Shown here: piece by piece, positions 1 through 64,000 of the stretch
Position numbering within the stretch: position 1 is the first letter of the stretch
Layout: each line of letters starts with the position of its first letter
Assembly (NCBI GenBank): GCA_001464455.1
Contig: LNEI01000027.1
Span: 186,001-250,000 of the forward strand
Direction: 5' to 3'
Origin: Acidobacteria bacterium Ga0077534
GTDB taxonomy: Bacteria; Acidobacteriota; Blastocatellia; Pyrinomonadales; Pyrinomonadaceae
Length of the DNA: 64,000 nucleotides
Notes under the pieces: generated by a model
Seen by the model: only the letters and a program-made list of their open reading frames with translations
Told to the model about the DNA's origin: nothing
Databases searched by the model: none
Translations under genes and position numbers: made by a program

Positions 1-1
1 C

Positions 2-121
2 AACAGTCAGCACGGCTGGCCTCAATTCGGCATTTATCGCTTACCAGCTTTGAACGTCGAAAACGACATAGATGCTCGCTTTGCTTCCGCTTCATTCCAA
101 CCAATACGCGAACGCTTATAA
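2..121 (+). CDS. C-terminal end of an unknown gene cut by the window edge
   Basis: A frame open from the left edge ends at TAA 119-121 and encodes 39 residues ending F-Q-P-I-R-E-R-L. The residue composition is protein-like, and it sits 77 bases ahead of the replication gene on the same strand, so it may be the tail of the preceding prophage gene. No family is recognisable from this fragment. A second open frame ends at 195 and cannot be excluded as the real one. Confidence 0.3.
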   Translation, partial: NSQHGWPQFGIYRLPALNVENDIDARFASASFQPIRERL

Positions 122-198
122 CGGGCGTTCGCCCCTGTTCACTTTGCCGACCGATGGCGTACTCAGTCGCGGAAATCGTAGCGGGGGAGGGGTAACTT

Positions 199-2664
199 AT
201 GATGGGAAATACTCAAACATCCACATTAACCCCTGCGGACGTAGCCGGACTTCGTTCGAGCTTTATTAACGACGAACTTATAAAGCAGGCCAACATCTAC
301 CGCGTCGATGAGCAGGAAGGCTCTGAGATCGTCGTTCAAAAGAGAGCGAATGGGCGTAGTTTCTCTGGCATCGTCTTTGAGTATCGCAACCCCGGCGACC
401 CGTATCCTTGTAAGAAAAGGCTTAGACGGGATAAGCCCGACATGGAACGTGTTGGCGGAGAGCTGAAAGAAAAGGGTAAGTATCTAAGCCCAGCAGGGGA
501 GCGGCAAAGATTTTACTGGCCGCCGAATACACTGAAAAGCTCGCTAAAAGACAGTTCAATTCCCGTCGTCTTTGTCGAGGGCGAGAAAAAGGCCCTTGCA
601 TTATCTAGGTGGGCTGAGATTGCAGGCGTTCGACTGGTCGTTATCGGCCTCGCGGGTGTTTGGAGCTTCAAAGGCACCATCGCCAAGAATGTAAAGGGAT
701 TACTTCCTGATTTTGAATGGCTGACTTGGCAAGGCCGTGAGGTTTACATTCTCTTTGATTCAAATGTTCTAACGAACCTGCAAGTTGCTGGAGCAAGATC
801 CGCCCTTGCCCACGAATTGAACCGGATGAAAGCCGAGGTTTTCACCATCGACCTTCCGAAAGAATGTGACGTCAACGGCGTAGACGATTATCTCGGAGCA
901 ATCGAGCAGCGAGACGGCCTAGAGTCCGCAATTGAAGCTGGCCACCGTCTATTCGCATCTAAGAAGCCCGCAAAGATAGCAAAAGTAAATCAGTCTGAAC
1001 AGATTCTTGGCTTCGCTTCCGACATCGAAGTATTTCACACGCCCGATCAGGAATGCTACGCGTTTCTTCCGGTTGATGGCCACATGGAAACGCGAAGGCT
1101 CTCTGAGAAGGCTTGTCGGATGCGTCTTGCCCAGAAGTTCTTTGAATCCGAGGGAAAGCCTCCGGGGTCGCAAGCCGTTCAAGACGCTATTGACGTTCTC
1201 AAAGGGCAAGCACTGTTTGAAGGTAAAGAGATTGAAGTGCATCTCGGCGTTGCAAAACACGATGGATGTATCTATGTAGACCTACGCAATGACGCTTGGC
1301 AGATCATCAAGATCGACACTTCGGGCTACTCGATCATTGAAAGTAAAGACGCTCCAGTGCGGTTTCGTAGAAGTAAAGGCATGAGGGCATTGCCCACGCC
1401 TTCAGGTAAGGGTGACATTTCACTGCTGCGGCGTTTTCTGAACATCCGTGACGGTGGTGACGAATGTGACGGTTGTGACGGTGGTTTCCTACTCATTCTA
1501 AGTTGGCTTGTCACATGCTTTCGCCCTGACATGCCTTTCCCGATTCTTGTTATAACAGGCCCGCCAGGAACCGCAAAGAGTACGACGGCAAAGGTTCTAA
1601 AAGAGCTTACAGACCCTAGCGTCCCATCTCACCGATCTTGTCCGCGTGACGTGCAAGACTTGATGATTGCGGCTAATAACGGCTGGGTAAATTCCTACGA
1701 CAACATCTCCAACATCCCTGACTGGCTGTCTGACGCTCTATGCCGTATAGCGACCGGAGGCGGATTTTCAACACGGACTCTGTATGAGAATGATGAGGAA
1801 ACGCTCTTCGACGCCAAGCGGCCCATTCTATTGAATGGTATCGGCAACTTCGCGAGCCGTTCTGATCTTATAGATAGGTCTGTGACCGTCCAGCTTAGTC
1901 CAATAACGAAAGAGGCTCGCCAATCAGAGCGACAGTTTTGGGCCGAGTTTGATGAACATCGAACGGCGATCTTCACCGGCCTAGTAATGGCGGTGTCGGC
2001 AGCCCTCAGAAAGATTGACTCTGTTCTGCTTTCGGAGTCACCGAGAATGGCTGACTTCGCTGAATGGGGAACGGCGGCAGAGGTTGCACTGGGATTCCCT
2101 GAAGGCTCTTTCATGCTTGCATACAACCGAAATCGCGATGCGTCACACTCTTTCGTTCTCGAAGGATCGACGTTAGCTGAGGTGCTGCAAGAATTATGCG
2201 AAGCCACCAAGCCTGATAATCGAGAGATTCTGTTGAAGGATTTCCTCGAAGAGATAAGAAAGCAGGCGGACATTTCGCCTGACAATCCTCGTACTAAGCG
2301 AAAGGACTTCCCGAAAACATCGAGAGGTTTACGCGGCGAACTTCAAAGACTCGATCCGAACTTGCGTGAGGTTGGTATTTTCGTTGAGTTTTTGGGCAAA
2401 ACTGGGCCTTCAGCAAGGAAAGGGGCTTCAGTCAGATTAGATTATATAGGCGAATCACCGTCACAACCGTCACAACCGTCACAAATCAATCAGAGTTCAA
2501 TAAATACCGAGACTTCAGAGTGTGACGTTCCGTGTGACGTTCTGTGTGACGTTAAGCAAAAGCCCATTAAAAGCCGGTGCGATTGCGGTGCGTATGACGT
2601 TATTAACCTACCTTGCCCAAATTGCGGCCAAATAATCGAGGATTACGCGGAGGTGAAGGCATGA
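199..2664 (+). CDS. Phage replication protein: TOPRIM (DUF3854-like) plus AAA ATPase plus zinc ribbon
   Basis: This 821-residue protein probably primes or unwinds DNA for prophage replication. Residues about 115-200 carry a TOPRIM-like fold with the acidic motif VFVEGEKKAL and the later YILFDSN, as in DUF3854 proteins attached to phage and plasmid helicases. A Walker A motif GPPGTAKST lies near residue 455, followed by SYDNIS and a sensor-like stretch RPILLNGI. The C terminus has a four-cysteine ribbon (CDCGAY, CPNCGQ). A strong purine-rich ribosome site GGGGGAGGGG precedes the ATG. The coding sequence contains iteron-like GTGACG repeats. Family placement is from motifs only; primase activity is inferred. 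Confidence 0.8.
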   Translation: MMGNTQTSTLTPADVAGLRSSFINDELIKQANIYRVDEQEGSEIVVQKRANGRSFSGIVFEYRNPGDPYPCKKRLRRDKPDMERVGGELKEKGKYLSPAGERQRFYWPPNTLKSSLKDSSIPVVFVEGEKKALALSRWAEIAGVRLVVIGLAGVWSFKGTIAKNVKGLLPDFEWLTWQGREVYILFDSNVLTNLQVAGARSALAHELNRMKAEVFTIDLPKECDVNGVDDYLGAIEQRDGLESAIEAGHRLFASKKPAKIAKVNQSEQILGFASDIEVFHTPDQECYAFLPVDGHMETRRLSEKACRMRLAQKFFESEGKPPGSQAVQDAIDVLKGQALFEGKEIEVHLGVAKHDGCIYVDLRNDAWQIIKIDTSGYSIIESKDAPVRFRRSKGMRALPTPSGKGDISLLRRFLNIRDGGDECDGCDGGFLLILSWLVTCFRPDMPFPILVITGPPGTAKSTTAKVLKELTDPSVPSHRSCPRDVQDLMIAANNGWVNSYDNISNIPDWLSDALCRIATGGGFSTRTLYENDEETLFDAKRPILLNGIGNFASRSDLIDRSVTVQLSPITKEARQSERQFWAEFDEHRTAIFTGLVMAVSAALRKIDSVLLSESPRMADFAEWGTAAEVALGFPEGSFMLAYNRNRDASHSFVLEGSTLAEVLQELCEATKPDNREILLKDFLEEIRKQADISPDNPRTKRKDFPKTSRGLRGELQRLDPNLREVGIFVEFLGKTGPSARKGASVRLDYIGESPSQPSQPSQINQSSINTETSECDVPCDVLCDVKQKPIKSRCDCGAYDVINLPCPNCGQIIEDYAEVKA
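1448..1483 (+). repeat. Iteron array A: four GTGACG units at 9-bp period
   Basis: GTGACG starts at 1448, 1457, 1466 and 1475, exactly nine bases apart, inside the replication gene. It encodes the D-G-rich stretch before the Walker A motif. The same core recurs in array B about 1 kb downstream. It could be a binding site for the encoded protein (origin in gene) or simply codon-level repetition of an Asp/Gly linker. Confidence 0.5.
2458..2553 (+). repeat. Iteron array B: three inverted plus three direct GTGACG units
   Basis: CCGTCACAA units repeat at 9-bp period from 2458 to 2487 (the reverse complement of the array A unit). They are followed by three direct GTGACGTT units at 2522, 2534 and 2546 with 12-bp period. 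Together with array A this gives ten copies of the same core in both orientations within one replication gene. The encoded segments are S-Q-P repeats and C-D-V repeats in the low-complexity linker before the zinc ribbon. Confidence 0.5.
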
Positions 2665-2855
2665 CACGAGAACAAAGAGACGAAGCAATAGCCCAGATCA
2701 AAAACTCTGACGCCTTTCTACCGATCAAGGCGCGGCGAATCGAGGAGATTATGAAGGAATACGACAGCCCGGATAACCCGGACTCGATAGAAGCAGCAAA
2801 GGATTTAGCACGGCGGGTTAGCCCGCAACTTTTGGAAATGATGGAAAGCAATTAA
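2661..2855 (+). CDS. Small unknown prophage protein, 64 aa
   Basis: The ATG overlaps the stop of the replication gene (ATGA), so the two are translationally coupled. The product is charged and probably helical (begins MTREQRDEAIAQ, ends LLEMMESN) with no signal peptide or membrane segment. No family recognised. An in-frame start farther upstream exists at 2613, but the ATGA coupling favours 2661. Confidence 0.65.
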   Translation: MTREQRDEAIAQIKNSDAFLPIKARRIEEIMKEYDSPDNPDSIEAAKDLARRVSPQLLEMMESN

Positions 2856-2871
2856 GGAGCGACGACAAATT

Positions 2872-3102
2872 ATGAGTACGAAACAAAGTAACGACTGGTC
2901 AATCAAAATCGTTGGCAAACAGTCCAAACAATCGACACGCGAATCACTCGCAAAGGCGGGTTTTAGCTCGACAGACGGCAGCGGAGCTGTCGTTATCACG
3001 GAGACGGAACTCCCACCAAGCGCACCCGTTGAATTTGGGCGGGAAGGGAAAATGCAATCTATGGCCGAAACTGTTGCGAAATTGAACAGCTTCGCGAAAT
3101 AA
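2872..3102 (+). CDS. Small unknown prophage protein, 76 aa
   Basis: Preceded by AAGGAG at 2853-2858 about a dozen bases before the ATG, in the same orientation and tight spacing as its neighbours. The product is polar, with a Ser/Thr/Lys-rich N-terminal third and a short C-terminal helix (ETVAKLNSFAK). No recognisable domain. Confidence 0.6.
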   Translation: MSTKQSNDWSIKIVGKQSKQSTRESLAKAGFSSTDGSGAVVITETELPPSAPVEFGREGKMQSMAETVAKLNSFAK

Positions 3103-3115
3103 AGGAGATACGAAA

Positions 3116-3601
3116 ATGAGTCAGGCAGCAGTATTAGAAGCAAAAATATTATCAGGCGAAAACGTTTCGCCTTCGGAACTTGCCGCAGCACAGGCAGCAG
3201 ACGCGGCTTCAAAGCGAGTTAATGAACTTCAGGCCGAACGAGCGGCAATCCTAGCCAAGGCCGATCGAGAGCGACGGGCCAAGGAAGCGGCACAGGCTGC
3301 GGTTTCGCTATTCAAACAGATCGATGACGTAGCGGTACAACGGCAGGCCGCTAACGATCGAATCAAGCAGACGGTGAAGGAATTGCTCGACAGCAGCCAT
3401 GAGAGCAACGAGCTTTTGCTGAAAGCCCGCGGGGTTATCGAATCCGCAAAAGGCATCGAGCCATCGGCAAGCCTTGGAATGGCTGCGAATGCTGACGGCT
3501 TCACTGCATACGGTTCAAAGGCATACACGCCCATCGCGGACTGGGAAACCGACGTTAGAAATCTGCTTCAGGCTGCAATCGTGGAGGCGAAACAATCATG
3601 A
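3116..3601 (+). CDS. Unknown coiled-coil prophage protein, 161 aa
   Basis: An AAAGGAG site lies about 10 bases before the ATG. The first 70 residues are Ala/Glu/Lys/Arg-rich with a heptad look (for example ELQAERAAILAKADRERRA), suggesting a long coiled coil. The C-terminal third is more globular and contains DWETDVRNLLQAAI. It lies just upstream of the terminase genes, so a DNA-packaging accessory or scaffold-like role is possible but is only a guess from position. The stop overlaps the next start (ATGA). Confidence 0.65.
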   Translation: MSQAAVLEAKILSGENVSPSELAAAQAADAASKRVNELQAERAAILAKADRERRAKEAAQAAVSLFKQIDDVAVQRQAANDRIKQTVKELLDSSHESNELLLKARGVIESAKGIEPSASLGMAANADGFTAYGSKAYTPIADWETDVRNLLQAAIVEAKQS

Positions 3602-4014
3602 CACCGAGATCAGAACAATTCGCACAATTCGCCGACACTCTAGCCGCAAGTATTGAGCGGGGCGATCCTCAAACCTATGAGAAGTTCAAGGAACGCAATC
3701 CGGGTACCACTATCTCGCAGAGCGACTTCCAAGAAGCGGTATTACTCGCAGAACACCGAGCGGCTCAAAGCTGGGGGCTTATCAAGCCGGAACGACGTTT
3801 GAGCCGTCAGACATTCGAGAGCCTTTCATCCGACGCACAGAGCCTCTTTATTAGCGAAGGCGGTACTGTATTCGATCCTCCTCCACCATCAGAGGCCGAC
3901 AAGCGGAAAGAAACGATGACATGGCCGAATGGCGCGACGATCACACGAGGACAGTACGAGTCGTTTACTCCGACTCAGCTCGAAGCGTTCTTGCAGCAGC
4001 AGGCAACAGCTTAG
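3598..4014 (+). CDS. Unknown prophage protein, 138 aa
   Basis: It starts inside the stop of the previous gene (ATGA overlap). The mostly helical product holds RRLSRQTFESLSSDAQSLF, then a linker with DPPPPSEADK, then a short C-terminal module with TWPNGATITRGQYESF. That last part resembles the C-terminal pattern of some minor phage structural proteins, but no family is recognised. It ends 93 bases before the small terminase gene. Confidence 0.6.
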   Translation: MTPRSEQFAQFADTLAASIERGDPQTYEKFKERNPGTTISQSDFQEAVLLAEHRAAQSWGLIKPERRLSRQTFESLSSDAQSLFISEGGTVFDPPPPSEADKRKETMTWPNGATITRGQYESFTPTQLEAFLQQQATA

Positions 4015-4061
4015 GTTTGCAGCTCGTCGTTTTCGCCCCACTGAAGCGGCGGGTTGCAATA

Positions 4062-4095
4062 GTGGAGGCTTTAGCGTGAGTGCCTAAGCCTCCAC
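4062..4095 (+). terminator. Stem-loop ahead of the terminase genes
   Basis: GTGGAGGCTTTAG (4062-4074) pairs with CTAAGCCTCCAC (4084-4095) with one bulged T and a 9-base loop. Only a weak T-containing tail follows (TTCAAAACTTT). It may be a terminator or attenuator closing the upstream small-gene block before the terminase start at 4108, which has no visible Shine-Dalgarno sequence. Confidence 0.45.
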
Positions 4096-4107
4096 CTTCA
4101 AAACTTT

Positions 4108-4479
4108 ATGAAAGACGAACTCACCCACAAACAACGGCTATTCGTAGAGGCGTATTTGATCAATCCTAACGCAACGGCAGCGGCACGGGAGGCGGGATAT
4201 AAAGGGAACGATCGCACTCTTTCGTCCATCGGAACGGAAAACCTTGCAAAACCTTTGATTCGTGCCTGCATTGATGCCCGGCTCGAACAAGTGATAATCA
4301 CGAAAAACCAATGGTTTCAAGAGGTTACGGACTTAGCAAGGACAGATGAAAAGGGTTCGGTGCGCATCGCAGCGTATGCACAGCTAGGAAAGGCTCTAAA
4401 CGTTACGAACAACTCGACGGTAAAGGTTGAAGGCGATATCGAAGTTGCCAAGGTTATCAAGCCCAAACGCAAGGACTAA
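4108..4479 (+). CDS. Phage terminase small subunit
   Basis: The N terminus follows the small-terminase (Terminase_2) pattern: LTHKQRLFVEAYL, then NATAAAREAGYKG, a helix-turn-helix used to recognise packaging-site DNA. The length of 123 residues is short for the family (usually about 140-180), and the C-terminal part (KVEGDIEVAKV) fits the oligomerisation or large-subunit-binding tail. The TAATG overlap with the next gene supports co-translation with the large subunit. Confidence 0.85.
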   Translation: MKDELTHKQRLFVEAYLINPNATAAAREAGYKGNDRTLSSIGTENLAKPLIRACIDARLEQVIITKNQWFQEVTDLARTDEKGSVRIAAYAQLGKALNVTNNSTVKVEGDIEVAKVIKPKRKD

Positions 4480-5798
4480 TGCAGGCAGCGGCTAACAAGA
4501 TAGAGGTCGATTTCTCGGATGAATCATTCTTCAACCGGGCTTATATCCCCCTGCTTGATGACTACTCGGAGTTTTTGCATCTGTACGGTTCGGCGGGTTC
4601 AGGTAAGTCTCGATTCGCGTGTCAGAAAGAGATAATCGAGAGCTTTGAGCCTGTACGACAGGGACGTAAAACCCTTTGCGTTAGGCAGTTTTTCAACACC
4701 CTTGCTCATTCGGTCTATGCCGAATTGAAAACGGTAATTGCAGAATGGTCATTCGAGGATTATTTCGACGTTCTCAAAAGCCCGTTGCAGATCACGAACA
4801 AGCTAACGGGCGTCACCTTCGTTTTCGTCGGTCTTGATGATGTCGAGAAAGTGAAGTCAATCAGCGGCGTCGATCGCATTCTGATAGAAGAGGCCACTGA
4901 GGTAACGTCTCGTAAAGTTCTCGATCAGTTACGCCTTCGCCTTCGCGGTTTCGAGCGGGTACAGGTGACGCTCTGTTATAACCCGGTCGATGAATTCCAC
5001 TGGTTAAACACTGAGATTCACCAGCAAAAGCCCGCTGGTCATAAGTTCTTGCATTCGACGTACAACGACAACGAGCAGCTCCTAGCGATCGATCCCAGCT
5101 ATGCAAAGTTTATTGAAAGCACTAAGGATACAAACCCGAATTACTACCGCGTCTATGGGCTAGGACTTTGGGGGCAAGTAGTCGAGGGGCTCGTATATAC
5201 CGATTACAGAACGGGTGTGGAATTCCCGCAAGCCCAGATCAAGCAGACGGTTAATAAACAGGGCTTAGCTTACGGGGGCGTTCCGTACTACGAGCAAGGC
5301 GATGACATTCATTTCTACGGCCTCGACTTCGGTTTCAGCGATCCCACGGCTCTAGTTGCTGGGCACGTTAGAGACGCATCGCCCAAAAAGGAATTGATAG
5401 TCAAAGAGCTGCTCTATCAGCCGGGGTTAGATGCTCCCGCGATGGTCGAGAAGTTCAAACAGATAGGAGTGAGAAAGGATGTGCAGATCATCGCCGACAG
5501 TGCCAGGCCGGAAATGATCGAGTCACTTAGGAAAGCGGGCTACCGTATTGCCCCTAGTGAAAAGGGGGCGGGGTCGGTGCTTACCGGGATTAACCGAGTC
5601 CGCAAATATTCGTTGCTGATAGCGGCTGGGTCAAAGAATATCATTCGGGAAATCAGCAATTATCAGAAGAACCAGATTCAAGGAATTTGGGTCGAAGAGC
5701 CTGCAAAGAACCAGATCGAACACCTCTTAGACGCTATGAGGTACGGCATCCAGACTCAAGACAGGATTGAATTCAGCACCTCGTCATTCCACATGTAA
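4479..5798 (+). CDS. Phage terminase large subunit, PBSX/Terminase_3 type
   Basis: This is the ATPase/nuclease motor that packages DNA into proheads. A Walker A-like motif GSAGSGKS lies near residues 36-43 and the Walker B-type ILIEEATE near 135. The C-terminal RNase H-like nuclease opens with FYGLDFGFSDPTALVAG, has IIADSARPEMIESL in the middle, and ends with the conserved HLLDAMRYG. The 439-residue length is normal for PBSX-family TerL. The ATG overlaps the small-subunit stop. It is notable that portal and capsid genes do not follow. Confidence 0.92.
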   Translation: MQAAANKIEVDFSDESFFNRAYIPLLDDYSEFLHLYGSAGSGKSRFACQKEIIESFEPVRQGRKTLCVRQFFNTLAHSVYAELKTVIAEWSFEDYFDVLKSPLQITNKLTGVTFVFVGLDDVEKVKSISGVDRILIEEATEVTSRKVLDQLRLRLRGFERVQVTLCYNPVDEFHWLNTEIHQQKPAGHKFLHSTYNDNEQLLAIDPSYAKFIESTKDTNPNYYRVYGLGLWGQVVEGLVYTDYRTGVEFPQAQIKQTVNKQGLAYGGVPYYEQGDDIHFYGLDFGFSDPTALVAGHVRDASPKKELIVKELLYQPGLDAPAMVEKFKQIGVRKDVQIIADSARPEMIESLRKAGYRIAPSEKGAGSVLTGINRVRKYSLLIAAGSKNIIREISNYQKNQIQGIWVEEPAKNQIEHLLDAMRYGIQTQDRIEFSTSSFHM

Positions 5799-5809
5799 CG
5801 ACGGGATTT

Positions 5810-6016
5810 ATGGGAACTATGGAAAGAACTACGATCAACACAGATTGCAGTCACTTCGGCTGCGAACGTAGCGGCTTCTGGATTGAAACCGCAAAGGACG
5901 GCACGAAGCGGCTATGCTTCAGAGTCCGGCACGACGGGCAAATTCACGAGCAGAAACTGAGTGAAGCCCACATAGCCACGATCTTCAGAAACGATCAACT
6001 ACGGCGGGCGATCTAG
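5810..6016 (+). CDS. Small unknown prophage protein, 68 aa
   Basis: It lies 11 bases after the large terminase gene. The sequence CSHFGCERSGFWIE followed by DGTKRLCFRVRHDGQIHEQKL suggests a small beta-rich fold, possibly with a Cys/His metal site; no family recognised. It occupies the place where a portal gene is normally found, but it is far too small to be one. Confidence 0.6.
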   Translation: MGTMERTTINTDCSHFGCERSGFWIETAKDGTKRLCFRVRHDGQIHEQKLSEAHIATIFRNDQLRRAI

Positions 6017-6050
6017 CCCACTCTCACAATTAGGTTCGGTGTCTGTTTGA

Positions 6051-6087
6051 TGCCTTTGAATCCGCCCCACGCGGAAGGACAAAGGCA
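6051..6087 (+). promoter_or_regulatory. Stem-loop covering the tape-measure ribosome site
   Basis: TGCCTTTG (6051-6058) pairs with CAAAGGCA (6080-6087), with an inner TCCGC/GCGGA stem. Both candidate ribosome sites (GGAAGGA at 6073-6079 and AAGG at 6082-6085) lie inside the hairpin, and the ATG follows at 6091. The structure could throttle translation of the tape-measure gene or act as a weak terminator. Confidence 0.45.
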
Positions 6088-6090
6088 TTT

Positions 6091-8625
6091 ATGGCACTCG
6101 GACAATCAAGCGATATCACATTACGGATCAGGGCCGACCACAAACAAGCGTCGGATGGCCTAGAGCAGACGGCGAAGGATGTAAAGAAACTCGAAAAAGA
6201 CGCGGTTGCAACGGGAAAGGCAATTGGGGAGTTTCTCGGTAATGGACTCGTTCGCACGGGGCAAGTTGCGGCAGCTGCGGCGGTGTCCATCGCTGTACTC
6301 ACTAAGACCACGGCGGACTATGGAAACGCTCTGCTAGAGCTTCAGCGTAAGACGGGCATTACTTCCGAGACGCTATCGGCCCTGCGGGTCAATGCTGAAA
6401 AGGCGGGGGTTTCGTTCGAGGATGTTAAGGGCATCGTCGAGGATTTCACCGTCAAGCTAGGTGAAGCGGCGGCTGGTGACAAAGATGCGGCTGAGAGTCT
6501 TGCTAAATATGGCGTAACGGCTAAGAGTACAGAGGCCGCGTTAGAGCAGGCTATTGCAGCGATTGCCCGCAAGCGGACAGCGGAAGAGAGAGCGGCAGCG
6601 GCTACCGCGTTGCTCGGTGACGAAGGCAAGGAACTGATCCCGGTCATCATTCAGATGTCCGGCTCGTTGTCGCGCGCCACGGAAGAGGCTAAGAAGCTGG
6701 GGCAAACAATGTCACAGTCAGCCCTTGAGGATGCCAAGCGATTCAGTGACGAACTAAAGAATGTTAGTACTCAAGCGGCGGCTACTGGGCGAACCTTTGC
6801 GGGGCCATTGCTTCGGGATTTTACAGGCACGATGTCGGAGATGTCGAGCGGGCTTGCTAAGAACAAAGGTGAAGTTAAGGCATGGGGCGAAGATGTCGCT
6901 AAGACCATCCGGGGCCTTAAAGCAGTAGCTCAAGAAGTTTACGACTTCAGCCAAACGACGGCGGGGCGGGCGTTATCCTTCCTGTTTTTCGGCAACCTAA
7001 TCACTTGGAATAAGAACCTTCAGGATATGGGCGGACCTGCGGGACCTGCGGGAGCCCCTCTACCTAATGACATTCCCGGTCGGCCCTTGTTCGATCCGTT
7101 AAACCTGACTCACTTGAACCCGACTACTCCCGGTAAATCGGGGACCGCGACGGACACTGAAGCAGCAAAAGCGGCGGCAGAAAAACGGGCAAGGGAAAGA
7201 GAGGCTGCATTAAAGCGTGAGCTGGAAGCTCAGAAAGATCACATCCGCTTGTTGATACAAACGCAGGTCGAAGGGGCGGAAAAGGCTCAGCAGTTATGGG
7301 AACAGTCGTTCCTTGACAGAAAAACCTCAGAGGATGAATGGCGGGATGTTAGCGAGGGCAATTTTCAGCGGTATTCCGAGAAAGTTAAAAAGATGCTGCG
7401 GGATGCCTTTCTGTTAGACAGTCAGGGCAAAACCCCGGCTGAAGTTAGCAACCTTCAGATCAGTCTTGACCGAGCGTTAAAGGCTGTTGACGACCAGATA
7501 GTTAAACTTCGCGGCGATAGAGAAAAGACGATCACCGGCGTTGTCGAGACGGAGGCTAAAAAGCGTACCGAGATCGAAAAGCAAGAGGCCGCAAGTCAGT
7601 TAGCCATTGCACGAGCTAAGGGCGATACATACATTGCGAATCTGAAAGAGGATCTAGCTTTAGGAATCCTCTCAGAAAGTGAGTATGCCCGGAAGGTAGG
7701 TGACTTCCGCGTTGCCCTGTTACAGCAAGAGCGGGCATTGACTGAAAGCCTCGATGAGCGGCTTGTGCTTGATGAGCGGATCGCTCAGCAGATACTAGAA
7801 AACTCAAAGGCTATCCGTGACGCATGGGGCAAAGAGGCGGACGCATACCAGAAGTTAATTGACCAGCAGAAAGAGCGTGAGCTGGTACTCCCTAACACGC
7901 TCGAAACGCCGACAGATGCCACGCAAACGGGCGGGAGTACAAAGTCTCTGTTTGGCTTGGGTGGATCGCTCAAAGAAGTGACTACTAGCCTTGCTGAAAT
8001 GGGCAAGGGGGCTATATCGAGCTTCGCTAACGGTGTCGGCTCGATAGTCGAGCAGTTCGTATTGCTTGGCACGGCAGGGCCGAACGCAATGAGAAAGCTA
8101 ACAGCGTCTGTGTTAGCCGGATTAGCGGCACAGGCGGCTGTTAAATCGCTTTTCTACCTTGCAGAGGGCATTGCAGCACTCTTCTGGAATCCAGCGGCGG
8201 CAGCGGGCTTCTTTCAGGCTTCCGCGATTATGGCGGGCATCGCGTTAGGTGCTGGCGGTGCTGGTCGAGCGGTTGCCGGGAGTGCCTTCCAACAATCATC
8301 AAGCGGATCATCGGCGTTTGGTAGTTCTACGTCGAGCAATGCCGGGCTTAACTTCACTAATCCGTTTGGTGGATTCGGGGCAATGCAAGAGAAAACCAAT
8401 AACGTTCTAGCGGCGGTCACCGACCGAACTAACGCGATGCTTGGCTATGTCGGCGAAGTTGTCGAGCGACTCGATCAAAAGATAACCACAGCAACGCCGG
8501 GAGCGGTATTCGTGGCGGGTATTGATGGAAACGAAAATAACGTCTTTAACGCCGTTAACACGGTATTGGAAAACGACGGAACGCGTAGCACTCAGCTATT
8601 CAGATCACTAGGAATGTACTACTAA
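6091..8625 (+). CDS. Phage tail tape-measure protein
   Basis: The tape measure sets tail length and helps DNA entry. The 844-residue protein has the typical layout: helical N terminus (HKQASDGLEQTAKDVKKLE), the module KTGITSETLSALRVNAEKAG seen in many tape-measure proteins, a Pro/Gly linker near residues 310-355, long coiled coil about 360-600, and hydrophobic Ala/Gly-rich segments near 665-735. The length fits a medium siphovirus tail. Its immediate neighbour is a chaperone-like pair placed downstream, whereas the usual order has it upstream. Confidence 0.9.
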   Translation: MALGQSSDITLRIRADHKQASDGLEQTAKDVKKLEKDAVATGKAIGEFLGNGLVRTGQVAAAAAVSIAVLTKTTADYGNALLELQRKTGITSETLSALRVNAEKAGVSFEDVKGIVEDFTVKLGEAAAGDKDAAESLAKYGVTAKSTEAALEQAIAAIARKRTAEERAAAATALLGDEGKELIPVIIQMSGSLSRATEEAKKLGQTMSQSALEDAKRFSDELKNVSTQAAATGRTFAGPLLRDFTGTMSEMSSGLAKNKGEVKAWGEDVAKTIRGLKAVAQEVYDFSQTTAGRALSFLFFGNLITWNKNLQDMGGPAGPAGAPLPNDIPGRPLFDPLNLTHLNPTTPGKSGTATDTEAAKAAAEKRAREREAALKRELEAQKDHIRLLIQTQVEGAEKAQQLWEQSFLDRKTSEDEWRDVSEGNFQRYSEKVKKMLRDAFLLDSQGKTPAEVSNLQISLDRALKAVDDQIVKLRGDREKTITGVVETEAKKRTEIEKQEAASQLAIARAKGDTYIANLKEDLALGILSESEYARKVGDFRVALLQQERALTESLDERLVLDERIAQQILENSKAIRDAWGKEADAYQKLIDQQKERELVLPNTLETPTDATQTGGSTKSLFGLGGSLKEVTTSLAEMGKGAISSFANGVGSIVEQFVLLGTAGPNAMRKLTASVLAGLAAQAAVKSLFYLAEGIAALFWNPAAAAGFFQASAIMAGIALGAGGAGRAVAGSAFQQSSSGSSAFGSSTSSNAGLNFTNPFGGFGAMQEKTNNVLAAVTDRTNAMLGYVGEVVERLDQKITTATPGAVFVAGIDGNENNVFNAVNTVLENDGTRSTQLFRSLGMYY

Positions 8626-8630
8626 TCATT

Positions 8631-9137
8631 ATGAACAAACACTTAGCAGCGTACAAAGCAAAGGCTCCGCAGGTAATCGTTGATCTAACGGTGCCTAGCG
8701 GTTTTACATTCAAATTCGAGAAACCCTCGAAGTATTCGGTTCTATTCCGCTACGCTCAGATGCCGCAAGCACTGGCGGGTACTGCGGCTAGTGCGTGGAT
8801 AGAGCAGGGGCTTATAAAACCCGACCAGACTGATAAGGCGGTCGAAACGGAAACCGCGATTCAGGAGGGAGCAGAAGTGCTTCGTAGAATCTGCGAACTC
8901 AGCGTTAGTCCTAAGCTGGTAGTCGGAGAGGCCGTCTCTGACGATCAATTCTCGACCGATTGGCTTGATGAACCTGACACTGAGTTTTTGATCCAGTGGG
9001 TGCAATCAGGCGGTAACATCGCGGCAGTGAGCGGAGGTGATCCGGGCGCTCAGCAGCTCGGAAACTTTCCTGAAGAGCGGGGATCGAACACTATGGCTAG
9101 CGCTAGCCGCAAGAAACGCGGGAATGCGTCCAAGTGA
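8631..9137 (+). CDS. Tail-assembly chaperone-like protein (upstream, G-like frame)
   Basis: The 168-residue product opens with a beta-rich segment (VTVPSG-type motif LTVPSGFTFKFEKPSK) and a helical region (DDQFSTDWLDEPDTEFLIQWV) typical of siphovirus tail-assembly chaperones that bind the tape measure during tail building. The last 35 residues are low complexity and overlap an alternative frame that looks far more protein-like. This fits a G/GT arrangement in which some ribosomes shift into the other frame. The gene begins 5 bases after the tape-measure stop without a clear ribosome site. Confidence 0.65.
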   Translation: MNKHLAAYKAKAPQVIVDLTVPSGFTFKFEKPSKYSVLFRYAQMPQALAGTAASAWIEQGLIKPDQTDKAVETETAIQEGAEVLRRICELSVSPKLVVGEAVSDDQFSTDWLDEPDTEFLIQWVQSGGNIAAVSGGDPGAQQLGNFPEERGSNTMASASRKKRGNASK

Positions 9138-9339
9138 GCTTAGCGGCATGTATTCGACGTATGGCCCGGACTCTATCGAGGCTCTTGATTTCGATCTAAC
9201 CTGTGCTACACGCATCGAACTATATGAGGGTGTTTGCCGCGAAGATCAGGCCATTCGAATAGCCGTGTCAGTCGGCAAACTTCTAGGCGGTTCAGCGAGT
9301 CAAAATGACACACAACAGGAAGCGGTGGAAATATGGTAA
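9037..9339 (+). CDS. T-like extension of the tail chaperone, reached by frameshift
   Basis: This frame is +1 (equivalently -2) to the preceding ORF and is open from 9031 to 9339. It reads LWLALAARNAGMRPSELSGM, like the start of GT-type extensions in siphoviruses where a helix is followed by R-P-S-E-L. The region overlaps the first frame by about 100 bases and has no credible ribosome site (GTG at 9037, ATG at 9123 and 9147 are alternatives). A codon pair AAC TTT CCT at 9063-9071 allows tRNA-Phe to slip from TTT to TTC. Expression as a fusion is inferred, not shown. Confidence 0.6.
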   Translation: MIRALSSSETFLKSGDRTLWLALAARNAGMRPSELSGMYSTYGPDSIEALDFDLTCATRIELYEGVCREDQAIRIAVSVGKLLGGSASQNDTQQEAVEIW

Positions 9340-9596
9340 TTAACGACGAAACACGAAAGGTAATAATAGCGGGCGTTGCTCGTATGACGCTCTCACAGGA
9401 GCTTACAAAGGCTCTGATGGCCCTTTGCCTACCTTCAGCGATAGCACGGGGTGTATTCAGCACGATCAATGAGGCAAGTGAGAAGCCTCCAGTTCTTAAG
9501 CTAGACAGAAAGAAGATGATCGCCCGGTTAGATCAGTTCAGGGCTAGGCTGGTGGAACGGGAAGCGATGGAAGCACGGAGGCCAGTCATTCATTGA
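9333..9596 (+). CDS. Unknown prophage protein, 87 aa
   Basis: The ATG lies inside the end of the previous frame (7-base overlap), indicating translational coupling with the chaperone pair. The product is helical and basic in its C-terminal half (LDRKKMIARLDQFRARLVER). No family recognised; by position it may be a small tail or cell-lysis accessory. Confidence 0.6.
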   Translation: MVINDETRKVIIAGVARMTLSQELTKALMALCLPSAIARGVFSTINEASEKPPVLKLDRKKMIARLDQFRARLVEREAMEARRPVIH

Positions 9597-9653
9597 TTAT
9601 TGCGTCGATTTGAAATATGATGCCGTTCAAAACTTCGGGAGGCTCCTAACAAC

Positions 9654-10295
9654 ATGAAAGTCATTGTCTTAATCTGCGCGGTGTTATCGCTCGCAGCGGC
9701 GGCGTCAGCTCAGGTCAGTATCGATGACCTCAAAGCCCGCGCGAAAAAGGAAAAGTTGAAGGACCTGATAATTCAGTACGACAAGTTCAAAGACAAGAGC
9801 CTGATATCTACGAAGCCGCAAAATCTAATCGGATTCGGCGAGTCGTTTGCAGTCGGACTAGCGGATAATCTGGCGTCTAGCCCGCATGGATCAGGTAGAA
9901 TGACGGGTCATCCAACCGTTCTCTTGATGTCCGTAGGAATTGAGTTTAAAGGTGATCGCTTAGAGCAGGATACCGATATGCTGGCCGTACTCTTTACCAG
10001 TAATAGCAAGGGCTGGGTGTTCCTGAAGGGTGACACCAACCTCTATATTCTACTTGATGATGAGCGTATAGAGATTGCCCCGGTTGCCTCCGGCAATGAC
10101 ATAAATTTACGAAGCGTCACAGAGACTTTAGGCTTCGGAATATCACGCACGGATCTTGAACGTATACTAAAGGCCAAGAAAGTCGAAATGAAACTTGGAG
10201 ATACGATGCCTCGCAAGTGGAAGGATGACTGGTCGAAGCGAATACGGGCACTGCTAACGCTTTTGAATAAGCCTGGAGCAGGTAGTCCGGCCTAA
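9654..10295 (+). CDS. Secreted hypothetical protein, likely prophage cargo
   Basis: A GGGAGG ribosome site precedes the ATG. Residues 1-19 form a clear signal peptide ending A-S-A-Q. The mature part has a YDKFKDKSLISTKPQN motif, an internal segment with LKGDTNLYILLDDERIEI and a C-terminal SRTDLERILKAKKVEMKLG. Secreted proteins of this look are familiar from acidobacterial host genomes. That makes it a likely moron (host-type gene carried by the prophage) rather than a virion protein. Function unknown. Confidence 0.65.
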   Translation: MKVIVLICAVLSLAAAASAQVSIDDLKARAKKEKLKDLIIQYDKFKDKSLISTKPQNLIGFGESFAVGLADNLASSPHGSGRMTGHPTVLLMSVGIEFKGDRLEQDTDMLAVLFTSNSKGWVFLKGDTNLYILLDDERIEIAPVASGNDINLRSVTETLGFGISRTDLERILKAKKVEMKLGDTMPRKWKDDWSKRIRALLTLLNKPGAGSPA

Positions 10296-10302
10296 AGGGA
10301 TT

Positions 10303-10713
10303 ATGAACCGTCTAATATTGCTATTGTCGCTGATTGTTCTCGCTTTCTCCGTATCTGCTCAAAAACGGGAATATGACTATGGAAAGATCGCAGAGTTGAA
10401 AGGTCTTACAAAGTTCTACGTTAACGCAAACGCAGGGGATCGAGAGGCTATCGTTAAGCTGCTCGACGGGCAGAGCGGGCTATCTCTAGTCGATAGTTCC
10501 GACGATGCGGATTTCCTTATAGCATTTGAGCAATTTCCTAGCCGTCAATTAGGTGCAGGGCATATCGCATCAGGGCAATTCGATGCGTATATCCGGCAAG
10601 GCGAAAGGTTGCGGGCTGTCTGGGTCAAAGAGGATACGGACGGGGCATTTAAGCAAGCGGTCGCGAAAAAGTTAGCTAAGAAGTTCCTGAAAGAATATGC
10701 GAAAGTTCAATAA
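10303..10713 (+). CDS. Secreted hypothetical protein, second cargo gene
   Basis: It starts 7 bases after the previous gene, so the two form an operon, and it is followed at once by a strong terminator. A signal peptide covers residues 1-19 (ends S-V-S-A-Q). The mature protein of about 117 residues has a small alpha/beta look (GLTKFYVNANAGDREAIVKLL, then DADFLIAFEQF) and a lysine-rich C-terminal helix. No family recognised. Confidence 0.65.
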   Translation: MNRLILLLSLIVLAFSVSAQKREYDYGKIAELKGLTKFYVNANAGDREAIVKLLDGQSGLSLVDSSDDADFLIAFEQFPSRQLGAGHIASGQFDAYIRQGERLRAVWVKEDTDGAFKQAVAKKLAKKFLKEYAKVQ

Positions 10714-10716
10714 ATG

Positions 10717-10744
10717 AAAGAAGGTCGCCGAAACGACCTTCTTT
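10717..10744 (+). terminator. Perfect 11-bp stem terminator, usable from both sides
   Basis: AAAGAAGGTCG (10717-10727) pairs perfectly with CGACCTTCTTT (10734-10744) around a CCGAAA loop. The flanking A and T tracts suit termination in both directions, which is apt because plus-strand genes end here and the leftward block ends at 10797. Confidence 0.85.
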
Positions 10745-10796
10745 GTTCAAACGTTCTAGGGCTACAAAGCTAACGCTTCATGTTGGGTGAAGCAGC

Positions 10797-11063
10797 TTAA
10801 CGCGGCAGCTTGCAGTCTACCAGCAACCAAACAAGTCGCCCCGTGGATGCGTCTATAAAAGCGATCCCGTTATCGTGCGGGCGAACGTGTAAGTCATTCG
10901 TTATCCCTTGCATTAGAAACTCTCGTAGATCAAACCCATTTGCATCATCAATAATGCCTGATAGGTCGCCTAGCCGCTTATTAGTGTTGATATTTGGAAA
11001 CGCTACGACGTTTGATGCGGCCTTTACGTCGCCCCGTCCGTGTTTCGTGGTAGTCTTTTTCAT
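10797..11063 (-). CDS. Small unknown prophage protein, 88 aa (leftward block)
   Basis: The start MKKTTTKHGRGD is chosen because a GGAG motif lies 9 bases upstream; the longer frame from 11108 adds 15 residues without a ribosome site. After a basic tail the protein contains LSGIIDDANGFDLREFLMQG and a beta-like end (GIAFIDASTGRLVWLLV). It is the last gene of the leftward early block. No family recognised. Confidence 0.55.
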   Translation of the reverse strand: MKKTTTKHGRGDVKAASNVVAFPNINTNKRLGDLSGIIDDANGFDLREFLMQGITNDLHVRPHDNGIAFIDASTGRLVWLLVDCKLPR

Positions 11064-11136
11064 AGTTCGATTCTCCATTTTGTAATTGAACGATTGAAGG
11101 GCTTTCATTACTTGGCGGTTATGAAAGCCTTTCTCA

Positions 11137-11595
11137 TTACGCAGCCTCTAGGGCCTGCTCAAGTGCTTGCTTAACGTGCGGGCATCCATTCTTAGCTCGA
11201 CAGTCACAGACGGCCTTACCGTTGGTTACGGCTACCGTGAAAACGCCAACACGGTAGCGTTCGACGTCCGTTGTCTCTTCCGCAATCCCATGCCCGTTAG
11301 TTTCTTGCCTCCCGGCATCAAATCCCGCATTGCTTAGCGCCCGGCCTATCGCTGACGTTTCGCAGTTTTCAACGTGGAACTTTTTATTTACTTGCGAAGA
11401 TCCGGCAACCTCGGAAGCATGGCCGACGCTGTACGGGCTTGCATCATCCGGCTGGCGATACAGCTCAGCACGGATAACAACAAACTCACGGTCAACGGTG
11501 ACGATGCTGGTCTGTATGCGTCCTTCGGGGTGTTTCGCGTGAAACGCCTTCAGACGTCTGCTCACTGGTGAATATTGGTTTATATCGAACATCAT
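11137..11595 (-). CDS. ERF/ssDNA-annealing-like protein with C-terminal SWIM zinc finger
   Basis: The segment ENCETSAIGRALSNAGF matches the hallmark helix of many phage single-strand DNA binding or annealing proteins (ERF-like and related), where E-x-x-E-T-x-A-I-G-R-A-L is conserved. The C terminus holds CDCRAKNGCPH, the CxCx(n)CxH pattern of a SWIM finger, known in Shu2/SWS1 recombination factors. An AGGAGG site lies just before the tandem ATG ATG at 11595/11592; the second ATG has the better spacing. A role in prophage recombination is inferred. The gene overlaps nothing and follows the 110-aa ORF in the same operon. Confidence 0.6.
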   Translation of the reverse strand: MMFDINQYSPVSRRLKAFHAKHPEGRIQTSIVTVDREFVVIRAELYRQPDDASPYSVGHASEVAGSSQVNKKFHVENCETSAIGRALSNAGFDAGRQETNGHGIAEETTDVERYRVGVFTVAVTNGKAVCDCRAKNGCPHVKQALEQALEAA

Positions 11596-11600
11596 GCCTC

Positions 11601-11933
11601 CTATGCGTTTAAAACTGCCTTGAGCGTTTCCCTTTCGGCGTTTCGCATCCAAGCTAGATCACGGTGTAGACCTATCTGGAGCATCCGCACGGCACCGCTA
11701 GGGCTGCCACCTTCTACTCGATAGGCTTTACCGCATTGCGTACTCGCAAAGAACCGACCGTCAAGATCACGCATGACACACACGCGAAGGCGAAAGCCGG
11801 GGCCGCATAGGTTGATATAGTCGAAGTCTCTGCTCTGATCTTTCATTAAGTCTTGATCGAGCTTTAGTAGACGCGGGTGTTTCGGCGGTAGCTGTCGCTT
11901 GGGCCGATCGTTTCTGTGAATCCATGTACTCAT
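11601..11933 (-). CDS. Unknown first gene of the leftward prophage operon, 110 aa
   Basis: The start MSTWIHRNDRPK is set by GGAGG with 7-base spacing; a frame from 11954 would include the ribosome site itself. The protein is basic at its N terminus and contains RDFDYINLCGPGFRLRVCVMRDLDGRFFAS, which suggests a small beta domain. No family recognised. It is transcribed from the palindrome-controlled leftward promoter. Confidence 0.6.
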   Translation of the reverse strand: MSTWIHRNDRPKRQLPPKHPRLLKLDQDLMKDQSRDFDYINLCGPGFRLRVCVMRDLDGRFFASTQCGKAYRVEGGSPSGAVRMLQIGLHRDLAWMRNAERETLKAVLNA

Positions 11934-11969
11934 TACTTTTCCTCCTTCAGTCATTTCGACTGTGAGAAT

Positions 11970-11999
11970 AATATACTATCTTAAGAGAGTATATGTCAA
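11970..11999 (-). promoter_or_regulatory. Leftward sigma70 promoter of the prophage early block
   Basis: On the minus strand TTGACA (11999-11994) is followed after 18 bases by TATATT (11975-11970). Transcription would start near 11963 and reach the 11933 start with a GGAGG site. The spacer is filled by the 24-bp palindrome. Confidence 0.75.
11971..11994. promoter_or_regulatory. 24-bp operator palindrome between the leftward -35 and -10
   Basis: ATATACTATCTT and AAGAGAGTATAT form an inverted repeat with 22 of 24 positions symmetric about CTTAAG. A second copy of the left half, ATATACTATCTT, occurs at 12017-12028 and runs into the -35 box of the rightward promoter. A repressor bound here would block both promoters; the adjacent XRE protein is the obvious candidate. 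Confidence 0.75.
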
Positions 12000-12025
12000 T
12001 AGCGTAGCTATCAAAATATACTATC

Positions 12026-12054
12026 TTGACAGATTATTTTTAAGGGGGTATAAA
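12026..12054 (+). promoter_or_regulatory. Rightward sigma70 promoter of the XRE gene
   Basis: TTGACA (12026-12031), a 17-base spacer and TATAAA (12049-12054) form a near-consensus promoter. The expected start point, six to seven bases after the -10, coincides with the ATG at 12061, so the transcript would be leaderless. The half operator at 12017-12028 overlaps the -35. Confidence 0.8.
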
Positions 12055-12060
12055 TGAAGT

Positions 12061-12285
12061 ATGATTGCAGACGTGATAAAAGTACGACTCGAAGAATTGC
12101 TGGAGGAACGCGGCATAACCTTGTACCGCCTAGCCAAAGATTCAGGCATCGCCTATGAGAATCTTCGGAAGCTCAAGAACGGGGATGCTACGCGCATTTA
12201 CTTTGAGACGTTAGACCGTCTCTGTGAAGCCCTAAAATGTGATCCGTGCGATCTACTGACGCGGGAAGTCACCGAAGGCCATTAG
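12061..12285 (+). CDS. XRE-family helix-turn-helix regulator, Cro/YozG-like, 74 aa
   Basis: A small DNA-binding protein: the HTH spans about residues 10-60 with ITLYRLAKDSGIAYENLRKL and ends with the ERLCEAL-type helix (DRLCEALKCDPCDLL). Proteins of this size and pattern (YozG, Cro-like) act as single-domain repressors. It is divergent from the leftward block and sits beside a 24-bp palindrome, so it probably controls the switch and its own promoter. No dimerisation or cleavage domain is present, unlike a full CI repressor. An out-of-frame ATG at 12054 opens a 35-codon frame that is judged spurious. Confidence 0.8.
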   Translation: MIADVIKVRLEELLEERGITLYRLAKDSGIAYENLRKLKNGDATRIYFETLDRLCEALKCDPCDLLTREVTEGH

Positions 12286-12509
12286 GCATTGGTTTTTTGA
12301 TCTTTGACAACTGAACCAGTCGAATCGAAAGGCGGGGTGATTACCTGTACCTGATTTCGTAACGCTATACGGCGTTACGGGTTAATATAGAGTTTAAGCC
12401 TGTATCTGGAAAGCACCCTGTATCGACCTGTAACACTCAGTAAGATAATGGGTTTATCTCGTTTCCAGTCATATAGAAAACTCTAGCATAATCGCGGCGA
12501 TCTATGCAG
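12286..12509. other. Non-coding prophage end: CCTGTA repeats and a short hairpin
   Basis: No gene is seen here. The stretch holds four copies of CCTGTA (near 12345, 12399, 12418 and 12430), mostly followed by C/T, and a hairpin of CGTAACGC (12358-12365) with GCGTTACG (12372-12379). Short direct repeats beside an attachment site are often integrase arm or excisionase sites, which is the suggested reading; they are too short for certainty. Confidence 0.4.
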
Positions 12510-12576
12510 AAGCCCACGCGTAAGCACGGGCGATACACGCGAGTTAGAGGTTTCGCCCTTGCTTACGCGCGGGCTT
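12510..12576. repeat. 24-bp arm inverted repeat at the prophage/host border
   Basis: Arms 12510-12533 and 12553-12576 match at 22 of 24 positions once inverted and enclose a 19-base loop. It lies 45 bases before the alaS fragment. It could terminate transcription leaving the XRE gene, protect the host fragment from read-through, or be part of the recombination site. No U-rich tail follows. Confidence 0.6.
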
Positions 12577-12608
12577 TCGCAAAATCGCGTGCTTTGCTGC
12601 GAATGTAA

Positions 12609-12614
12609 TATAAT
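12609..12614 (+). promoter_or_regulatory. Consensus -10 box just before the alaS fragment
   Basis: TATAAT lies at 12609-12614, seven bases before the ATG at 12622. No good -35 is visible at 16-18 bases upstream. If active, it would give a leaderless message for the truncated AlaRS. Confidence 0.4.
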
Positions 12615-12621
12615 CAAGACA

Positions 12622-14523
12622 ATGAGCAGCTACGGAGAATTGACCGAAACACAACAGTTTGCGAGCCGTGTGATAGCCGACCATGCGCGCTCGACGGCGT
12701 TCGCTATTGCGGACGGCATCCTGCCCGGCAACGAAGGGCGAAATTACGTCCTGCGCAAGATAATGCGCCGCGCCATCTACCATGGCCGCGAGCATCTGGG
12801 CCTGCATGAACCGTTTTTCTATAAGGTTTGTGACGTTGTCGTAGACGAGATGCACGGAGCGTTTCCTGAACTCGCGACTCAGCGCGATTTTATCGGAAAG
12901 ATGGTGCGGATCGAGGAAGAGCGGTTTGGGAATACGGTCACGGTCGGCCTCGGTAAACTGAATGATCTGGGCATTACCTCCTCTACGCCCAGGGATAACG
13001 ATCTGTTCCTGTCGATCGGCAAACTTTACGATACGTTTGGCACGCCGCGGGATCTGATCAGGGTTTTTCTCGAAGAGAAGGGATTGGAGTTTGAAGAAGA
13101 GTATTTTAATTCCAGATTTGATGCAGCTTTGCAGGAGCTCCAAAAACAGGGCAGCGTCGGGAAGACCGAACGAAAGGGTGAACCCTCGCCCGTCTATGCT
13201 GCGCTGCTTGAGAAGGTCGGTTCAAACCGTTTCCACGGTTACGAGGCTACGCAGATCTCAGATGCAAAGATCGTGGCGATACTCGACGGTGAGACTGCGG
13301 TCGATGAGCTTACGGCTTCGGCCCAGGGCAGCGTAGTGCTTGATAACACGCCGTTTTATGCCGAGGCGGGCGGGCAGGTTGGCGATACGGGTGTCTTGGT
13401 CGGGGCTGAATCGAGGGCAACAGTTGCCGATACGTATTCGCCTGTGTCGGGACTGATCATTCACAAAGTAATAGTTACGAGCGGAACGCTTCGCGTTGGG
13501 GATGAGGTCGTTGCGAGTGTCGATGTGGAAAAACGCGATGCGACGCGGCGAAATCATACGGCGACGCACCTCGTACACGCAGCTTTGCGCGAGGTTTTGG
13601 GCACGCACGTTAAGCAAGGAGGTTCGGTCGTGGCGCCGACATTCCTGCGCTTCGATTTTACGCATTACCAACCGCTTGGCGCAGCTGAGATCGCTGAGAT
13701 CGAAGACCTTGTAAACCGCGAGATCCTACGCAACGATCCTGTAAACACGAACGTAATGCCGATCGAAGAGGCGATACGCGGTGGGGCGATGGCCTTGTTT
13801 GGTGAAAAATATGGGTCGGATGTCCGCGTTCTGAGCGTCGGCGACGGAGCTTTTTCGAAAGAACTCTGCGGCGGCACACACGTGCGGGCGACCGGTGACA
13901 TTGGCTCGTTCAAGATCACGTCAGATGAGGCGATCGCGTCGGGTGTTCGGCGTATTCGTGCGATCACGGGGCTCGATGCCTTTGCGCGTTTTCGCGACGA
14001 CGAAAAACTCATCGACGCTTCGCTCGGCGCTTTAAACACGCAAAGGGACAATTTACCGAACGCCATCGCTCGTCTTCAGGAAGAACTGAAGAAGACCCGC
14101 AAGGAGATGGACGAGCTGAAGCTGAAGATGGCGCTCGGCAGTGGGCAGGGGTCGGTGGCCAGTGGTCAGTCGAACGGCGATGAGAGTCGCGAGATAAATG
14201 GAGTCAAGGTTCTAGGCAGGATCGTTGAAGGCCTCGATGGGAACGGTACCCGTCAGTTGTCGGATACGCTACTCGCTCGGCTCAAGTCGGGCGTCGTTGT
14301 TCTCGGACGCAAGGACGAAGGTAAGGTCGGCATCATTGTCCGCGTGTCTGACGACCTGACCGGCCGGGTCAAGGCCGGCGACGTCATTCGCGAGATCGCC
14401 CCGATCGTTGGCGGCCGCGGCGGCGGAAAGGCCGACATGGCCGAAGGCGGCGGCACCGAACCCGACAAACTTAACGAAGCTATCGATGCAAGCTATGGCG
14501 TCATCGAGCGTATGTTGGCTTAG
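12622..14523 (+). CDS. alaS: Alanine-tRNA ligase lacking its N-terminal catalytic domain
   Basis: The 633 residues align with E. coli AlaRS from about residue 270 on. RVIADHARSTAFAIADG and YVLRKIMRRAI belong to the tRNA-recognition domain, NHTATHLVHAALREVLG and CGGTH are the editing-site HxxxH and CxxxH motifs, and GGRGGGKADMAEGGG is the C-Ala domain. Class II motifs 1, 2 and 3 are all missing because the prophage ends here. The frame is undamaged, so disruption is recent or the piece is still expressed. Codons upstream of 12622 are in frame but are not AlaRS-like. On its own it could edit Ser/Gly-tRNA but not charge tRNA-Ala. Confidence 0.88.
   Translation: MSSYGELTETQQFASRVIADHARSTAFAIADGILPGNEGRNYVLRKIMRRAIYHGREHLGLHEPFFYKVCDVVVDEMHGAFPELATQRDFIGKMVRIEEERFGNTVTVGLGKLNDLGITSSTPRDNDLFLSIGKLYDTFGTPRDLIRVFLEEKGLEFEEEYFNSRFDAALQELQKQGSVGKTERKGEPSPVYAALLEKVGSNRFHGYEATQISDAKIVAILDGETAVDELTASAQGSVVLDNTPFYAEAGGQVGDTGVLVGAESRATVADTYSPVSGLIIHKVIVTSGTLRVGDEVVASVDVEKRDATRRNHTATHLVHAALREVLGTHVKQGGSVVAPTFLRFDFTHYQPLGAAEIAEIEDLVNREILRNDPVNTNVMPIEEAIRGGAMALFGEKYGSDVRVLSVGDGAFSKELCGGTHVRATGDIGSFKITSDEAIASGVRRIRAITGLDAFARFRDDEKLIDASLGALNTQRDNLPNAIARLQEELKKTRKEMDELKLKMALGSGQGSVASGQSNGDESREINGVKVLGRIVEGLDGNGTRQLSDTLLARLKSGVVVLGRKDEGKVGIIVRVSDDLTGRVKAGDVIREIAPIVGGRGGGKADMAEGGGTEPDKLNEAIDASYGVIERMLA
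14137..14171 (+). repeat. Heptamer tandem repeat inside the alaS linker
   Basis: Five units of seven bases (GGCAGTG, GGCAGGG, GTCGGTG, GCCAGTG, GTCAGTC) encode a Gly/Ser/Gln linker between the coiled coil and the C-Ala domain. The style matches the intergenic stutter repeats near 38.4, 40.0 and 48.0 kb. Confidence 0.6.
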
Positions 14524-14530
14524 GAATAGC

Positions 14531-14601
14531 AACCACGAAGCTCACGAAAGGACACTAGAAAGCTCATGCTTTTTAGTGTTTTTTTGTGAGCTTTCGTGGT
14601 T
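14531..14601 (+). terminator. Large imperfect inverted repeat after alaS
   Basis: Arms 14531-14564 and 14568-14601 share AACCACGAA, GCTCAC and ACACTA blocks in inverted order, giving a hairpin of about 34 bp with scattered mismatches and a very small loop. A run of seven T lies in the descending arm. It probably ends alaS transcription and resembles an intergenic repeat unit rather than a simple terminator. Confidence 0.55.
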
Positions 14602-14686
14602 CCATTTCTTGGATCGCCCTCTCTCTACAAAATAAATAAAACTTTTTGTCGACTGACCCGTTTAAAGAAGTAGTCAGTTGTTGTTT

Positions 14687-14746
14687 GAAACACCGCATGA
14701 TTGGCCCGCAAGTTAATTGTCATATTCGCCTGCTGCGCGGTGTTTC
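14687..14746 (+). other. Long-loop stem in the kinase leader
   Basis: GAAACACCGC (14687-14696) is perfectly complementary to GCGGTGTTTC (14737-14746), enclosing 40 bases that include a possible TTGTCA/TATTCG-like stretch. The ATG of the kinase follows at 14777. It could be a structured leader or a binding site; nothing else is recognisable in the 150-base gap. Confidence 0.35.
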
Positions 14747-14776
14747 CCATTTACGGAGACGTGTCGGTGACTGAAG

Positions 14777-17629
14777 ATGATCACGGGTAAGCATTTTGGA
14801 CGGTATGAGATTCGCACAAAGATCGGTGAGGGCGGAATGGGAGAGGTTTATGCCGCTCACGATGCCGAGCTAAACCGAGGTGCGGCGATAAAGCTTTTGC
14901 CGTCAGAGTTTAACGGTGATCAGGACCGGATCGGCCGCTTTCGCCAGGAAGCGCTCGTTGTTTCGGCGTTAAATCATCCCAATATCATCACGATTTACGA
15001 GATCGGCGAGAATGAGCACGGGACATTTCTCGCGACCGAGTTTGTCGATGGATCGACGCTTCGCGAGGTGATGAAACGCGAATCACTGACCGTGACCCGC
15101 ATCCTGAAGATCGTCGAACAGGTCGCAAACGCTCTCGTCGCGGCTCATCACGCGCAGATCGTTCACCGAGATATCAAGCCTGAAAATATCATGGTCCGGC
15201 GGGATTCGATCGTAAAGGTGCTCGATTTCGGGCTCGCCAAACCGACTCATCTCACGGATGTAAACGGCAACGAAAGCAATAAAACAATACCGGGTACCGT
15301 CATGGGCAGCGCGCGTTATATGTCGCCGGAACAGGCTCGCGGCCTGGAGGTCGATGAGCGAACCGATATCTGGAGCGTCGGCGTTGTCCTTTATGAAATG
15401 CTGACCGGCCAGGCTCCGTTCAATGGCAGTTCGGCTGCAGACACAATGGCCGCCGTGATCTACAAGGAACCGGAACCCATCCAGAATCTGCTGCCAAATC
15501 TGCCTGCAGAACTTCACCGGATCGTTCGGAAGGCTCTGCAGAAGGACCGCGAAGAGCGATATCAGAGCGTCAAAGACCTCGCGCTGGATATCAAGGATGT
15601 GATCTACGCGATCGAACACGCGAACAGCGGTGAACGGCTGAGCAACGTGACGTCGTCGCCGCAGTTCAGCGAGAATCCGACGATCATTCACACGACGATC
15701 AGCGCAAATCATCCGACTGACAGGACCGCAGCCTTGACCGCAGGCCCCGGCGAGCTCCAGGCGGGAAGTCTGCAGAAACGCGGCTATTGGAAGATGGCTT
15801 TCGGTACGCTGGCGTCGCTGATCCTTGTAACGGTCATCGGGGCAGCGTTTTATAACTGGTTTGGCGGGGAACCGGCGCTGGCTCAGACAGCTTTTGAAAG
15901 ACCGCAGATCTCTCGGATCAACACCGACGGAAAGGTTTTAGCTCCGGCCATCTCGCCGGACGGGAAGTATGTCGCTTACGTTGCCGGCGAACTGGGCAAC
16001 CGAAGTCTCGTTGTTCGCCAGATAACGACGGACAGTGTGGTGACGATAGTTCCGGCGACGAATTTGAACTTGGGGTCAGTATCATTTTCGCCGGGCGGTG
16101 ATTATGTCTATTATTGTCAGACCCGCAGCGACTATCTCATAAACACGCTTTATCAGGTGCCGACCCTGGGCGGTACGTCGAAAAAGTTGATTGAGGATGT
16201 AGATTCGGCAGTGACATTTTCGCCGGACGGCAAGCGTTTTGCTTTCCTGCGCCACACGTCGAATACGAACGAAGATATTGTCCTTACGGTCAACGCGGCT
16301 ACGCTCGAAACCGAGGAATTGATCCGGACGTCGCAGACGGAGTTTGAACTTTTCTCGCCGCAGCCCGCATGGTCGCCCGATGGGCGAACGATCCTGATCG
16401 CTGCCGGCCGGCGTGAGGGCGGGAACATAGGCCATATGACGATCGGCGAGATCGTCATCGATGAGAAAAAGTTTAGGCCGCTGAGCGAGGGCAAGTTCTT
16501 TGGCATCGGTGGATTTCAATGGTTTCGTGACGGCTCCGGCTTCCTGTTTACCGCGAGAGAGTCACAGGGCGATCCGATGCAGATCTGGCGGTCGTCCTAT
16601 CCGCGGATGGATGCCGCCGTCGTTACCAACGACTTTAACGACTATTTCGCTATCGGGCTTTCGCATGACGGCCAGACGATAGTTACGCTGAAGGGCGACA
16701 ATATTTCATCGCTGTGGAAAATGTCGCCGAAGGGTACGGACGGCCTGCAGTTGAGCTCAGAGGCTCGCACCTTGGACGGGCAGTTTGGGGTAGTCCAGAC
16801 CAAAACGGGCGAGCTGATCTTTACGAAAACAGATGGCAAGACGTCCACCCTTTGGATCTCTGACGCCGATGGAAAGAACAGCCGGCAATTACTGGCCGAA
16901 AAGGGCTTTGCGGCTGCTCCTTTTCTAACTTCGGACGGAAGATACGTTGTTTTCAGTTTTCAAAAAGATAAAACGTCCCGAATCTGCCGAGTCGATGCTG
17001 ACGGAAAAAACCTGGTCGAGCTGACCTCGGGCGGGACCGAATTCTCAGATTTTAATCCGCAGGTGACACCCGACGGCAGCACGGTGATCTTTCAGCGGCA
17101 GACGGCAAAGACGGTTCGAAACTCACTCATGAAGGTCTCGCTTGCGGGCGGACCGGCTGAGGAGTTTTACTCGCACGCCGACTGGAACTCAACATCGCCG
17201 CGTATTTCGCCCGACGGAAAGCGCATCGCCTTCAGTACCTACAATGTGCATACATGGGAAAAGAAGCTTTACATTGCAACGATCGAGGGTGACAAGATCG
17301 GTAAGGTAGAGAACGCTCTCGAGATGAACCTGGTAAACCAGATCCAATGGTCTCCGGACAGCAAGTCGCTGACCGTAACCAGCAATCGGAGCGGCACCCA
17401 CAATATTTGGAAACTGCCGATAGATGGCTCGGAGGCGGTGCAGATGACTGACTTCAAGTCAGGAAAGCTGCTTAATTTTAACTGGACCGGCGACAAGACT
17501 GGCCTGATCGTCGCTCGCGGCAACACGAACAACGACCTGATCTTGATCCGAGATGCCCAGTTGGCAGCAGAGCGGGCAAAGGCAGAGGCAGTCGGGCGTG
17601 GCTATAGATCTCGTCCGGCAGCACTTTAG
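14777..17629 (+). CDS. Membrane Ser/Thr protein kinase with TolB-like beta-propeller
   Basis: An acidobacterial-type sensor kinase of 950 residues. The kinase domain (about 10-270) has IGEGGMGEV (P-loop), AAIKLL (Lys), HRDIKPENI (catalytic loop), DFGLA and a GSARYMSPEQARG activation segment. A single membrane helix lies near residues 343-363. The remainder is a periplasmic WD40/TolB-like propeller with repeated SPDGKYVAY, SPDGKRFAF and SPDGKRIAF blades. The propeller probably senses or binds a ligand and signals through the kinase. The substrate is unknown. It stands alone with its own leader. Confidence 0.92.
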   Translation: MITGKHFGRYEIRTKIGEGGMGEVYAAHDAELNRGAAIKLLPSEFNGDQDRIGRFRQEALVVSALNHPNIITIYEIGENEHGTFLATEFVDGSTLREVMKRESLTVTRILKIVEQVANALVAAHHAQIVHRDIKPENIMVRRDSIVKVLDFGLAKPTHLTDVNGNESNKTIPGTVMGSARYMSPEQARGLEVDERTDIWSVGVVLYEMLTGQAPFNGSSAADTMAAVIYKEPEPIQNLLPNLPAELHRIVRKALQKDREERYQSVKDLALDIKDVIYAIEHANSGERLSNVTSSPQFSENPTIIHTTISANHPTDRTAALTAGPGELQAGSLQKRGYWKMAFGTLASLILVTVIGAAFYNWFGGEPALAQTAFERPQISRINTDGKVLAPAISPDGKYVAYVAGELGNRSLVVRQITTDSVVTIVPATNLNLGSVSFSPGGDYVYYCQTRSDYLINTLYQVPTLGGTSKKLIEDVDSAVTFSPDGKRFAFLRHTSNTNEDIVLTVNAATLETEELIRTSQTEFELFSPQPAWSPDGRTILIAAGRREGGNIGHMTIGEIVIDEKKFRPLSEGKFFGIGGFQWFRDGSGFLFTARESQGDPMQIWRSSYPRMDAAVVTNDFNDYFAIGLSHDGQTIVTLKGDNISSLWKMSPKGTDGLQLSSEARTLDGQFGVVQTKTGELIFTKTDGKTSTLWISDADGKNSRQLLAEKGFAAAPFLTSDGRYVVFSFQKDKTSRICRVDADGKNLVELTSGGTEFSDFNPQVTPDGSTVIFQRQTAKTVRNSLMKVSLAGGPAEEFYSHADWNSTSPRISPDGKRIAFSTYNVHTWEKKLYIATIEGDKIGKVENALEMNLVNQIQWSPDSKSLTVTSNRSGTHNIWKLPIDGSEAVQMTDFKSGKLLNFNWTGDKTGLIVARGNTNNDLILIRDAQLAAERAKAEAVGRGYRSRPAAL

Positions 17630-17684
17630 TCTCATCACATTTCCTCACACGTGACGACGGTTTTACGGTATTCTTAACCGGAAT

Positions 17685-19340
17685 ATGAATGCCGTTGTCA
17701 CAGCTGAGCGAGCCGAAGAGATCATCTCCTACAACCCTGCAACCGGAGCCGAGGTCGGCCGCGTTCCGCTCGCAACTGACGATGACGTCGCTGCGGCGGT
17801 CACAAACGGCCGTGAGGCATTTGCTAAGTGGAAAACGACATCGTTCACCGAACGCTCGCGGCTGGTGAAGCAGGCTCGCGAGGTCATCCTGTCGCAGGTC
17901 GATGAGATCGCTCACCTTATATCACAGGAATCAGGCAAACCTTTTGGAGAAGCGATCGCGATGGAGATCGCTCCGGTTCTCGACCTGATGCAGTATTTTG
18001 CGCGGAACACCGAGAAGCTGCTGCGGCCCGCAAAGATCGGCATCGGCCTTTACGCCCTGATGGGCCGTTCGTCGAAGATCATCTATCACCCGCTCGGCGT
18101 TGTCGGCATCATTCCGGCTTGGAATTATCCGTTCTCGATCCCTCTCGGTGAGGCCGTTATGGCATTAATGGCTGGAAATACGGTCGTTATCAAGCCGTCG
18201 GAACTGACGCCGCTGGTCGGACTGAAGATCGGTGAGATCTTTGAAAAAGCTGGCTTTCCTGAGAATAGTGTTCAGATAATTACTGGCGATGGTTCCACCG
18301 GGGCGGCCCTCGTCGACGCTGCTCCCGACAAGATAATGTTCACCGGTTCGGTCGCGACGGGCAAAAAGATCGCCGCCGCGGCAGCCAAAAACCTCACATC
18401 CGTCGTCCTCGAACTTGGCGGCAAAGACCCGATGATCGTCTTCGCCGACGCCAATCTCGAACTCGCCGCGGGAGCCGCAGTTTGGGGTGCATTCTGCAAC
18501 AGCGGCCAGTCATGCTCGTCAGTCGAGCGGCTTTATGTCGAGGAATCCGTCGCTGACGAATTGACGCGGAAGATCGTCGAGAAAACGAAGCAGCTCAAAC
18601 AGGGTACAGGCAATCGCGAAGACGTTTCCATCGGAGCTATGTCATCCGAACGGCAGATCCAGATAGTCGAAGATCATGTCGCACAGTTTCTTGCGGACGG
18701 TGCGAAGATCGAAACAGGCGGCAGACGGAGCGCGGACACTCCTGTCCGCATCGGTGTCGCTTCGACGCCGAAAAATGCTCTCGCCGGAGGAACCGGCGAT
18801 GCGGACAAGAGTGTCCGCGCTCCGCTTTTTTACGAGCCTACGGTCATCACCGGTGCAACCAACGACATGCGAGCGATGCAGGAGGAAACCTTCGGCCCGA
18901 CGCTGCCGATCGCGACATTCACAACAGAAGAAGAAGCGATCCGCCTCGCCAACGACAGCGAATTTGGCCTGACCGCGAGCATCTGGACACGAGATCGAGC
19001 AAAGGGCCAACGTGTCGCCCAGCAGATCGAGGCCGGCTCGGTCTGCATCAACGAGGTCCTCTACACTCACGGCATCGGACAGACTCCCTGGGGCGGTTTC
19101 AAAAACTCGGGCCGAGGCCGCACCCACGGTCGCGAAGGCCTCATGGAACTCGTCCAACCCCAACACATCCACACCAATAAACTCTCCCTGCTCCCCGACG
19201 CCTGGTGGATGCCGTACTCACCAACCGCCGTTGCGACATTTCGTAAGATGACCACGACATTTGCGAGCGGGTCGTTGGTGAAAACGTCTACGCTTTTGCC
19301 GCGTCTCCTTAAACGAGTGAAGGAACTATTGAAGAAATGA
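17685..19340 (+). CDS. Aldehyde dehydrogenase with an in-frame palindromic insertion
   Basis: NAD(P)-dependent oxidation of an aldehyde to its acid is expected. Family motifs: PAWNYPFSIP, KPSELTP, GSVATGKKIA, the catalytic Glu in LELGGKDP, the catalytic Cys in FCNSGQSC, and EETFGPTLP. Length is 551 residues against about 480-520 for the family; about 33 residues (348-380) come from a 97-bp palindromic element that separates the ETGG and FYEPTVI parts of a normally continuous loop. The C-terminal 60 residues are an extra tail ending in LLKRVKELLKK. The stop overlaps the start of the next gene (ATGA). Substrate unknown. Confidence 0.9.
   Translation: MNAVVTAERAEEIISYNPATGAEVGRVPLATDDDVAAAVTNGREAFAKWKTTSFTERSRLVKQAREVILSQVDEIAHLISQESGKPFGEAIAMEIAPVLDLMQYFARNTEKLLRPAKIGIGLYALMGRSSKIIYHPLGVVGIIPAWNYPFSIPLGEAVMALMAGNTVVIKPSELTPLVGLKIGEIFEKAGFPENSVQIITGDGSTGAALVDAAPDKIMFTGSVATGKKIAAAAAKNLTSVVLELGGKDPMIVFADANLELAAGAAVWGAFCNSGQSCSSVERLYVEESVADELTRKIVEKTKQLKQGTGNREDVSIGAMSSERQIQIVEDHVAQFLADGAKIETGGRRSADTPVRIGVASTPKNALAGGTGDADKSVRAPLFYEPTVITGATNDMRAMQEETFGPTLPIATFTTEEEAIRLANDSEFGLTASIWTRDRAKGQRVAQQIEAGSVCINEVLYTHGIGQTPWGGFKNSGRGRTHGREGLMELVQPQHIHTNKLSLLPDAWWMPYSPTAVATFRKMTTTFASGSLVKTSTLLPRLLKRVKELLKK
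18727..18823 (+). repeat. 97-bp palindromic element, copy 1 (inside ALDH)
   Basis: Outer arms 18727-18753 and 18797-18823 are inverted copies with 26 of 27 matches; a small GCCGG/CCGGC hairpin lies inside the right half. It is near-identical in length and sequence to the copy at 60832-60928. Translated here it gives SADTPVRI at one end and DADKSVRAP at the other, without a stop codon. Confidence 0.85.
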
Positions 19341-20116
19341 CCTCCCTAATGCCCGCGATCTTCTTCGGCCACGGCAATCCGATGAATGCTCTGGCAAACA
19401 ACGCTTACACCAAAGCGTGGAGCGACATTGGCCGCTCTGTGCCAAAGCCCAAAGCCATTCTCTGTATCTCAGCCCACTGGTACATTCCGGCGGTCGGGGT
19501 GACAGCGATGAAGGTGCCGCGGACGATCCATGATTTTGGCGGGTTTCCACGTGAACTGTTCGAATTTGAGTATCCAGCTCCCGGTTCCCCCGAACTGGCG
19601 GCAAAGGTCATAGATCTTTTGGGTGACGAAATAGTTTTGGATACGGAACATTGGGGCCTCGATCACGGGACTTGGTCTGTGCTTTGCCATGTGTTTCCCG
19701 ATGCCGATATTCCGGTCGTTCAGCTTTCGATCGACGAGACCAAACCCTCGGCGTGGCATTACGAATTTGCCAAAAAACTCGCACCGCTTCGTTACGAAGG
19801 CGTTCTCATCGTCGGCAGCGGCAATCTCGTCCACAACCTGCACACTTACGCATGGGGAAAACAGGATGTCGAGCCCTTTGGCTGGGCGCTGCGATTTGAA
19901 CAAACGGCGCGAAAGCTGATCGAGTCCGGCGACCACACTCCGCTCGCGAATTACGAACTTATGGGCAAGGACGCTCTGCTCTCAGCTCCGACGCCGGACC
20001 ATTTTCTGCCGCTGCTCTACGTGCTCGCCATGCAGAGAGACGGTGATGAAGTTAGCTTTCCGGTCGAAGGCTTCGACGGCGGTGCGATATCGATGCTGTC
20101 GGTAAAGATAGGATGA
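19337..20116 (+). CDS. ygiD: Extradiol ring-cleavage dioxygenase, YgiD/DODA type
   Basis: The family cleaves catechol-like substrates such as DOPA with a metal centre. Evidence: FFGHGNPMNAL with the first ligand His, ISAHWYIP with the second, HDFGGFP, LDHGTWSVL with the catalytic His, and the C-terminal DHFLPLLYVL. At 259 residues it has normal length for YgiD. It is translationally coupled to the ALDH (ATGA), a sensible pairing since ring cleavage yields a semialdehyde that a dehydrogenase could oxidise. The true substrate is unknown. Confidence 0.88.
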   Translation: MTSLMPAIFFGHGNPMNALANNAYTKAWSDIGRSVPKPKAILCISAHWYIPAVGVTAMKVPRTIHDFGGFPRELFEFEYPAPGSPELAAKVIDLLGDEIVLDTEHWGLDHGTWSVLCHVFPDADIPVVQLSIDETKPSAWHYEFAKKLAPLRYEGVLIVGSGNLVHNLHTYAWGKQDVEPFGWALRFEQTARKLIESGDHTPLANYELMGKDALLSAPTPDHFLPLLYVLAMQRDGDEVSFPVEGFDGGAISMLSVKIG

Positions 20117-20250
20117 GCCTGATGGCTCTCAGGCCTCTTAATGGGTTTGCGGTCCTCCGCGTGAACTCGTCGAATCTCGATCATGACGGCGTGTCGGAAC
20201 CGGGAAATTAGAAAACGGTTATACTAGCAGCAGTCCTTAGTGGCTCACGT

Positions 20251-22482
20251 ATGTACAAGCGGGTATTTACAGGCTTAATTGCCTCATGGGTATTGCTAGC
20301 CGGAATGGTTCAAGTTCCGGTCGCTGCTCAGGATGCGCCCGTTCGCAGTCGCCCGACTGTGGGGCTTGTTCTGAGCGGCGGCGGTGCTCGCGGTTTTGCC
20401 CATGTAGGAGTACTGAAAGTGCTCGAAGAGAACCGTGTTCCGGTTGATTACATTGGCGGGGCCAGTATTGGCGGTTTGATCGGCGCTCTGTACGCCATGG
20501 GCAAAACCCCGGCCGAGATCGAACAGCTTATCGAAACGCTTGATTGGGACAAACTCTTTGTATCGTCAACATCGTTCGACAAACTCTCGTTCCGTCGAAA
20601 AGAGGATCGGCGTAACATTCCTGGCCCGATCCCGCTTCGCGGCAGCCCCAAGGACCTGAGACTTCCGACAGCGTTCAATTCCGGCCACGAGATCGGCTTG
20701 TTGTTCGACCGTGTTACTTTGCCGTACGCACGTGTTAACAATTTTGACGATCTTCCGATCCCGTTTCGCACCGTTGGGACCAACATGGTCAATGGACTTT
20801 CGGAAGAGTTAAAAGGCGGATCGCTCTCGCGGAGCCTTCGGGCGACGATGTCTATCCCGGGCGTGTTTGCGCCGGTTGAGATCGACGGCAAGATCCTATC
20901 CGACGGCGGACTGGTCAACAACATTCCTACAAACGTAGTTAAGGCGATGGGTGCTGATATCTTGATCGTGGTAAATATCGAAACCCAACTATCCGACCGT
21001 GCATCGCTCGAAAGCCTGATCGGAGTCTTGGCCCAAACGATCAATATCGCGACTGCGGACAATTCTCGCCGTAGTCTGCAGCAGGCTGATCTGATAATTG
21101 CCCCAGACCTGGAAAAGTTTACGACGGCGAGTTTTAGCTCCAGCGACGAGATAATCAAACTTGGTTATGACGGCGCAAAGCAGAAAGAACTGCTGCTTCG
21201 CGGGCTTTCGCTTGGTGATGCCGAATGGCAGGCTCATCTGGCGGCACGTACCGCCCGCGAGAAGCCGGACACTGACCCGGTTCTTACGTTTCTTGCGATC
21301 GAGGGAAGTGATCGCGATGCGGAGCGAACGATCAGGGAAAAGCTGGGAAGCAAATACATCGGCTTACCCCTCGACGAACGTGCCCGAAACGAGCTTGAGA
21401 GGGATCTTTCGGAATTGACCGGGACCGGCCGATTTGATGCCTTGAATTACAAGCTGACCGAGAAGGATGGAAAGCTCGGTCTCAGCATCCTGACGAATGA
21501 AACGAATGGAAAACCGACCGACCCGACACGACTTGATATCGGCTTTGATGTCAATAGCATAGAAACCGACGACGCCAGTATAAGCCTGCTGGCTCGACTG
21601 ACCTTTTTCGATGTCGGGCGAAGTGGTGCTGAGTGGCGAAACGACCTGCGGCTGGGTTCGAACGCTCTGGTGGCAAGCGAGTATTTCAGGCCGATCGGAA
21701 CTTCGAAAGTGTTTATCGCTCCGCGATTATCGTATGAGCGCAGAAAGGTTTCTTTTTACGAAAACACCGAGCGCGTAGCCGAATATTCATTCTGGGGAGC
21801 ACAGGCCGGCGTCGATATTGGCTACACCTTCAACCCGCGAAGCGAAATGCGGGCGGGTTACTCGGTCGGCTACGAAAAGGCATCCTTGCGGATCGGTGAT
21901 CCTTTGCTCCCGGAATCCAAGGGTAAGTTTTCCCTCGCATCCCTTCGCTGGGCCTACGACGGACTCGATCAGGCTCAGGTCCCTCGAAAAGGCATTCTCT
22001 CGCGTAACTCGATCGGATATTACTTCGACACCGCAGGTCGGCAGGACGGGATCACACAGGCTGAAACCCGGACGACAGCCTTCGTACCAATTAGCGAGCG
22101 AAACACTCTCTTTACGTTCGGCGGCGCCGGAACAAGTTTCGGCACTTCGGCACCGGTGCTTCGTCAGTACACGCTCGGTGGGCCATTTCGTTTGGGAGGT
22201 TACGGAGTCGATGAATTTCGCGGAAGTAATTACGCCTTTGGCGGAATAGGTATTCTGCACAGTCGTCAGATATTGCCCGCGTTGTTTGGCGGCAAGGCAT
22301 ACGTCGGAGCTTGGTACGAAGGCGGCAGTGCGTACGAACGGCTCCGCGATGCAAGTTATCGGCAGAGTGTCTCAACCGGCTTGATCGTAGAAACACCGCT
22401 TGGGCCAATTCTCTTCGGCGGCGGGGTTAATGAGAATGGAAAAGGAAGATTCTTCTTTTCATTCGGAAGGTTTCTTCGCTAG
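20251..22482 (+). CDS. Patatin-like phospholipase with outer-membrane beta-barrel
   Basis: A signal peptide (about residues 1-26) is followed by a patatin domain with SGGGARGFAHVG (oxyanion hole), GGASIGG (nucleophile Ser) and SDGGLVNN (catalytic Asp). A POTRA-like segment lies near 350-420 (TIREKLGSKYIG to SELTGTGRFDALNY), then a BamA/D15-type barrel to the end, finishing FFFSFGRFLR. This layout matches PlpD-type (type Vd) exported lipases, in which the barrel anchors or displays the phospholipase. A TATACT -10 lies at 20220-20225. Lipid target unknown. Confidence 0.9.
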   Translation: MYKRVFTGLIASWVLLAGMVQVPVAAQDAPVRSRPTVGLVLSGGGARGFAHVGVLKVLEENRVPVDYIGGASIGGLIGALYAMGKTPAEIEQLIETLDWDKLFVSSTSFDKLSFRRKEDRRNIPGPIPLRGSPKDLRLPTAFNSGHEIGLLFDRVTLPYARVNNFDDLPIPFRTVGTNMVNGLSEELKGGSLSRSLRATMSIPGVFAPVEIDGKILSDGGLVNNIPTNVVKAMGADILIVVNIETQLSDRASLESLIGVLAQTINIATADNSRRSLQQADLIIAPDLEKFTTASFSSSDEIIKLGYDGAKQKELLLRGLSLGDAEWQAHLAARTAREKPDTDPVLTFLAIEGSDRDAERTIREKLGSKYIGLPLDERARNELERDLSELTGTGRFDALNYKLTEKDGKLGLSILTNETNGKPTDPTRLDIGFDVNSIETDDASISLLARLTFFDVGRSGAEWRNDLRLGSNALVASEYFRPIGTSKVFIAPRLSYERRKVSFYENTERVAEYSFWGAQAGVDIGYTFNPRSEMRAGYSVGYEKASLRIGDPLLPESKGKFSLASLRWAYDGLDQAQVPRKGILSRNSIGYYFDTAGRQDGITQAETRTTAFVPISERNTLFTFGGAGTSFGTSAPVLRQYTLGGPFRLGGYGVDEFRGSNYAFGGIGILHSRQILPALFGGKAYVGAWYEGGSAYERLRDASYRQSVSTGLIVETPLGPILFGGGVNENGKGRFFFSFGRFLR

Positions 22483-22507
22483 TTGATCGGTGGAAAGTTA
22501 GTGCCTG

Positions 22508-22924
22508 CTAAATAGCGGGTTCATCAGCGGATACGATCTCGATCGACTCAGTTTCAGGGCGGGAAGTCTTGAGCCAGAGGATATGTACCGTTACCCCGAT
22601 AGCGACTGCTGAAAGGAACAAAGTCGGCCAAAATCCGCCGCCAAGCAGCCAGATGCTCAGGCCGATAGAAGCCAAAAGCACCGTGATCGTAGTCGCCTTT
22701 TGCCTGACGGAGATGCCTTTGCCGCTTTTGTAGCTCTTTATGTAGGTTCCACACAAACGGTTATTGAGGAGCCAATTGTGAAAGCGTTCAGAGCTGCGTG
22801 AATAGCAATACGCCGCCATCAACAAAAAGACCGTCGTCGGCAGCAGCGGGAGAAACATGCCCAGTACGCCAAGCGCGACACAGACCGTGCCGACGAAGAT
22901 CAAAATTGCTTTTTTGATGTTCAT
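22508..22924 (-). CDS. DUF454/YbaN-family inner-membrane protein
   Basis: The 138-residue protein starts at MNIKKAILIFVGTV; a much longer open frame upstream is antisense to the nitroreductase and is rejected. It has the DUF454 signature GMFLPLLPTTVFLLMAAYCYSRSS and membrane helices near 5-45, 75-95 and 97-115. Function in the family is unknown. It is expressed from a good promoter that overlaps the start of the divergent gene. Confidence 0.88.
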   Translation of the reverse strand: MNIKKAILIFVGTVCVALGVLGMFLPLLPTTVFLLMAAYCYSRSSERFHNWLLNNRLCGTYIKSYKSGKGISVRQKATTITVLLASIGLSIWLLGGGFWPTLFLSAVAIGVTVHILWLKTSRPETESIEIVSADEPAI

Positions 22925-22939
22925 GCTATCCAAAACACC

Positions 22940-22968
22940 AGTATAACCTAGCGTATGATGCGTTTCAA
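22940..22968 (-). promoter_or_regulatory. Divergent promoter: DUF454 side
   Basis: On the minus strand TTGAAA (22968-22963), 17 bases, then TATACT (22945-22940). The -35 lies within the first codons of the plus-strand nitroreductase. The predicted leader before the ATG at 22924 is only about 8 bases. Confidence 0.65.
22942..22947 (+). promoter_or_regulatory. Divergent promoter: nitroreductase -10
   Basis: TATAAC on the plus strand shares four bases with the opposite -10 and sits seven bases before the ATG at 22955, giving a leaderless start. The -35 (TGTTCA near 22918) is poor. Confidence 0.4.
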
Positions 22969-23638
22969 CGATGACCTTCCGACACCAAACTACCGAAAGC
23001 TCGACTTCAACTATATAGGCGAGATCGAGCAGAGAAAAAGATCGCTGGAGTTTCTCGAATTGATGAATCTGCGTCGAACGGTGCGAGAATTTTCGGCACG
23101 GGCCGTACCGTTTGAACTGATCGAGGCGGCAATTGCAACAGCCGGAACGGCGCCATCGGGGGCGAATATGCAGCCGTGGCGGTTTGTTGTTGTCGAAGAT
23201 CAAGAGGTCAAGCGGCGCATTCGCGAGGCCGCCGAAAAGGAAGAGTACGAGAGCTATCATGGCCGCATGAGCGAGAAATGGCTTCGACGTCTCGCGGTGC
23301 TTGGGACCGACGAGCACAAGCCCTTTCTCGAGATCGCACCTTATCTGATCGTTGTTTTCCGTATTACGCAGGTTGAGGAGAATGGCGAAACTGAGCCGAC
23401 CTATTACTCGCAGGAGTCGGTCGGCATCGCTGTCGGACTTTTACTGGCGGCGCTTCACAACGTAGGCCTCGCGACCCTGACGCACACGCCTTCGCCGATG
23501 AAGTTTCTGCAGGAAATACTCGGGCGGCCTCGCAACGAGGTGCCGTTCGTCTTGATCCCGGTTGGCTATCCGGCGGAAGATGCGACAGTACCGGATATTT
23601 CTCGCAAACCGCTCGCCGAGATCATGAAGATCGTCTAA
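22955..23638 (+). CDS. Flavin nitroreductase-fold protein resembling iodotyrosine deiodinase
   Basis: The 227-residue protein follows the mammalian IYD pattern closely. RRTVREFSARAVP and GTAPSGANMQPW bind FMN, the lid segment EEYESYHGRMSEKW supplies Glu, Tyr and Lys in the IYD spacing, and the C-terminal half contains ESVGIAVGLLLAALHNVGL, LGRPRNE and VGYPAEDATVPD. Bacterial IYD homologs reductively dehalogenate iodotyrosine with FMN. The natural bacterial substrate is unsettled, so dehalogenase or nitroreductase activity is inferred. It overlaps the 3' end of the convergent esterase by 4 bases. Confidence 0.82.
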   Translation: MMRFNDDLPTPNYRKLDFNYIGEIEQRKRSLEFLELMNLRRTVREFSARAVPFELIEAAIATAGTAPSGANMQPWRFVVVEDQEVKRRIREAAEKEEYESYHGRMSEKWLRRLAVLGTDEHKPFLEIAPYLIVVFRITQVEENGETEPTYYSQESVGIAVGLLLAALHNVGLATLTHTPSPMKFLQEILGRPRNEVPFVLIPVGYPAEDATVPDISRKPLAEIMKIV

Positions 23639-24444
23639 CGAGGCTTCTGATGTTTCAGCATCCACTCGATCAGGTTTGCGTCGTTGTATGCCGGATCCCA
23701 GGCGTTATGATTTACCTTTGGCAGCTCGAAGTATTCGTAGTTTGCACCCAGAGCTTTTAAGGCGGCGGCCATTTTGCGTGATTCTACGGGCAGGACAATA
23801 TCGTCGGCGTCACCGTGATAGATGCGGATCGGGATCTTGGCGACTTTCTTTGCGATCTCAGTGTGCGGATCGGCACCTTCGGCGAGTGCGGGGTATTCGA
23901 TTCGGTTGCTCGGGCTCGTAAACTTCGACACAAAACCACAGACAACCACAAGGGCCGCGAACTTCTCTGGGTATCGAGACGCGAGGAACCAACTGCCGTT
24001 CCCACCCGCCGAAAGCCCAGTAAGAATAAGCCGTCGCGGGTCGCCGTTGAACTCTTTAACTGCCTTATCCAAGGCGGCAATAGCGGCACGGCCGCTGTCG
24101 CGTTGCCAGCCGGGCTGGCCGTCGGCTTTTGCTTGCGGCAGCACGACGATCGCCTGAAATCGCGAAACATTTCGCCGTATCGCCGCTCCTAGCGCAACCG
24201 AAGTGTGCCGAACTCCATCGTCACCATATTCGCCGCCGCCGTGAAGCGCGAGGATCACAGGCCACTTCCGCGAACGCGTATAGCCGCGAGGAACAAACAC
24301 TTGATAGCGATATTCTATGTTCTCTACGACGACCGATCGGTCGAGAAATCCAGTCTCTATCTTTTGACCAGAGATCTGATCGGGCGCGGCGAGCAGCGCT
24401 GCGAGAAACAGCGAGAGCACTAACAAAGAGCCGGGCCTTTTCAT
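23635..24444 (-). CDS. Secreted alpha/beta-hydrolase esterase
   Basis: A signal peptide covers about residues 1-26. The hydrolase fold shows LALHGGGEYGDDG (oxyanion region), nucleophile elbow GLSAGG, acid IYHGDADD and catalytic His in KVNHNAW, in the order of predicted peptidases/PHB-depolymerase-like esterases. The start MKRPG is preferred since its ATG overlaps the TGA of the upstream gene (ATGA); MLSMKRPG is three codons longer. Substrate unknown. Confidence 0.85.
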   Translation of the reverse strand: MKRPGSLLVLSLFLAALLAAPDQISGQKIETGFLDRSVVVENIEYRYQVFVPRGYTRSRKWPVILALHGGGEYGDDGVRHTSVALGAAIRRNVSRFQAIVVLPQAKADGQPGWQRDSGRAAIAALDKAVKEFNGDPRRLILTGLSAGGNGSWFLASRYPEKFAALVVVCGFVSKFTSPSNRIEYPALAEGADPHTEIAKKVAKIPIRIYHGDADDIVLPVESRKMAAALKALGANYEYFELPKVNHNAWDPAYNDANLIEWMLKHQKPR

Positions 24445-25121
24445 TGATAGCATTTAGACTTTAAGACCAGTCGCGTTCCGTCCTGGGTCAGCGTCATCGA
24501 CGATCGCCCGATCGTGCCAGTCAACTTGTTCCCGTGGGCAGTGAATGCGATCTTGTCGTAATTTTTGCCACTTACCTCGGCGGGAACCAGGACTGGCTCG
24601 CCCATTTCGCCTTCGGCTATGGAGACAAGAGCAAACCAGCTACCGCCGCTATCGGTAACGTAAACTTCCGTTCCGCCGGTGTCTTCACCGTTGACGCCCC
24701 CCGCAACGTTGCTGAATGTCCGTGCGCACTGGCGTTTGAGAACTCGTTTTTTGTCGAAATAATCCATCGTCAGCCCGGTCGCCGTCACGGTGCCTTTAAA
24801 CTTGCGTTCGCCATTGTCGCCGGGCAGCGAAAACTCGATGGTCCGCATATCCTTGCCCGACATCTTTGCCTTGACCAAAACCGGGTCATTGATCGAACCG
24901 ATGGGAGCCTCGGTCACGAGAGCAAATGTGTCGTTCGCCGACTGCGTCAGATAGATCGAAATGCCGAAATAGTCGCCCGACTCCTTGCTGCTCATCTCGA
25001 TGCCGTTGTAATAGCCGGATGTGTAAAAAGGCTTGGGAGCCGCCTTGTTCTGCGCGGCCGCAGCGGTGGCGAGGATGGCAAATAAAGACAAGCAAATGGC
25101 AGATGTAAAAACTCGTTTCAT
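24441..25121 (-). CDS. Secreted protein with two related beta domains
   Basis: After a signal peptide (1-23, ends A-A-A-A-Q) the 226-residue protein shows two related halves. SANDTFALVTEAPIGSINDP with VKAKMSGKDMRTIEFSLPG in the first matches GGSWFALVSIAEGEMGEP with VPAEVSGKNYDKIAFTAHG in the second. Each half ends in a G-T-x-T/G hairpin. Two cysteines near 133 and 224 may form a disulfide. No family recognised. It is co-transcribed with the esterase. Confidence 0.75.
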   Translation of the reverse strand: MKRVFTSAICLSLFAILATAAAAQNKAAPKPFYTSGYYNGIEMSSKESGDYFGISIYLTQSANDTFALVTEAPIGSINDPVLVKAKMSGKDMRTIEFSLPGDNGERKFKGTVTATGLTMDYFDKKRVLKRQCARTFSNVAGGVNGEDTGGTEVYVTDSGGSWFALVSIAEGEMGEPVLVPAEVSGKNYDKIAFTAHGNKLTGTIGRSSMTLTQDGTRLVLKSKCYQ

Positions 25122-25132
25122 TGTATTTTCCT

Positions 25133-26377
25133 CTATTTCGTGCCGGCAACCGCGAGTAGGGCAAGCAAGACCCTCTGGGTTCCCCGATAACTGTCTGTCA
25201 TGTCAAAGCTCTCGCCGACCGAGTGCATTCCCTGCCATTTGCCACCGGTACCGATCGTTACCGAAGGAATACCAAACCTCATCGGCATTCCCGAATCGGT
25301 ACTGCTCGCGGTCAGGTTCGATCTGATGCCGAGGGCCTTATCAGCAACCAGGACCTTTTGAACGATCGGCGCGTCAGGAGCTTGCAGGCCGACCGGACGC
25401 TCGCCGATTAGCTGGATATCGACGGTCAACCTCGCGGCGTCCTTTCTCGCATCATTCTCTTCGTTCAGTGCTGTCTCGACCGCTTTTCTGAAGCTTGCGT
25501 CGAGTTTTGCGAGTTCGGCGGCGCTTATCGACCTGAGATCTACTTCCATCGAAGCCGTCTGCGCTATCGAGTTTACAGTCGTCCCGCCTTCGACCTTTCC
25601 GACATTATATGTAGTTCGCGGGTCTGAGGGAACCGAAAGTTTTGAAATGCTATCAATAGCCCGGCCCAGCGCGTGGATCGCACTCGGACGGCCAAATTCG
25701 AAATAGCTGTGACCGCCCGGCCCGCGAAAGGTAACGCGGTAACGATTGCTGCCGATCTCGCGTTGGACGACGTCGAAGCCCGAAGCGTCGAGCCCGATGA
25801 AGTTCGTAATTCCCCCTTTCAACTCTTCTTTTACAAGATGCCCGACACCCGCAAGATTCCCGAGCCCTTCTTCGGCAACATCCGCGACGAAGATGATGTT
25901 GTCGCGAGTCTGGATCTTTGCTTCTTTGAGAGCACGAATTACCGCAAGCATCACCGCGAGTCCGCGCGCGTCATCCCCGATCCCCGGCCCGGTAAGGATA
26001 CTGCCCTCGCGTTTGACCTTTACGTCGGTACCTTCGGGGAAGACAGTGTCGAGATGAGCGGCGATCACGAGCGTCTTTGTCGGATCGGAACCGGGCCGTT
26101 CGCCGATGACATTTCCGGCCGCATCGATCCGTACCTTTGCGAGGCCGAGTTCGCTGAAACGCTTACGATAATATTCCGCTCTCTTGCCTTCTTTGAACGT
26201 AGGTGCCGGAATCTCAGCCGTTCGGATCTGCTCCTCGATGGTCTCCGCCTCGACCGTCCTGATAAACTCAAGAGCCTTTCTAACCTTCGGCGAACGGACG
26301 ATCTCATCCGGCGACTGAGCAGCCGCCAAAGTGCAGATTGCTAAAACGGCGATAAGGGAAAAACACGCGATCTTCAT
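25133..26377 (-). CDS. Secreted M20-family zinc peptidase, PepT-like
   Basis: A signal peptide (1-20) precedes a 390-residue M20 metallopeptidase. Ligand and catalytic motifs appear in order: AAHLDTVF, GPGIGDDARG, ADVAEEGLG (general base Glu-Glu), GLDASGFD and GMHSVGESF. The dimerisation lid lies about 225-335 with GPGGHSYFEFG. Family members cut di- or tripeptides or acyl amino acids. Export to the periplasm suggests nutrient peptide breakdown, alongside the neighbouring esterase. Confidence 0.9.
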   Translation of the reverse strand: MKIACFSLIAVLAICTLAAAQSPDEIVRSPKVRKALEFIRTVEAETIEEQIRTAEIPAPTFKEGKRAEYYRKRFSELGLAKVRIDAAGNVIGERPGSDPTKTLVIAAHLDTVFPEGTDVKVKREGSILTGPGIGDDARGLAVMLAVIRALKEAKIQTRDNIIFVADVAEEGLGNLAGVGHLVKEELKGGITNFIGLDASGFDVVQREIGSNRYRVTFRGPGGHSYFEFGRPSAIHALGRAIDSISKLSVPSDPRTTYNVGKVEGGTTVNSIAQTASMEVDLRSISAAELAKLDASFRKAVETALNEENDARKDAARLTVDIQLIGERPVGLQAPDAPIVQKVLVADKALGIRSNLTASSTDSGMPMRFGIPSVTIGTGGKWQGMHSVGESFDMTDSYRGTQRVLLALLAVAGTK

Positions 26378-26421
26378 TAATGATCAATGTCCGCGGGTCT
26401 TGCCAAGCCCGCATTAAAGGT

Positions 26422-26784
26422 CTATTTTGCCAGCGGAACCATCTGTGACTTGAGGATCTTGCGGTCCCGGGTCAACAACGGGATTCCCTCGACGATGCTT
26501 GTTGCGGCGATGATCTCGTCGGCTGGGTCAGATTTGAAATCGAGCGATGTACTTTGTTGGGCGATCTGGACCGAGATCGGAATAACGGTTAGGTAACCCA
26601 TCACGCGGTGAAAGGCAACGCCGTCCAGGTCTAGTTCCAGTCGTCCGAGTTGGATGAGCTTAGCAAGTTCCCAGAGAACCATATCCGAGATCGCGAGCTG
26701 TTCACGCATGACGAGATCTGTTTCGCTGGCCGACAACTCCTCGTCAATAATCGCTACGAGGATGTGTGTATCAAGATTCAGCAT
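26422..26784 (-). CDS. vapC: PIN-domain toxin, VapC type
   Basis: A 120-residue PIN nuclease with LDTHILV (first acidic site), a Glu in VLWELAKLIQLGRLEL, DPADEIIAATSIVEG (second acidic site) and LLTRDRKI (third Asp). Such toxins cleave tRNA or rRNA and are neutralised by the upstream antitoxin, with which it overlaps by 14 bases in the usual antitoxin-first order. Confidence 0.9.
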   Translation of the reverse strand: MLNLDTHILVAIIDEELSASETDLVMREQLAISDMVLWELAKLIQLGRLELDLDGVAFHRVMGYLTVIPISVQIAQQSTSLDFKSDPADEIIAATSIVEGIPLLTRDRKILKSQMVPLAK

Positions 26785-27004
26785 CCCACTTAATACCTGT
26801 AGAGAAGATGTCGCCGTGTATCTTGATCTGCCCTTTCATCGAGCCGATGAGACCGGAGTTGTCGACCTCGCGGATCGGCATTACCTTCGCCACTGGCTTG
26901 CCTCGCTTTTCGACGATAATGCCATCAGCACCAAGATGGTCGAAGATGGACAGGCATTTCGCCTTGAACTCCGTTGCACTAATCGTTCGCGTCTTCGTTT
27001 TCAT
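26771..27004 (-). CDS. vapB: Phd/YefM-type antitoxin of the VapC pair
   Basis: The 77-residue protein begins RTISATEFKAKCLSIFDHL, then IIVEKRGKPVAKVMPI, the Phd/YefM DNA-binding core; the C-terminal 25 residues (GQIKIHGDIFSTG) form the toxin-binding tail. It represses its own operon by binding its promoter; a tandem 12-bp repeat is present there. The ATG lies six bases after a -10 box. Confidence 0.9.
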   Translation of the reverse strand: MKTKTRTISATEFKAKCLSIFDHLGADGIIVEKRGKPVAKVMPIREVDNSGLIGSMKGQIKIHGDIFSTGIKWDAES

Positions 27005-27009
27005 AACGA

Positions 27010-27040
27010 CATTTTAGCAGATGACCAGTCAGATGACCAG
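27010..27040 (-). promoter_or_regulatory. vapBC promoter with tandem 12-bp operator
   Basis: On the plus strand CAGATGACCAGT occurs twice without gap (27017-27028, 27029-27040). On the minus strand this gives a -35-like TGGTCA (27038-27033), 17 bases and TAAAAT (27015-27010). The repeats cover the -35 and spacer, suiting antitoxin autoregulation, and the start point falls at the ATG. Confidence 0.65.
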
Positions 27041-27053
27041 TTAAATTAACCAA

Positions 27054-27208
27054 CCTATTCCGGGATCCCGACTCGTTTGACCAATTCCTTAAATCGCGGG
27101 TCGTCTCGCACGAAGTCCCACCTTTTTGTGACCTTTAGTTCGACCAACAGCCTGTCACGCTCGTCATGCGCTTTGTTCAGATATTCGCTTGGCTTATCTT
27201 CGTCTCTA
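27054..27208 (-). pseudogene. Remnant of a TolB/TPR gene C terminus
   Basis: This frame has no start but reads YLNKAHDERDRLLVELKV and ends DPRFKELVKRVGIPE before TAG at 27056-27054. The end resembles that of the neighbouring gene (DPRYKDLLKRMGMPE). It is the leftover tail of another paralog, directly behind the intact copy and one frame away from it. Confidence 0.65.
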
Positions 27209-28942
27209 TTCCGGCATACCCATCCGTTTCAGCAAATCCTTGTAGCGCGGGTCAATTCGGATACTGTTCATTTGAGGATCGGCGGTTAGATAAAGCACGA
27301 GACTGTCCGACTTGTCGGCATAGGCACGTTCAAGCCATTTGAATGTTTGTTCGTTGTCACCTAAACCAGCGTAGGCGAGGGCAAAATAATACGGGGCGAC
27401 GTAGGCTGTTTTCGATTTGTCCAGCAAGTACTGGATGATTCTTTCAGCCTCTGTTTTGTTTCCGGTCACTCCATAGGCGTATGCGAGATTTGCCCAGTTC
27501 TCAGAATTATCGCTTTCGAGTTCGTGGGCCTTTTTGAAAGCAGTTAAAGCTTCCGATCTTTTACCGACTTGCAAATACGCTCGTCCTAAAAAGCTATGGG
27601 CGTAGAAATAGGCCGGATCGATATCGATAGCCGCTTGAAATCTCGCTATCGAGTCTTCCGTCTTGCCGGCGGCGAGCAGTGTCATGCCAAGATACCAATT
27701 GGCTTCAGCGGAAACCGGGTTAAGCTGCTGGCCCTTAGCTGCGGCGGCAATCGCTTCCTCGTTTCGCCCCATGTTCGCTAGGAACCAGGCGTAGTAGCCA
27801 TATGGACGATAGCCGTTCTGATCCAATTTGATGGCTTGCTTAAATGCACTTTCAGCGGTTACCCAATCCCATTCAACCCAGTGTGCGACCATTCCTCGCA
27901 GCTGTTGGGTCTCTGCCAAGTCTGCGTCGAGAGCAACGGCCTTTTCCACCGCATTCTTCGCCTTTGGGCCGGCCACCTTCGGTTCAGAGAACCAGTCCAT
28001 AGCCGTAAGCTGATTGAAGGCGATTCCGTTGTAAGCTAGGGCATAGTTAGGGTCGAGCCGAATGGCCTGTTCGAAATAGTCGTTGCCTTTCAAAAATCCT
28101 TCTTTGGTAAGCTTGGAAGTAAAGTAATTACCTTTCAAATAAAGCTGATAGGCCTCGTTGTTGTCGGTGTATTTCTTTGCCAGCTTTTGTTCGCTTTCGC
28201 CCGATAGTTTTAGCTGTAGTTTGCCCACGATCTCGGTGACGATCTCGCGTTGGGTGGTCAATAATTCCGACAGTTTCCGTTCATACTGCTCGCCCCACAG
28301 CGATTTGTTGGTGCGGGCATCCACGAGCTCGACCGTGATGTTCAGATTGTCGCCCCGCTTGGTAAGGCGTCCGGTCATTACCGCATCTACGCCAAGTTCG
28401 GACGCGATCTTCGCAACATCAGTCTCCTTCCCCTTGTAACGCATCACCGAACTCGTCGGGCTGACCCTCAGATCAGGAATCTGCGTCAGCCGAAAGATCA
28501 CCGATTCCGCCAAACCGTCGGACAAATAATCCGTGTCGGCATCCGAATTCCTATTCTCAAAAGGCATCACCGCGATGGAATTGATCGCCGCGGAACTAGG
28601 CGCTGAAAAGTATCGGTAGCCGAAGAATCCGCCAACGAGAACCAGAACCGCTACGACCAACGCCGCCAGCGACTTCGAACTTCGCCGAGCGGAAAAGCTC
28701 TGCTTTTCCTTCGAGTCAGAACCACCTGCGGTAGCGGGTGGCTGAAGAATCGCCGTTTTCACGTCCGTCTCGTCTGTAGGCCGCGTCAAACCGCCCGCTA
28801 CAACAGGCGGTACCGACAAGATCGCCGTCGCTGGCTCATCGGGCGACGGCACCGAACCTTGCACAAGCGCGTTTCCATCCTCGAGACAATAAAGCAGCGT
28901 ATCGTCGTAATAATCCCGTCTACATTCAGGGCATCGTTTCAT
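27206..28942 (-). CDS. Zinc-ribbon-like / TolB-FlgO-like / TPR protein, paralog 1
   Basis: The 578-residue protein opens with CPECRRDYYDDTLLYCL, a Cys motif typical of blastocatellial signalling proteins. A membrane helix follows near residues 89-110, then a FlgO/TolB-N-like domain (IAVMPFENRNSDADTDYLSD to SLWGEQYERKL), then about eight TPR units from residue 265. The layout resembles kinase- or adenylate-cyclase-linked TPR proteins, but no catalytic domain is present. Probable scaffold or sensor; function unknown. It overlaps the next gene by 4 bases. Confidence 0.75.
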   Translation of the reverse strand: MKRCPECRRDYYDDTLLYCLEDGNALVQGSVPSPDEPATAILSVPPVVAGGLTRPTDETDVKTAILQPPATAGGSDSKEKQSFSARRSSKSLAALVVAVLVLVGGFFGYRYFSAPSSAAINSIAVMPFENRNSDADTDYLSDGLAESVIFRLTQIPDLRVSPTSSVMRYKGKETDVAKIASELGVDAVMTGRLTKRGDNLNITVELVDARTNKSLWGEQYERKLSELLTTQREIVTEIVGKLQLKLSGESEQKLAKKYTDNNEAYQLYLKGNYFTSKLTKEGFLKGNDYFEQAIRLDPNYALAYNGIAFNQLTAMDWFSEPKVAGPKAKNAVEKAVALDADLAETQQLRGMVAHWVEWDWVTAESAFKQAIKLDQNGYRPYGYYAWFLANMGRNEEAIAAAAKGQQLNPVSAEANWYLGMTLLAAGKTEDSIARFQAAIDIDPAYFYAHSFLGRAYLQVGKRSEALTAFKKAHELESDNSENWANLAYAYGVTGNKTEAERIIQYLLDKSKTAYVAPYYFALAYAGLGDNEQTFKWLERAYADKSDSLVLYLTADPQMNSIRIDPRYKDLLKRMGMPE

Positions 28943-30531
28943 AGTTTTGCGAACTTAATGGTTCTCAATATCTCCTGGACTCGAGGATGTGACCGGATCG
29001 GGTCCATTACGGGGTTACGCAGAGTTTCGACAACGTAGTCTGAGCGTGCTTCATTTGTCCGCTCAAACCACTCCAATGCTTTTTCGTTATCGCCAAGGCC
29101 CAGATAAACTAGCACCATTGCGTGCGGCGCCACGAATTGTGACGACGAGAGGGCGAGAAATTCATCGAGGATAGCCTCGGCCTCGGCCCGCCTTCCGGCC
29201 CGTCCCAGAGCATGCGCTAGCGTGGCCCGGAAGACTTCGTTTCCCCCGGACAGTTCATCGGCTCGTTCCAGTGCAGCGATCGCTTCGTCGAACATTCCTT
29301 TCTCTCTCAGGCTTTGCCCAAGATTCCAGTGGGCAACTGAGAAGTCGGGTTCGAACTCGAGTATCTTGTGACACTGCTCTATTGCGTCATCAAAACGCCC
29401 TGCGTAGTAGTAGACCCACGCGACATCGGCGTTGACAATGGGTGACATCGGATCGAGATCTCTCGCTTTTCTTATTTCAGCAATCGCCCTATCTGAATCG
29501 CCTTGGATGGCGAGCAGCATTGCGTACCAATGATGGGCAGTCGCATAGTTTGGATTGAGCGAAATAGAGCGGAGATAATGCTGTTCAGCAGCTGCCAGAT
29601 CCCAATCGTAGTTCATTGTCGCCCACCCTAAAGCAGTGTGCGCGGTTGCAAGGGATGGGTCGATCTCCAGCGCGCGAGTCGCAGCGTCTTTTGCTTTTGG
29701 AAAAGCTTCACTCGGCTGGAGCACTGCGTAGTCGCCTGCACCGAGTAAATTGTACGAATCTGCCATTCCCGCCAATGCCGGTGCACAGTTGGGGTCAAAT
29801 TCCAGAGCGCGTTCGAAATAAGTAAGGCTTTTTTTGAGGTCCTCAACGCCGCGCTTGCTGAGGAGGTGGCGTCCCCTCAACACCTCGTTGTAGGCGTCAA
29901 GATTTGGTGGTTCCCGGTGTGGCAGCCTCAACAACTTAACCTTCAGGCTATCGACGATGGCTCCGGTGATCTCGTCCTGGATCGCAAAAATGTCATCCAT
30001 TTGGCGATCATAGCGTTCCGACCACAGGTGATATCCGTCGGCAGCATTGATGAGCTGAGCCGTTATCCGCAGTCTGTCGCCGGATCTCCTTACACTCCCT
30101 TCCAGGACAGTTCTTACCGCCAGCTTTTCCCCGATCTCGCTGATCCCGACGCTCTTCCCTTTGAAGGAAAAGGCTGACGTCCGCGCCGCGACCTTGAGAC
30201 CGTCGATCTTGGAAAGAGAGTTGAGCAGATCCTCCGCCAGGCCGTCGCAGAAATACTCGTTCTCGACGTCCGCACTAATATTTGTAAAGGGCAGTACGGC
30301 GATCGAATCGGAGCCGTTGATCGTCGATGCCGACGAATTGCGAAACATCTCGGTATTTGCCTCGCCCGAAACGACCCCCATCGCAAAGTCCGGCGACGGC
30401 AGTATCGCGGTCTTTGGTTCATGACCGGACGAAGCCGACGCCGGCCCTTCGAGCAGTGCATTTCCGTCATCCAGACAGTACAGCAGCGTATCGTCGTAAT
30501 AATCGCGTCTACATTCAGGGCATCGTTTCAT
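28939..30531 (-). CDS. Zinc-ribbon-like / TolB-FlgO-like / TPR protein, paralog 2
   Basis: The first 27 residues are nearly identical to paralog 1. The second domain (IAVLPFTNISADVENEYFCD, then GYHLWSERYDRQMDDIFAIQ) matches the FlgO/TolB-like type found in cyclase-linked proteins, and TPRs fill about residues 215-525. Unlike paralog 1 there is no membrane helix between the Cys motif and the TolB-like domain, so the two copies may work on different sides or one may be soluble. It is coupled to the downstream paralog by an ATGA overlap. Confidence 0.75.
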   Translation of the reverse strand: MKRCPECRRDYYDDTLLYCLDDGNALLEGPASASSGHEPKTAILPSPDFAMGVVSGEANTEMFRNSSASTINGSDSIAVLPFTNISADVENEYFCDGLAEDLLNSLSKIDGLKVAARTSAFSFKGKSVGISEIGEKLAVRTVLEGSVRRSGDRLRITAQLINAADGYHLWSERYDRQMDDIFAIQDEITGAIVDSLKVKLLRLPHREPPNLDAYNEVLRGRHLLSKRGVEDLKKSLTYFERALEFDPNCAPALAGMADSYNLLGAGDYAVLQPSEAFPKAKDAATRALEIDPSLATAHTALGWATMNYDWDLAAAEQHYLRSISLNPNYATAHHWYAMLLAIQGDSDRAIAEIRKARDLDPMSPIVNADVAWVYYYAGRFDDAIEQCHKILEFEPDFSVAHWNLGQSLREKGMFDEAIAALERADELSGGNEVFRATLAHALGRAGRRAEAEAILDEFLALSSSQFVAPHAMVLVYLGLGDNEKALEWFERTNEARSDYVVETLRNPVMDPIRSHPRVQEILRTIKFAKL

Positions 30532-31916
30532 TATTTTTTCTCTGCCCGGATCGCCCAGGGGCCCGGATTCATCGTCAGGCCAGCTACATTTCCGCCCGCT
30601 TCGTCAAAGCGGAGGCTTTCGCGGCCGGGCGATTCGATTAAGAACAAACCGTTTTCGGCGGGGGTTATTGCATAGGTTTTGTCTTTATCGAAATAGATTC
30701 GGCCGTTGCCCTCGAATTTGGCAGATAGTGAATCGGCCTGAAAACTTACGACAAGTTTTCCGCCGCCGTAGAACTCATAGTTGCCGGTGAATTTTTGCAG
30801 AGATCCCGGCCGCGGTCTAGCGGCTAACGGTTTCGCGCGTTCGGGAAGGGCGGGCACGCTGGCGAGGATGGCATCCCATGCGACTTCGGAAGCGATAACG
30901 CTGAGATCCGTCGGGCTGAGATTAGGGTTCTCGACCTCGTCCGTTGTGACCGCGTAGAGAATATCTCCGTCCTGTGATGTCGCGAATGGCTGGATCGCTC
31001 GTGCCATAGAACTATGGACTTGAGTCGCGAGACGCTGAAGAACCGCGAACGGCAGCTTTTGATTCGTAACAACGAGGGTGATCGTGGTATTCGGCATCGG
31101 CCCACCTGTCTCGGCCGCAGCCGGTTTGATCGGTGGAAAATTCTTAAGCTTATCGGCGATAGACGGGCAGTTTTGGCCGGGATCATTTCGTCCGCAACGC
31201 ACCGTCATCCCATTGCGACCAACTACCGAACCGAGAGCATTGACGACAGTAAACACGCCGATCTTTGTCGGTCCGACCGTACGAAATGCGCCGCCTTGGC
31301 CTGAATGTGCCCATCCGGCATAGTTCTCAGCACCCTCGCCCCGATGAAAGTAAACGCCCTGCATCGCGAAGCGGCCCGCACCGCGTGCTCCCAGCGGAAA
31401 CCAACCGGCCTCGGCGCTCCGTACCGCTGCCGCACCCAGCGTATCATCCGGCGTTACACGGCTGAATCGGCGCCCGCCGACATCAAAGATGATCGCCCCG
31501 ACGACGCCGGGAATGTAGTCGATCTCTGCAGCGCGCATTCTTTTTAGCTCGTTCGCAACCCCCGTCGCCGCCGACAGCCCATACCACGAGCCGCCCGAGA
31601 GAACCACCGCCTGCACCATCGGCCGTTCATAAGCGTTTTGCAGTATTTCCGCGTTAACCTCGCCCGGAGCTCCGCCGCGCATATCGACTGCACCTTTCGC
31701 TCCTTTTGGAAAATAGAAGACTGTCGTGCCGGTCGGCCCCTCGTCATATTCCGCAACGCCGACCCGCATATCAGGGAAATCGAATTTAAGACTAGAGCCT
31801 AGCTTGTCCGTCTTGGGGATCGGGACAGTTTTTGCGGTTGGCCCTTGTGAGTATGCAGTTACAACGGTAGTCACAATCAGCAGATTCGCAATCAGCAGCT
31901 GGAGTTTTGTTTTCAT
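30531..31916 (-). CDS. Secreted P1 (S58, DmpA-like) peptidase
   Basis: The start MKTKLQLLIANLLI begins a signal peptide (about 1-25); the open frame farther upstream contains debris of another gene. The body shows RVGVAEYDEGPTGTTVFYF, the motif VLSGGSWYGLSAATGV, a G-R-N-G segment (VVGRNGMTV) and NTTITLVVTN, where the self-cleavage nucleophile normally lies. Here it is Thr rather than Ser, as in many P1 relatives. Residues about 370-460 form an additional C-terminal beta domain. Aminopeptidase activity on D- or beta-peptides is possible. Confidence 0.85.
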   Translation of the reverse strand: MKTKLQLLIANLLIVTTVVTAYSQGPTAKTVPIPKTDKLGSSLKFDFPDMRVGVAEYDEGPTGTTVFYFPKGAKGAVDMRGGAPGEVNAEILQNAYERPMVQAVVLSGGSWYGLSAATGVANELKRMRAAEIDYIPGVVGAIIFDVGGRRFSRVTPDDTLGAAAVRSAEAGWFPLGARGAGRFAMQGVYFHRGEGAENYAGWAHSGQGGAFRTVGPTKIGVFTVVNALGSVVGRNGMTVRCGRNDPGQNCPSIADKLKNFPPIKPAAAETGGPMPNTTITLVVTNQKLPFAVLQRLATQVHSSMARAIQPFATSQDGDILYAVTTDEVENPNLSPTDLSVIASEVAWDAILASVPALPERAKPLAARPRPGSLQKFTGNYEFYGGGKLVVSFQADSLSAKFEGNGRIYFDKDKTYAITPAENGLFLIESPGRESLRFDEAGGNVAGLTMNPGPWAIRAEKK

Positions 31917-31957
31917 AAATTCAATTCTGCGCCTCGTCGGAACGGCCAGCAGGGAGA

Positions 31958-31999
31958 TCACATGCTGAGACCCCGCCGGCATTCAGGACATCGTCTCAT
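31958..31999 (-). pseudogene. Vestigial start of a third CPECRR gene
   Basis: ATG at 31999 opens a 13-codon frame, MRRCPECRRGLSM, ending at TGA 31960-31958. It reproduces the first nine residues of the two adjacent TPR paralogs (MKRCPECRR) and then breaks off. It lies just upstream of the P1 peptidase and supports repeated loss and gain of this gene family here. Confidence 0.6.
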
Positions 32000-32055
32000 T
32001 GGAATTCCTTATGGCGTTGAAAGCTTAGCTATTTTGCATCTTTTCTATCGCGCTA

Positions 32056-32826
32056 TCAAAGGTCGAATTCGGCGAGGACCGGGGCGTGGTCGCTGGGCTT
32101 TTGCCAGCCGCGGGGTTCTTTGTCGATCCAGCAGTCGGTGCAGGTTTCGGCAAGCTCGGGTGAGGCCCAGATGTGGTCGATGCGGAGGCCGCGGTCTTTT
32201 TCAAAATCGTGATGAAAATTGCTCCACCACGAATACTCGCGCTCGCTGCCGTTGATTTGGCGGTACAGGTCGATGAAGCCCCATTTCTTGAGTTCCATAA
32301 TGGCGTCGCGTTCGGGCTTTGAGAAGTGCATTTTTCTGTTCCACAACAGCGGGTTCCAAACGTCGAGTTCGTGCGGGGCGACGTTGATATCGCCGCATAG
32401 AACTAGGTCATTATCGGTTTCAAAACGCTCGTCGAAATACCTGCGAAGCCGCGCGATCCAGTCGAGCTTTCCGGCAAACTTTTCCGAGCCAAACTTCGTC
32501 CCGTGCGGAACGTACACATTTACGATGCGAACGCCGTCGATCGTCACAGCGATCATCCGCCGTGCGGCATCCTCATCACCGGGCAGATTTCTTTCAATAT
32601 CCGCGAGCGGCAGTTTTGAAACGATCGCGACGCCGTTATATCCGCGTTCGCCATGTGCCGCGAAGTACGGGTAGCCGATCTCGCGAAACTTTCGATGCGG
32701 AAACTTTTCGTCAACGCACTTGATCTCCTGCAAACACAAAACATCCGGCGAAGCCGTGTCACACCAACGCAAAACATGCCCGATGCGTGCGGTAATCGAA
32801 TTAACGTTCCACGTTGCGATCTTCAC
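32056..32826 (-). CDS. xth: Exodeoxyribonuclease III, copy 1
   Basis: AP endonuclease and 3'-5' exonuclease of base-excision repair. It contains KIATWNVNSI, CLQEIKC, the catalytic GERGYNGVAI region, VYVPHG, LCGDINVAPHELDV, WWSNF, LRIDHIWASP and the terminal SDHAPV, all in family order. Length 256 residues is standard. It overlaps the preceding gene by 4 bases. A second copy lies 1.6 kb upstream in the same strand block. Confidence 0.95.
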   Translation of the reverse strand: MKIATWNVNSITARIGHVLRWCDTASPDVLCLQEIKCVDEKFPHRKFREIGYPYFAAHGERGYNGVAIVSKLPLADIERNLPGDEDAARRMIAVTIDGVRIVNVYVPHGTKFGSEKFAGKLDWIARLRRYFDERFETDNDLVLCGDINVAPHELDVWNPLLWNRKMHFSKPERDAIMELKKWGFIDLYRQINGSEREYSWWSNFHHDFEKDRGLRIDHIWASPELAETCTDCWIDKEPRGWQKPSDHAPVLAEFDL

Positions 32827-33383
32827 CGGGCCCGTTTCAGTTCCAAGAGTTTTGAATATCCCTGCTTGAAAGCTTCAATATAAAGCGGAAGACTTTCGTT
32901 CGACTTTGGGCTTTGTGATTGCCTTCCAAGGTAAAGAAGCAGGTTGTGTTTTAGGACTCCGCTGACACGATAAGAGTAAAAACTTGCGTAAGCATCATCT
33001 GAGAACCTGAACGAGATGTCCTCGTCTCGCCCTTCCGCTGCTCTTACTAGTTTAACGAGATTTTCAAGATCACTAACAAGGAGCGGGATCTTTTCAAAGT
33101 CGACAGAAAAAGGGGGAATGTGAAGCGTATAGACCTTCAGTCGTGGAGTATTCTCGCGGTATGAACTTCTGACGAACATCCCTAATGAAGGGTCGCCCAC
33201 CGGATACTTAGTTGATATAACGACCCGCCCTGGTGTCTGCAGCATTCCTTCGTATTCACTTGGCAGGGGTTTTTCTTTCTTAATTTCAACCTGTCCTTGA
33301 ACTACAACGTATTCCTGTGCGTGCGATCCGGTGGGAATCAACGCAATTGTCAGGAGAGTTCCAAAAATCATTCTTTTGAGCAT
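32823..33383 (-). CDS. Secreted hypothetical protein, 186 aa
   Basis: The start MLKRMIFGTLLTIAL is fixed by GGAGG eight bases upstream. A signal peptide (1-22, ends S-H-A-Q) precedes a domain with VVVQGQVEIKKEKPLPSEY and YPVGDPSLGMFVRSSYRE, and a helical C terminus (YIEAFKQGYSKLLELKRA). Not recognised. It is translationally coupled to xth copy 1. Confidence 0.65.
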   Translation of the reverse strand: MLKRMIFGTLLTIALIPTGSHAQEYVVVQGQVEIKKEKPLPSEYEGMLQTPGRVVISTKYPVGDPSLGMFVRSSYRENTPRLKVYTLHIPPFSVDFEKIPLLVSDLENLVKLVRAAEGRDEDISFRFSDDAYASFYSYRVSGVLKHNLLLYLGRQSQSPKSNESLPLYIEAFKQGYSKLLELKRAR

Positions 33384-33442
33384 TTCTTTGTCCTCCAACT
33401 ATTGATTTATCTATGGATCGAAAGCAGAAAGTTGTCTCCGCC

Positions 33443-33859
33443 CTATTTGATCTTGGCTTTAAGGGTGAATGGCACGCTCCCGCCGTTCTCGTCGTTCATC
33501 ACGACGACGATCTGATACTTGCCGTTTTGTGGAAGTTTTCCCGACCATTCGGTGACGGCGAAGCCGTCTTCGAGGGTTTCGCCGTCGGGTGCGATGACGG
33601 AAAAAGTCAATTCGCGGTTCTTAGCCGAAACGCTGACATTCATCGTTTGGCCTGCTTTGGCTCCTAGCGTATAAACGTAGCTTCGTGCGTATCTCGCACT
33701 GCCCTGGACCGTGGCTTCGTGCTTTCCCTTGGCAAATTTTATCTCTTTGGTCGTGACGGTGCCAGACATGTTTTGTGCCGCGGCATTCGTCGAACCCACC
33801 ACAAAAACAAAGGCCATTGCTGCCATAGCAAGGCCCGCATTTTTAATTATCTTTTTCAT
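33443..33859 (-). CDS. Secreted protein with a PPC-like beta domain
   Basis: A signal peptide (1-28, ends A-A-A-Q) is followed by a single beta sandwich of about 105 residues. YVYTLGAKAGQTMNVSVSAKN and the end WSGKLPQNGKYQIVVVMND match the pre-peptidase C-terminal (PPC) pattern, in which such domains assist secreted enzymes. Here the domain stands alone. Function unknown. Confidence 0.7.
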   Translation of the reverse strand: MKKIIKNAGLAMAAMAFVFVVGSTNAAAQNMSGTVTTKEIKFAKGKHEATVQGSARYARSYVYTLGAKAGQTMNVSVSAKNRELTFSVIAPDGETLEDGFAVTEWSGKLPQNGKYQIVVVMNDENGGSVPFTLKAKIK

Positions 33860-33879
33860 GACTTGCTCCTAGAGAAAAA

Positions 33880-34467
33880 CTACATCGATCTTGTTTGAAT
33901 TCGCTCGACCGCGATCGTGTCGCCGACCGAGATCTCGCCGGTCTTAATAACCTTTGCGTTGACGCCGCGTAGGTTATGTAGTCTGCCAAAGTCGGAGTTG
34001 GCAAATTTCATTGCATCCAGCCCGAACCGCTCGAGAAACTTCTTGCACCCGAGATGCGGTATCGCTGTTAGTTCGATAACGGCTGTCCCGATCGAAAGGC
34101 GTGAGCCGATAGGCAGATTTTCGCGGCTCAGGTCGAGGTCAACAAAAAGCTGGTCTCCCGCGAGCGCAACGCGTTCTCGGCTGCCGGCGATCAGCTCGGC
34201 AAAGCGGATATTCATCAGATTAAGCTGCATTTCCGGATGCCCTCGGCCATTATCTGTCCGCGAACTGCCGCGCGTCAGCCAGTTATCGCCAACCAGGCCA
34301 TTCTCTACATCAAGCGTTCCTTTTTCGATCACCTCACGCCGGTCGACTTTTGGACGGCGGACGATCAGTGCGAGTTTGCCGCCATCTTGCGGCGAATCGA
34401 AAACGTGCGGCATCGCGGCTTGGATCTCATCGGTTGTCAGATGTTTGTCGAAAAGTGTCGGTTCCAT
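33880..34467 (-). CDS. MOSC-domain protein
   Basis: MOSC domains bind sulfur-carrying molybdenum-cofactor species; free-standing ones act in detoxification or sulfur transfer. The 195-residue protein has GLVGDNW, LNLMNIRFAELIAG, LAGDQLFVDLDLS, ENLPIG and HLGCKKF with the conserved Cys, ending GEISVGDTI. The start codon shares one base with the stop of xth copy 2 (TGATG), so they are co-translated. Confidence 0.88.
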   Translation of the reverse strand: MEPTLFDKHLTTDEIQAAMPHVFDSPQDGGKLALIVRRPKVDRREVIEKGTLDVENGLVGDNWLTRGSSRTDNGRGHPEMQLNLMNIRFAELIAGSRERVALAGDQLFVDLDLSRENLPIGSRLSIGTAVIELTAIPHLGCKKFLERFGLDAMKFANSDFGRLHNLRGVNAKVIKTGEISVGDTIAVERIQTRSM

Positions 34468-35237
34468 CAGATCGTAAACTCCGCAATAACAGGTGCATGA
34501 TCGCTAGGCAGGTCGAGGTATCGCGGCGACTTATCGATCACACAAGACTTGGCTTTTTCCGCGAGTGTCGGCGTGACCCATATGTAGTCGATACGAAGCC
34601 CGTGATTTTTCTGCCAGGCCCCGGCACGATAGTCCCACCACGAAAATTCGCTCACATTGCCGTTGAGATCGCGAAATACGTCGGTCAGGCCGAATTGTTT
34701 GACATAATGCATCGCGGCGCGTTCCGGCTTTGAGAAGTGGAGTTTGCCTTCGTATCCGGCGGGATTCCAGACGTCTTCAGCTTCCATTCCAACGTTAAAG
34801 TCGCCGCATAACAGTACGTCGCCGTTTGGATCGCAGGTTTCGTCAAAATACGAACGCAGGCGGTGAAGCCAATCGAGTTTGAACTTGAATTTGTCCGAAC
34901 CAAGCTCGGAACCATTTGGCACGTATGTATTAACTATCCGAATCCCGTTGACCGTTGCGCCGATCATCCGTTTCTGAGCTTCATCATCGTCGCCGGGAAA
35001 GCCAAGCTGTACGTCTTCGATGGGAAACTTAGATAATATCGCAACCCCGTTGTAGGACTTCTGCCCCGTAAATGCGGCCTGATAACCGGCCTCTGCGAGG
35101 ACGATCTCAGGAAAATTCTCGTCTATTGTCTTCGTCTCTTGGACGCAAACCACATCCGGCCCCGCCGCCAGCAGCCACTCGACGAGCTGTGGGATCCGGA
35201 CATTTATCGAGTTGACGTTCCAGGTTGCGATCTTCAT
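34467..35237 (-). CDS. xth: Exodeoxyribonuclease III, copy 2
   Basis: It has the same family motifs as copy 1: KIATWNVNSINVRIPQL, CVQETKT, KSYNGVAILSKF, CGDFNVGMEAEDVWNP, WWDYR, LRIDYIWVTP and SDHAPVIAEF. Length is also 256 residues, but identity is moderate, so the pair is an old duplication or one copy was acquired. This copy follows the XthA type with Y-N-G-V-A-I and W-D-Y-R. It lies 3 bases after the methyltransferase gene. Confidence 0.95.
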   Translation of the reverse strand: MKIATWNVNSINVRIPQLVEWLLAAGPDVVCVQETKTIDENFPEIVLAEAGYQAAFTGQKSYNGVAILSKFPIEDVQLGFPGDDDEAQKRMIGATVNGIRIVNTYVPNGSELGSDKFKFKLDWLHRLRSYFDETCDPNGDVLLCGDFNVGMEAEDVWNPAGYEGKLHFSKPERAAMHYVKQFGLTDVFRDLNGNVSEFSWWDYRAGAWQKNHGLRIDYIWVTPTLAEKAKSCVIDKSPRYLDLPSDHAPVIAEFTI

Positions 35238-35240
35238 ATT

Positions 35241-36173
35241 TCAACGATTATACGGCGCGGAATTCCGTTCCCAGAAAACGCCATCGACGAATCCCTGGAT
35301 CGACCGGTCCTTCTCAGCCATCTCGAGTCGTTTTGCGGCGATCAGGCAATACTCTTCGTCTGATTCGATCGCGACAAACCGGCGACCGAGCTTTTTGGCG
35401 GCAACCGCGGTCGTTCCGCTGCCCGCAAATGGGTCAAGGATGAGATCGCCTTCATTTGTGCTTGCCAGAATGATCTTTGCGAGAAGTTTTTCGGGTTTTT
35501 GGGTAGGGTGATCCGTGTTTTCCGGCATCGACCAAAAGGGAACTGTTATGTCCGTCCAGATATTCGACGGGTGCGTGTCGCGGTATTTGCCGTCCTCGTC
35601 CCAGTCTTTCGGCTGGCCGTTCTCACGGTATGGCGCCATCACCCGGCGGCGTTGCTTAACGGCGTCGAGATTGAAAGTGAAATCGTCCGACACCGTAAAA
35701 AACCAAATATCCTCTGCCGAATTCTTCCAGTTAGCCTTGGCTCCACGACCTTTTTCGCGTTCCCACGTAATGCGGTTTTGAAGCTTAAAATATTTCGAGC
35801 CGACTCGCTGTATCGCCCCGCTCGAGCGCCAGTCTCCACAGATGTATACGCTTGCCGTTGGCTTGAGCAGCGGTACGCAGCGTGCAATCCATGAGTCGAG
35901 CCACGTTTCGTACTCTTCGCTCGACCTCGCTCGAAACTTCTCAGTCCCGAACGATTTGGTCAGGTTGTACGGCGGATCGGCGAAAAGTAGGGCGAATCGG
36001 CCGTTTCCGAGCTTTTCAAGCGTCTCTAAAGCATCACCGAGGATAAGGCTGTTCGTTATGGTCGGACCTGAGTCCCGAGCCGAAACAATCAGTTGCCGCA
36101 AGCGAGCAGCCTCGCTCACGCCGATCTGGATCGTCCGATTATTCGGCGCCTTTGCGACGGTATTCTTTGCCAT
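35241..36173 (-). CDS. Site-specific DNA methyltransferase (N4/N6, beta-type order)
   Basis: Motif IV DPPYNL (near residue 66) precedes motif I DPFAGSGTTAVAAKKLGR (near 248), the permuted order of beta-class amino-methyltransferases. The target-recognition region lies between, with HPSNIWTDI and HPTQKPEKLL. No restriction enzyme gene is adjacent, so it looks like an orphan (regulatory or CcrM-like) enzyme or a solitary remnant. Its operon with two ExoIII-type repair genes may be chance. Recognition sequence unknown. Confidence 0.9.
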   Translation of the reverse strand: MAKNTVAKAPNNRTIQIGVSEAARLRQLIVSARDSGPTITNSLILGDALETLEKLGNGRFALLFADPPYNLTKSFGTEKFRARSSEEYETWLDSWIARCVPLLKPTASVYICGDWRSSGAIQRVGSKYFKLQNRITWEREKGRGAKANWKNSAEDIWFFTVSDDFTFNLDAVKQRRRVMAPYRENGQPKDWDEDGKYRDTHPSNIWTDITVPFWSMPENTDHPTQKPEKLLAKIILASTNEGDLILDPFAGSGTTAVAAKKLGRRFVAIESDEEYCLIAAKRLEMAEKDRSIQGFVDGVFWERNSAPYNR

Positions 36174-36497
36174 GCCTGAATTTCACGATAGCACGTATCC
36201 AGGCGGCGAGAAAATAGTCTTAATGGTAGAATATTGTTGCACAGATGCAATTATCTGTGTTATGCTCCGTACCGGAGAAACGCCGTCTGGCAAGAGAATA
36301 ATGGTCAGAAAGTTTTTGAAAATTTACATTTCTGCGGGATTTTGCCGCTGTAACCGTATAGTTATCAGGCATTTAAGGTGTCCCACGCTATGCCTGGGAC
36401 AGCTCTGGGACAATGGATGGCTGTGGAAAACGAGGTTAAGTCCAGTTATCACAGAATTTACAGCCTTTTCTCCGGTAAGACAGGCAGCGAGAGTTTT
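36174..36497. other. Non-coding gap with two small hairpins
   Basis: No convincing gene is seen here. CACAGAT (36240-36246) pairs with ATCTGTG (36253-36259), and CTCCG (36265-36269) with CGGAG (36273-36277), followed by AAA. Short open frames across the gap lack ribosome sites and family motifs. The gap probably holds the divergent promoters of the methyltransferase and the ribbon-helix-helix gene. Confidence 0.4.
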
Positions 36498-36722
36498 ATG
36501 AAAAGGGCCACAATAACGATTTCGATCACTCCGGGAATGAAGCAGTTCGTGCTGCGTCGGGCGGCAGACGAGTTTGCCTCGGTCAGCGACTACTTTCGAG
36601 AGTTGGTGCAACGCGATAATTATTTCCAGCGGCAGGTTACGAAATATCGGAATCGAGATAAAGAGCAAAATTCCCGCGAGCTGCGGGCCTTTAGCGGCAA
36701 GGAGCCGTCTGCGCGTCCTTGA
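36498..36722 (+). CDS. Ribbon-helix-helix antitoxin-like protein (ParD/CopG), orphan
   Basis: The start MKRATITISITPGMKQFV gives the beta strand of a ribbon-helix-helix dimer, followed by ADEFASVSDYFRELVQRD, the ParD-like helix with S-V-S-D/E-Y-x-R. The rest is polar. No ParE or other toxin gene is adjacent (ATP synthase follows), so it may be an orphan antitoxin or a simple regulator. A longer frame starting at 36378 is not supported. Confidence 0.7.
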   Translation: MKRATITISITPGMKQFVLRRAADEFASVSDYFRELVQRDNYFQRQVTKYRNRDKEQNSRELRAFSGKEPSARP

Positions 36723-36816
36723 CCCTTAAAAAGGGCGCATGATAGCCTTATATCTTTTGAGAACCGGGCGCTTTTCGTCCGGTCGACACCGCAAAACGCG
36801 GAAACGACCCTAAGAT

Positions 36817-37266
36817 ATGCATCTGCTCGCATTTGCCGGAACAATTCAGCTATTTCCTGACGGCACGCTGCTCATACACGTCGCCCTGATCCTGATCATG
36901 ATCTGGGTCTTAAATCGTACGCTGTACAAGCCTCTAAACAAGGTGATCGCGGCTCGCGAGAAGAATAAAGGCGGGCGGTCAGGTGAGGCGGCCGAGATTC
37001 TTAGCGGCGTTGCCGAAAAAGAGGCCCGTTATAATCGCGAACTTCTTGAAACACGCTCAAAGGGCTACGAGCTGACGGAGAAACAGCAGATCGCAGCATC
37101 TGAGGCTCGGGAAAAGGAACTTGCGAGCGTGAAGTCTGAAGTTGCTGAAAAACTCGAAGCAGGGCGCAAGCGGATCGCAGAAGAAGCCAAAACTGCCCAG
37201 TCAGCGATCCGGACCGATGCGGAAAAGATAGCCGACAGTATCGCGGCGAGTATTCTCAAGGGTTAG
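36817..37266 (+). CDS. ATP synthase F0 subunit b' (AtpF-like)
   Basis: A membrane helix near residues 15-35 (LLIHVALILIMIWVLNRTLY) leads into a long charged helix to the end, the layout of the peripheral-stalk b-type subunits. It directly precedes the second b subunit, so together they would form a b/b' heterodimeric stator as in photosynthetic bacteria and acidobacteria. Length 149 residues fits. Confidence 0.85.
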   Translation: MHLLAFAGTIQLFPDGTLLIHVALILIMIWVLNRTLYKPLNKVIAAREKNKGGRSGEAAEILSGVAEKEARYNRELLETRSKGYELTEKQQIAASEAREKELASVKSEVAEKLEAGRKRIAEEAKTAQSAIRTDAEKIADSIAASILKG

Positions 37267-37279
37267 TATCAGGTTGGAT

Positions 37280-37831
37280 ATGTTTGCACTTTCAACAACT
37301 CTGTTCCTCTTCTTCGCCGGTGGTGGTGGCGGTTTTTATGACCGTTATTTCAACATTCCGGGTTTTGAAGCTTGGAAATTTGTAAATCTCGCCATTTTTA
37401 TCGGGCTGATGATCTATGTGGCCAAAAAGCCCTTAAGCGAGGCCTTTAAGGCAAAACGCGAACAGATCCGTGCCGAATTGATCAAGGCTGAAGAGGAAAA
37501 GCAGGCAGCTCTCGCAAAGCTTACAGCTACCGAAGCAAAACTCGCCCAGCTCGAAAGCGAAAAGGAACACATCCTGACCCGTGCCCGTGAGGAAGCGGAG
37601 TTTGAAGCGAAACGACTCGCCGAGACGACCGCGGCGGAGATCGAACGGCTTCGGCAGCAGACCGAATCCGAGATCGTACGGCTTTCGAAGCTTTCTCATA
37701 ACGATCTGCGGCGTTTCTCTGCTGAGGAAAGCATCCGTTTGGCTGAGCAAAGACTTCGGTCAGCGATCGACGGCGACACAGATATCAAACTGGTCCGTGC
37801 CAGTATTCAAGAGATCGGAGGGCTGAACTAA
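37280..37831 (+). CDS. atpF: ATP synthase F0 subunit b
   Basis: A membrane helix near residues 35-52 (WKFVNLAIFIGLMIYVAKKP) is followed by the canonical b-subunit coiled coil (FKAKREQIRAELIKAEEEK) and a C-terminal delta-binding part. The ATG at 37280 has CAGG seven bases upstream; TTG at 37274 is two codons longer. A glycine run (GGGGG) lies just before the helix. It is part of the b'-b-delta-alpha-gamma operon. Confidence 0.92.
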   Translation: MFALSTTLFLFFAGGGGGFYDRYFNIPGFEAWKFVNLAIFIGLMIYVAKKPLSEAFKAKREQIRAELIKAEEEKQAALAKLTATEAKLAQLESEKEHILTRAREEAEFEAKRLAETTAAEIERLRQQTESEIVRLSKLSHNDLRRFSAEESIRLAEQRLRSAIDGDTDIKLVRASIQEIGGLN

Positions 37832-37832
37832 C

Positions 37833-38375
37833 ATGAGCATCGAAACGATCGCCCGACGATATTCGACCGCACTGGCCGACGCGGTCATTGCCTCAGGCGA
37901 AGCGCCTACCGTGAAGACGGAACTCTCTGAGTTAGGAAAGCTTTTTGGTGAAAGTTCGGACCTTCGGGCTGTTTTTGCCAATCCGGCGATAAACCATCAG
38001 AGCAAGGAGCGAGTCCTGGAGGGCTTGATCGCCAAGGCGAAGCCGACCAAAACCACTGGAAATTTCCTAAAGGTTTTGCTTCAGAACGGACGCCTGGCCG
38101 AGATCGGCGAAATAAATGAGCGATTTGCCCAGGTCCTTGAGGAACGCAGCGGGATGGTTGCCGCCATCGTAACATCGGCCCGCGAGCTGCCGGCTGACGA
38201 AAAGAGCTCGATCGAAAAGAATCTAGAGCAACTGACCGGCAAGAAGATCAGCGTGCGTTATGAAACCGACCCCGATCTGATCGGTGGCGTCGTGACCCGT
38301 ATCGGTTCAACCGTTTATGACGGGTCGGTGAAAACGAAATTGGAAAATTTAAGAGAACAATTGGTAAATGGATAG
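37833..38375 (+). CDS. atpH: ATP synthase F1 subunit delta
   Basis: The stator-cap subunit links b subunits to the alpha head. It begins IARRYSTALADAVIASG and ends DPDLIGGVVTRIGSTVYDGS with the conserved G-G-x-x-x-R-I-G motif. Length 180 residues is standard. It begins one base after the b-subunit stop. Its own stop codon overlaps the first unit of a heptamer repeat that fills the gap to atpA. Confidence 0.93.
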   Translation: MSIETIARRYSTALADAVIASGEAPTVKTELSELGKLFGESSDLRAVFANPAINHQSKERVLEGLIAKAKPTKTTGNFLKVLLQNGRLAEIGEINERFAQVLEERSGMVAAIVTSARELPADEKSSIEKNLEQLTGKKISVRYETDPDLIGGVVTRIGSTVYDGSVKTKLENLREQLVNG

Positions 38376-38443
38376 TGATAGGTTACGAGCTACAGGGATG
38401 AGAAGTTCGAACCCTGTCACTTGTCACGCGTCACTCGTCACTT
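38375..38443 (+). repeat. Heptamer stutter repeat between atpH and atpA
   Basis: Four perfect-period units of seven bases (GTCACTT, GTCACGC, GTCACTC, GTCACTT) span 38416-38443, with a looser inverted partner (GTGATAG onwards) starting at the atpH stop. The unit is related to those at 40020 and 48037 and could fold into a hairpin between the two genes. Confidence 0.7.
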
Positions 38444-38451
38444 AAAAAGAA

Positions 38452-39984
38452 ATGGAATCTATTAAAGCAAACGAGATCAACGAGATCATTCGTGCTCAGA
38501 TCGAAAATTTTGATGCGTCGATGACGGTCAATGAAGTTGGTACCGTTATCAAGGTTGGCGACGGTATCGCTGAGATCTACGGCCTGCAAAAGGTCATGGC
38601 TGGCGAACTGCTTGAGTTCGATCATGGCGTTCGCGGCCTCGCACTTAATCTCGAAGAAGACAAGGTCGGTGCCGTGCTTTTCGGCGATTTTCAGAAGATC
38701 AAAGAGGGCGACGAAGCCAAGCGAACGAAGCGGATCATGTCGGTGCCAGTTGGCGACGCGATGATCGGCCGAGTAGTGGACGCCCTTGGCAACGCCATCG
38801 ACGGGAAAGGCGATATCATCACCGACCAGTTTTACCCTGTCGAATCGATCGCTCCGGGGATCATTGATCGTCAGCCCGTAAAGGAGCCGCTGCAAACCGG
38901 CCTCAAGGCTATCGACGCCATGGTTCCGATCGGCCGCGGACAGCGAGAGCTCATCATCGGCGACCGCCAGACAGGCAAGACCGCCGTCGCCATCGATACG
39001 ATCATCAACCAGAAAGGTAAAGACGTTATCTGCGTTTACGTCGCGATCGGACAGAAGGCTTCGACTGTTGCTCAGGTTCGCCAGAAGCTCGAAGAATACG
39101 GTGCGATGGACTACACGATCATCGTAAACGCTTCGGCCTCGGATCCCGCGGCCATGCAGTTTTTGGCTCCGTATTCTGGTTGCGCGATGGGCGAATATTT
39201 TCGCGACAATGGCCGCCACGCTTTGACGATCTACGACGATCTTTCGAAGCAGGCCGCCGCGTACCGCGAAATTTCGCTGCTGCTCCGTCGTCCTCCGGGT
39301 CGTGAAGCATATCCTGGCGACGTTTTCTATTTACACTCACGCCTGCTCGAAAGAGCCGCAAAGATGTCGGACAAACGCGGCGGCGGTTCGCTGACCTCGC
39401 TTCCGATCATCGAAACGCAGGCGGGCGATATCTCGGCGTACATTCCGACCAACGTGATCTCGATCACGGACGGCCAGATCTTCCTCGAGTCTGACTTGTT
39501 CAACTCGGGCGTGCGTCCCGCAATCAATGTGGGTAACTCGGTTAGCCGCGTGGGCGGTTCGGCACAGATCAAGGCCATGAAGCAGGTCGCCGGTACTCTG
39601 CGAATCGACCTCGCACAGTTCCGCGAGCTCGCGGCTTTCGCACAGTTCGGCTCCGACCTCGACAAATCGACGCAGGCCCAGCTCGAACGCGGTAAACGCC
39701 TGACCGAGATCCTCAAACAGCCGCAGTACGTGCCGATGGACGTTCTCGAACAGGTCCTGATCATCTGGACCGTTTCGAACGGCCTCGCTGATGATGTCGA
39801 AGTGACGGACCTCAAACGGTTCGAAGAGGAACTGACCACGTTCATGGAAAGCTCGCACCCGGGCGTCCTGAACACCCTCCGCGAGAAAAAGAGCATCGAT
39901 GATGACCTCAAAGCGGCGATGAAAGAGGCGGTCGAAGATTTCAAAGCGACGCGTTGGGAAACAGCAGGAGCTGCAGCGGCGTAA
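38452..39984 (+). CDS. atpA: ATP synthase F1 subunit alpha
   Basis: The non-catalytic nucleotide-binding subunit of 510 residues. It contains the P-loop [16 protein letters not shown]-type motif ([19 protein letters not shown]), [15 protein letters not shown], the [12 protein letters not shown] segment, [14 protein letters not shown] and the signature [17 protein letters not shown]. The C terminus is normal. No Shine-Dalgarno is obvious; the start is the only sensible ATG. Confidence 0.98.
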
Positions 39985-40047
39985 ACAGTGAACAGTAACA
40001 GGTGACAGGTTTTTGCCGCGTCACTTGTCACTCGCCACTTGTCACTA
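39984..40047 (+). repeat. Heptamer stutter repeat between atpA and atpG
   Basis: The right arm has four units at period seven (GTCACTT, GTCACTC, GCCACTT, GTCACTA; 40020-40047), and the left arm has the complementary style (AACAGTG, AACAGTA, ACAGGTG; 39984-40004). The two arms could pair loosely. The left arm starts right after the atpA stop codon, and the right arm ends five bases before the atpG start. Confidence 0.7.
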
Positions 40048-40052
40048 AAATA

Positions 40053-40934
40053 ATGGCAAGCTTGTTAGACATGCGCCGACGTATCAAGTCGGTCAAAAAT
40101 ACACAGCAGATCACTAAGGCCATGAAGATGGTCGCGGCGGCGAAATTGAAGCGTGCGCAGGACCGTGTCACAGCTTCCCGGCCGTTTGCGGGCAAGATGT
40201 CGGACGTGCTCGGAGCGCTCAGTGCGAAAGTTGCGGGCGAGTTTTCGCACCCGCTTCTCGACGAGCGGGGCGACAGCAAGTATTTGGTCGTCCTGATCAG
40301 CGCCGATAAGGGGCTCGCCGGTGCATTCAACGCCAACGTTATCAAAGCGACGCAGGCTTTCCTTAAGGAAAATGAAGGTAAGGTCGAGGAGATGATCCCG
40401 GTCGGACGTAAAGGCCGCGATTTCTTCAAACGCCGGGACGTAAAATTCACGGATGAATACGTCGGGCTGACCGGCTCGGGCCAGGTGGTTCATGCTGACG
40501 CCGTTGCGATCGCGAACAAGGTCATTTTAACGTTCACAGAAGATACGTCAATTGACAAGGTTTTTGTCGTATTTACTGAGTTTAAGACGGTCCTTTCCCA
40601 AAAACCCGTTATTCAACAGTTGTTGCCGATACCACGTGCGGTTGCGGCGGCTGGTGACGGCGAAACTGTTGGAGCCGATGCAGAATATATCTACGAACAG
40701 CCGGCAGATGAGATCTTTGGCCGTCTTCTGCCGAAGCAGGTCGAGATCCAGATCTATAAAGGAATGCTCGAGTCGGTCGCGTCGGAGCAAGGCTCGCGTA
40801 TGACGGCGATGGATTCTGCTTCTAAAAATGCGGGTGAGCTGATCGATAACCTAACCTTGAACATGAACCGTATCCGCCAGGCGGCGATCACGAAGGAAAT
40901 TATTGAAGTTGTTTCGGGAGCTGCGGCAGCGTAG
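40053..40934 (+). CDS. atpG: ATP synthase F1 subunit gamma
   Basis: The rotor shaft subunit. The N terminus MASLLDMRRRIKSVKNTQQI and TKAMKMVAAAKLKRAQ and the C terminus ENLTLNMNR-type helix (NLTLNMNRIRQAAITKEI) are diagnostic. Length 293 residues is normal. The open frame from 40002 includes repeat sequence and is rejected in favour of the ATG at 40053. No beta or epsilon gene follows. Confidence 0.95.
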   Translation: MASLLDMRRRIKSVKNTQQITKAMKMVAAAKLKRAQDRVTASRPFAGKMSDVLGALSAKVAGEFSHPLLDERGDSKYLVVLISADKGLAGAFNANVIKATQAFLKENEGKVEEMIPVGRKGRDFFKRRDVKFTDEYVGLTGSGQVVHADAVAIANKVILTFTEDTSIDKVFVVFTEFKTVLSQKPVIQQLLPIPRAVAAAGDGETVGADAEYIYEQPADEIFGRLLPKQVEIQIYKGMLESVASEQGSRMTAMDSASKNAGELIDNLTLNMNRIRQAAITKEIIEVVSGAAAA

Positions 40935-41083
40935 CAATGAGATAAGCTAAACGCACAAGGTTCAAAGTTAAGGAATTTGTATTCCGACTTTGAGCCTTTT
41001 CCTTTGAAGTTTATTTCGTTTTCATTTATCCTTTGCTTGAATTTTCAATTCAAACAAAAAAGTACATTTCTTGGAGGAACACT

Positions 41084-41350
41084 ATGCTATTTTCCGGACT
41101 CGGCGGTTTACTAATGCTTGTCGGAGCGATCTGGTTGATCGTTGTGGCTATCCAGACGGGCCAATCCACGGCGGATAAGGTCATATGGGGGCTGGTCAAT
41201 TTCCTTTGCCAGCCGCTTGGAGGAATAATCTTCTACATAGTCAAGAAACAAGGCTTGGTCCCGCTGATCCTGGTGATCGTAGGCGCGATACTCAGTGGCG
41301 TAGGCTTTTCGACCTCAATGAACGAGATAATGCAGCAGATGCCTCGTTAA
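41084..41350 (+). CDS. Small membrane protein, 88 aa
   Basis: GGAGG lies six bases before the ATG at 41084. Membrane helices lie near residues 2-24, 30-52 and 55-75 (GLLMLVGAIWLIVVAI; PLGGIIFYIVKKQG; PLILVIVGAILSGVGF). No known family. It is coupled to the VanZ-like gene by a TAATG overlap. Confidence 0.7.
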   Translation: MLFSGLGGLLMLVGAIWLIVVAIQTGQSTADKVIWGLVNFLCQPLGGIIFYIVKKQGLVPLILVIVGAILSGVGFSTSMNEIMQQMPR

Positions 41351-41838
41351 TGACGGATTCAGAGAGATCAGACAGGAACTGGCGCGTGTTCATTTGGAAG
41401 TACGCGCCGGTTCTATTTTGGCTTGGCGTCATCTTTTATCTCTCTAGCGGGAGCGGTTCGGCCAGCGAAACGTCGCGCATAATCGGGCCGCTGGTCAGGT
41501 TCTTCTACCCTGCGGTTGACGAAGTGACCTTGCAGACTATCCACTGGCTCGTTCGCAAGACGGCACACGTGACTGAATACGCTATCCTCGCTGCTCTCGC
41601 CGCCCGTGCTGTTCTGGGGACCAGAGTTAAGTGGCTCCGTAACTACTGGCCTCTTTGGCCTCTACTCCTTGTGGTCGTGACTGCATCTGCCGACGAATTC
41701 AATCAAAGTCTCAACGTGCAGAGAACGGGTTCAGCTTGGGATGTCATTCTCGATATATCCGGAGGATCGCTGGCGCTGGCGTTGATCTGGCTGTTTCGAA
41801 GGCACCAGGCAAGGTGCGAAGTAGATTCGACCAGTTAA
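41350..41838 (+). CDS. VanZ-like membrane protein
   Basis: Four hydrophobic helices and the VanZ-like pattern: WLGVIFYLSSGS after the first helix, HWLVRKTAHVTEYAILAAL, ASADEFNQSL with the conserved D-E-x-x-Q, and SAWDVILDISGG. Family members are tied to teicoplanin resistance in one case, but most have unknown roles in the envelope. The 162-residue start at 41350 (TAATG) is preferred over an upstream in-frame start that overlaps the previous gene. Confidence 0.85.
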   Translation: MTDSERSDRNWRVFIWKYAPVLFWLGVIFYLSSGSGSASETSRIIGPLVRFFYPAVDEVTLQTIHWLVRKTAHVTEYAILAALAARAVLGTRVKWLRNYWPLWPLLLVVVTASADEFNQSLNVQRTGSAWDVILDISGGSLALALIWLFRRHQARCEVDSTS

Positions 41839-41925
41839 CCTACTAGACTGACCATTCATATCTTCCAAAATGCCGAACTTTGTGTCATATTCTATCGTTA
41901 AGAGTTCAGACGAGGAGAATTGAGA

Positions 41926-43083
41926 ATGAGCATAATTGACAGGATAAAGAGCGAAGCACTTAACCAGTTTATTGAGGTTATCGAATGGCTCGATAACACA
42001 GGCGATACGATGCTGTACCGGTTCCCGGTTGCCGGACAGGAGATCAAGAACGGTGCCCAGCTGATCGTGCGCGAATCGCAGGCGGCGGTCTTTGTTTTTG
42101 AGGGGCAGGTTGCAGACGTTTTTACGCCGGGCCGCTATACAGTCGAGGGTGGCAATACTCCTATCTTATCGAAACTCGGGGCTTGGAAATACGGCTTCAA
42201 TTCTCCGATCAAGTCTGAAGTTTACTTCGTTAACACAAAACAATTTACCGACATGAAATGGGGAACGTCCAACCCGATCATGCTTCGCGACGCGGATTTC
42301 GGTATCGTTCAGCTTCGTGCCTTCGGCGCATACAGCCTTCGCATCGCTGACCCGGGTGAGTTCATCAAGGAGATCTCGGGAACGAATGGAGCCTTCACAA
42401 CCGACGACATCGAAGGCCAGCTCAAGCGTGCGATCGTAACAGAGTTTTCAGACGCTATCGGTGAACTAAAGATACCAGCCCTCGATCTGGCGTCGCAGTA
42501 CAAGGAACTTGGCGAGAAGATCCGCACTTTTATCAACACCGATTTCAGCGGTTACGGGCTTGAAGTAACCAAGTTTTACGTCGAGAACGTCAGCGTGCCC
42601 GAGGCAGTCCAGGAAGCGATCAACAAGCGTGCTGCGATGGGTGCGATCGGAAATGTCGATCAGTACATGAAGTTTCAGGCGGCCGATGCTCTTCGAGATG
42701 CTGCGCAGAATGAAGGCGGCGGTGCCGGTCTTGGCGCTGGCCTCGGAGCGGGCTTTGCAATGGGCAATCAGATGGTCGGTGCTTTCGGCGGAATGCAGCA
42801 GGGCGGAGGCGGCGGAGGTGCCGCTCCGGCCGCGACCACTCCGTGTCCGAGCTGCGGGAAGGCAAATGCCGCCGGGGCAAAATTTTGTGCTGACTGCGGC
42901 GGAAAGATGGAAGTCGCCCATGTCCCGTGCGTGAAGTGCGGTGCGCAGCTTCGTGAGGGTGCTAAGTTCTGCTCGGAATGCGGATCCACACAAGAAAAGG
43001 CGAAATGCAGCGGTTGTCAATACGAACTTGCTGCGGGCGCTAAGTTCTGCCCTGAATGTGGGACGAAGACCGAAGCGGCCTAA
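41926..43083 (+). CDS. SPFH-domain protein with three C-terminal zinc ribbons
   Basis: GAGGAG lies eight bases before the ATG. Residues about 20-245 form the SPFH/virion-core-protein-like domain (for example QLIVRESQAAVFVFEGQ, FTPGRYTVE, DPGEFIKEISG). A Gly-rich linker (265-300) follows, then three double-CxxC ribbons (CPSCGKANAAGAKFCADCG; CVKCGAQ...CSECG; CSGCQ...CPECG). Such proteins assemble on membranes with stress-response partners; no such partner is adjacent. Membrane scaffold role inferred. Confidence 0.85.
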   Translation: MSIIDRIKSEALNQFIEVIEWLDNTGDTMLYRFPVAGQEIKNGAQLIVRESQAAVFVFEGQVADVFTPGRYTVEGGNTPILSKLGAWKYGFNSPIKSEVYFVNTKQFTDMKWGTSNPIMLRDADFGIVQLRAFGAYSLRIADPGEFIKEISGTNGAFTTDDIEGQLKRAIVTEFSDAIGELKIPALDLASQYKELGEKIRTFINTDFSGYGLEVTKFYVENVSVPEAVQEAINKRAAMGAIGNVDQYMKFQAADALRDAAQNEGGGAGLGAGLGAGFAMGNQMVGAFGGMQQGGGGGGAAPAATTPCPSCGKANAAGAKFCADCGGKMEVAHVPCVKCGAQLREGAKFCSECGSTQEKAKCSGCQYELAAGAKFCPECGTKTEAA

Positions 43084-43102
43084 GGAAAGAGGCAAAAGTA
43101 AG

Positions 43103-43136
43103 AAGGCAAAATAGGAGAACGTTCCTGTTTTGCCTT
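43103..43136 (+). terminator. 14-bp stem terminator after the SPFH gene
   Basis: Arms 43103-43116 and 43123-43136 match at 13 of 14 positions around a GAACGT loop, with AAGGCAAAA and TTTTGCCTT as the outer parts. Further AGGCAAAA/TTTTGCC-like units flank it, so it also resembles the stutter-type repeats of this genome. Confidence 0.7.
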
Positions 43137-43171
43137 TTGCCTTTTAACTTTTTACTTTAAGATTACGAATT

Positions 43172-43348
43172 ATGCCGATAAGCCCTGAACTTCTTGAGAT
43201 CCTCCGCTGCCCGAAATGTAAGACCGAGTTGCAGATCGACAACGCGCAGACGCGTTTGAAATGCCTAAATCCGGACTGCAGTCTCGTCTATCCGATCCGC
43301 GATGAAATACCTGTGATGCTGATCGAGGAAGCAACGGTGGAGAAATAG
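43172..43348 (+). CDS. Trm112-like zinc protein (YcaR/UPF0434), 58 aa
   Basis: Small gene with ATG at 43172 and TAG at 43346-43348. It reads ISPELLEILRCPKCKTEL, then LKCLNPDC, then LVYPIRDEIPVMLIEEA, the full Trm112 pattern with four cysteines. Eukaryotic and archaeal Trm112 activates methyltransferases; bacterial YcaR-type relatives have no settled role. It lies six bases before the next gene and is easily missed by length filters. Confidence 0.88.
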   Translation: MPISPELLEILRCPKCKTELQIDNAQTRLKCLNPDCSLVYPIRDEIPVMLIEEATVEK

Positions 43349-43353
43349 GTGGC

Positions 43354-43830
43354 ATGCCTGACACTCGCAGACAGGCGACGCTGTTTCTCGATCTTCCGCT
43401 CATCGAATCGATAAGACAGGAATTCAATCCCCGCCAAGCCGAATTAATATCAGCTCATGTCACGCTTTGCCGCGAGGATGAAGTCGAGGATTGGGTAGCT
43501 TTAGAAGAACGGATGAGAGATCTCCCTTCAGCCGTCACTCTTGAGTTTGGCTTTCCTGTTCGCGATGGCGACCTGGTTTATTTGCCCGGTATCGATAAGG
43601 ACGGATCGTTCCGCTCACTTCGCAAATATTTGCTCAATTCCGATCGTGTTCGCGATCACAAGCCGCACGTTACTTTAATTCACCCCCGGAATGGCAAGTG
43701 TACCGACAATATTTGGGAAACCCTTCGATCGAGGATTGAGCCATTCACTTATACCTTCCACGAATTGTCCTTTATACTTCAGCAAGATGGCGGTGTGTGG
43801 CAGACAGCACGTACCTTTCCGCTGAAATGA
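43354..43830 (+). CDS. 2'-5' RNA ligase-like (2H phosphoesterase) protein
   Basis: Two H-x-T motifs, SAHVTL near residue 34 and KPHVTLIHP near 104, define the 2H phosphoesterase fold. Members act on 2'-5' linked or cyclic phosphate RNA ends. The 158 residues match the family, and the spacing between motifs is normal. The substrate here is unknown. Confidence 0.82.
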   Translation: MPDTRRQATLFLDLPLIESIRQEFNPRQAELISAHVTLCREDEVEDWVALEERMRDLPSAVTLEFGFPVRDGDLVYLPGIDKDGSFRSLRKYLLNSDRVRDHKPHVTLIHPRNGKCTDNIWETLRSRIEPFTYTFHELSFILQQDGGVWQTARTFPLK

Positions 43831-43837
43831 CAGATCA

Positions 43838-44887
43838 TTGAAACCCGATTCGAATACAATTCACTGGCCGGAGGTTCAACGGGTACTCGTTGTGAAATTG
43901 CGCTCGATCGGAGACACGGTACTCGCCACACCGTCGCTCATGGCTCTGCGAAGAGCACTGCCGGATGCCCAAATCGATATTTTGCTGGAAGACTGGGTAG
44001 CTCCGCTTCTTCGCGGACAGCCTTCCGTCGATAATGTCATCGCTGTTAGCAAAAGCTCGGCAGACAGACTAAAAGTTGCTCTCTGGCTTCGCCGACAAAA
44101 ATACGACGTTGCATTTAACCTCCACGGCGGCACGACCGCTACATTTTTCACCGCAGCCTCGCGTGCTAAACACCGAGTCGGTTACGGCGATTATCAATAC
44201 TCATTTCTCTACAACCATCTACTTTCCTCAGCCTCCGATTTCTGGCAGAGCGAATTCACACACTCGGCTGAACAGCAACTCGCCCTGCTTGGGTTTGTCG
44301 GCATCCCGGTTGATCACCGGCCTAAAACGCGGCTGATAGTGTCAGACGAAGCTCTGATGAGCTTGATCGGAAGGGATCAGGAACGATTCCTTGAAACCCC
44401 ATTCGTTTTGATGCATCCTGCCAGTGCCTTTTCTACAAAGCAGTGGTCGACTGAGAACTTTGCCATAGTTGCAGAGTATCTGGCCGAACGCGGGTTGAAA
44501 ACAGTGGCCGTAGCATCGAAAGCTGAGAAAAAGGTGCTAACTGATCTGGCGGGTAAATCTCGAGTCCCAGTCACGGTCTTCGACGATCTGAGCTTGCCTG
44601 AGATCGCCGCTCTCGCGTCAAAGTCTGCTCTTTTCGTCGGCAACGACTCCGGCATAGCCCACATCGCTGCTGCCGTCGAAATACCAAGCATTGTCATCTT
44701 CGGTTCATCCAACCGCAATCACTGGCGACCATGGACAGATGCCCCAAACGAGATCGTTTGCAAGGAGTTTCAATGCCAACCGTGCCCGGGTTACGAATGC
44801 AAAGAATTTGGCCGCCCCAGATGTATCCTTGAGGTGGCTCCGTCGTCGGTTATTTCAGCGATCGAGAGAGTAATTTCGATGTGCTAA
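43838..44887 (+). CDS. Glycosyltransferase family 9 (heptosyltransferase-like)
   Basis: Transfers heptose-like sugars to lipopolysaccharide or related glycans in family members. It shows VLVVKLRSIGDTVLATPSL (N-terminal GT9 motif), FNLHGGTTATFF, VLMHPASAFSTKQWS and FVGNDSGIAHIAAA. A TTG at 43838 is the only start that retains the first strand; no ATG fits. Ends CPGYECKEFG-type Cys cluster and a C-terminal helix. Acceptor unknown. Confidence 0.87.
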   Translation: MKPDSNTIHWPEVQRVLVVKLRSIGDTVLATPSLMALRRALPDAQIDILLEDWVAPLLRGQPSVDNVIAVSKSSADRLKVALWLRRQKYDVAFNLHGGTTATFFTAASRAKHRVGYGDYQYSFLYNHLLSSASDFWQSEFTHSAEQQLALLGFVGIPVDHRPKTRLIVSDEALMSLIGRDQERFLETPFVLMHPASAFSTKQWSTENFAIVAEYLAERGLKTVAVASKAEKKVLTDLAGKSRVPVTVFDDLSLPEIAALASKSALFVGNDSGIAHIAAAVEIPSIVIFGSSNRNHWRPWTDAPNEIVCKEFQCQPCPGYECKEFGRPRCILEVAPSSVISAIERVISMC

Positions 44888-44899
44888 AATAAGTCTTCG

Positions 44900-45289
44900 A
44901 TGCGAATAATGGTTCGTTTGGCTTGCGGCGGACAATTGTTGATCCTGACCGCTTTACTCATCTCTCTCTGCTTTTCGCGGGGCGAGGGGGTGCATCTACT
45001 GCCCTTCAGTTGCGAACCCGTGACTGACAGCCAGTCGGTCGAGGCAGCCGATTCACCCGCATCGTTTACTTCAGGGATCGGAACTATCCGAGCCTCTGCA
45101 GTTAAGGATCTAACCAAAAAGAACGACCTCCAAAATCCCGATCTGCTCGCCTGTCAATCTTTTCGATTAACGGCACGATCGGTACAGGCAACCAAATATT
45201 TCTTGGCTGCGGCGGATGCTTTGCCGCTTAAAAAGCCGACAAAATTTGAGCTTACCTCAGCATCTGACCGCTCTCCTCCACTCACGTAA
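44900..45289 (+). CDS. Secreted hypothetical protein, 129 aa
   Basis: A signal or anchor helix near residues 8-25 (GGQLLILTALLISLCF) is followed by a polar, Ser/Ala-rich chain without recognisable domain. TAAAAT lies at 44885-44890, nine bases before the ATG, so the message would have almost no leader. The gene sits in the 500-base gap ahead of the transporter; modest confidence that it is real. Confidence 0.5.
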   Translation: MRIMVRLACGGQLLILTALLISLCFSRGEGVHLLPFSCEPVTDSQSVEAADSPASFTSGIGTIRASAVKDLTKKNDLQNPDLLACQSFRLTARSVQATKYFLAAADALPLKKPTKFELTSASDRSPPLT

Positions 45290-45396
45290 ACCTTCCTATA
45301 TCAGAGAAAAATGGCTGCGGGCGAAAGGATTTTCCTTATCAACCGCCGAACCCGCCGGGTGTGCAAACTGCTCACTCTGCGACGGAGGTGACACAC

Positions 45397-46419
45397 GTGA
45401 ACGAGAGAATATCAGACAATATCCACAATACTATTGATCCAAACCGCTTGGATCACCTACAGGATTCCATCCTGAACTATGTTCGAACGGATTTTCCACG
45501 ATTGAGCGAATCTCTAACAGTTGAGGGAGCCCTCAAGGTTATTCGCAGGCAAGGGGTTGGAGAACGGATCGTATATTTTTATGTGATCGATGCTGACGAG
45601 AAGCTGGTCGGTATAGTTCCTACCCGAAAGATGCTGACGTCCATGCCCGGAATTAGATTGGCCGAGATCATGTCGACCAACATAATCTCGCTGCCGCATA
45701 CCGCAAGCGTACTCGAGGCCTGTGAGCTTTTTGTTCGCCATAAGCTACTTGCGTTTCCAGTTTTGGACGAGCTGGGCAGGATATGCGGCGTCATCGATGC
45801 CGGTCTTTTTACTGAGGAAACTTTGACTTTTGCCGAGCGCCATCATTTCGACGACGTTTTTCAGATGATCGGCTTTGGCATCTCGCAGATCAAGGGGAAG
45901 TCGGTGTTCGCGAATTTTCGTTTCCGCTTCCCGTGGCTGATCGCGACGATGATCAGCGGCACAATATGCGCGCTGCTTACTGGCTATTTCGAGACGACAC
46001 TAGCTGAGGCGATCGTATTAGCCTTCTTTATGACTCTAGTCCTGGCTCTTGGCGAAAGTGTCAGTATCCAGTCCATGACCGTTGCCCTTCAGAATCTACA
46101 TATGGGCCTGCCGAGCGTCGCAAGCTTTGTTGAACAGCTCCGTCGCGAGGGGACAGCCACGCTGCTGTTGGGCGGAGCGTGTGGAATAACCGTTGGGATC
46201 GTGGCATTGGTTTGGCGCGGATCTCCGGAAGCGGCATTGATCATTGGATCGAGCATCGCTCTCGCCGTATTCATGGCAGGCTTGATCGGCCTGACCACGC
46301 CGACACTGCTTCATGCTATCCACGAAGAGTCCAAGATTGCCGCTGGACCCATCACACTCGCATTGACTGATATCATGACACTGCTTTTTTACTTCAATAT
46401 CGCGTCGGCAGTTTTATGA
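45397..46419 (+). CDS. mgtE: MgtE-like transporter with CBS domains
   Basis: A GGAGG site eight bases before GTG 45397 sets the start; the frame continues upstream without support. Two CBS domains (about 40-165: IRRQGVGERIVYFYVIDADE, IMSTNIISLPHTASVLEACE) precede a membrane domain of about five helices with ALGESVSIQSMTVALQ and a C-terminal half ending TDIMTLLFYFNIAS, matching MgtE. The usual N-terminal helical domain is absent, so it is a short variant. Mg2+ or other divalent cation transport is inferred. Confidence 0.85.
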   Translation: MNERISDNIHNTIDPNRLDHLQDSILNYVRTDFPRLSESLTVEGALKVIRRQGVGERIVYFYVIDADEKLVGIVPTRKMLTSMPGIRLAEIMSTNIISLPHTASVLEACELFVRHKLLAFPVLDELGRICGVIDAGLFTEETLTFAERHHFDDVFQMIGFGISQIKGKSVFANFRFRFPWLIATMISGTICALLTGYFETTLAEAIVLAFFMTLVLALGESVSIQSMTVALQNLHMGLPSVASFVEQLRREGTATLLLGGACGITVGIVALVWRGSPEAALIIGSSIALAVFMAGLIGLTTPTLLHAIHEESKIAAGPITLALTDIMTLLFYFNIASAVL

Positions 46420-46434
46420 TATGCGGCGCATTTA

Positions 46435-46463
46435 TTGACACTAAGTGCGCAAAAGACTAGTAT
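46435..46463 (+). promoter_or_regulatory. Sigma70 promoter of the ffh-rpsP cluster
   Basis: TTGACA (46435-46440), 17 bases, TAGTAT (46458-46463). Transcription would start near 46470, giving a 30-base leader before the ffh ATG at 46500 with no Shine-Dalgarno. Confidence 0.75.
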
Positions 46464-46499
46464 TTAGAGTTTCGACTATTGTAGCCGAACTGTCTCTAT

Positions 46500-47993
46500 A
46501 TGTTTGAGTCGTTATCCGACAAACTAAAGAAATCGCTCAAGAATCTGCGTGGCCAGGGCACCTTGACGCCTGAGCATGTGGATGCGGCTTTGCGCGAGAT
46601 CCGGATGGCTCTGCTTGAGGCGGACGTTAACTACAAAGTCGCCAAAGATTTCGTCGATGCGGTTCGCGTAAAGGCTGAGGGGCAGGAAGTTTGGCAGGAT
46701 CTGAAACCGCACGAGCAGGTAGTTAAGATCGTCTATGACGAGCTGAGCGAACTGATGGGCGGCACTTCGTCACGGCTTGTTTTTACCAAGCAAACGCCGA
46801 ACGTCGTAATGATCGTCGGTCTACAAGGTTCAGGTAAGACCACATCGACCGGTAAGATCTCGCGCTGGCTCGCTGACAACCAGGAACGTAAGCCTTTGCT
46901 TGTGTCCGTTGACGTATATCGGCCGGCGGCTCGTGAGCAGCTCCGGGTTGTCGGCGGCGCGGTAGGAATACAGGTTTACGAGGCGAAAGAGACTTCGGAC
47001 CCGATGACGATAGTTCGCGGTGCTGTGAAGCACGCGACGGAGTATGGCTTTGACACTCTGATGATCGACACGGCGGGCCGGCTTCACATCGACGATGAGT
47101 TGATGGTCGAGCTCGAATCGATCAAGGCCGAGACCAAACCGGTCGAGGTACTATTCGTCGCCGACGCGATGACCGGACAAGACGCGGTGCGTTCGGCAGA
47201 AGTTTTTCACGAGCGTATCGGCATCACGGGCGTTGTGCTGACGAAGATGGACGGCGACGCACGCGGCGGTGCGGCACTCTCTATCAAACAGGTCATTGGC
47301 CAGCCGGTTAAGTTTGTCGGCGTCGGCGAAAAATACGACGCTATTGAGCCTTTTTATCCCGACCGTATCGCCCAGCGAATCCTGGGAATGGGCGATGTTC
47401 TGAGCCTCATCGAGGAAGTTCAGGGCAAGATCGACGAGAAAGAAGCTCAAGAGCAGCTGCGGAAGATGACGAGCAATCAGTTTACGCTCGAAGATTTCGC
47501 AAACCAGCTCGGGCAGTTCAAAAAGCTCGGCTCGATGTCCAAACTGATGAAAATGCTCCCCGAGCAGATCACCGGCGGCATGCAGATCACTGACGAGCAG
47601 TCGGCAGTCGTCGATCATCAGATGAAACGCACCGAGGCGATCATCGGCTCGATGACCCGGCAAGAACGAAATAACCATAAAGTTATCGATGCCAGCCGAA
47701 AGACCCGTATCGCAAATGGCAGCGGCTCGACCATCGCCGAGGTTAATCAGCTTATTCGCCAGTATGAGCAGATGAAAAAGATGATGTCGCAGATGAGCCG
47801 CGGCGGCGGAATGTTCGGAGCATTGGGCAAAAAAATGATGGGCGGTCTGGCAGGTGGCTTAGGCGGCCTGCTTGGCGGCGGCGGCGATATGGGGCTCGAC
47901 GGGGACGACGATTTTGCGGGGAATAACGGCAACGGCGGCGAAAGCCTGTCGCAGCGTATCAAGAAGAAGAAGAGACACAAGAAGAGGAGATAG
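46500..47993 (+). CDS. ffh: Signal recognition particle protein Ffh
   Basis: The SRP54 GTPase targets nascent membrane proteins. NG domain motifs: GLQGSGKTTSTGK (G1), DVYRPAAREQL, DTAGRLHIDDELM (G3), TKMDGDARGGAAL (G4) and FVGVGEKYDAIEPF. The methionine-rich M domain (about 330-430) includes MKMLPEQITGG and the SRP-RNA-binding SGSTIAEVNQLI. The tail is Gly-rich and ends in a Lys/Arg cluster. Length 497 residues is slightly above average because of this tail. Confidence 0.97.
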   Translation: MFESLSDKLKKSLKNLRGQGTLTPEHVDAALREIRMALLEADVNYKVAKDFVDAVRVKAEGQEVWQDLKPHEQVVKIVYDELSELMGGTSSRLVFTKQTPNVVMIVGLQGSGKTTSTGKISRWLADNQERKPLLVSVDVYRPAAREQLRVVGGAVGIQVYEAKETSDPMTIVRGAVKHATEYGFDTLMIDTAGRLHIDDELMVELESIKAETKPVEVLFVADAMTGQDAVRSAEVFHERIGITGVVLTKMDGDARGGAALSIKQVIGQPVKFVGVGEKYDAIEPFYPDRIAQRILGMGDVLSLIEEVQGKIDEKEAQEQLRKMTSNQFTLEDFANQLGQFKKLGSMSKLMKMLPEQITGGMQITDEQSAVVDHQMKRTEAIIGSMTRQERNNHKVIDASRKTRIANGSGSTIAEVNQLIRQYEQMKKMMSQMSRGGGMFGALGKKMMGGLAGGLGGLLGGGGDMGLDGDDDFAGNNGNGGESLSQRIKKKKRHKKRR

Positions 47994-48057
47994 TGAACTG
48001 TGATATGTGAAAGGTGACAGGTAATTCTTGTTGCTCATCACTAATCACTCGACACTT
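47993..48057 (+). repeat. Heptamer stutter repeat between ffh and rpsP
   Basis: The left arm has four units at period seven (GTGAACT, GTGATAT, GTGAAAG, GTGACAG; 47993-48020) and the right arm three (ATCACTA, ATCACTC, GACACTT; 48037-48057). They are complementary in the GTGA/TCAC core, so the gap could fold into a hairpin. The first unit begins at the last base of the ffh stop. Confidence 0.75.
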
Positions 48058-48063
48058 GAGATT

Positions 48064-48315
48064 ATGTTAGCAATCAGTTTGATGAGAATGGGCGCGAAGG
48101 GTAAACCCTTCTATCGTCTGGTGGTAAAGGAAAAACGCAGCAAGCGTGACGGTAAGTATCTCGAAAATGTTGGTACTTACAATCCGATGCTGGATCCGGC
48201 TGAGGTCATTTTGAAGCATGACCGCATCAACTACTGGATCGGAGTTGGAGCTCAGCCGACCGACACGGTCAAGAGCCTGATCAAGAACAACCCAGTTGCA
48301 GTCGAGGAAGCCTAG
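48064..48315 (+). CDS. rpsP: 30S ribosomal protein S16
   Basis: SLMRMGAKGKPFYRLVVKEK, KYLENVGTYNPML and INYWIGVGAQPTDTV are diagnostic of bS16. The ATG at 48064 is used; the frame upstream is repeat sequence. 83 residues is normal. It is part of the conserved ffh-rpsP-khpA-rimM-trmD-rplS order. Confidence 0.97.
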   Translation: MLAISLMRMGAKGKPFYRLVVKEKRSKRDGKYLENVGTYNPMLDPAEVILKHDRINYWIGVGAQPTDTVKSLIKNNPVAVEEA

Positions 48316-48362
48316 ACAGTTGAGGAAGTCTAGTAATAGACTTTCCGGACTTCCAGGACCTT

Positions 48363-48596
48363 ATGAAAGAAGCTGTCGAAAGGATCATTAAATCGCTCGT
48401 TGGCGACCCGGAAGCCGTTGAGGTGACCGAAAGTGGCGACGGTAAAAACGTGCGCATCGAGGTTCGCGTAGGCGAGTCAGACATGGGGCGCGTCATCGGC
48501 CGTGAAGGCCGAACGGTAAAAGCGATCCGCAGCATTCTTTTTGTCGCTGGGCAAAAGCACGGTCGGCGATATCAGCTTGATCTGATCGAGGACTAA
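48363..48596 (+). CDS. khpA: KH-domain RNA-binding protein KhpA
   Basis: The 77-residue single KH domain shows VEVRVGESD-type strand (IEVRVGESDMGRVIGREG) with the G-x-x-G loop IGREGR and RSILFVAGQKHGRRY. In Gram-positive bacteria KhpA works with KhpB/Jag in RNA binding and cell division. Position between rpsP and rimM is typical. Confidence 0.93.
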   Translation: MKEAVERIIKSLVGDPEAVEVTESGDGKNVRIEVRVGESDMGRVIGREGRTVKAIRSILFVAGQKHGRRYQLDLIED

Positions 48597-48605
48597 GTCT
48601 GGAAA

Positions 48606-49118
48606 ATGGAAGATCTTGTCGCAATCGCGAAGATCGTCCGCCCACGTGGGCTTAAGGGCGAGGTCGTTGCAGAAATCTTGACCGATTTTCCTGAACGGTT
48701 CGAGTCGCTTGTTGACGTTAAATGCGTTGACATGAGCGGCAACCGAGCTGAATTGAAGATTGAAAGAGCGTGGTTTCAGAATGGCCGTGTGATACTCAAA
48801 TTCGCCGGTAACGACACGGTCGAAGCGGCAGAAGCCTTGCGTGGTTACGAGATCTGCGTTCCTGAATCTGACGCGGTAGACCTGGATGACGGCGAGTTTT
48901 TCGACTGGGAGCTTGAGGGTTGCAGGGTCGCTACAGTTGACGGAGCAGAGATCGGTGAGGTCCGAGAGCTAATGCGAACCGGCGGTACAGAACTTCTGGT
49001 AGTTGCCGGCGAGACAAAAGAGTTTTTGATACCCTTTGCGGAATCGATATGCGTAGAGGTCGATGTTGAAAACAAGTCGATAAAGATCGATCCGCCCGAA
49101 GGCCTTTTGGAATTTTAG
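48606..49118 (+). CDS. rimM: 16S rRNA processing protein RimM
   Basis: It assists 30S head assembly, binding S19. The N-terminal domain begins AIAKIVRPRGLKGEVVAEIL; the PRC-barrel C-terminal domain has DGEFFDWELEGCRVATVDG and ETKEFLIPFAESICVEVD. Length 170 residues is standard. Start 48606 follows 9 bases after khpA. Confidence 0.95.
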   Translation: MEDLVAIAKIVRPRGLKGEVVAEILTDFPERFESLVDVKCVDMSGNRAELKIERAWFQNGRVILKFAGNDTVEAAEALRGYEICVPESDAVDLDDGEFFDWELEGCRVATVDGAEIGEVRELMRTGGTELLVVAGETKEFLIPFAESICVEVDVENKSIKIDPPEGLLEF

Positions 49119-49183
49119 ATTGAGTCATTTGTTCATTGCTTCATTTCGAATGTTTCAATGACCAAATGAATAAATGAATCAAT
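49119..49183 (+). repeat. 27-bp arm inverted repeat between rimM and trmD
   Basis: Arms 49119-49145 and 49157-49183 match at 22 of 27 positions when inverted; both are built from TCATT/AATGA units. The trmD ATG (49174) lies inside the right arm, so folding would sequester the start. Similar in style to the other stutter repeats, with a different unit. Confidence 0.7.
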
Positions 49184-49899
49184 CAGTGATAATCGACGTC
49201 TTAACAATTTTCCCTGAGTTTTTCGACGCCGTCTTTGACTTTGGGATCATCCGGCGGGCTAAGTTGGCCGGGATAGTTGAAATCAACGTCCACGACATTC
49301 GCGAGTACGCGATGGACAAACATAGAATGGTCGACGATCGACCATTTGGCGGCGGCGACGGGATGGTTTTAAAGCCCGAACCGATCTTCGCGGCGATTGA
49401 AAATTTGGTTGGAATGAGCGACCGCGATGCGTATCCTCAAGGAACCCGCGTTGTGCTGCTTTCTCCGCAGGGAAAACCGTTTCAGCAAGCGGACGCGGTG
49501 GGGTTTTCCGAGGAAGCGAATCACATCGTTCTTATATGCGGCCGCTACGAAGGCGTTGACGAAAGGGTAAACGACGCTCTCGTGACTGACGAGATCTCGA
49601 TAGGCGATTACGTTTTGTCGGGTGGTGAACCGGCCGCGATAGTAGTTGTTGACAGCATCGTCAGACTTTTGCCAGAAGCTTTAGGCAGCGAAACATCGGC
49701 GGTGAACGACTCGTTCTCTAACGGGCTGCTCGATTGCCCGCACTACACGCGGCCAGCCGAGTTTCGAGGGATGAAGGTCCCCGAAGTTTTATTGAACGGC
49801 AATCATGCCCAAATTGAAAAATGGCGCTTCAAGAAGGCGCTTGAAAAGACCGAGGCGGTACGCCCCGATCTAATAACTAATGAAAATGGTGAACGTTAA
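49174..49899 (+). CDS. trmD: tRNA (guanine37-N1)-methyltransferase TrmD
   Basis: SPOUT knot enzyme that makes m1G37. Motifs: [64 protein letters not shown], and [10 protein letters not shown]. Length of 241 residues fits. The start codon is buried in an inverted repeat. Confidence 0.97.
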
Positions 49900-49916
49900 C
49901 GGTAATTGCCGTTAAC
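49895..49916 (+). other. Small palindrome between trmD and rplS
   Basis: GTTAACGG (49895-49902) and CCGTTAAC (49909-49916) form a perfect 8-bp stem around TAATTG. It overlaps the trmD stop (TAA 49897-49899) and stands 20 bases before the rplS ATG, so it may tune L19 translation or be a pause site. Confidence 0.45.
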
Positions 49917-49935
49917 CTCTGGCCGAAGGAAAAAA

Positions 49936-50307
49936 ATGAATAGACTAGATTTTGTCGAAAAAGCACAGTTAAAAGAAAACATTCCCGCTTTCCAGCCGGG
50001 CGACACACTGCGTGTCTCGGTCCGCATCAAGGAAGGAAACAAGGAACGTCTTCAGGCGTTCGAAGGCATCTGCATCGCCATTAAGCACGGCGGCGTTCGG
50101 GAAACCGTTACTGTCCGTAAGGTCAGCTTTGGCGTCGGCGTCGAGCGTATCTTCCCGCTGCACGCGACCGTGATCGATCATATTGACGTGGTCCGCCGCG
50201 GTAAAGTTCGCCGTGCGAAACTCTATTACCTGCGTGACCTTCGCGGTAAAGCTGCTCGTATCAAGGAACGCGATACACGCGCTAAGAAAGTACAGCCCGG
50301 CAAGTAG
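49936..50307 (+). CDS. rplS: 50S ribosomal protein L19
   Basis: [53 protein letters not shown] and [23 protein letters not shown] are diagnostic of bL19. A GAAGGA site lies seven bases upstream of the chosen ATG. 123 residues, usual length. Confidence 0.97.
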
Positions 50308-50325
50308 TCGGCTAACCAAGAGACA

Positions 50326-51015
50326 ATGCGAAACGCGGGAAAAGCAGATCCATTCGGTGCGGATGGAACTGATTCCCGCGTTTCGTTGTTTGATGATCTT
50401 GAAGTTTCAGGTATTGGACTCATTTTTGAACAACAAGCTTGGGACGAAGGATACAAGCATATCGCGGGGCTCGACGAGGTGGGCAGAGGTTGCTTAGCGG
50501 GACCAGTTGTAGCCGCCGCCTGTATTCTCGACCCTACGAAACCGCTTCCCGAAGGCCTAAACGATTCCAAACAACTCACTGAAGCCAGCCGCGATGAGAT
50601 CGCCGAGCGACTAAAGGCCGACTGCGTTGCCTACGCCATCGGCCAGATCGAGGCGGTCGAGATCGACCGGATCAACATACTGGAAGCAACAAAACAGGCG
50701 ATGCTGGACGCGATCGCCTTGCTCACTCCGCAGCCTGACTTTCTACTGATCGACGCTCTTTATCTCAAGCGTTCGCCCCTTTCGCAGCGGTCGATAATCA
50801 AGGGCGATTCCATTTCAGCCTCGATCGCGGCCGCATCGATCCTCGCAAAGACCTACCGCGACGATCTGATGAAAGCCTACGATGCAGAGTATCCGCAATA
50901 TGGCTTTGCCGGGCACAAGGGTTACGGAGCCGCGACGCATCTCGAAGCACTAAAGATCTACGGGCCGTGTGTTCTTCACCGAAAGAGTTTTCGCGGCGTC
51001 CTTCCGGTAACGTAG
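50326..51015 (+). CDS. rnhB: Ribonuclease HII
   Basis: Removes ribonucleotides from DNA. The active-site Asp-Glu lies in AGLDEVGRGCLAGPVVAAA, with further acidic residues in LLIDALYL and KGDSISASIAAASILAK. The substrate region GHKGYGAATHLEAL is present. About 45 N-terminal residues before the core are extra. It closes the rplS cluster. Confidence 0.95.
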   Translation: MRNAGKADPFGADGTDSRVSLFDDLEVSGIGLIFEQQAWDEGYKHIAGLDEVGRGCLAGPVVAAACILDPTKPLPEGLNDSKQLTEASRDEIAERLKADCVAYAIGQIEAVEIDRINILEATKQAMLDAIALLTPQPDFLLIDALYLKRSPLSQRSIIKGDSISASIAAASILAKTYRDDLMKAYDAEYPQYGFAGHKGYGAATHLEALKIYGPCVLHRKSFRGVLPVT

Positions 51016-51082
51016 TCGCCCTCGGCTTCGGAGCTGGGACCTTTCGATCGAAGCCGCTGCCATCGAACTCGAGAAATGCAAT

Positions 51083-51913
51083 TCAAAACTCTATCCAGTC
51101 CGTTGGGCTTTTGGGTTGTGAGATCGATATTTTCGTTTCAGCGCGGAAAAGCGAGGGACGCATCTGTAGAGCTATTTCAGCGGTGATGCGGGCAAGATTT
51201 GGTTCGTTTGCACGCTGCGAGAGGTGTGCGAGGACTATGTGTCTCGCTCGGCCATCGAAATCGTTGGTAAGCCAGTCTGAAAGGTCCTCGTTTGAAAGAT
51301 GGCCGGTGTGCGACATAATTCGCTGTTTTAGATCCCAAGTATAAACAGAACACATGCGGAGCATGTCACGGCTATGGTTCGATTCGACGATTATAGCGTC
51401 GCATCCTGTTAGTTTTTCTTTGATCAGCGGAGTTATGTGACCGAAATCCATCAGCGTCGCGATCTTTATACCGTCTTTCTTGGCAACAAAACCAAAATTG
51501 TCTACCGCATCGTGCGGAACGCTGAAGGGCTCGAAATCGATGTTCCCGATGCGAAACTCGTGCGAAGATTCGACCGTCGCGGTCCGATCCTTCATAGCGT
51601 TACGGCGTTTTGTCGATTCACTGTCGCCGTTGGTGCCGCCCGCACGAGTGTCGTAGTAGGCATCCTCAGTGATCTGCGATATAAAGACCGGGCAGTCGAC
51701 CATCCCGAGCAGAACGCGAAGCCCGCCGATGTGATCGCCGTGCTCGTGCGTCACTAGAATGCCGTCGAGTTTCTTGGGGTCAACTCCAACTTCGCCGAGC
51801 CGACGAACGATCTCGCGGGCGCTCATGCCGGCGTCGACAAGGACGTTGGTCTCGTCGCTTGAAATTAGCACCGCATTTCCGGTCGAACCGCTGCCGAGGA
51901 CTGTAACTTTCAT
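51083..51913 (-). CDS. WalJ/YycJ-like metallo-beta-lactamase-fold hydrolase
   Basis: LGSGSTGNAVLISSDETNVL and LVTHEHGDHIGGL (metal ligands) begin the fold; SVPHDAVDNFGF, TLMDFGHIT and SHTGHLSNED supply further ligands in the YycJ/WalJ order. A variable insertion near 90-115 (DSESTKRRNAMKDR) is polar and may be a loop specific to this lineage. YycJ-type proteins are 5'-exonuclease-like enzymes tied to DNA repair. It overlaps the SDR gene by 4 bases. Confidence 0.9.
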   Translation of the reverse strand: MKVTVLGSGSTGNAVLISSDETNVLVDAGMSAREIVRRLGEVGVDPKKLDGILVTHEHGDHIGGLRVLLGMVDCPVFISQITEDAYYDTRAGGTNGDSESTKRRNAMKDRTATVESSHEFRIGNIDFEPFSVPHDAVDNFGFVAKKDGIKIATLMDFGHITPLIKEKLTGCDAIIVESNHSRDMLRMCSVYTWDLKQRIMSHTGHLSNEDLSDWLTNDFDGRARHIVLAHLSQRANEPNLARITAEIALQMRPSLFRAETKISISQPKSPTDWIEF

Positions 51914-52707
51914 AAAGGTTGGCTTCCGCCCTTTTGAAACCGCGATCTCAAGGTACTTGCCATCACACGCCGCGAAATAAACGTCGGAACATAGGTGCCG
52001 AGAAACGCTCCTACCTTATTCGCGAGACCAGAAACTACTTTTGTTCGCTTCGCGGCAACCGCTCCCATTGCGGTGTCAACGACCTGTTCGACCGTCTGCT
52101 GGCCCTTTACCTGTATCGGACGATCGATCTTTGAAGCGGCAAAGAAATTAGTCTTTGTCGAACCCGGACAAAGCGCCAATACCTGAATGCCGAAAGGCCG
52201 GTTTTCCTCAGCGATCGCCTCGGAAAACGAAGTAACGAACGCCTTTGTCGCGGCGTAAGTTGCCATGAACGGAATGGGCTGAAACCCCGCGGCCGACGAT
52301 ACATTGATTATGGTCCCTTCTCCGCGTTCACGCATCTTCTGAAGATAAGCATGTGTGACGGCGACTAGTGCGGCGATATTTAGCTCGATCATCTGCAGCT
52401 CGTGATCGAGGTCGAGTTTGGCAAAATCGCCTACTGATCCGAAGCCGGCATTGTTGATCAGCCAGTCGATCTCGAGGCCGTGCCGCTCGGTTTCCTTGAC
52501 AAGCGTAAGGTCGGCATTGGGCTCGGCGAGATCGAGCACGACATAGTGAGCCATGATGTCGTGTTTAAGCATCAGCTCGTCGCAAAGTTCGTGAAGAGCT
52601 TTCTCTGAACGAGCAACGAGTACGAGATTATGCCCCTCGGCTGCGAGTCGCCGGGCGAAGCCCTCGCCGATGCCGCTCGATGCTCCGGTGATCAGAGTTG
52701 CCTTCAT
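51910..52707 (-). CDS. Short-chain dehydrogenase/reductase
   Basis: Rossmann motif TLITGASSGIGEGFARRLA, NNAGFGSVGDF, NVSSAAGFQPIPFMATY with Y-A-A-T-K (catalytic Tyr and Lys) and LALCPGSTKTNFF. The DltE/YohF-like classical SDR form has about 265 residues. Start at 52707 is coupled to the preceding gene (ATGA); the longer frame is not supported. Substrate unknown. Confidence 0.9.
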   Translation of the reverse strand: MKATLITGASSGIGEGFARRLAAEGHNLVLVARSEKALHELCDELMLKHDIMAHYVVLDLAEPNADLTLVKETERHGLEIDWLINNAGFGSVGDFAKLDLDHELQMIELNIAALVAVTHAYLQKMRERGEGTIINVSSAAGFQPIPFMATYAATKAFVTSFSEAIAEENRPFGIQVLALCPGSTKTNFFAASKIDRPIQVKGQQTVEQVVDTAMGAVAAKRTKVVSGLANKVGAFLGTYVPTFISRRVMASTLRSRFQKGGSQPL

Positions 52708-53228
52708 AGTTCGTCGTCGCCCTCGGGGGCCGGCAGGAAAGATAAATAAACAGACCACGCGGCGGCAACGGCGATCGTTGCGGTTCCGACGAACCTTAGC
52801 ACGCCCGCAACCTTCTTCGTCGAACCCAGCAGTCCGGTTTCCGTTAAAAGGTAATTCCAGTCATGAAAACTGCCCTCAGTCCCGGTAAAGCCGCTGGTAA
52901 GAACCAGTTGCATCACGACGGCGTCGGATGCATAAACCCAAACGTTTAAAATGCTTTGCCCGACCCAAAGGCACACTATCGCCGCAGAGTAATAGCTCTT
53001 TTGCCAAAAGAAATAGCCGACAAAGGCCAGGGGCATGATCACCTGAAAGATCGAACCGCCAGCGATCATCATAAATTCGCCGAACAGGCGGAAAAGAAGA
53101 TGGCCGAACTCGTGGATCGCTAGATCGACGTTGTCCAGAAAGCTGCCCTGCATCGGATCGTAAGCTATCCAGAGAAAGTATGCCGAGATAAGAACGGCGA
53201 AGATCAACTTTAGGTAGTTTGGCCGCAT
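52704..53228 (-). CDS. Membrane protein with HExxH-type motif
   Basis: The 174-residue protein has about four membrane helices (1-25, 60-78, 82-105, 145-165). A zinc-like motif AIHEFGHLLFRLFGE lies between the first two, in the position of M50-type intramembrane proteases or related peptidases, though the D-x-P-G motif of site-2 proteases is not obvious. The last residues (APEGDDEL) are acidic. Function unknown; it lies in an operon with SDR and GNAT genes. Confidence 0.65.
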   Translation of the reverse strand: MRPNYLKLIFAVLISAYFLWIAYDPMQGSFLDNVDLAIHEFGHLLFRLFGEFMMIAGGSIFQVIMPLAFVGYFFWQKSYYSAAIVCLWVGQSILNVWVYASDAVVMQLVLTSGFTGTEGSFHDWNYLLTETGLLGSTKKVAGVLRFVGTATIAVAAAWSVYLSFLPAPEGDDEL

Positions 53229-53731
53229 AGGAACTCTTTCCGCGAGATCGCGTAGACGACGGTATTCATTCCGTAATGGATCTGATCTCGCTCATATTTC
53301 ATACCGCATTTCTCCATGATCCGCCACGAACCCTTATTGTCAGGGTGAGCAACGGCGACGATACGGTCAAGGCCCGCAACCTCGAAGCCGTACTTTAGCC
53401 ATGCATACGCTGCTTCGTAGCCATATCCTTGCCTCCAGTATTTCTCGGCTAGGTTATAGCCGACCTCGATCTCGCCAGTATCACCTAGCGGCTGCAAACC
53501 GCTTGTTCCGATCTTTTCCCCGGTCGACCGCAGCGACATGACGCTGAAACCAAAGCCGTATTTCTCATGGCATTCGAGATAGAAAGGCATTCGGGCGGTA
53601 ATTGCCTCGGCATTCTGCATCTCTCGGCCGCCCATGTACCGGCTTACGGCGTCGGGTTCGCGCAGTTCGATCAGCCACGGCAGATCGTCCGGCTCGAGTT
53701 TTCTTATCCTGAGTCTTTCGGTTTCGAACAT
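53210..53731 (-). CDS. GNAT N-acetyltransferase, RimJ/RimL type
   Basis: FETERLRIRKLEPDDLP starts the fold; GEIEVGYNLAEKYWRQGYGYEAAYAWLKYGF covers the acetyl-CoA Q/R-x-x-G-x-G/A segment, and AVAHPDNKGSWRIMEKCGMKY is the late RimJ/L motif. Protein or small-molecule N-acetylation is expected. It overlaps the membrane-protein gene by 19 bases. Confidence 0.9.
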   Translation of the reverse strand: MFETERLRIRKLEPDDLPWLIELREPDAVSRYMGGREMQNAEAITARMPFYLECHEKYGFGFSVMSLRSTGEKIGTSGLQPLGDTGEIEVGYNLAEKYWRQGYGYEAAYAWLKYGFEVAGLDRIVAVAHPDNKGSWRIMEKCGMKYERDQIHYGMNTVVYAISRKEFLCGQTT

Positions 53732-53784
53732 AACAAATGGAAGAAAAGATGACAGGCGGCATATGGTCTCACCTGCGTAAGCGG

Positions 53785-54429
53785 TTACGGCGACAACCTG
53801 TATATTTGCCAGCTATTGCCTGATAATTGGTAGACGATCCGGTCATGCAGACGGCTTTGTCGTCCCTGCCAAAACTCGATCCGGATTGGCGTGACGCGGA
53901 AACCGCCCCAGAATGGCGGACATGGGATCTCGCCGTCGCCGAATCTGGAGCCTACTTCCTCGACGCGTCGTTCTAGTTCTTCGCGGTTTTCGAGAACGGT
54001 GCTTTGCTTTGATGCCCAGGCACCGATGCGGCTTTCTCGAGGGCGAGAGGCGAAATACTGCTCGGACTCTTCCCGCGAGACTTTCTCAGCGACGCCGGCG
54101 ATGATCACCTGTCGTTCGAGGTCGGGCCAAAAGAAGTGCAGAGAGGCGTGCGGGTTTGCGGTCAGATCGCTGCCCTTTCTGCTTTCGTAATTCGTGAAAA
54201 ATACAAAGCCATCGCCATCGAAACCTTTTAGTAACACAACTCTCGACGATGGCCTTCCGTCGTTATCAACCGTCGAGAGGGTCATAGCCGTGGGCTCGAT
54301 CACCGCTGACTCGAGGGCCTCATCCATCCATTTAGCAAACTGCGAGAAGGGATCAGCCTCGACGCTCGACTTTGAGAGTTCCTCGAGCGAGTAATCACGT
54401 CTGAGATCGGCTAGTTTTGGTTTATCCAT
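53785..54429 (-). CDS. pdxH: Pyridoxine/pyridoxamine 5'-phosphate oxidase
   Basis: FMN enzyme that makes pyridoxal phosphate. Motifs: DPFSQFAKWMDEAL, AMTLSTVDNDGRPSSRVVLLK, FFTNYESRKG, ASLHFFWPDLERQV, SRIGAWASKQS and the C-terminal FWGGFRVTPIRIEFWQGRQS. Length of 214 residues is standard. It begins 3 bases after the DUF1015 gene in the same direction. Confidence 0.95.
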   Translation of the reverse strand: MDKPKLADLRRDYSLEELSKSSVEADPFSQFAKWMDEALESAVIEPTAMTLSTVDNDGRPSSRVVLLKGFDGDGFVFFTNYESRKGSDLTANPHASLHFFWPDLERQVIIAGVAEKVSREESEQYFASRPRESRIGAWASKQSTVLENREELERRVEEVGSRFGDGEIPCPPFWGGFRVTPIRIEFWQGRQSRLHDRIVYQLSGNSWQIYRLSP

Positions 54430-54432
54430 TTC

Positions 54433-55659
54433 TTAGATCTTATGAACGAGCAGCCCATCCTTCAGCTTTGGCTCGAACCATGTCGATTTCGGCGGCATTA
54501 TCTCGCCCATGTCGGCGACCGCAAAAAGGTCGTCCATCGTCGTCGCAAACATCGAAAACGCGACCTTTGCTTCGCCTTCGTCGACCATGCGGACGAGCTC
54601 CTTAGTGCCCCGGGCACCGCCGACGAAAGTAATGCGGGTATCGGTCCGCGGGTCGCCGATGCCGAGCACCGGCGAGAGAAGATAGTTTTGCAGGATGCTG
54701 ACATCGAGGCTTTCGATGGCGTCAAGATCCTTATTCTCGGCCGGATTGAACCGCAGCCTGAACCACTGTCCCTCAAGGTACATACTCACTTCGCCGCGCT
54801 CGCTCGGATTATCTTCGAGTGAATCGACGACTATAAAATTGTCGCGAATGCGTTGAATGAAAGTTTCCTTGTCGAGTCCGTTCAGGTCCTTGACCGCGCG
54901 ATTGTAGGGCATTATCCGCAGATCTTCGGCAGGGAACATGCCGGCCATGACGAAGTTGTACTCTTCGTCGCCCGTGTGATCGGGATTCGCTTCGCGCATT
55001 TTATCGCGGGCGAGCTTTGCGCTCTCGACGCGGTGGTGGCCGTCGGCGACGTACAAGGCGGGGAGCTCCGCAAAGGCTTCGACCCACGGCTCCGGGTACT
55101 CTATTCGCCAGACCCGCTGAGCGACGCCGAGTGGACAATTGAAGGAATAAATAGGCTCGCCGCTGACGGCATCCTCGATAAGGTCGGCAATACTGTCCGT
55201 GTTCCTGAACGCCAGAAAGATCAGCCCTGTCTGCGCTCCGACAGCGAGCATGTGGCCGGTGCGGTCGGCTACCTTGTCGGGGCGGGTTTTCTCGTGCTTC
55301 TTGATCAGATCGCGGTCGTACTCGTCGACCGAGCAGCACGCGACGACGCCGGTTTGGGTGTGGTCGCCGTCCTGAAGTTGATAGACGTAGATAGCGGGTT
55401 CGCTATCCTCGAAGAGCACACCGCTATCGAGCATCGCCTGCAGATTCTGCCGGGCACGGTCGAAGACAGTTTTGCTGTCGGGTACAGCGTTCGCCGGGAA
55501 CTCGCCCTCGGGCCGCGTGACGCGGAGAAAGCTGAGGTCGTTGCGCCCTATCATCTCGCGAACTTCCTCGTCGTAGATGACATCGTAGGGGACGCAGGCG
55601 ACGTGTTCGGCCGCATCACTCGCGGGCCGTATTGCTCTGAAAGGTCTAATTACAGACAC
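54433..55659 (-). CDS. DUF1015-family protein
   Basis: A conserved family of unknown function, about 400 residues, sometimes near amino-acid metabolism genes. It contains VIRPFRAIRPASDAAEHV, CVPYDVIYDEEVREM, IYVYQLQDGDHTQTGVV, LYVADGHHRVESAKLAR (a DGHHR signature) and LLSPVLGIGDPRTDTRI, near the end STWFEPKLKDGLLVHKI. Length and order are normal. Confidence 0.92.
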   Translation of the reverse strand: MSVIRPFRAIRPASDAAEHVACVPYDVIYDEEVREMIGRNDLSFLRVTRPEGEFPANAVPDSKTVFDRARQNLQAMLDSGVLFEDSEPAIYVYQLQDGDHTQTGVVACCSVDEYDRDLIKKHEKTRPDKVADRTGHMLAVGAQTGLIFLAFRNTDSIADLIEDAVSGEPIYSFNCPLGVAQRVWRIEYPEPWVEAFAELPALYVADGHHRVESAKLARDKMREANPDHTGDEEYNFVMAGMFPAEDLRIMPYNRAVKDLNGLDKETFIQRIRDNFIVVDSLEDNPSERGEVSMYLEGQWFRLRFNPAENKDLDAIESLDVSILQNYLLSPVLGIGDPRTDTRITFVGGARGTKELVRMVDEGEAKVAFSMFATTMDDLFAVADMGEIMPPKSTWFEPKLKDGLLVHKI

Positions 55660-55668
55660 AAAATTCTC

Positions 55669-56133
55669 CTAATAAGTCGAACGGTTGCCATTGATCAGTT
55701 CGTCGATCTTGCGCTCGCTGTCTTCAACGTCTTTAAGCATCTGATCGGCGTAACCCTGCTTATCGATCTTCCATTCACCGTCTTCGCGGACAAACGGCAC
55801 TTTCTCCCACGAACCGTACGAGTTCTTTACCTCAAGCGTCGCCTTGTCGCCGTCGATCTTTTCATTGCGATATTCGACGGCAGTTTGGTTTTCGCTGACG
55901 AGCGTTTCCCGCTTAACTATGTCGTCGACGGTCAGGCCCTGTGCCTTTGCTTCCTTCTCGTGCATCTTAATGGTTGCGTCCGAAAGGAGGACCTTCATTG
56001 TCGTGTAATCTTTTGCCTTTAGGGCTTTGATGTACGTCATGAATGTCTCTTTCGGCGTGGCCGGGCGTTGCGGAGCGCATGCGACGAGCGAGATGACGAG
56101 CGAAACGATTAGGAATCTTGACCAGGTGAACAT
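55669..56133 (-). CDS. Lipoprotein, NTF2/DUF4878-like
   Basis: The lipobox is V-A-C-A-P after a short signal sequence (1-18), giving a lipidated cysteine at about residue 19. The mature part is a NTF2-like alpha/beta barrel: ETFMTYIKALKAKDYTTMKV, then ENQTAVEYRNEKIDGDKATL and WKIDKQGYADQM. Members are common envelope lipoproteins of unknown role. Start at MFTWSRFL (56133); an upstream in-frame ATG at 56163 is less likely. Confidence 0.75.
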   Translation of the reverse strand: MFTWSRFLIVSLVISLVACAPQRPATPKETFMTYIKALKAKDYTTMKVLLSDATIKMHEKEAKAQGLTVDDIVKRETLVSENQTAVEYRNEKIDGDKATLEVKNSYGSWEKVPFVREDGEWKIDKQGYADQMLKDVEDSERKIDELINGNRSTY

Positions 56134-56200
56134 TTTACGGATACCTTTTAATAAAGTAATCAAAACCTTGATTATATCTCAAAAGCAGCGGGGTGGCCGA

Positions 56201-56482
56201 ATGGAACGCAGATTGTTAAACGGAGACGAACTAGCAGCGGCGACAAATGAACTAAACGGCTGGGCCGCTCATGGCACATTGTTGAAAAAAAGCGTGAAGT
56301 TCGCGAACTTTGCCGAGGCCCTCGCCTACGTAAACCGGCTCAGCGAGCTTGCAGAAGCGGCCGATCACCACCCCGACATTACCTTCGGCTGGGGTTATGC
56401 CGACATCGCTTTAACGACGCACGACCGCGGCGGGATAACCGATGTAGACATATCGCTTGCCCGCCAGATCGATGAACTCTAA
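56201..56482 (+). CDS. phhB: 4a-hydroxytetrahydrobiopterin dehydratase (PCD)
   Basis: The 93-residue enzyme dehydrates the carbinolamine made by aromatic amino-acid hydroxylases. The diagnostic E/D-H-H-P motif occurs as AADHHPDITFGWG, with the helix AEALAYVNRLSELAE before it and TTHDRGGITDVDISLARQID after it. The open frame upstream of 56201 overlaps the lipoprotein gene in antisense and is not used. Confidence 0.92.
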   Translation: MERRLLNGDELAAATNELNGWAAHGTLLKKSVKFANFAEALAYVNRLSELAEAADHHPDITFGWGYADIALTTHDRGGITDVDISLARQIDEL

Positions 56483-56490
56483 CGGATCGG

Positions 56491-56690
56491 CCGTTCCACT
56501 TGCGTGCTGAAAGTGGAACGGCTAAATACCTCTATCTATTGGGTTTAGAGGAAAAAATCGTTCCACTTACCTAACAAGTCACCGTCTCACTTCCTTGCTG
56601 AAAGTGAGACGGGTTAAACTCAATCCCTTCAACGATTTACAGACGAAAATCGTTCCACTTGCAAAATTTAGGATCGCAAAAGTGAAACGA
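56491..56690. repeat. Three consecutive hairpins with covarying stems
   Basis: Hairpin 1 pairs CCGTTCCACTT (56491-56501) with AAGTGGAACGG (56511-56521). Hairpin 2 pairs CCGTCTCACTT (56582-56592) with AAGTGAGACGG (56602-56612). Hairpin 3 pairs TCGTTCCACTT (56650-56660) with AAGTGAAACGA (56680-56690), with one mismatch. Loops 1 and 2 both end TGCTGA. A further copy of the left arm (CGTTCCACTT) is at 56559-56568, and CCTCTA/TAGAGG (56529-56551) makes a separate small stem. The 320-base gap between phhB and nrfA holds no gene. Confidence 0.75.
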
Positions 56691-56805
56691 CTTTCAAGAT
56701 CGATTCGCACTGACAAGTTTTCAATGATCCAAAACTCGGGACAGGGTATCACGGAATTGCATAGATGTCAAGCTGTGCCGACTATAATACAAAGACTAAC
56801 ACGAT

Positions 56806-58269
<1,464 letters not shown>

Positions 58270-58289
58270 ATCTGCCTCGTAACTACGTT

Positions 58290-58748
58290 TTAGTGCATGT
58301 GACCGACGTTGCGGTGACACGCGATGCAGGACACTTTCTCGGCTGCGGCATTCGATTCGGAAACCGTTATCGAATGGACCATTGTCTCGTGGCACGTCCG
58401 GCAAGACTGCTCGGCGATCTGTCGGTTTCGCTCGGTTATCTGGATTGGTTCGTGAAAGCCGCCGAGGGTGAAATAGTAGGAATGCCAAAAGCCGTTCCAC
58501 GCCTTTGTCGAGTATTTTCCGACCATGTCGGGCGGCGTGTGACAGTCGTTACAGGTGGCGACGGCCTTGTGGCTCGACTTCTGCCAGCCGTTGTACTGGT
58601 CGTTCATGATGTGGCAGTTGGCGCACGACGCCGGGTCGTTGCTTAGGTAGGAAGCTCCTTTTCCGTACCAAAAGGTAAACAAACCAACCCCGACCGCCAG
58701 CCCAAGCCCAACGCCCATAACGATCAACCTGAACAGGTAGAAGCTCAT
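58290..58748 (-). CDS. nrfH: NrfH-type tetraheme quinol dehydrogenase
   Basis: A membrane helix (about 5-28) anchors a periplasmic NapC/NirT domain with four CxxCH motifs: CANCHIM, CNDCHTP, CRTCHET and CIACHRN. NrfH takes electrons from menaquinol to NrfA. 152 residues is typical. The nrfHA order matches the known respiratory ammonification operon. Confidence 0.95.
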   Translation of the reverse strand: MSFYLFRLIVMGVGLGLAVGVGLFTFWYGKGASYLSNDPASCANCHIMNDQYNGWQKSSHKAVATCNDCHTPPDMVGKYSTKAWNGFWHSYYFTLGGFHEPIQITERNRQIAEQSCRTCHETMVHSITVSESNAAAEKVSCIACHRNVGHMH

Positions 58749-58853
58749 CGGACCGAATTAACCCCTTGATGAGCCAAATCTTAACTGAGGTCCGGGCAAT
58801 GCACAAGCCTGCAGCGAGGCGAAGCATATATGCGAGCCTGCTCGCCTCTCGCG

Positions 58854-61800
58854 TCAACGGATAATGATCTCATCAATAAATATCCACGGATCGCCGCCCG
58901 CACCGAGGTGCCATGAGGGGATCTTGCCGATATTCTTCGCCGTTATTCGGACGTATTTCGCCAAGACAGAAGATGAAAGACCGATCAGGTACTCCTGCTT
59001 TCGCGGGGCCATGTCGTCGAGTGGATAACCAGTCACCTTGTTCGCGACGGTTGAATAGCTAACGCCGTCCATGGATGTTTCAAACTTGATCTCCGACGGA
59101 ATCCATATCCAAGGCCCGGCAACCTGAAGAAAACTGGCACCTACTTCGGTGATGACAGTTGCTTTTTTCAGGTCGATCACCGCTTCGTAGGGTTTTCCCT
59201 GGATCCCCTGCCATTCGCCGCTGGCGAAATTTGTCGTTCCCCGAATGCCGTCGATGATCCCGTTGTCGCCACCGCCGGTGTATTGCGTGCTGTAGCCGGA
59301 GACGACCTTGACCGACCAGTTATTTGGCCGCCGGGTCAGCACTGATTCGACCGGGAAGCTCGCCGTTCCGTTTGATCCTATAGAGATCGCTTTGATGGTT
59401 GTGGTTCGGTCTACTGTAAATGGAGCGGTATAGACCGGCGAGGTTTTGGTCGGAGCGGTTCCGTCGGTTGTGTAATGGATCTTCGCACCCGGCGTGAGCG
59501 TCGAGAGCGTGACACCAGTTTGCTCGGCAAACGTCCGTTCGGCAGTGACTAAAGGGACCGCAACAGTGTCCGCGCTCACGGAACTGATAGGGAATTCGTC
59601 GAAAGCCGTCGTAACCGGCTTATCAGTCATCGAAAACTCAAGAATACCGCCTCGCGCCACATCGGAATGCGTGATGAATGCCTTTTTGTGTGGGGTGCCG
59701 TTGAGTCGAACTCCGCTGACATAGATATTTTTCGGCGAGAAATCCTTGCTTCGAACCGTAAACGTCTTGCCGTTCTCGAGCCGATATTTGACCTCAGGAA
59801 ACAGCGGCGTTCCGAGTGCGTAGATGCCGTCGCCGGGATTTACGGGGTAAAAGCCGCTTGCCGAGAGGATGTACCACGCCGACATCTGGCCGCAGTCTTC
59901 GTTGCCGATGAGGCCGTCGGGGGTGTTTTTGTAGAAATTGTCCATTATCTGGCGGACGTATTTCTGCGTTTTCCACGGCTCGCCGGCGTAGTTGTAGAGA
60001 TAGGCGATGTGGTGCGAAGGCTCGTTGCCGTGGGCATACTGGCCGATCAGCCCCGTAAGGTCGGCTTGTTCGCGGCCTGAGAGTTTGTCGGATGTGGTGA
60101 AAAGCTCGTCGAGCTTAGCGACGAATTTCTGACGGCCGCCCATTAGCTGCATCAGTTTCGTCACGTCGTGGGGCACGAAGAACGAATACTGCCACGAATT
60201 TCCCTCGGTAAACCCAAAATTGACCTCGGTCGGCGAGAACGGCTCGACAAACCCGCCGTTCTTTTTGGCGCGGAAGAAGCCAGTTTTTGTGTCGAAGAGG
60301 TTTTCGAAGTAGCGGGCACGCGCGAGATACTTGGCTCGGTCATACACTAGATCCACCTCATCACGAACCGTACGGCTAGACGCAGATTCCTGTCCTTTGG
60401 AATTACTCAATCTGTCTTTTTGAAGCACGGATGCCATCTGCGCGATGCACCAGTCGTTATATGCGTACTCAAGTGTTCGCGAGACGGATTCGTTCTCGTC
60501 CTCCATCGAGATGTAGCCGCGTTTTTTGTAGCCGGCGAGGCCGAAGTGATCGAGTTCCGCGGAGTGCTTAGCGGCGGCGTAGGCTTTTTCGTAATCGAAG
60601 CCCTTGATCCCCTTTTCCATAGCGTCAGCGATCACCGAAACGGCGTGGTAGCCGATCATCGTGTCGGTCTCCTCACCCCAAAGCTCCCAAACCGGCAGCC
60701 GCCCGCCCTGTTCGTACTGGCGGATAAACGTATTGATAAAATCGACCGTCCGCCTCTCATCAATGATCGTATAAAGCGGATGCGCCGCACGGAACGTGTC
60801 CCAGAGCGAGAAAACGGAGTAGTGCTCGGACGGAGCGCGGAGACTCTTGTCCGCATCGGCGTCGCTTCGACGGCGAATTGTTCTGTCGCCGGAGGAACCG
60901 GCGATGCGGACAGGAGTGTCCGCGCTCCATAGCTGATGCACCTTCCCGTCATGCCCGCGATATTTGCCATCGACATCATTAAAAACATTCGGCTGGACCA
61001 TAGTGTGATACAGCGCGGTGTAGAAGTTCGTCGTCTGCTCGTCCGTCCCGCTTGAAACCTCGATCTTACTTAACTCTTTATTCCAAGCGGCCCTTGCGTC
61101 GGCTCGGACCTTGTCAAAATCCCAGCCGGGAAGCTCGGCTTCGAGGTTCTTACGGGCTCCTTCGATGGAGACGTAGGAGATAGCGACTTTAACTAGAATT
61201 TTCTCGTTTTTTTTCGTTGAAAACCTGAAAACAGACCTTACATTTTTACCGGAACCACTTGTAGCCTTAATCGTGCTATTGCCATCCTCGGCGTCGCTTC
61301 CAGACCTGATTAATGAGACATCAAATGGTTTCGAGAACTCCGCGACAAAATAGACGTTCTGATCCTTAGCCCAAGACGAAGATCTTCGATATCCTTCAAT
61401 CGTCTTATCGCCAATTACCCTTAACTCGGAATCTTGAACTTTATCCCGCCACTTCAAATCCAGGTGAATATTCGCTTCATCCGAGTTCGGAAAGGTGTAT
61501 CGATGCATGCCAACGCGTTTTGTTGCGGACATTTCCGCAGAAATACCGCTGTCTTCAAGCAGAACCTTGTAATAACCCGGCTCTGCAACCTCAGTTGCAT
61601 GCGAGAATTTTGACGCCGGATTAGCTTTTACAGCCCCGACCGTCGGCATGAACAAAATATCGCAACCATCCGGAATGCCGGTGCCGGAGAGGTGCGTGTG
61701 CGAGAATCCGTAGATGATGTCGTCGGAGTAGTGATAGCCGCTCGAGCCGTCCCAGTTGTCGATGCGGGTGTCGGGCGAGAGCTGGACCATGCCGAAGGGC

Positions 61801-62069
61801 ATCGTCGCCCCCGGAAATGTATGCCCGTGGCCGCCGGTGCCGATGAATGGGTTGACCCATTTTGCGAAGTCGCTGTTCTGAGCAGACACGATCGCAATCG
61901 ATGAGAATAAGCAAAGGATAAGGGCCAACAATGAAACGGATCTATGAATTGCCTCCGACTTCTGAATTGCCTCCGACTTCAGTCGGAGGTTAGCGGGCCC
62001 AGAAAGATCTCGGGCTTTAGCCCAAGCCACAACACTATGCATCATCATCTTTATATCTCTCAAAGCCAT
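58854..62069 (-). CDS. GH92 alpha-mannosidase-like enzyme with F5/8-type C-terminal domain
   Basis: GH92 enzymes trim alpha-mannosides of N-glycans. Seen: WVNPFIGTGGHGHTFPGATM and PFGMVQLSPDTR, SHTHLSGTGIPDG, YSVFSLWDTFRAAHPL, GNEPSHHIAYLYNYAG, NEDCGQMSAWYILSA. Then CHB_HEX-like KIHYTTDGTAPTKTSPVY and a C-terminal galactose-binding-like domain (AKYVRITAKN). The signal peptide (VSLLALILCLFSSIAIVSAQ) begins only at about residue 45. The preceding residues are translated REP sequence; no ATG follows the REP, so the true start is uncertain (62042-62069 or a downstream TTG). A 97-bp palindromic insertion adds 33 residues near 381-413. Confidence 0.88.
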   Translation of the reverse strand: MALRDIKMMMHSVVAWAKARDLSGPANLRLKSEAIQKSEAIHRSVSLLALILCLFSSIAIVSAQNSDFAKWVNPFIGTGGHGHTFPGATMPFGMVQLSPDTRIDNWDGSSGYHYSDDIIYGFSHTHLSGTGIPDGCDILFMPTVGAVKANPASKFSHATEVAEPGYYKVLLEDSGISAEMSATKRVGMHRYTFPNSDEANIHLDLKWRDKVQDSELRVIGDKTIEGYRRSSSWAKDQNVYFVAEFSKPFDVSLIRSGSDAEDGNSTIKATSGSGKNVRSVFRFSTKKNEKILVKVAISYVSIEGARKNLEAELPGWDFDKVRADARAAWNKELSKIEVSSGTDEQTTNFYTALYHTMVQPNVFNDVDGKYRGHDGKVHQLWSADTPVRIAGSSGDRTIRRRSDADADKSLRAPSEHYSVFSLWDTFRAAHPLYTIIDERRTVDFINTFIRQYEQGGRLPVWELWGEETDTMIGYHAVSVIADAMEKGIKGFDYEKAYAAAKHSAELDHFGLAGYKKRGYISMEDENESVSRTLEYAYNDWCIAQMASVLQKDRLSNSKGQESASSRTVRDEVDLVYDRAKYLARARYFENLFDTKTGFFRAKKNGGFVEPFSPTEVNFGFTEGNSWQYSFFVPHDVTKLMQLMGGRQKFVAKLDELFTTSDKLSGREQADLTGLIGQYAHGNEPSHHIAYLYNYAGEPWKTQKYVRQIMDNFYKNTPDGLIGNEDCGQMSAWYILSASGFYPVNPGDGIYALGTPLFPEVKYRLENGKTFTVRSKDFSPKNIYVSGVRLNGTPHKKAFITHSDVARGGILEFSMTDKPVTTAFDEFPISSVSADTVAVPLVTAERTFAEQTGVTLSTLTPGAKIHYTTDGTAPTKTSPVYTAPFTVDRTTTIKAISIGSNGTASFPVESVLTRRPNNWSVKVVSGYSTQYTGGGDNGIIDGIRGTTNFASGEWQGIQGKPYEAVIDLKKATVITEVGASFLQVAGPWIWIPSEIKFETSMDGVSYSTVANKVTGYPLDDMAPRKQEYLIGLSSSVLAKYVRITAKNIGKIPSWHLGAGGDPWIFIDEIIIR
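60832..60928 (+). repeat. 97-bp palindromic element, copy 2 (inside GH92)
   Basis: Arms 60832-60858 and 60902-60928 match at 25 of 27 inverted positions, with the same 43-base middle as copy 1 apart from a few changes. The host gene is on the minus strand, so it reads the opposite strand from copy 1, yet the translation again has SADTPVRI and DADKSLRAP at its ends. Confidence 0.85.
61946..62023. repeat. REP cluster at the 5' end of GH92
   Basis: A tandem 18-bp unit (GAATTGCCTCCGACTTC plus one base) occurs at 61946-61963 and 61964-61981. A 20-bp palindrome CCTCCGACTTCAGTCGGAGG occupies 61970-61989, and GGGCTTTAGCCC lies at 62012-62023. The same GAATTGCCTCCGACTTTAGTC unit occurs inverted at about 62379-62397 at the other end of the transposase, like terminal repeats. 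Confidence 0.75.
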
Positions 62070-62415
62070 ACTTTTGGATCATTGCATCAAACTCATCCTC
62101 GAACGCCCTCTTGCTGTGATGCTGTTCCTGATTCCTAATATAGTCTCGCGTTTTGTCCAAGATCGATTCACCGACACCAACGGCGAAGTACTCGTGCTGC
62201 CATTGGAACTTCTGGGTCGTCAATCTCTGCTGATTTATCCAGTGAGACGACTCACCTTTGAACATTTTAACTATCCACGACAAAGTCTGTTCGGTTCCGA
62301 GTGATACCAGACAATGGACGTGCTCACGATAACCGTTGATGTGATCGATGAAAATACCCTTCGCACGGGCATTCTCGACTAAAGTCGGAGGCAATTCAGT
62401 GCACCAATTCCCCAC
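62035..62415 (-). pseudogene. IS200-like (REP-associated type) Y1 transposase, N-terminally truncated
   Basis: HUH-type DNA single-strand transposase. It retains REHVHCLVSL (His-U-His), KGESSHWINQQ, FAVGVGESILDKTRDYIRNQEQHH with the nucleophile Tyr, and an ending like FERYKDDDA. Usual relatives have about 30-40 more residues at the N terminus with the first strand; here that part is replaced by REP sequence translated as ELPPTLVE. It is probably inactive, or starts from an atypical codon. It overlaps the 3' end of the GH20 gene, so insertion or decay has cut into the gap between two glycosidases. Confidence 0.7.
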
Positions 62416-64000
62416 CGCCGATCTGCCTTAAACCTTGGCCCTTCAGCCCGACGCGGAAGCGGAAGTGGGCGTCGCCTTCGCGGTGGTTGTAGCGGAGGGC
62501 TATCTTGTGCAGGCCGGCTTTTAGCGGGACGACGACTGACTTCATTTTGCGGTCTTTTGTTCCGGCTTCGTCGATCAGGGTCTTACCGCCTAGATCGAGC
62601 GATGCGTCCCATGTCGAATCGATCTGCAGCTCATAGATGCCGTCCTGTGCAATTCTTAGATATCCCTCAAATGCCACGCCGAACGACTTTTTGAGATCGA
62701 TCTGTTTTTCAAATTGTGTGAGGAAAATGGAACGCGTTTCGCCCTTCCTGGCAGGCGGATCTTGTGCAAATTGCGCGCTCGGAACGACGAGGCTGTAGTT
62801 CACACCCGGTTTTGTCTCGGCAAGGCTGATCGGTTCGAGCATTGCTCCGCGAACAATCGTAGCGGTGTAGATCACGCTCTTGCGGCCGGCCGCATTGATC
62901 ACGATCGTCTTCAGGGTCGTGGACTTCCCGTCGTCAAGCGTGATCTCGACCGGCTTTGTATATAGCGTGGAACGCTCGTCCGGTGTCGAGCCGTCGATGG
63001 TGTACCTGACCTGCATTCCGGCCATCGGTTTGAGCGTGATCAGCGTTTTTTCTTTGTCGGTAATGACGTTTTGCAGGCCTTCGGGTTCGGGGATGCGGTA
63101 ATTTACGTTCTGCTTGTCGAGCAGCGGCAGATGAGCGGCGAGGCGGCGTTTGAAATCGGCGAAGTTCTTGTTTTCGGGCGTCGACCAGACGCTCTCGGCG
63201 ATCGCGAGCATTCGCGGGAAGGCCATGTATTCGACCTTGTCGCCGGTTTCCATGTACTCGGTCCAAATGTTTGCCTGGCCGCCGAGGACGTATTTGGCTT
63301 CGTCGGCACTGAGTTCCTTTGGAATCGGGTCGAATTGGTAGACCTTTTCGAGCGGAAGGTAGCCGCCGATGTTGAGCAGTTCGTATGCCGGGTCGCCCTG
63401 GCCGTAGTCGAGATAGGCAAAATCGGTCGGCGTCATGATCACGTCGTGTTTCTGCTTTGCGGCCTCGATGCCGCCTTTCATTCCACGCCAGCTCATGATC
63501 GTCGCATTTGGAGCGATGCCGCCCTCGAGGATCTCGTCCCAGCCGATGATCTTTTTGCCGCGTTTATTGACGTGTTTCTCGATACGCTGCACGAAATAGC
63601 TCTGCACTTCGTGCTCGTCCTTAAGGTTTTCGCGTTTTTTGAGTTCCTGAACGTACGCCGATTCTTTCCAATAATCCTTCAATACCTCGTCGCCGCCGAT
63701 GTGAATGTACGGCGAATCGGGAAAGAGGCTGATCGTCTCGTCGAGCACATCTTCCAGGAACTTAAACGTCTCGTCGGTCGGACAGAAGACCTCTTTGAAG
63801 ATGCCCCAGGTCTTCTTCACCTCGAACTTGTAGTCCGGTGCGGCGCATCCCCGCCCAAGCTCAGGATAAGCCGCCAAAGCCGCCGAAGCATGACCCGGCA
63901 GCTCGATCTCAGGGATCACATTGATATATCTGGCCTTAGCGTAAGCAACGACGTCCCTGATCTCAGCCTGCGTATAAAACCCCTCAACCGGCCGCCCATC
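62396..64000 (-). CDS. GH20 beta-N-acetylhexosaminidase, 5' end beyond the window
   Basis: Removes terminal GlcNAc/GalNAc. The visible part starts DGRPVEGFYTQAEIRDVV and PEIELPGHASAALAAYPE, with the catalytic pair in YIHIGGDEVLKDYW, then SWRGMKGGIEAA, FDPIPKELSADEAKYVLGGQ and NIWTEYM. After the barrel come a CHB_HEX-like segment (VRYTIDGSTPDERSTLY) and a PA14-like domain (YELQIDSTWDASLDLGGKT). With GH92 next door this is an N-glycan or chitin-derived sugar foraging pair. The protein is cut only by the window edge. Confidence 0.92.
   Translation of the reverse strand, partial: DGRPVEGFYTQAEIRDVVAYAKARYINVIPEIELPGHASAALAAYPELGRGCAAPDYKFEVKKTWGIFKEVFCPTDETFKFLEDVLDETISLFPDSPYIHIGGDEVLKDYWKESAYVQELKKRENLKDEHEVQSYFVQRIEKHVNKRGKKIIGWDEILEGGIAPNATIMSWRGMKGGIEAAKQKHDVIMTPTDFAYLDYGQGDPAYELLNIGGYLPLEKVYQFDPIPKELSADEAKYVLGGQANIWTEYMETGDKVEYMAFPRMLAIAESVWSTPENKNFADFKRRLAAHLPLLDKQNVNYRIPEPEGLQNVITDKEKTLITLKPMAGMQVRYTIDGSTPDERSTLYTKPVEITLDDGKSTTLKTIVINAAGRKSVIYTATIVRGAMLEPISLAETKPGVNYSLVVPSAQFAQDPPARKGETRSIFLTQFEKQIDLKKSFGVAFEGYLRIAQDGIYELQIDSTWDASLDLGGKTLIDEAGTKDRKMKSVVVPLKAGLHKIALRYNHREGDAHFRFRVGLKGQGLRQIGGGELVH

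Follow-up and report, generated by a model that had tools for sequence, protein, structure and literature searches.

Alanyl-tRNA synthetase (AlaRS) is the essential enzyme that attaches alanine to its tRNA. It is described as having one prototype architecture throughout biology, with Nanoarchaeum equitans as the stated exception (PMC10036535). According to that account, the N. equitans enzyme is made from two genes (alpha and beta), the cut falls inside the tRNA-recognition domain, and the beta part raises activity and confers G3:U70 specificity; the AlaRS of the related nanoarchaeon Nst1 is described as not split (PMC3655853). In A. fulgidus AlaRS, the residues reported to read G3:U70 are N359 and D450 (PMC10036535). 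The same source presents the Tupanvirus Mini-AlaRS as one chain that has lost the editing and C-Ala domains, and a passage in PMC11580382 mentions fused as well as fissed forms of AlaRS with reference to the N. equitans work. One paper among the open-access full texts searched used the phrase "split AlaRS", and none of the texts listed described a split AlaRS from bacteria (subscription papers lay outside this search).

Analysis of a Pyrinomonadaceae genome revealed an AlaRS that, as described for N. equitans, is encoded by two separate genes, alaS-N and alaS-C. Judged from the description of the N. equitans cut, the two enzymes are divided at different places: here the cut lies at the border of the catalytic and tRNA-recognition domains and leaves both G3:U70 readers in the C-half. 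Furthermore, the split is seen across a bacterial genus, whereas N. equitans is an archaeon and the related Nst1 is described as unsplit. By analogy, N. equitans can serve as a precedent for AlaRS parts working together, though it is cut elsewhere. The Pyrinomonadaceae enzyme differs from full-length bacterial AlaRS (TIGR00344) in consisting of two polypeptides from two genes, which together give near-full profile coverage. Like the Tupanvirus Mini-AlaRS, as that protein is described, it departs from the four-domain plan, but here the chain is cut and nothing is lost. We consider this very probably a native two-gene split AlaRS whose halves would assemble in trans. A bacterial genus would then separate the alanine-activating core from the G3:U70-reading part, and the split could serve as a natural experiment on the way in which catalytic cores acquired tRNA identity.

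The gene alaS-C (12622..14523, plus strand) lies in the window, the 64,000-nucleotide stretch of contig LNEI01000027.1 (C27) analysed here, whose base 1 is C27:186001. It encodes a 633-aa AlaRS without the catalytic domain: the profile match covers TIGR00344 (alaS) positions 262–847, and the domain matches comprise PF01411 positions 264–550, tRNA_SAD (editing) and DHHA1/C-Ala in an undamaged frame. These matches bear out a sequence-only reading of this DNA in two respects, as it had recognized an AlaRS with editing and C-Ala domains in an undamaged frame and had noted that the class II catalytic domain is absent from this ORF. The longer form in the ORF list, with a TTG start at 12559, appears unlikely because the proteins of relatives begin at ATG 12622; 7 nt before this ATG there is a −10-like TATAAT (12609..12614, plus strand) in a leaderless-like arrangement. 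The structural model of alaS-C (mean pLDDT 81.4, pTM 0.49) matches AlaRS structures in a structure search, with an rmsd of 9.5 over the whole chain that limits trust to its domains.

The sequence-only reading had also concluded that the entire catalytic domain was removed, but this domain is intact on the same contig. An AlaRS profile search of the genome placed it at C27:182910-183716 on the minus strand (profile positions 1–259), within alaS-N (C27:182907-183728, minus strand), a complete 273-aa ORF (MTGNEIRAKF...EFTAQLAT) with its own start and stop. This gene lies outside the window, 2.3 kb to its left, directly adjoins a phage integrase, and is 15 kb from alaS-C on the opposite strand. 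It covers Pfam PF01411 positions 1–258, and the two genes jointly span TIGR00344 positions 1–247 and 262–847. The cut falls between profile position 258, where the N-half stops, and 264, where the C-half begins. Aligned to the solved AlaRS chain 9jc7, the N-half reaches residue 260 and the C-half picks up at residue 263, indicating that almost nothing is lost at the cut. For annotation, the consequence is that the C-half alone scores above the NCBIfam threshold for a full alaS (498 versus 457 bits, TIGR00344), while the catalytic half fails (371 versus 457 bits). The AlphaFold model of alaS-N is poor (mean pLDDT 66.5, residues 24–96 below 50) and too weak for use. In this 4.2-Mb genome of 32 contigs, which is 97.9% complete, the AlaRS matches are one N-half and one C-half, and the genome search found no second alaS, which had been one of the options proposed. 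The option of a split enzyme, by contrast, gains support from the separate N- and C-half genes found genus-wide.

Searches with PF01411 gave AlaRS matches in 40 of the 41 genus genomes, and no match spans both parts. The N matches end at profile positions 257–271 and the C matches start at 241–266, where overshooting match ends are read-through of stops or flanking codons. The N-part is present in 40 genomes (partial in G016) and the C-part in 39, some of them incomplete where a contig ends; this search returned no AlaRS match in G088 (85% complete) and no C-half in G094 (94%). In 32 of these 39 genomes the two parts sit on separate contigs, although the assemblies are fragmented and distance is not proven by that. 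Both are on one contig in seven genomes, 15–19 kb apart in G000, G019 and G084 and 124–415 kb apart in G092, G096, G022 and G003. In the other families of the class, 14 of 15 genomes were read and all are fused; the 15th (G037), which was left out of the fused/split reading, has both matches in one frame. In the other genera of the family, 42 of 78 genomes were read, giving 34 fused, seven split and one with the N-half alone (G047), and the other 36 stand outside this classification. By this genome comparison, the AlaRS split is native to the genus and was not made by the prophage described below. The nearest records with names are metagenome bins, whose titles read Pyrinomonadaceae, Acidobacteria/Acidobacteriota, Chloracidobacterium, Blastocatellia or bacterium. 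In G019 and G084 (L111, L091; L115, L095), the halves are on the same strand, 17–19 kb apart, with host genes between them, an arrangement that is possibly intermediate to full dispersal.

Both AlaRS halves look functional when judged by patterns that were made for this analysis and read in 21 genus genomes (20 plus this one). Patterns for class II motifs 1–3 match all 21 N-halves, and those for the editing motifs HxxxH and CxxxH match all 21 C-halves. The A. fulgidus residues N359 and D450 align with N37 and D137 of the C-half, as counted in a printed alignment. The aspartate of YDT is present in 21/21 C-halves and the asparagine context in 20/21, G020 keeping the N with S for G two residues beyond; one C-Ala pattern matches 10/21 C-halves only. 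The two tRNA-Ala genes found (GGC and CGC) both have G3:U70, which occurs in none of 29 other distinct tRNAs, a count taken from 30 of 42 tRNA loci. Values of dN/dS were 0.015–0.055 for the N-half (nine of ten pairs, dS being saturated in one) and 0.048–0.178 for the C-half (10/10 pairs); the ten pairs were chosen by hand, and several have dS above 1. A C-half that is a decaying or repurposed fragment, serving as an editing or regulatory factor while another enzyme charges tRNA-Ala, would have a parallel in the editing-only AlaX proteins, which align with its editing part, but is very unlikely given that there is no other AlaRS match in the genome, that the whole tRNA-recognition domain with both G3:U70 readers is retained at low dN/dS, and that the C-half is paired with an N-half in 39 of the 40 genomes with matches.

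For the native two-gene enzyme, a mechanism is proposed in which fission of alaS would have occurred in this Pyrinomonadaceae genus at the loop between the catalytic and tRNA-recognition domains. In this scheme alaS-N, as the class II catalytic core, would activate alanine, and alaS-C, with the two putative G3:U70-reading residues, the editing site and C-Ala, would position the acceptor end of tRNA-Ala, give G3:U70 specificity and edit errors. The separately transcribed halves would assemble non-covalently.

The closeness of the halves in this genome appears to reflect a real local rearrangement. Here truB (C27:122.4 kb) and transketolase (113.4 kb) are neighbours; in relatives, truB is beside the N-half and transketolase beside the C-half. 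The C-side gene order of C27 gives way to the N-side order at about 118.2–119.4 kb, which indicates that the breakpoints upstream of both halves were joined to each other within this one contig, and this reciprocal rejoining in turn points to a real rearrangement rather than a chimera. An assembly or binning chimera, which the sequence-only reading had considered in the form of a chimeric contig, could be suspected from a record that is a 32-contig assembly. It is nonetheless most unlikely, because the halves are also separate in the genus genomes with matches, including the two-contig G089, and the displaced ends are joined on the same contig. We propose that the rearrangement would have made alaS-N and alaS-C a divergent pair in this genome, and that a small prophage would then have integrated at the alaS-N start codon, which would have kept the frame and moved the native promoter 14.7 kb away.

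The prophage has a length of 14.7 kb and is bounded by an exact 18-bp direct repeat, ATCTCGTTTCCAGTCATA. One copy, the attR core, lies at 12456..12473, and the identical attL core lies left of the window at C27:183712-183729, where it contains the alaS-N start; TATGACTGGAAACGAGAT, the complement of the core, is the start of alaS-N. The element thus has an integrase beside an att site and a direct-repeat core, both features of site-specific integration. The right part of the element, 12.5 kb, occupies 1..12473 of the window, with the left end and the integrase left of it. It encodes, all on the plus strand, a primase-like protein (199..2664; weak match, E 0.001) and, by protein family matches, the small (4108..4479) and large (4479..5798) terminase subunits, a tail tape measure protein (6091..8625) and a small HTH repressor-like regulator (12061..12285). 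A scan of 19 proteins (17 of the 21 prophage ORFs listed and two more) against PHROGs recognized terminase and tape measure as the only structural or packaging genes and no portal, capsid or protease gene, which falls short of a complete tailed prophage; the element may be a decayed prophage or a satellite. The integrase is shared by 228 phage records, all below 60% identity, and the terminase has four relatives in viral contigs, one at 65%. The att core was also found in two viral contigs that show no similarity to the element or to alaS, and these occurrences were taken as chance.

One class of tyrosine-recombinase prophages inserts at a gene end, where the coding sequence is restored. The present element resembles them in that the integrase adjoins attL and the core preserves the reading frame, but differs in its target: it sits at the 5′ end of one half of an essential synthetase and thereby displaces the promoter and not the coding sequence. 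Contrary to the sequence-only reading, the prophage does not end inside alaS: the right attachment site is followed by 148 bp of host DNA before the ATG of alaS-C, and of the statement that prophage sequence abuts this gene only the side, the left, holds. That reading had further suggested that the 5′ part of alaS might be found by following the contig leftward to the other prophage border, and that matching ends with a short core repeat would support integration. The 18-bp repeat is such a core, and the 5′ part does lie past the other border, as an intact gene; its place was therefore anticipated correctly, but its opposite strand means that excision cannot restore one alaS. By sequence, the excision product would be a divergent alaS-N/alaS-C pair about 150 bp apart rather than a single gene.

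A prophage with an integrase and an 18-bp direct repeat between the two halves could bring to mind a lysogenic switch, in which the phage broke a single alaS in this strain and excision restores the gene. Such a switch is hardly credible, since the orientation of the halves refutes it unless the contig is wrong, the 18-bp core coincides with the alaS-N start codon and not with the inter-domain junction, and the other genus genomes with matches are also split. None of those genomes yielded a close relative of the integrase (over 41% identity); other integrases in the genus are 38–41% alike and lie on contigs or in places away from alaS. The prophage thus does not interrupt a gene that is whole in relatives, as the genus relatives are split without it, and their alaS-N start region is uninterrupted and has a similar upstream element (a cross-genome comparison, not this strain's empty site). 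It is scarcely conceivable that the halves are joined after translation by a split intein or belong to an invertible DNA switch, as their inverted orientation might suggest, because there is no intein-sized extension between profile positions 258 and 264, none of the 25 longest of 103 inverted-repeat pairs has arms at both breakpoints, the att sites are direct repeats, and 32 of the 39 genomes with both parts carry them on separate contigs.

Returning to a native split with a later prophage insertion, the 148 bp of host DNA from attR to ATG 12622 holds −10-like elements of both alaS-C and alaS-N. On the host minus strand right of attR, TATGCTAGAGTTTTCTAT, then the core ATG, is like the region upstream of alaS-N in relatives, which indicates that the phage integrated at the start codon and displaced the promoter. 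The displaced native −10-like element of alaS-N is TAGAGT (12480..12485, minus strand), which resembles the upstream regions of relatives. A TAnnnT ending 4–10 nt before the ATG is present at 21/21 N-half starts, where the count for G000 uses the displaced native element, and at 21/21 C-half starts, compared with means of 3.4 and 3.9 in shuffles and with 64 of 424 control ORF starts, for which the first ATG was used. The present alaS-N upstream region of the lysogen has no TAnnnT in the 4–10 nt range (0/1). Between the two promoter-like elements lies a palindromic repeat of two inverted 32-nt arms (12505..12581). The genome contains 16 copies of its 21-bp core, two of them at this site, a reversed control gave none, and Rfam gave no match in 11900–15000. 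The palindromic repeat was also observed at L135:8220-8282, about 60–120 bp upstream of that genome's alaS-C match.

Gene order around alaS was compared across the family. In fused relatives, a hydrolase, truB and recX lie upstream of alaS and an aldehyde dehydrogenase lies downstream; in the genus, the N-half is mostly on the truB/recX side and the C-half on the aldehyde-dehydrogenase side (20 genomes; not every gene in each). The seven split genomes from other genera (L066, L067, L070–L074) have adjacent halves with 0.5–1.1 kb between them, and these inserts carry toxin–antitoxin-like, nucleotidyltransferase-like or transposase genes. G072 has a BrnT-like protein, G131 a PemK/MazF-like protein with a small partner, G050 a Y1 transposase and G081 a similar ORF, judged by eye. 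A nucleotidyltransferase-like gene with a small partner is found in G055, G048 and G127; identity to the G055 copy is 84% for G048 and 63% for G127, whose copy matches Pfam weakly (0.002, below cut-off). This gene occurs in 42 of 119 family genomes, mostly away from alaS among the matches listed, and at the 17 of 20 listed loci that are not alaS no module-split gene was seen, the flanking ORFs being judged by eye. One family shows fused, adjacent-split and dispersed states, and the fission steps of an essential enzyme may be readable from them.

The loop at the cut also distinguishes the two states. Of 48 fused sequences, 45 have M or L before RV, all 28 split ones have C, A or S there, and the three fused exceptions all belong to genus g16 and have long linkers and a split-type loop. 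Trees of the halves require at least five state changes for N and six for C, of which well-supported branches force three and five; they hold 75 rows and were made by a quick method, with G123 dropped, G047 without a C-half, and one C row 18% filled. The genus forms a single clade in each tree, with SH-aLRT 99 (N) and 97 (C). Over the 30 nt that precede RV, two split members of g42 show 63–87% identity to split-type genes from genera outside g1 and g42 and 40–50% identity to two fused g42 genes, a contrast that is overstated because the identities are ungapped and the split-type loop is one residue longer. The flanks of this loop region are in part closer to the own genus, and the pattern suggests local transfer or convergence.

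A broader and rather doubtful reading joins two propositions: that the split junction is a spreading state moved between genera by local recombination, and that lysogeny puts alaS-N under a phage-borne upstream region. The spreading junction would comprise a new start and a changed loop ending in FAC, together with inserts, which would be toxin–antitoxin-like, nucleotidyltransferase or Y1 transposase genes. If true, such a junction would convert a fused, essential synthetase into one made from two genes and would give selfish genes a place to land.

The split may also occur elsewhere in the phylum. In a sample of 396 genomes, most of which were judged only by best E-value and the matches listed, the best AlaRS match is weak in at least eight (G160, G167, G177, G253, G369, G376, G421 and G480), and three (G271, G387 and G465) gave no AlaRS match in this sample. 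A recheck of 20 genomes included ten from other families, and eight of these ten are likely contig-end fragments or in-frame insertions; G217 and G249, from other families, have an N-terminal AlaRS piece only. Within g16 (L068, L069, L062; one record is named Aridibacter famidurans mag.1), the fused alaS genes have linkers of 24–69 aa and may be re-fused split genes. In G123 (L077), alaS is part of an open frame of 1749 aa that is extended considerably at the N-terminus.
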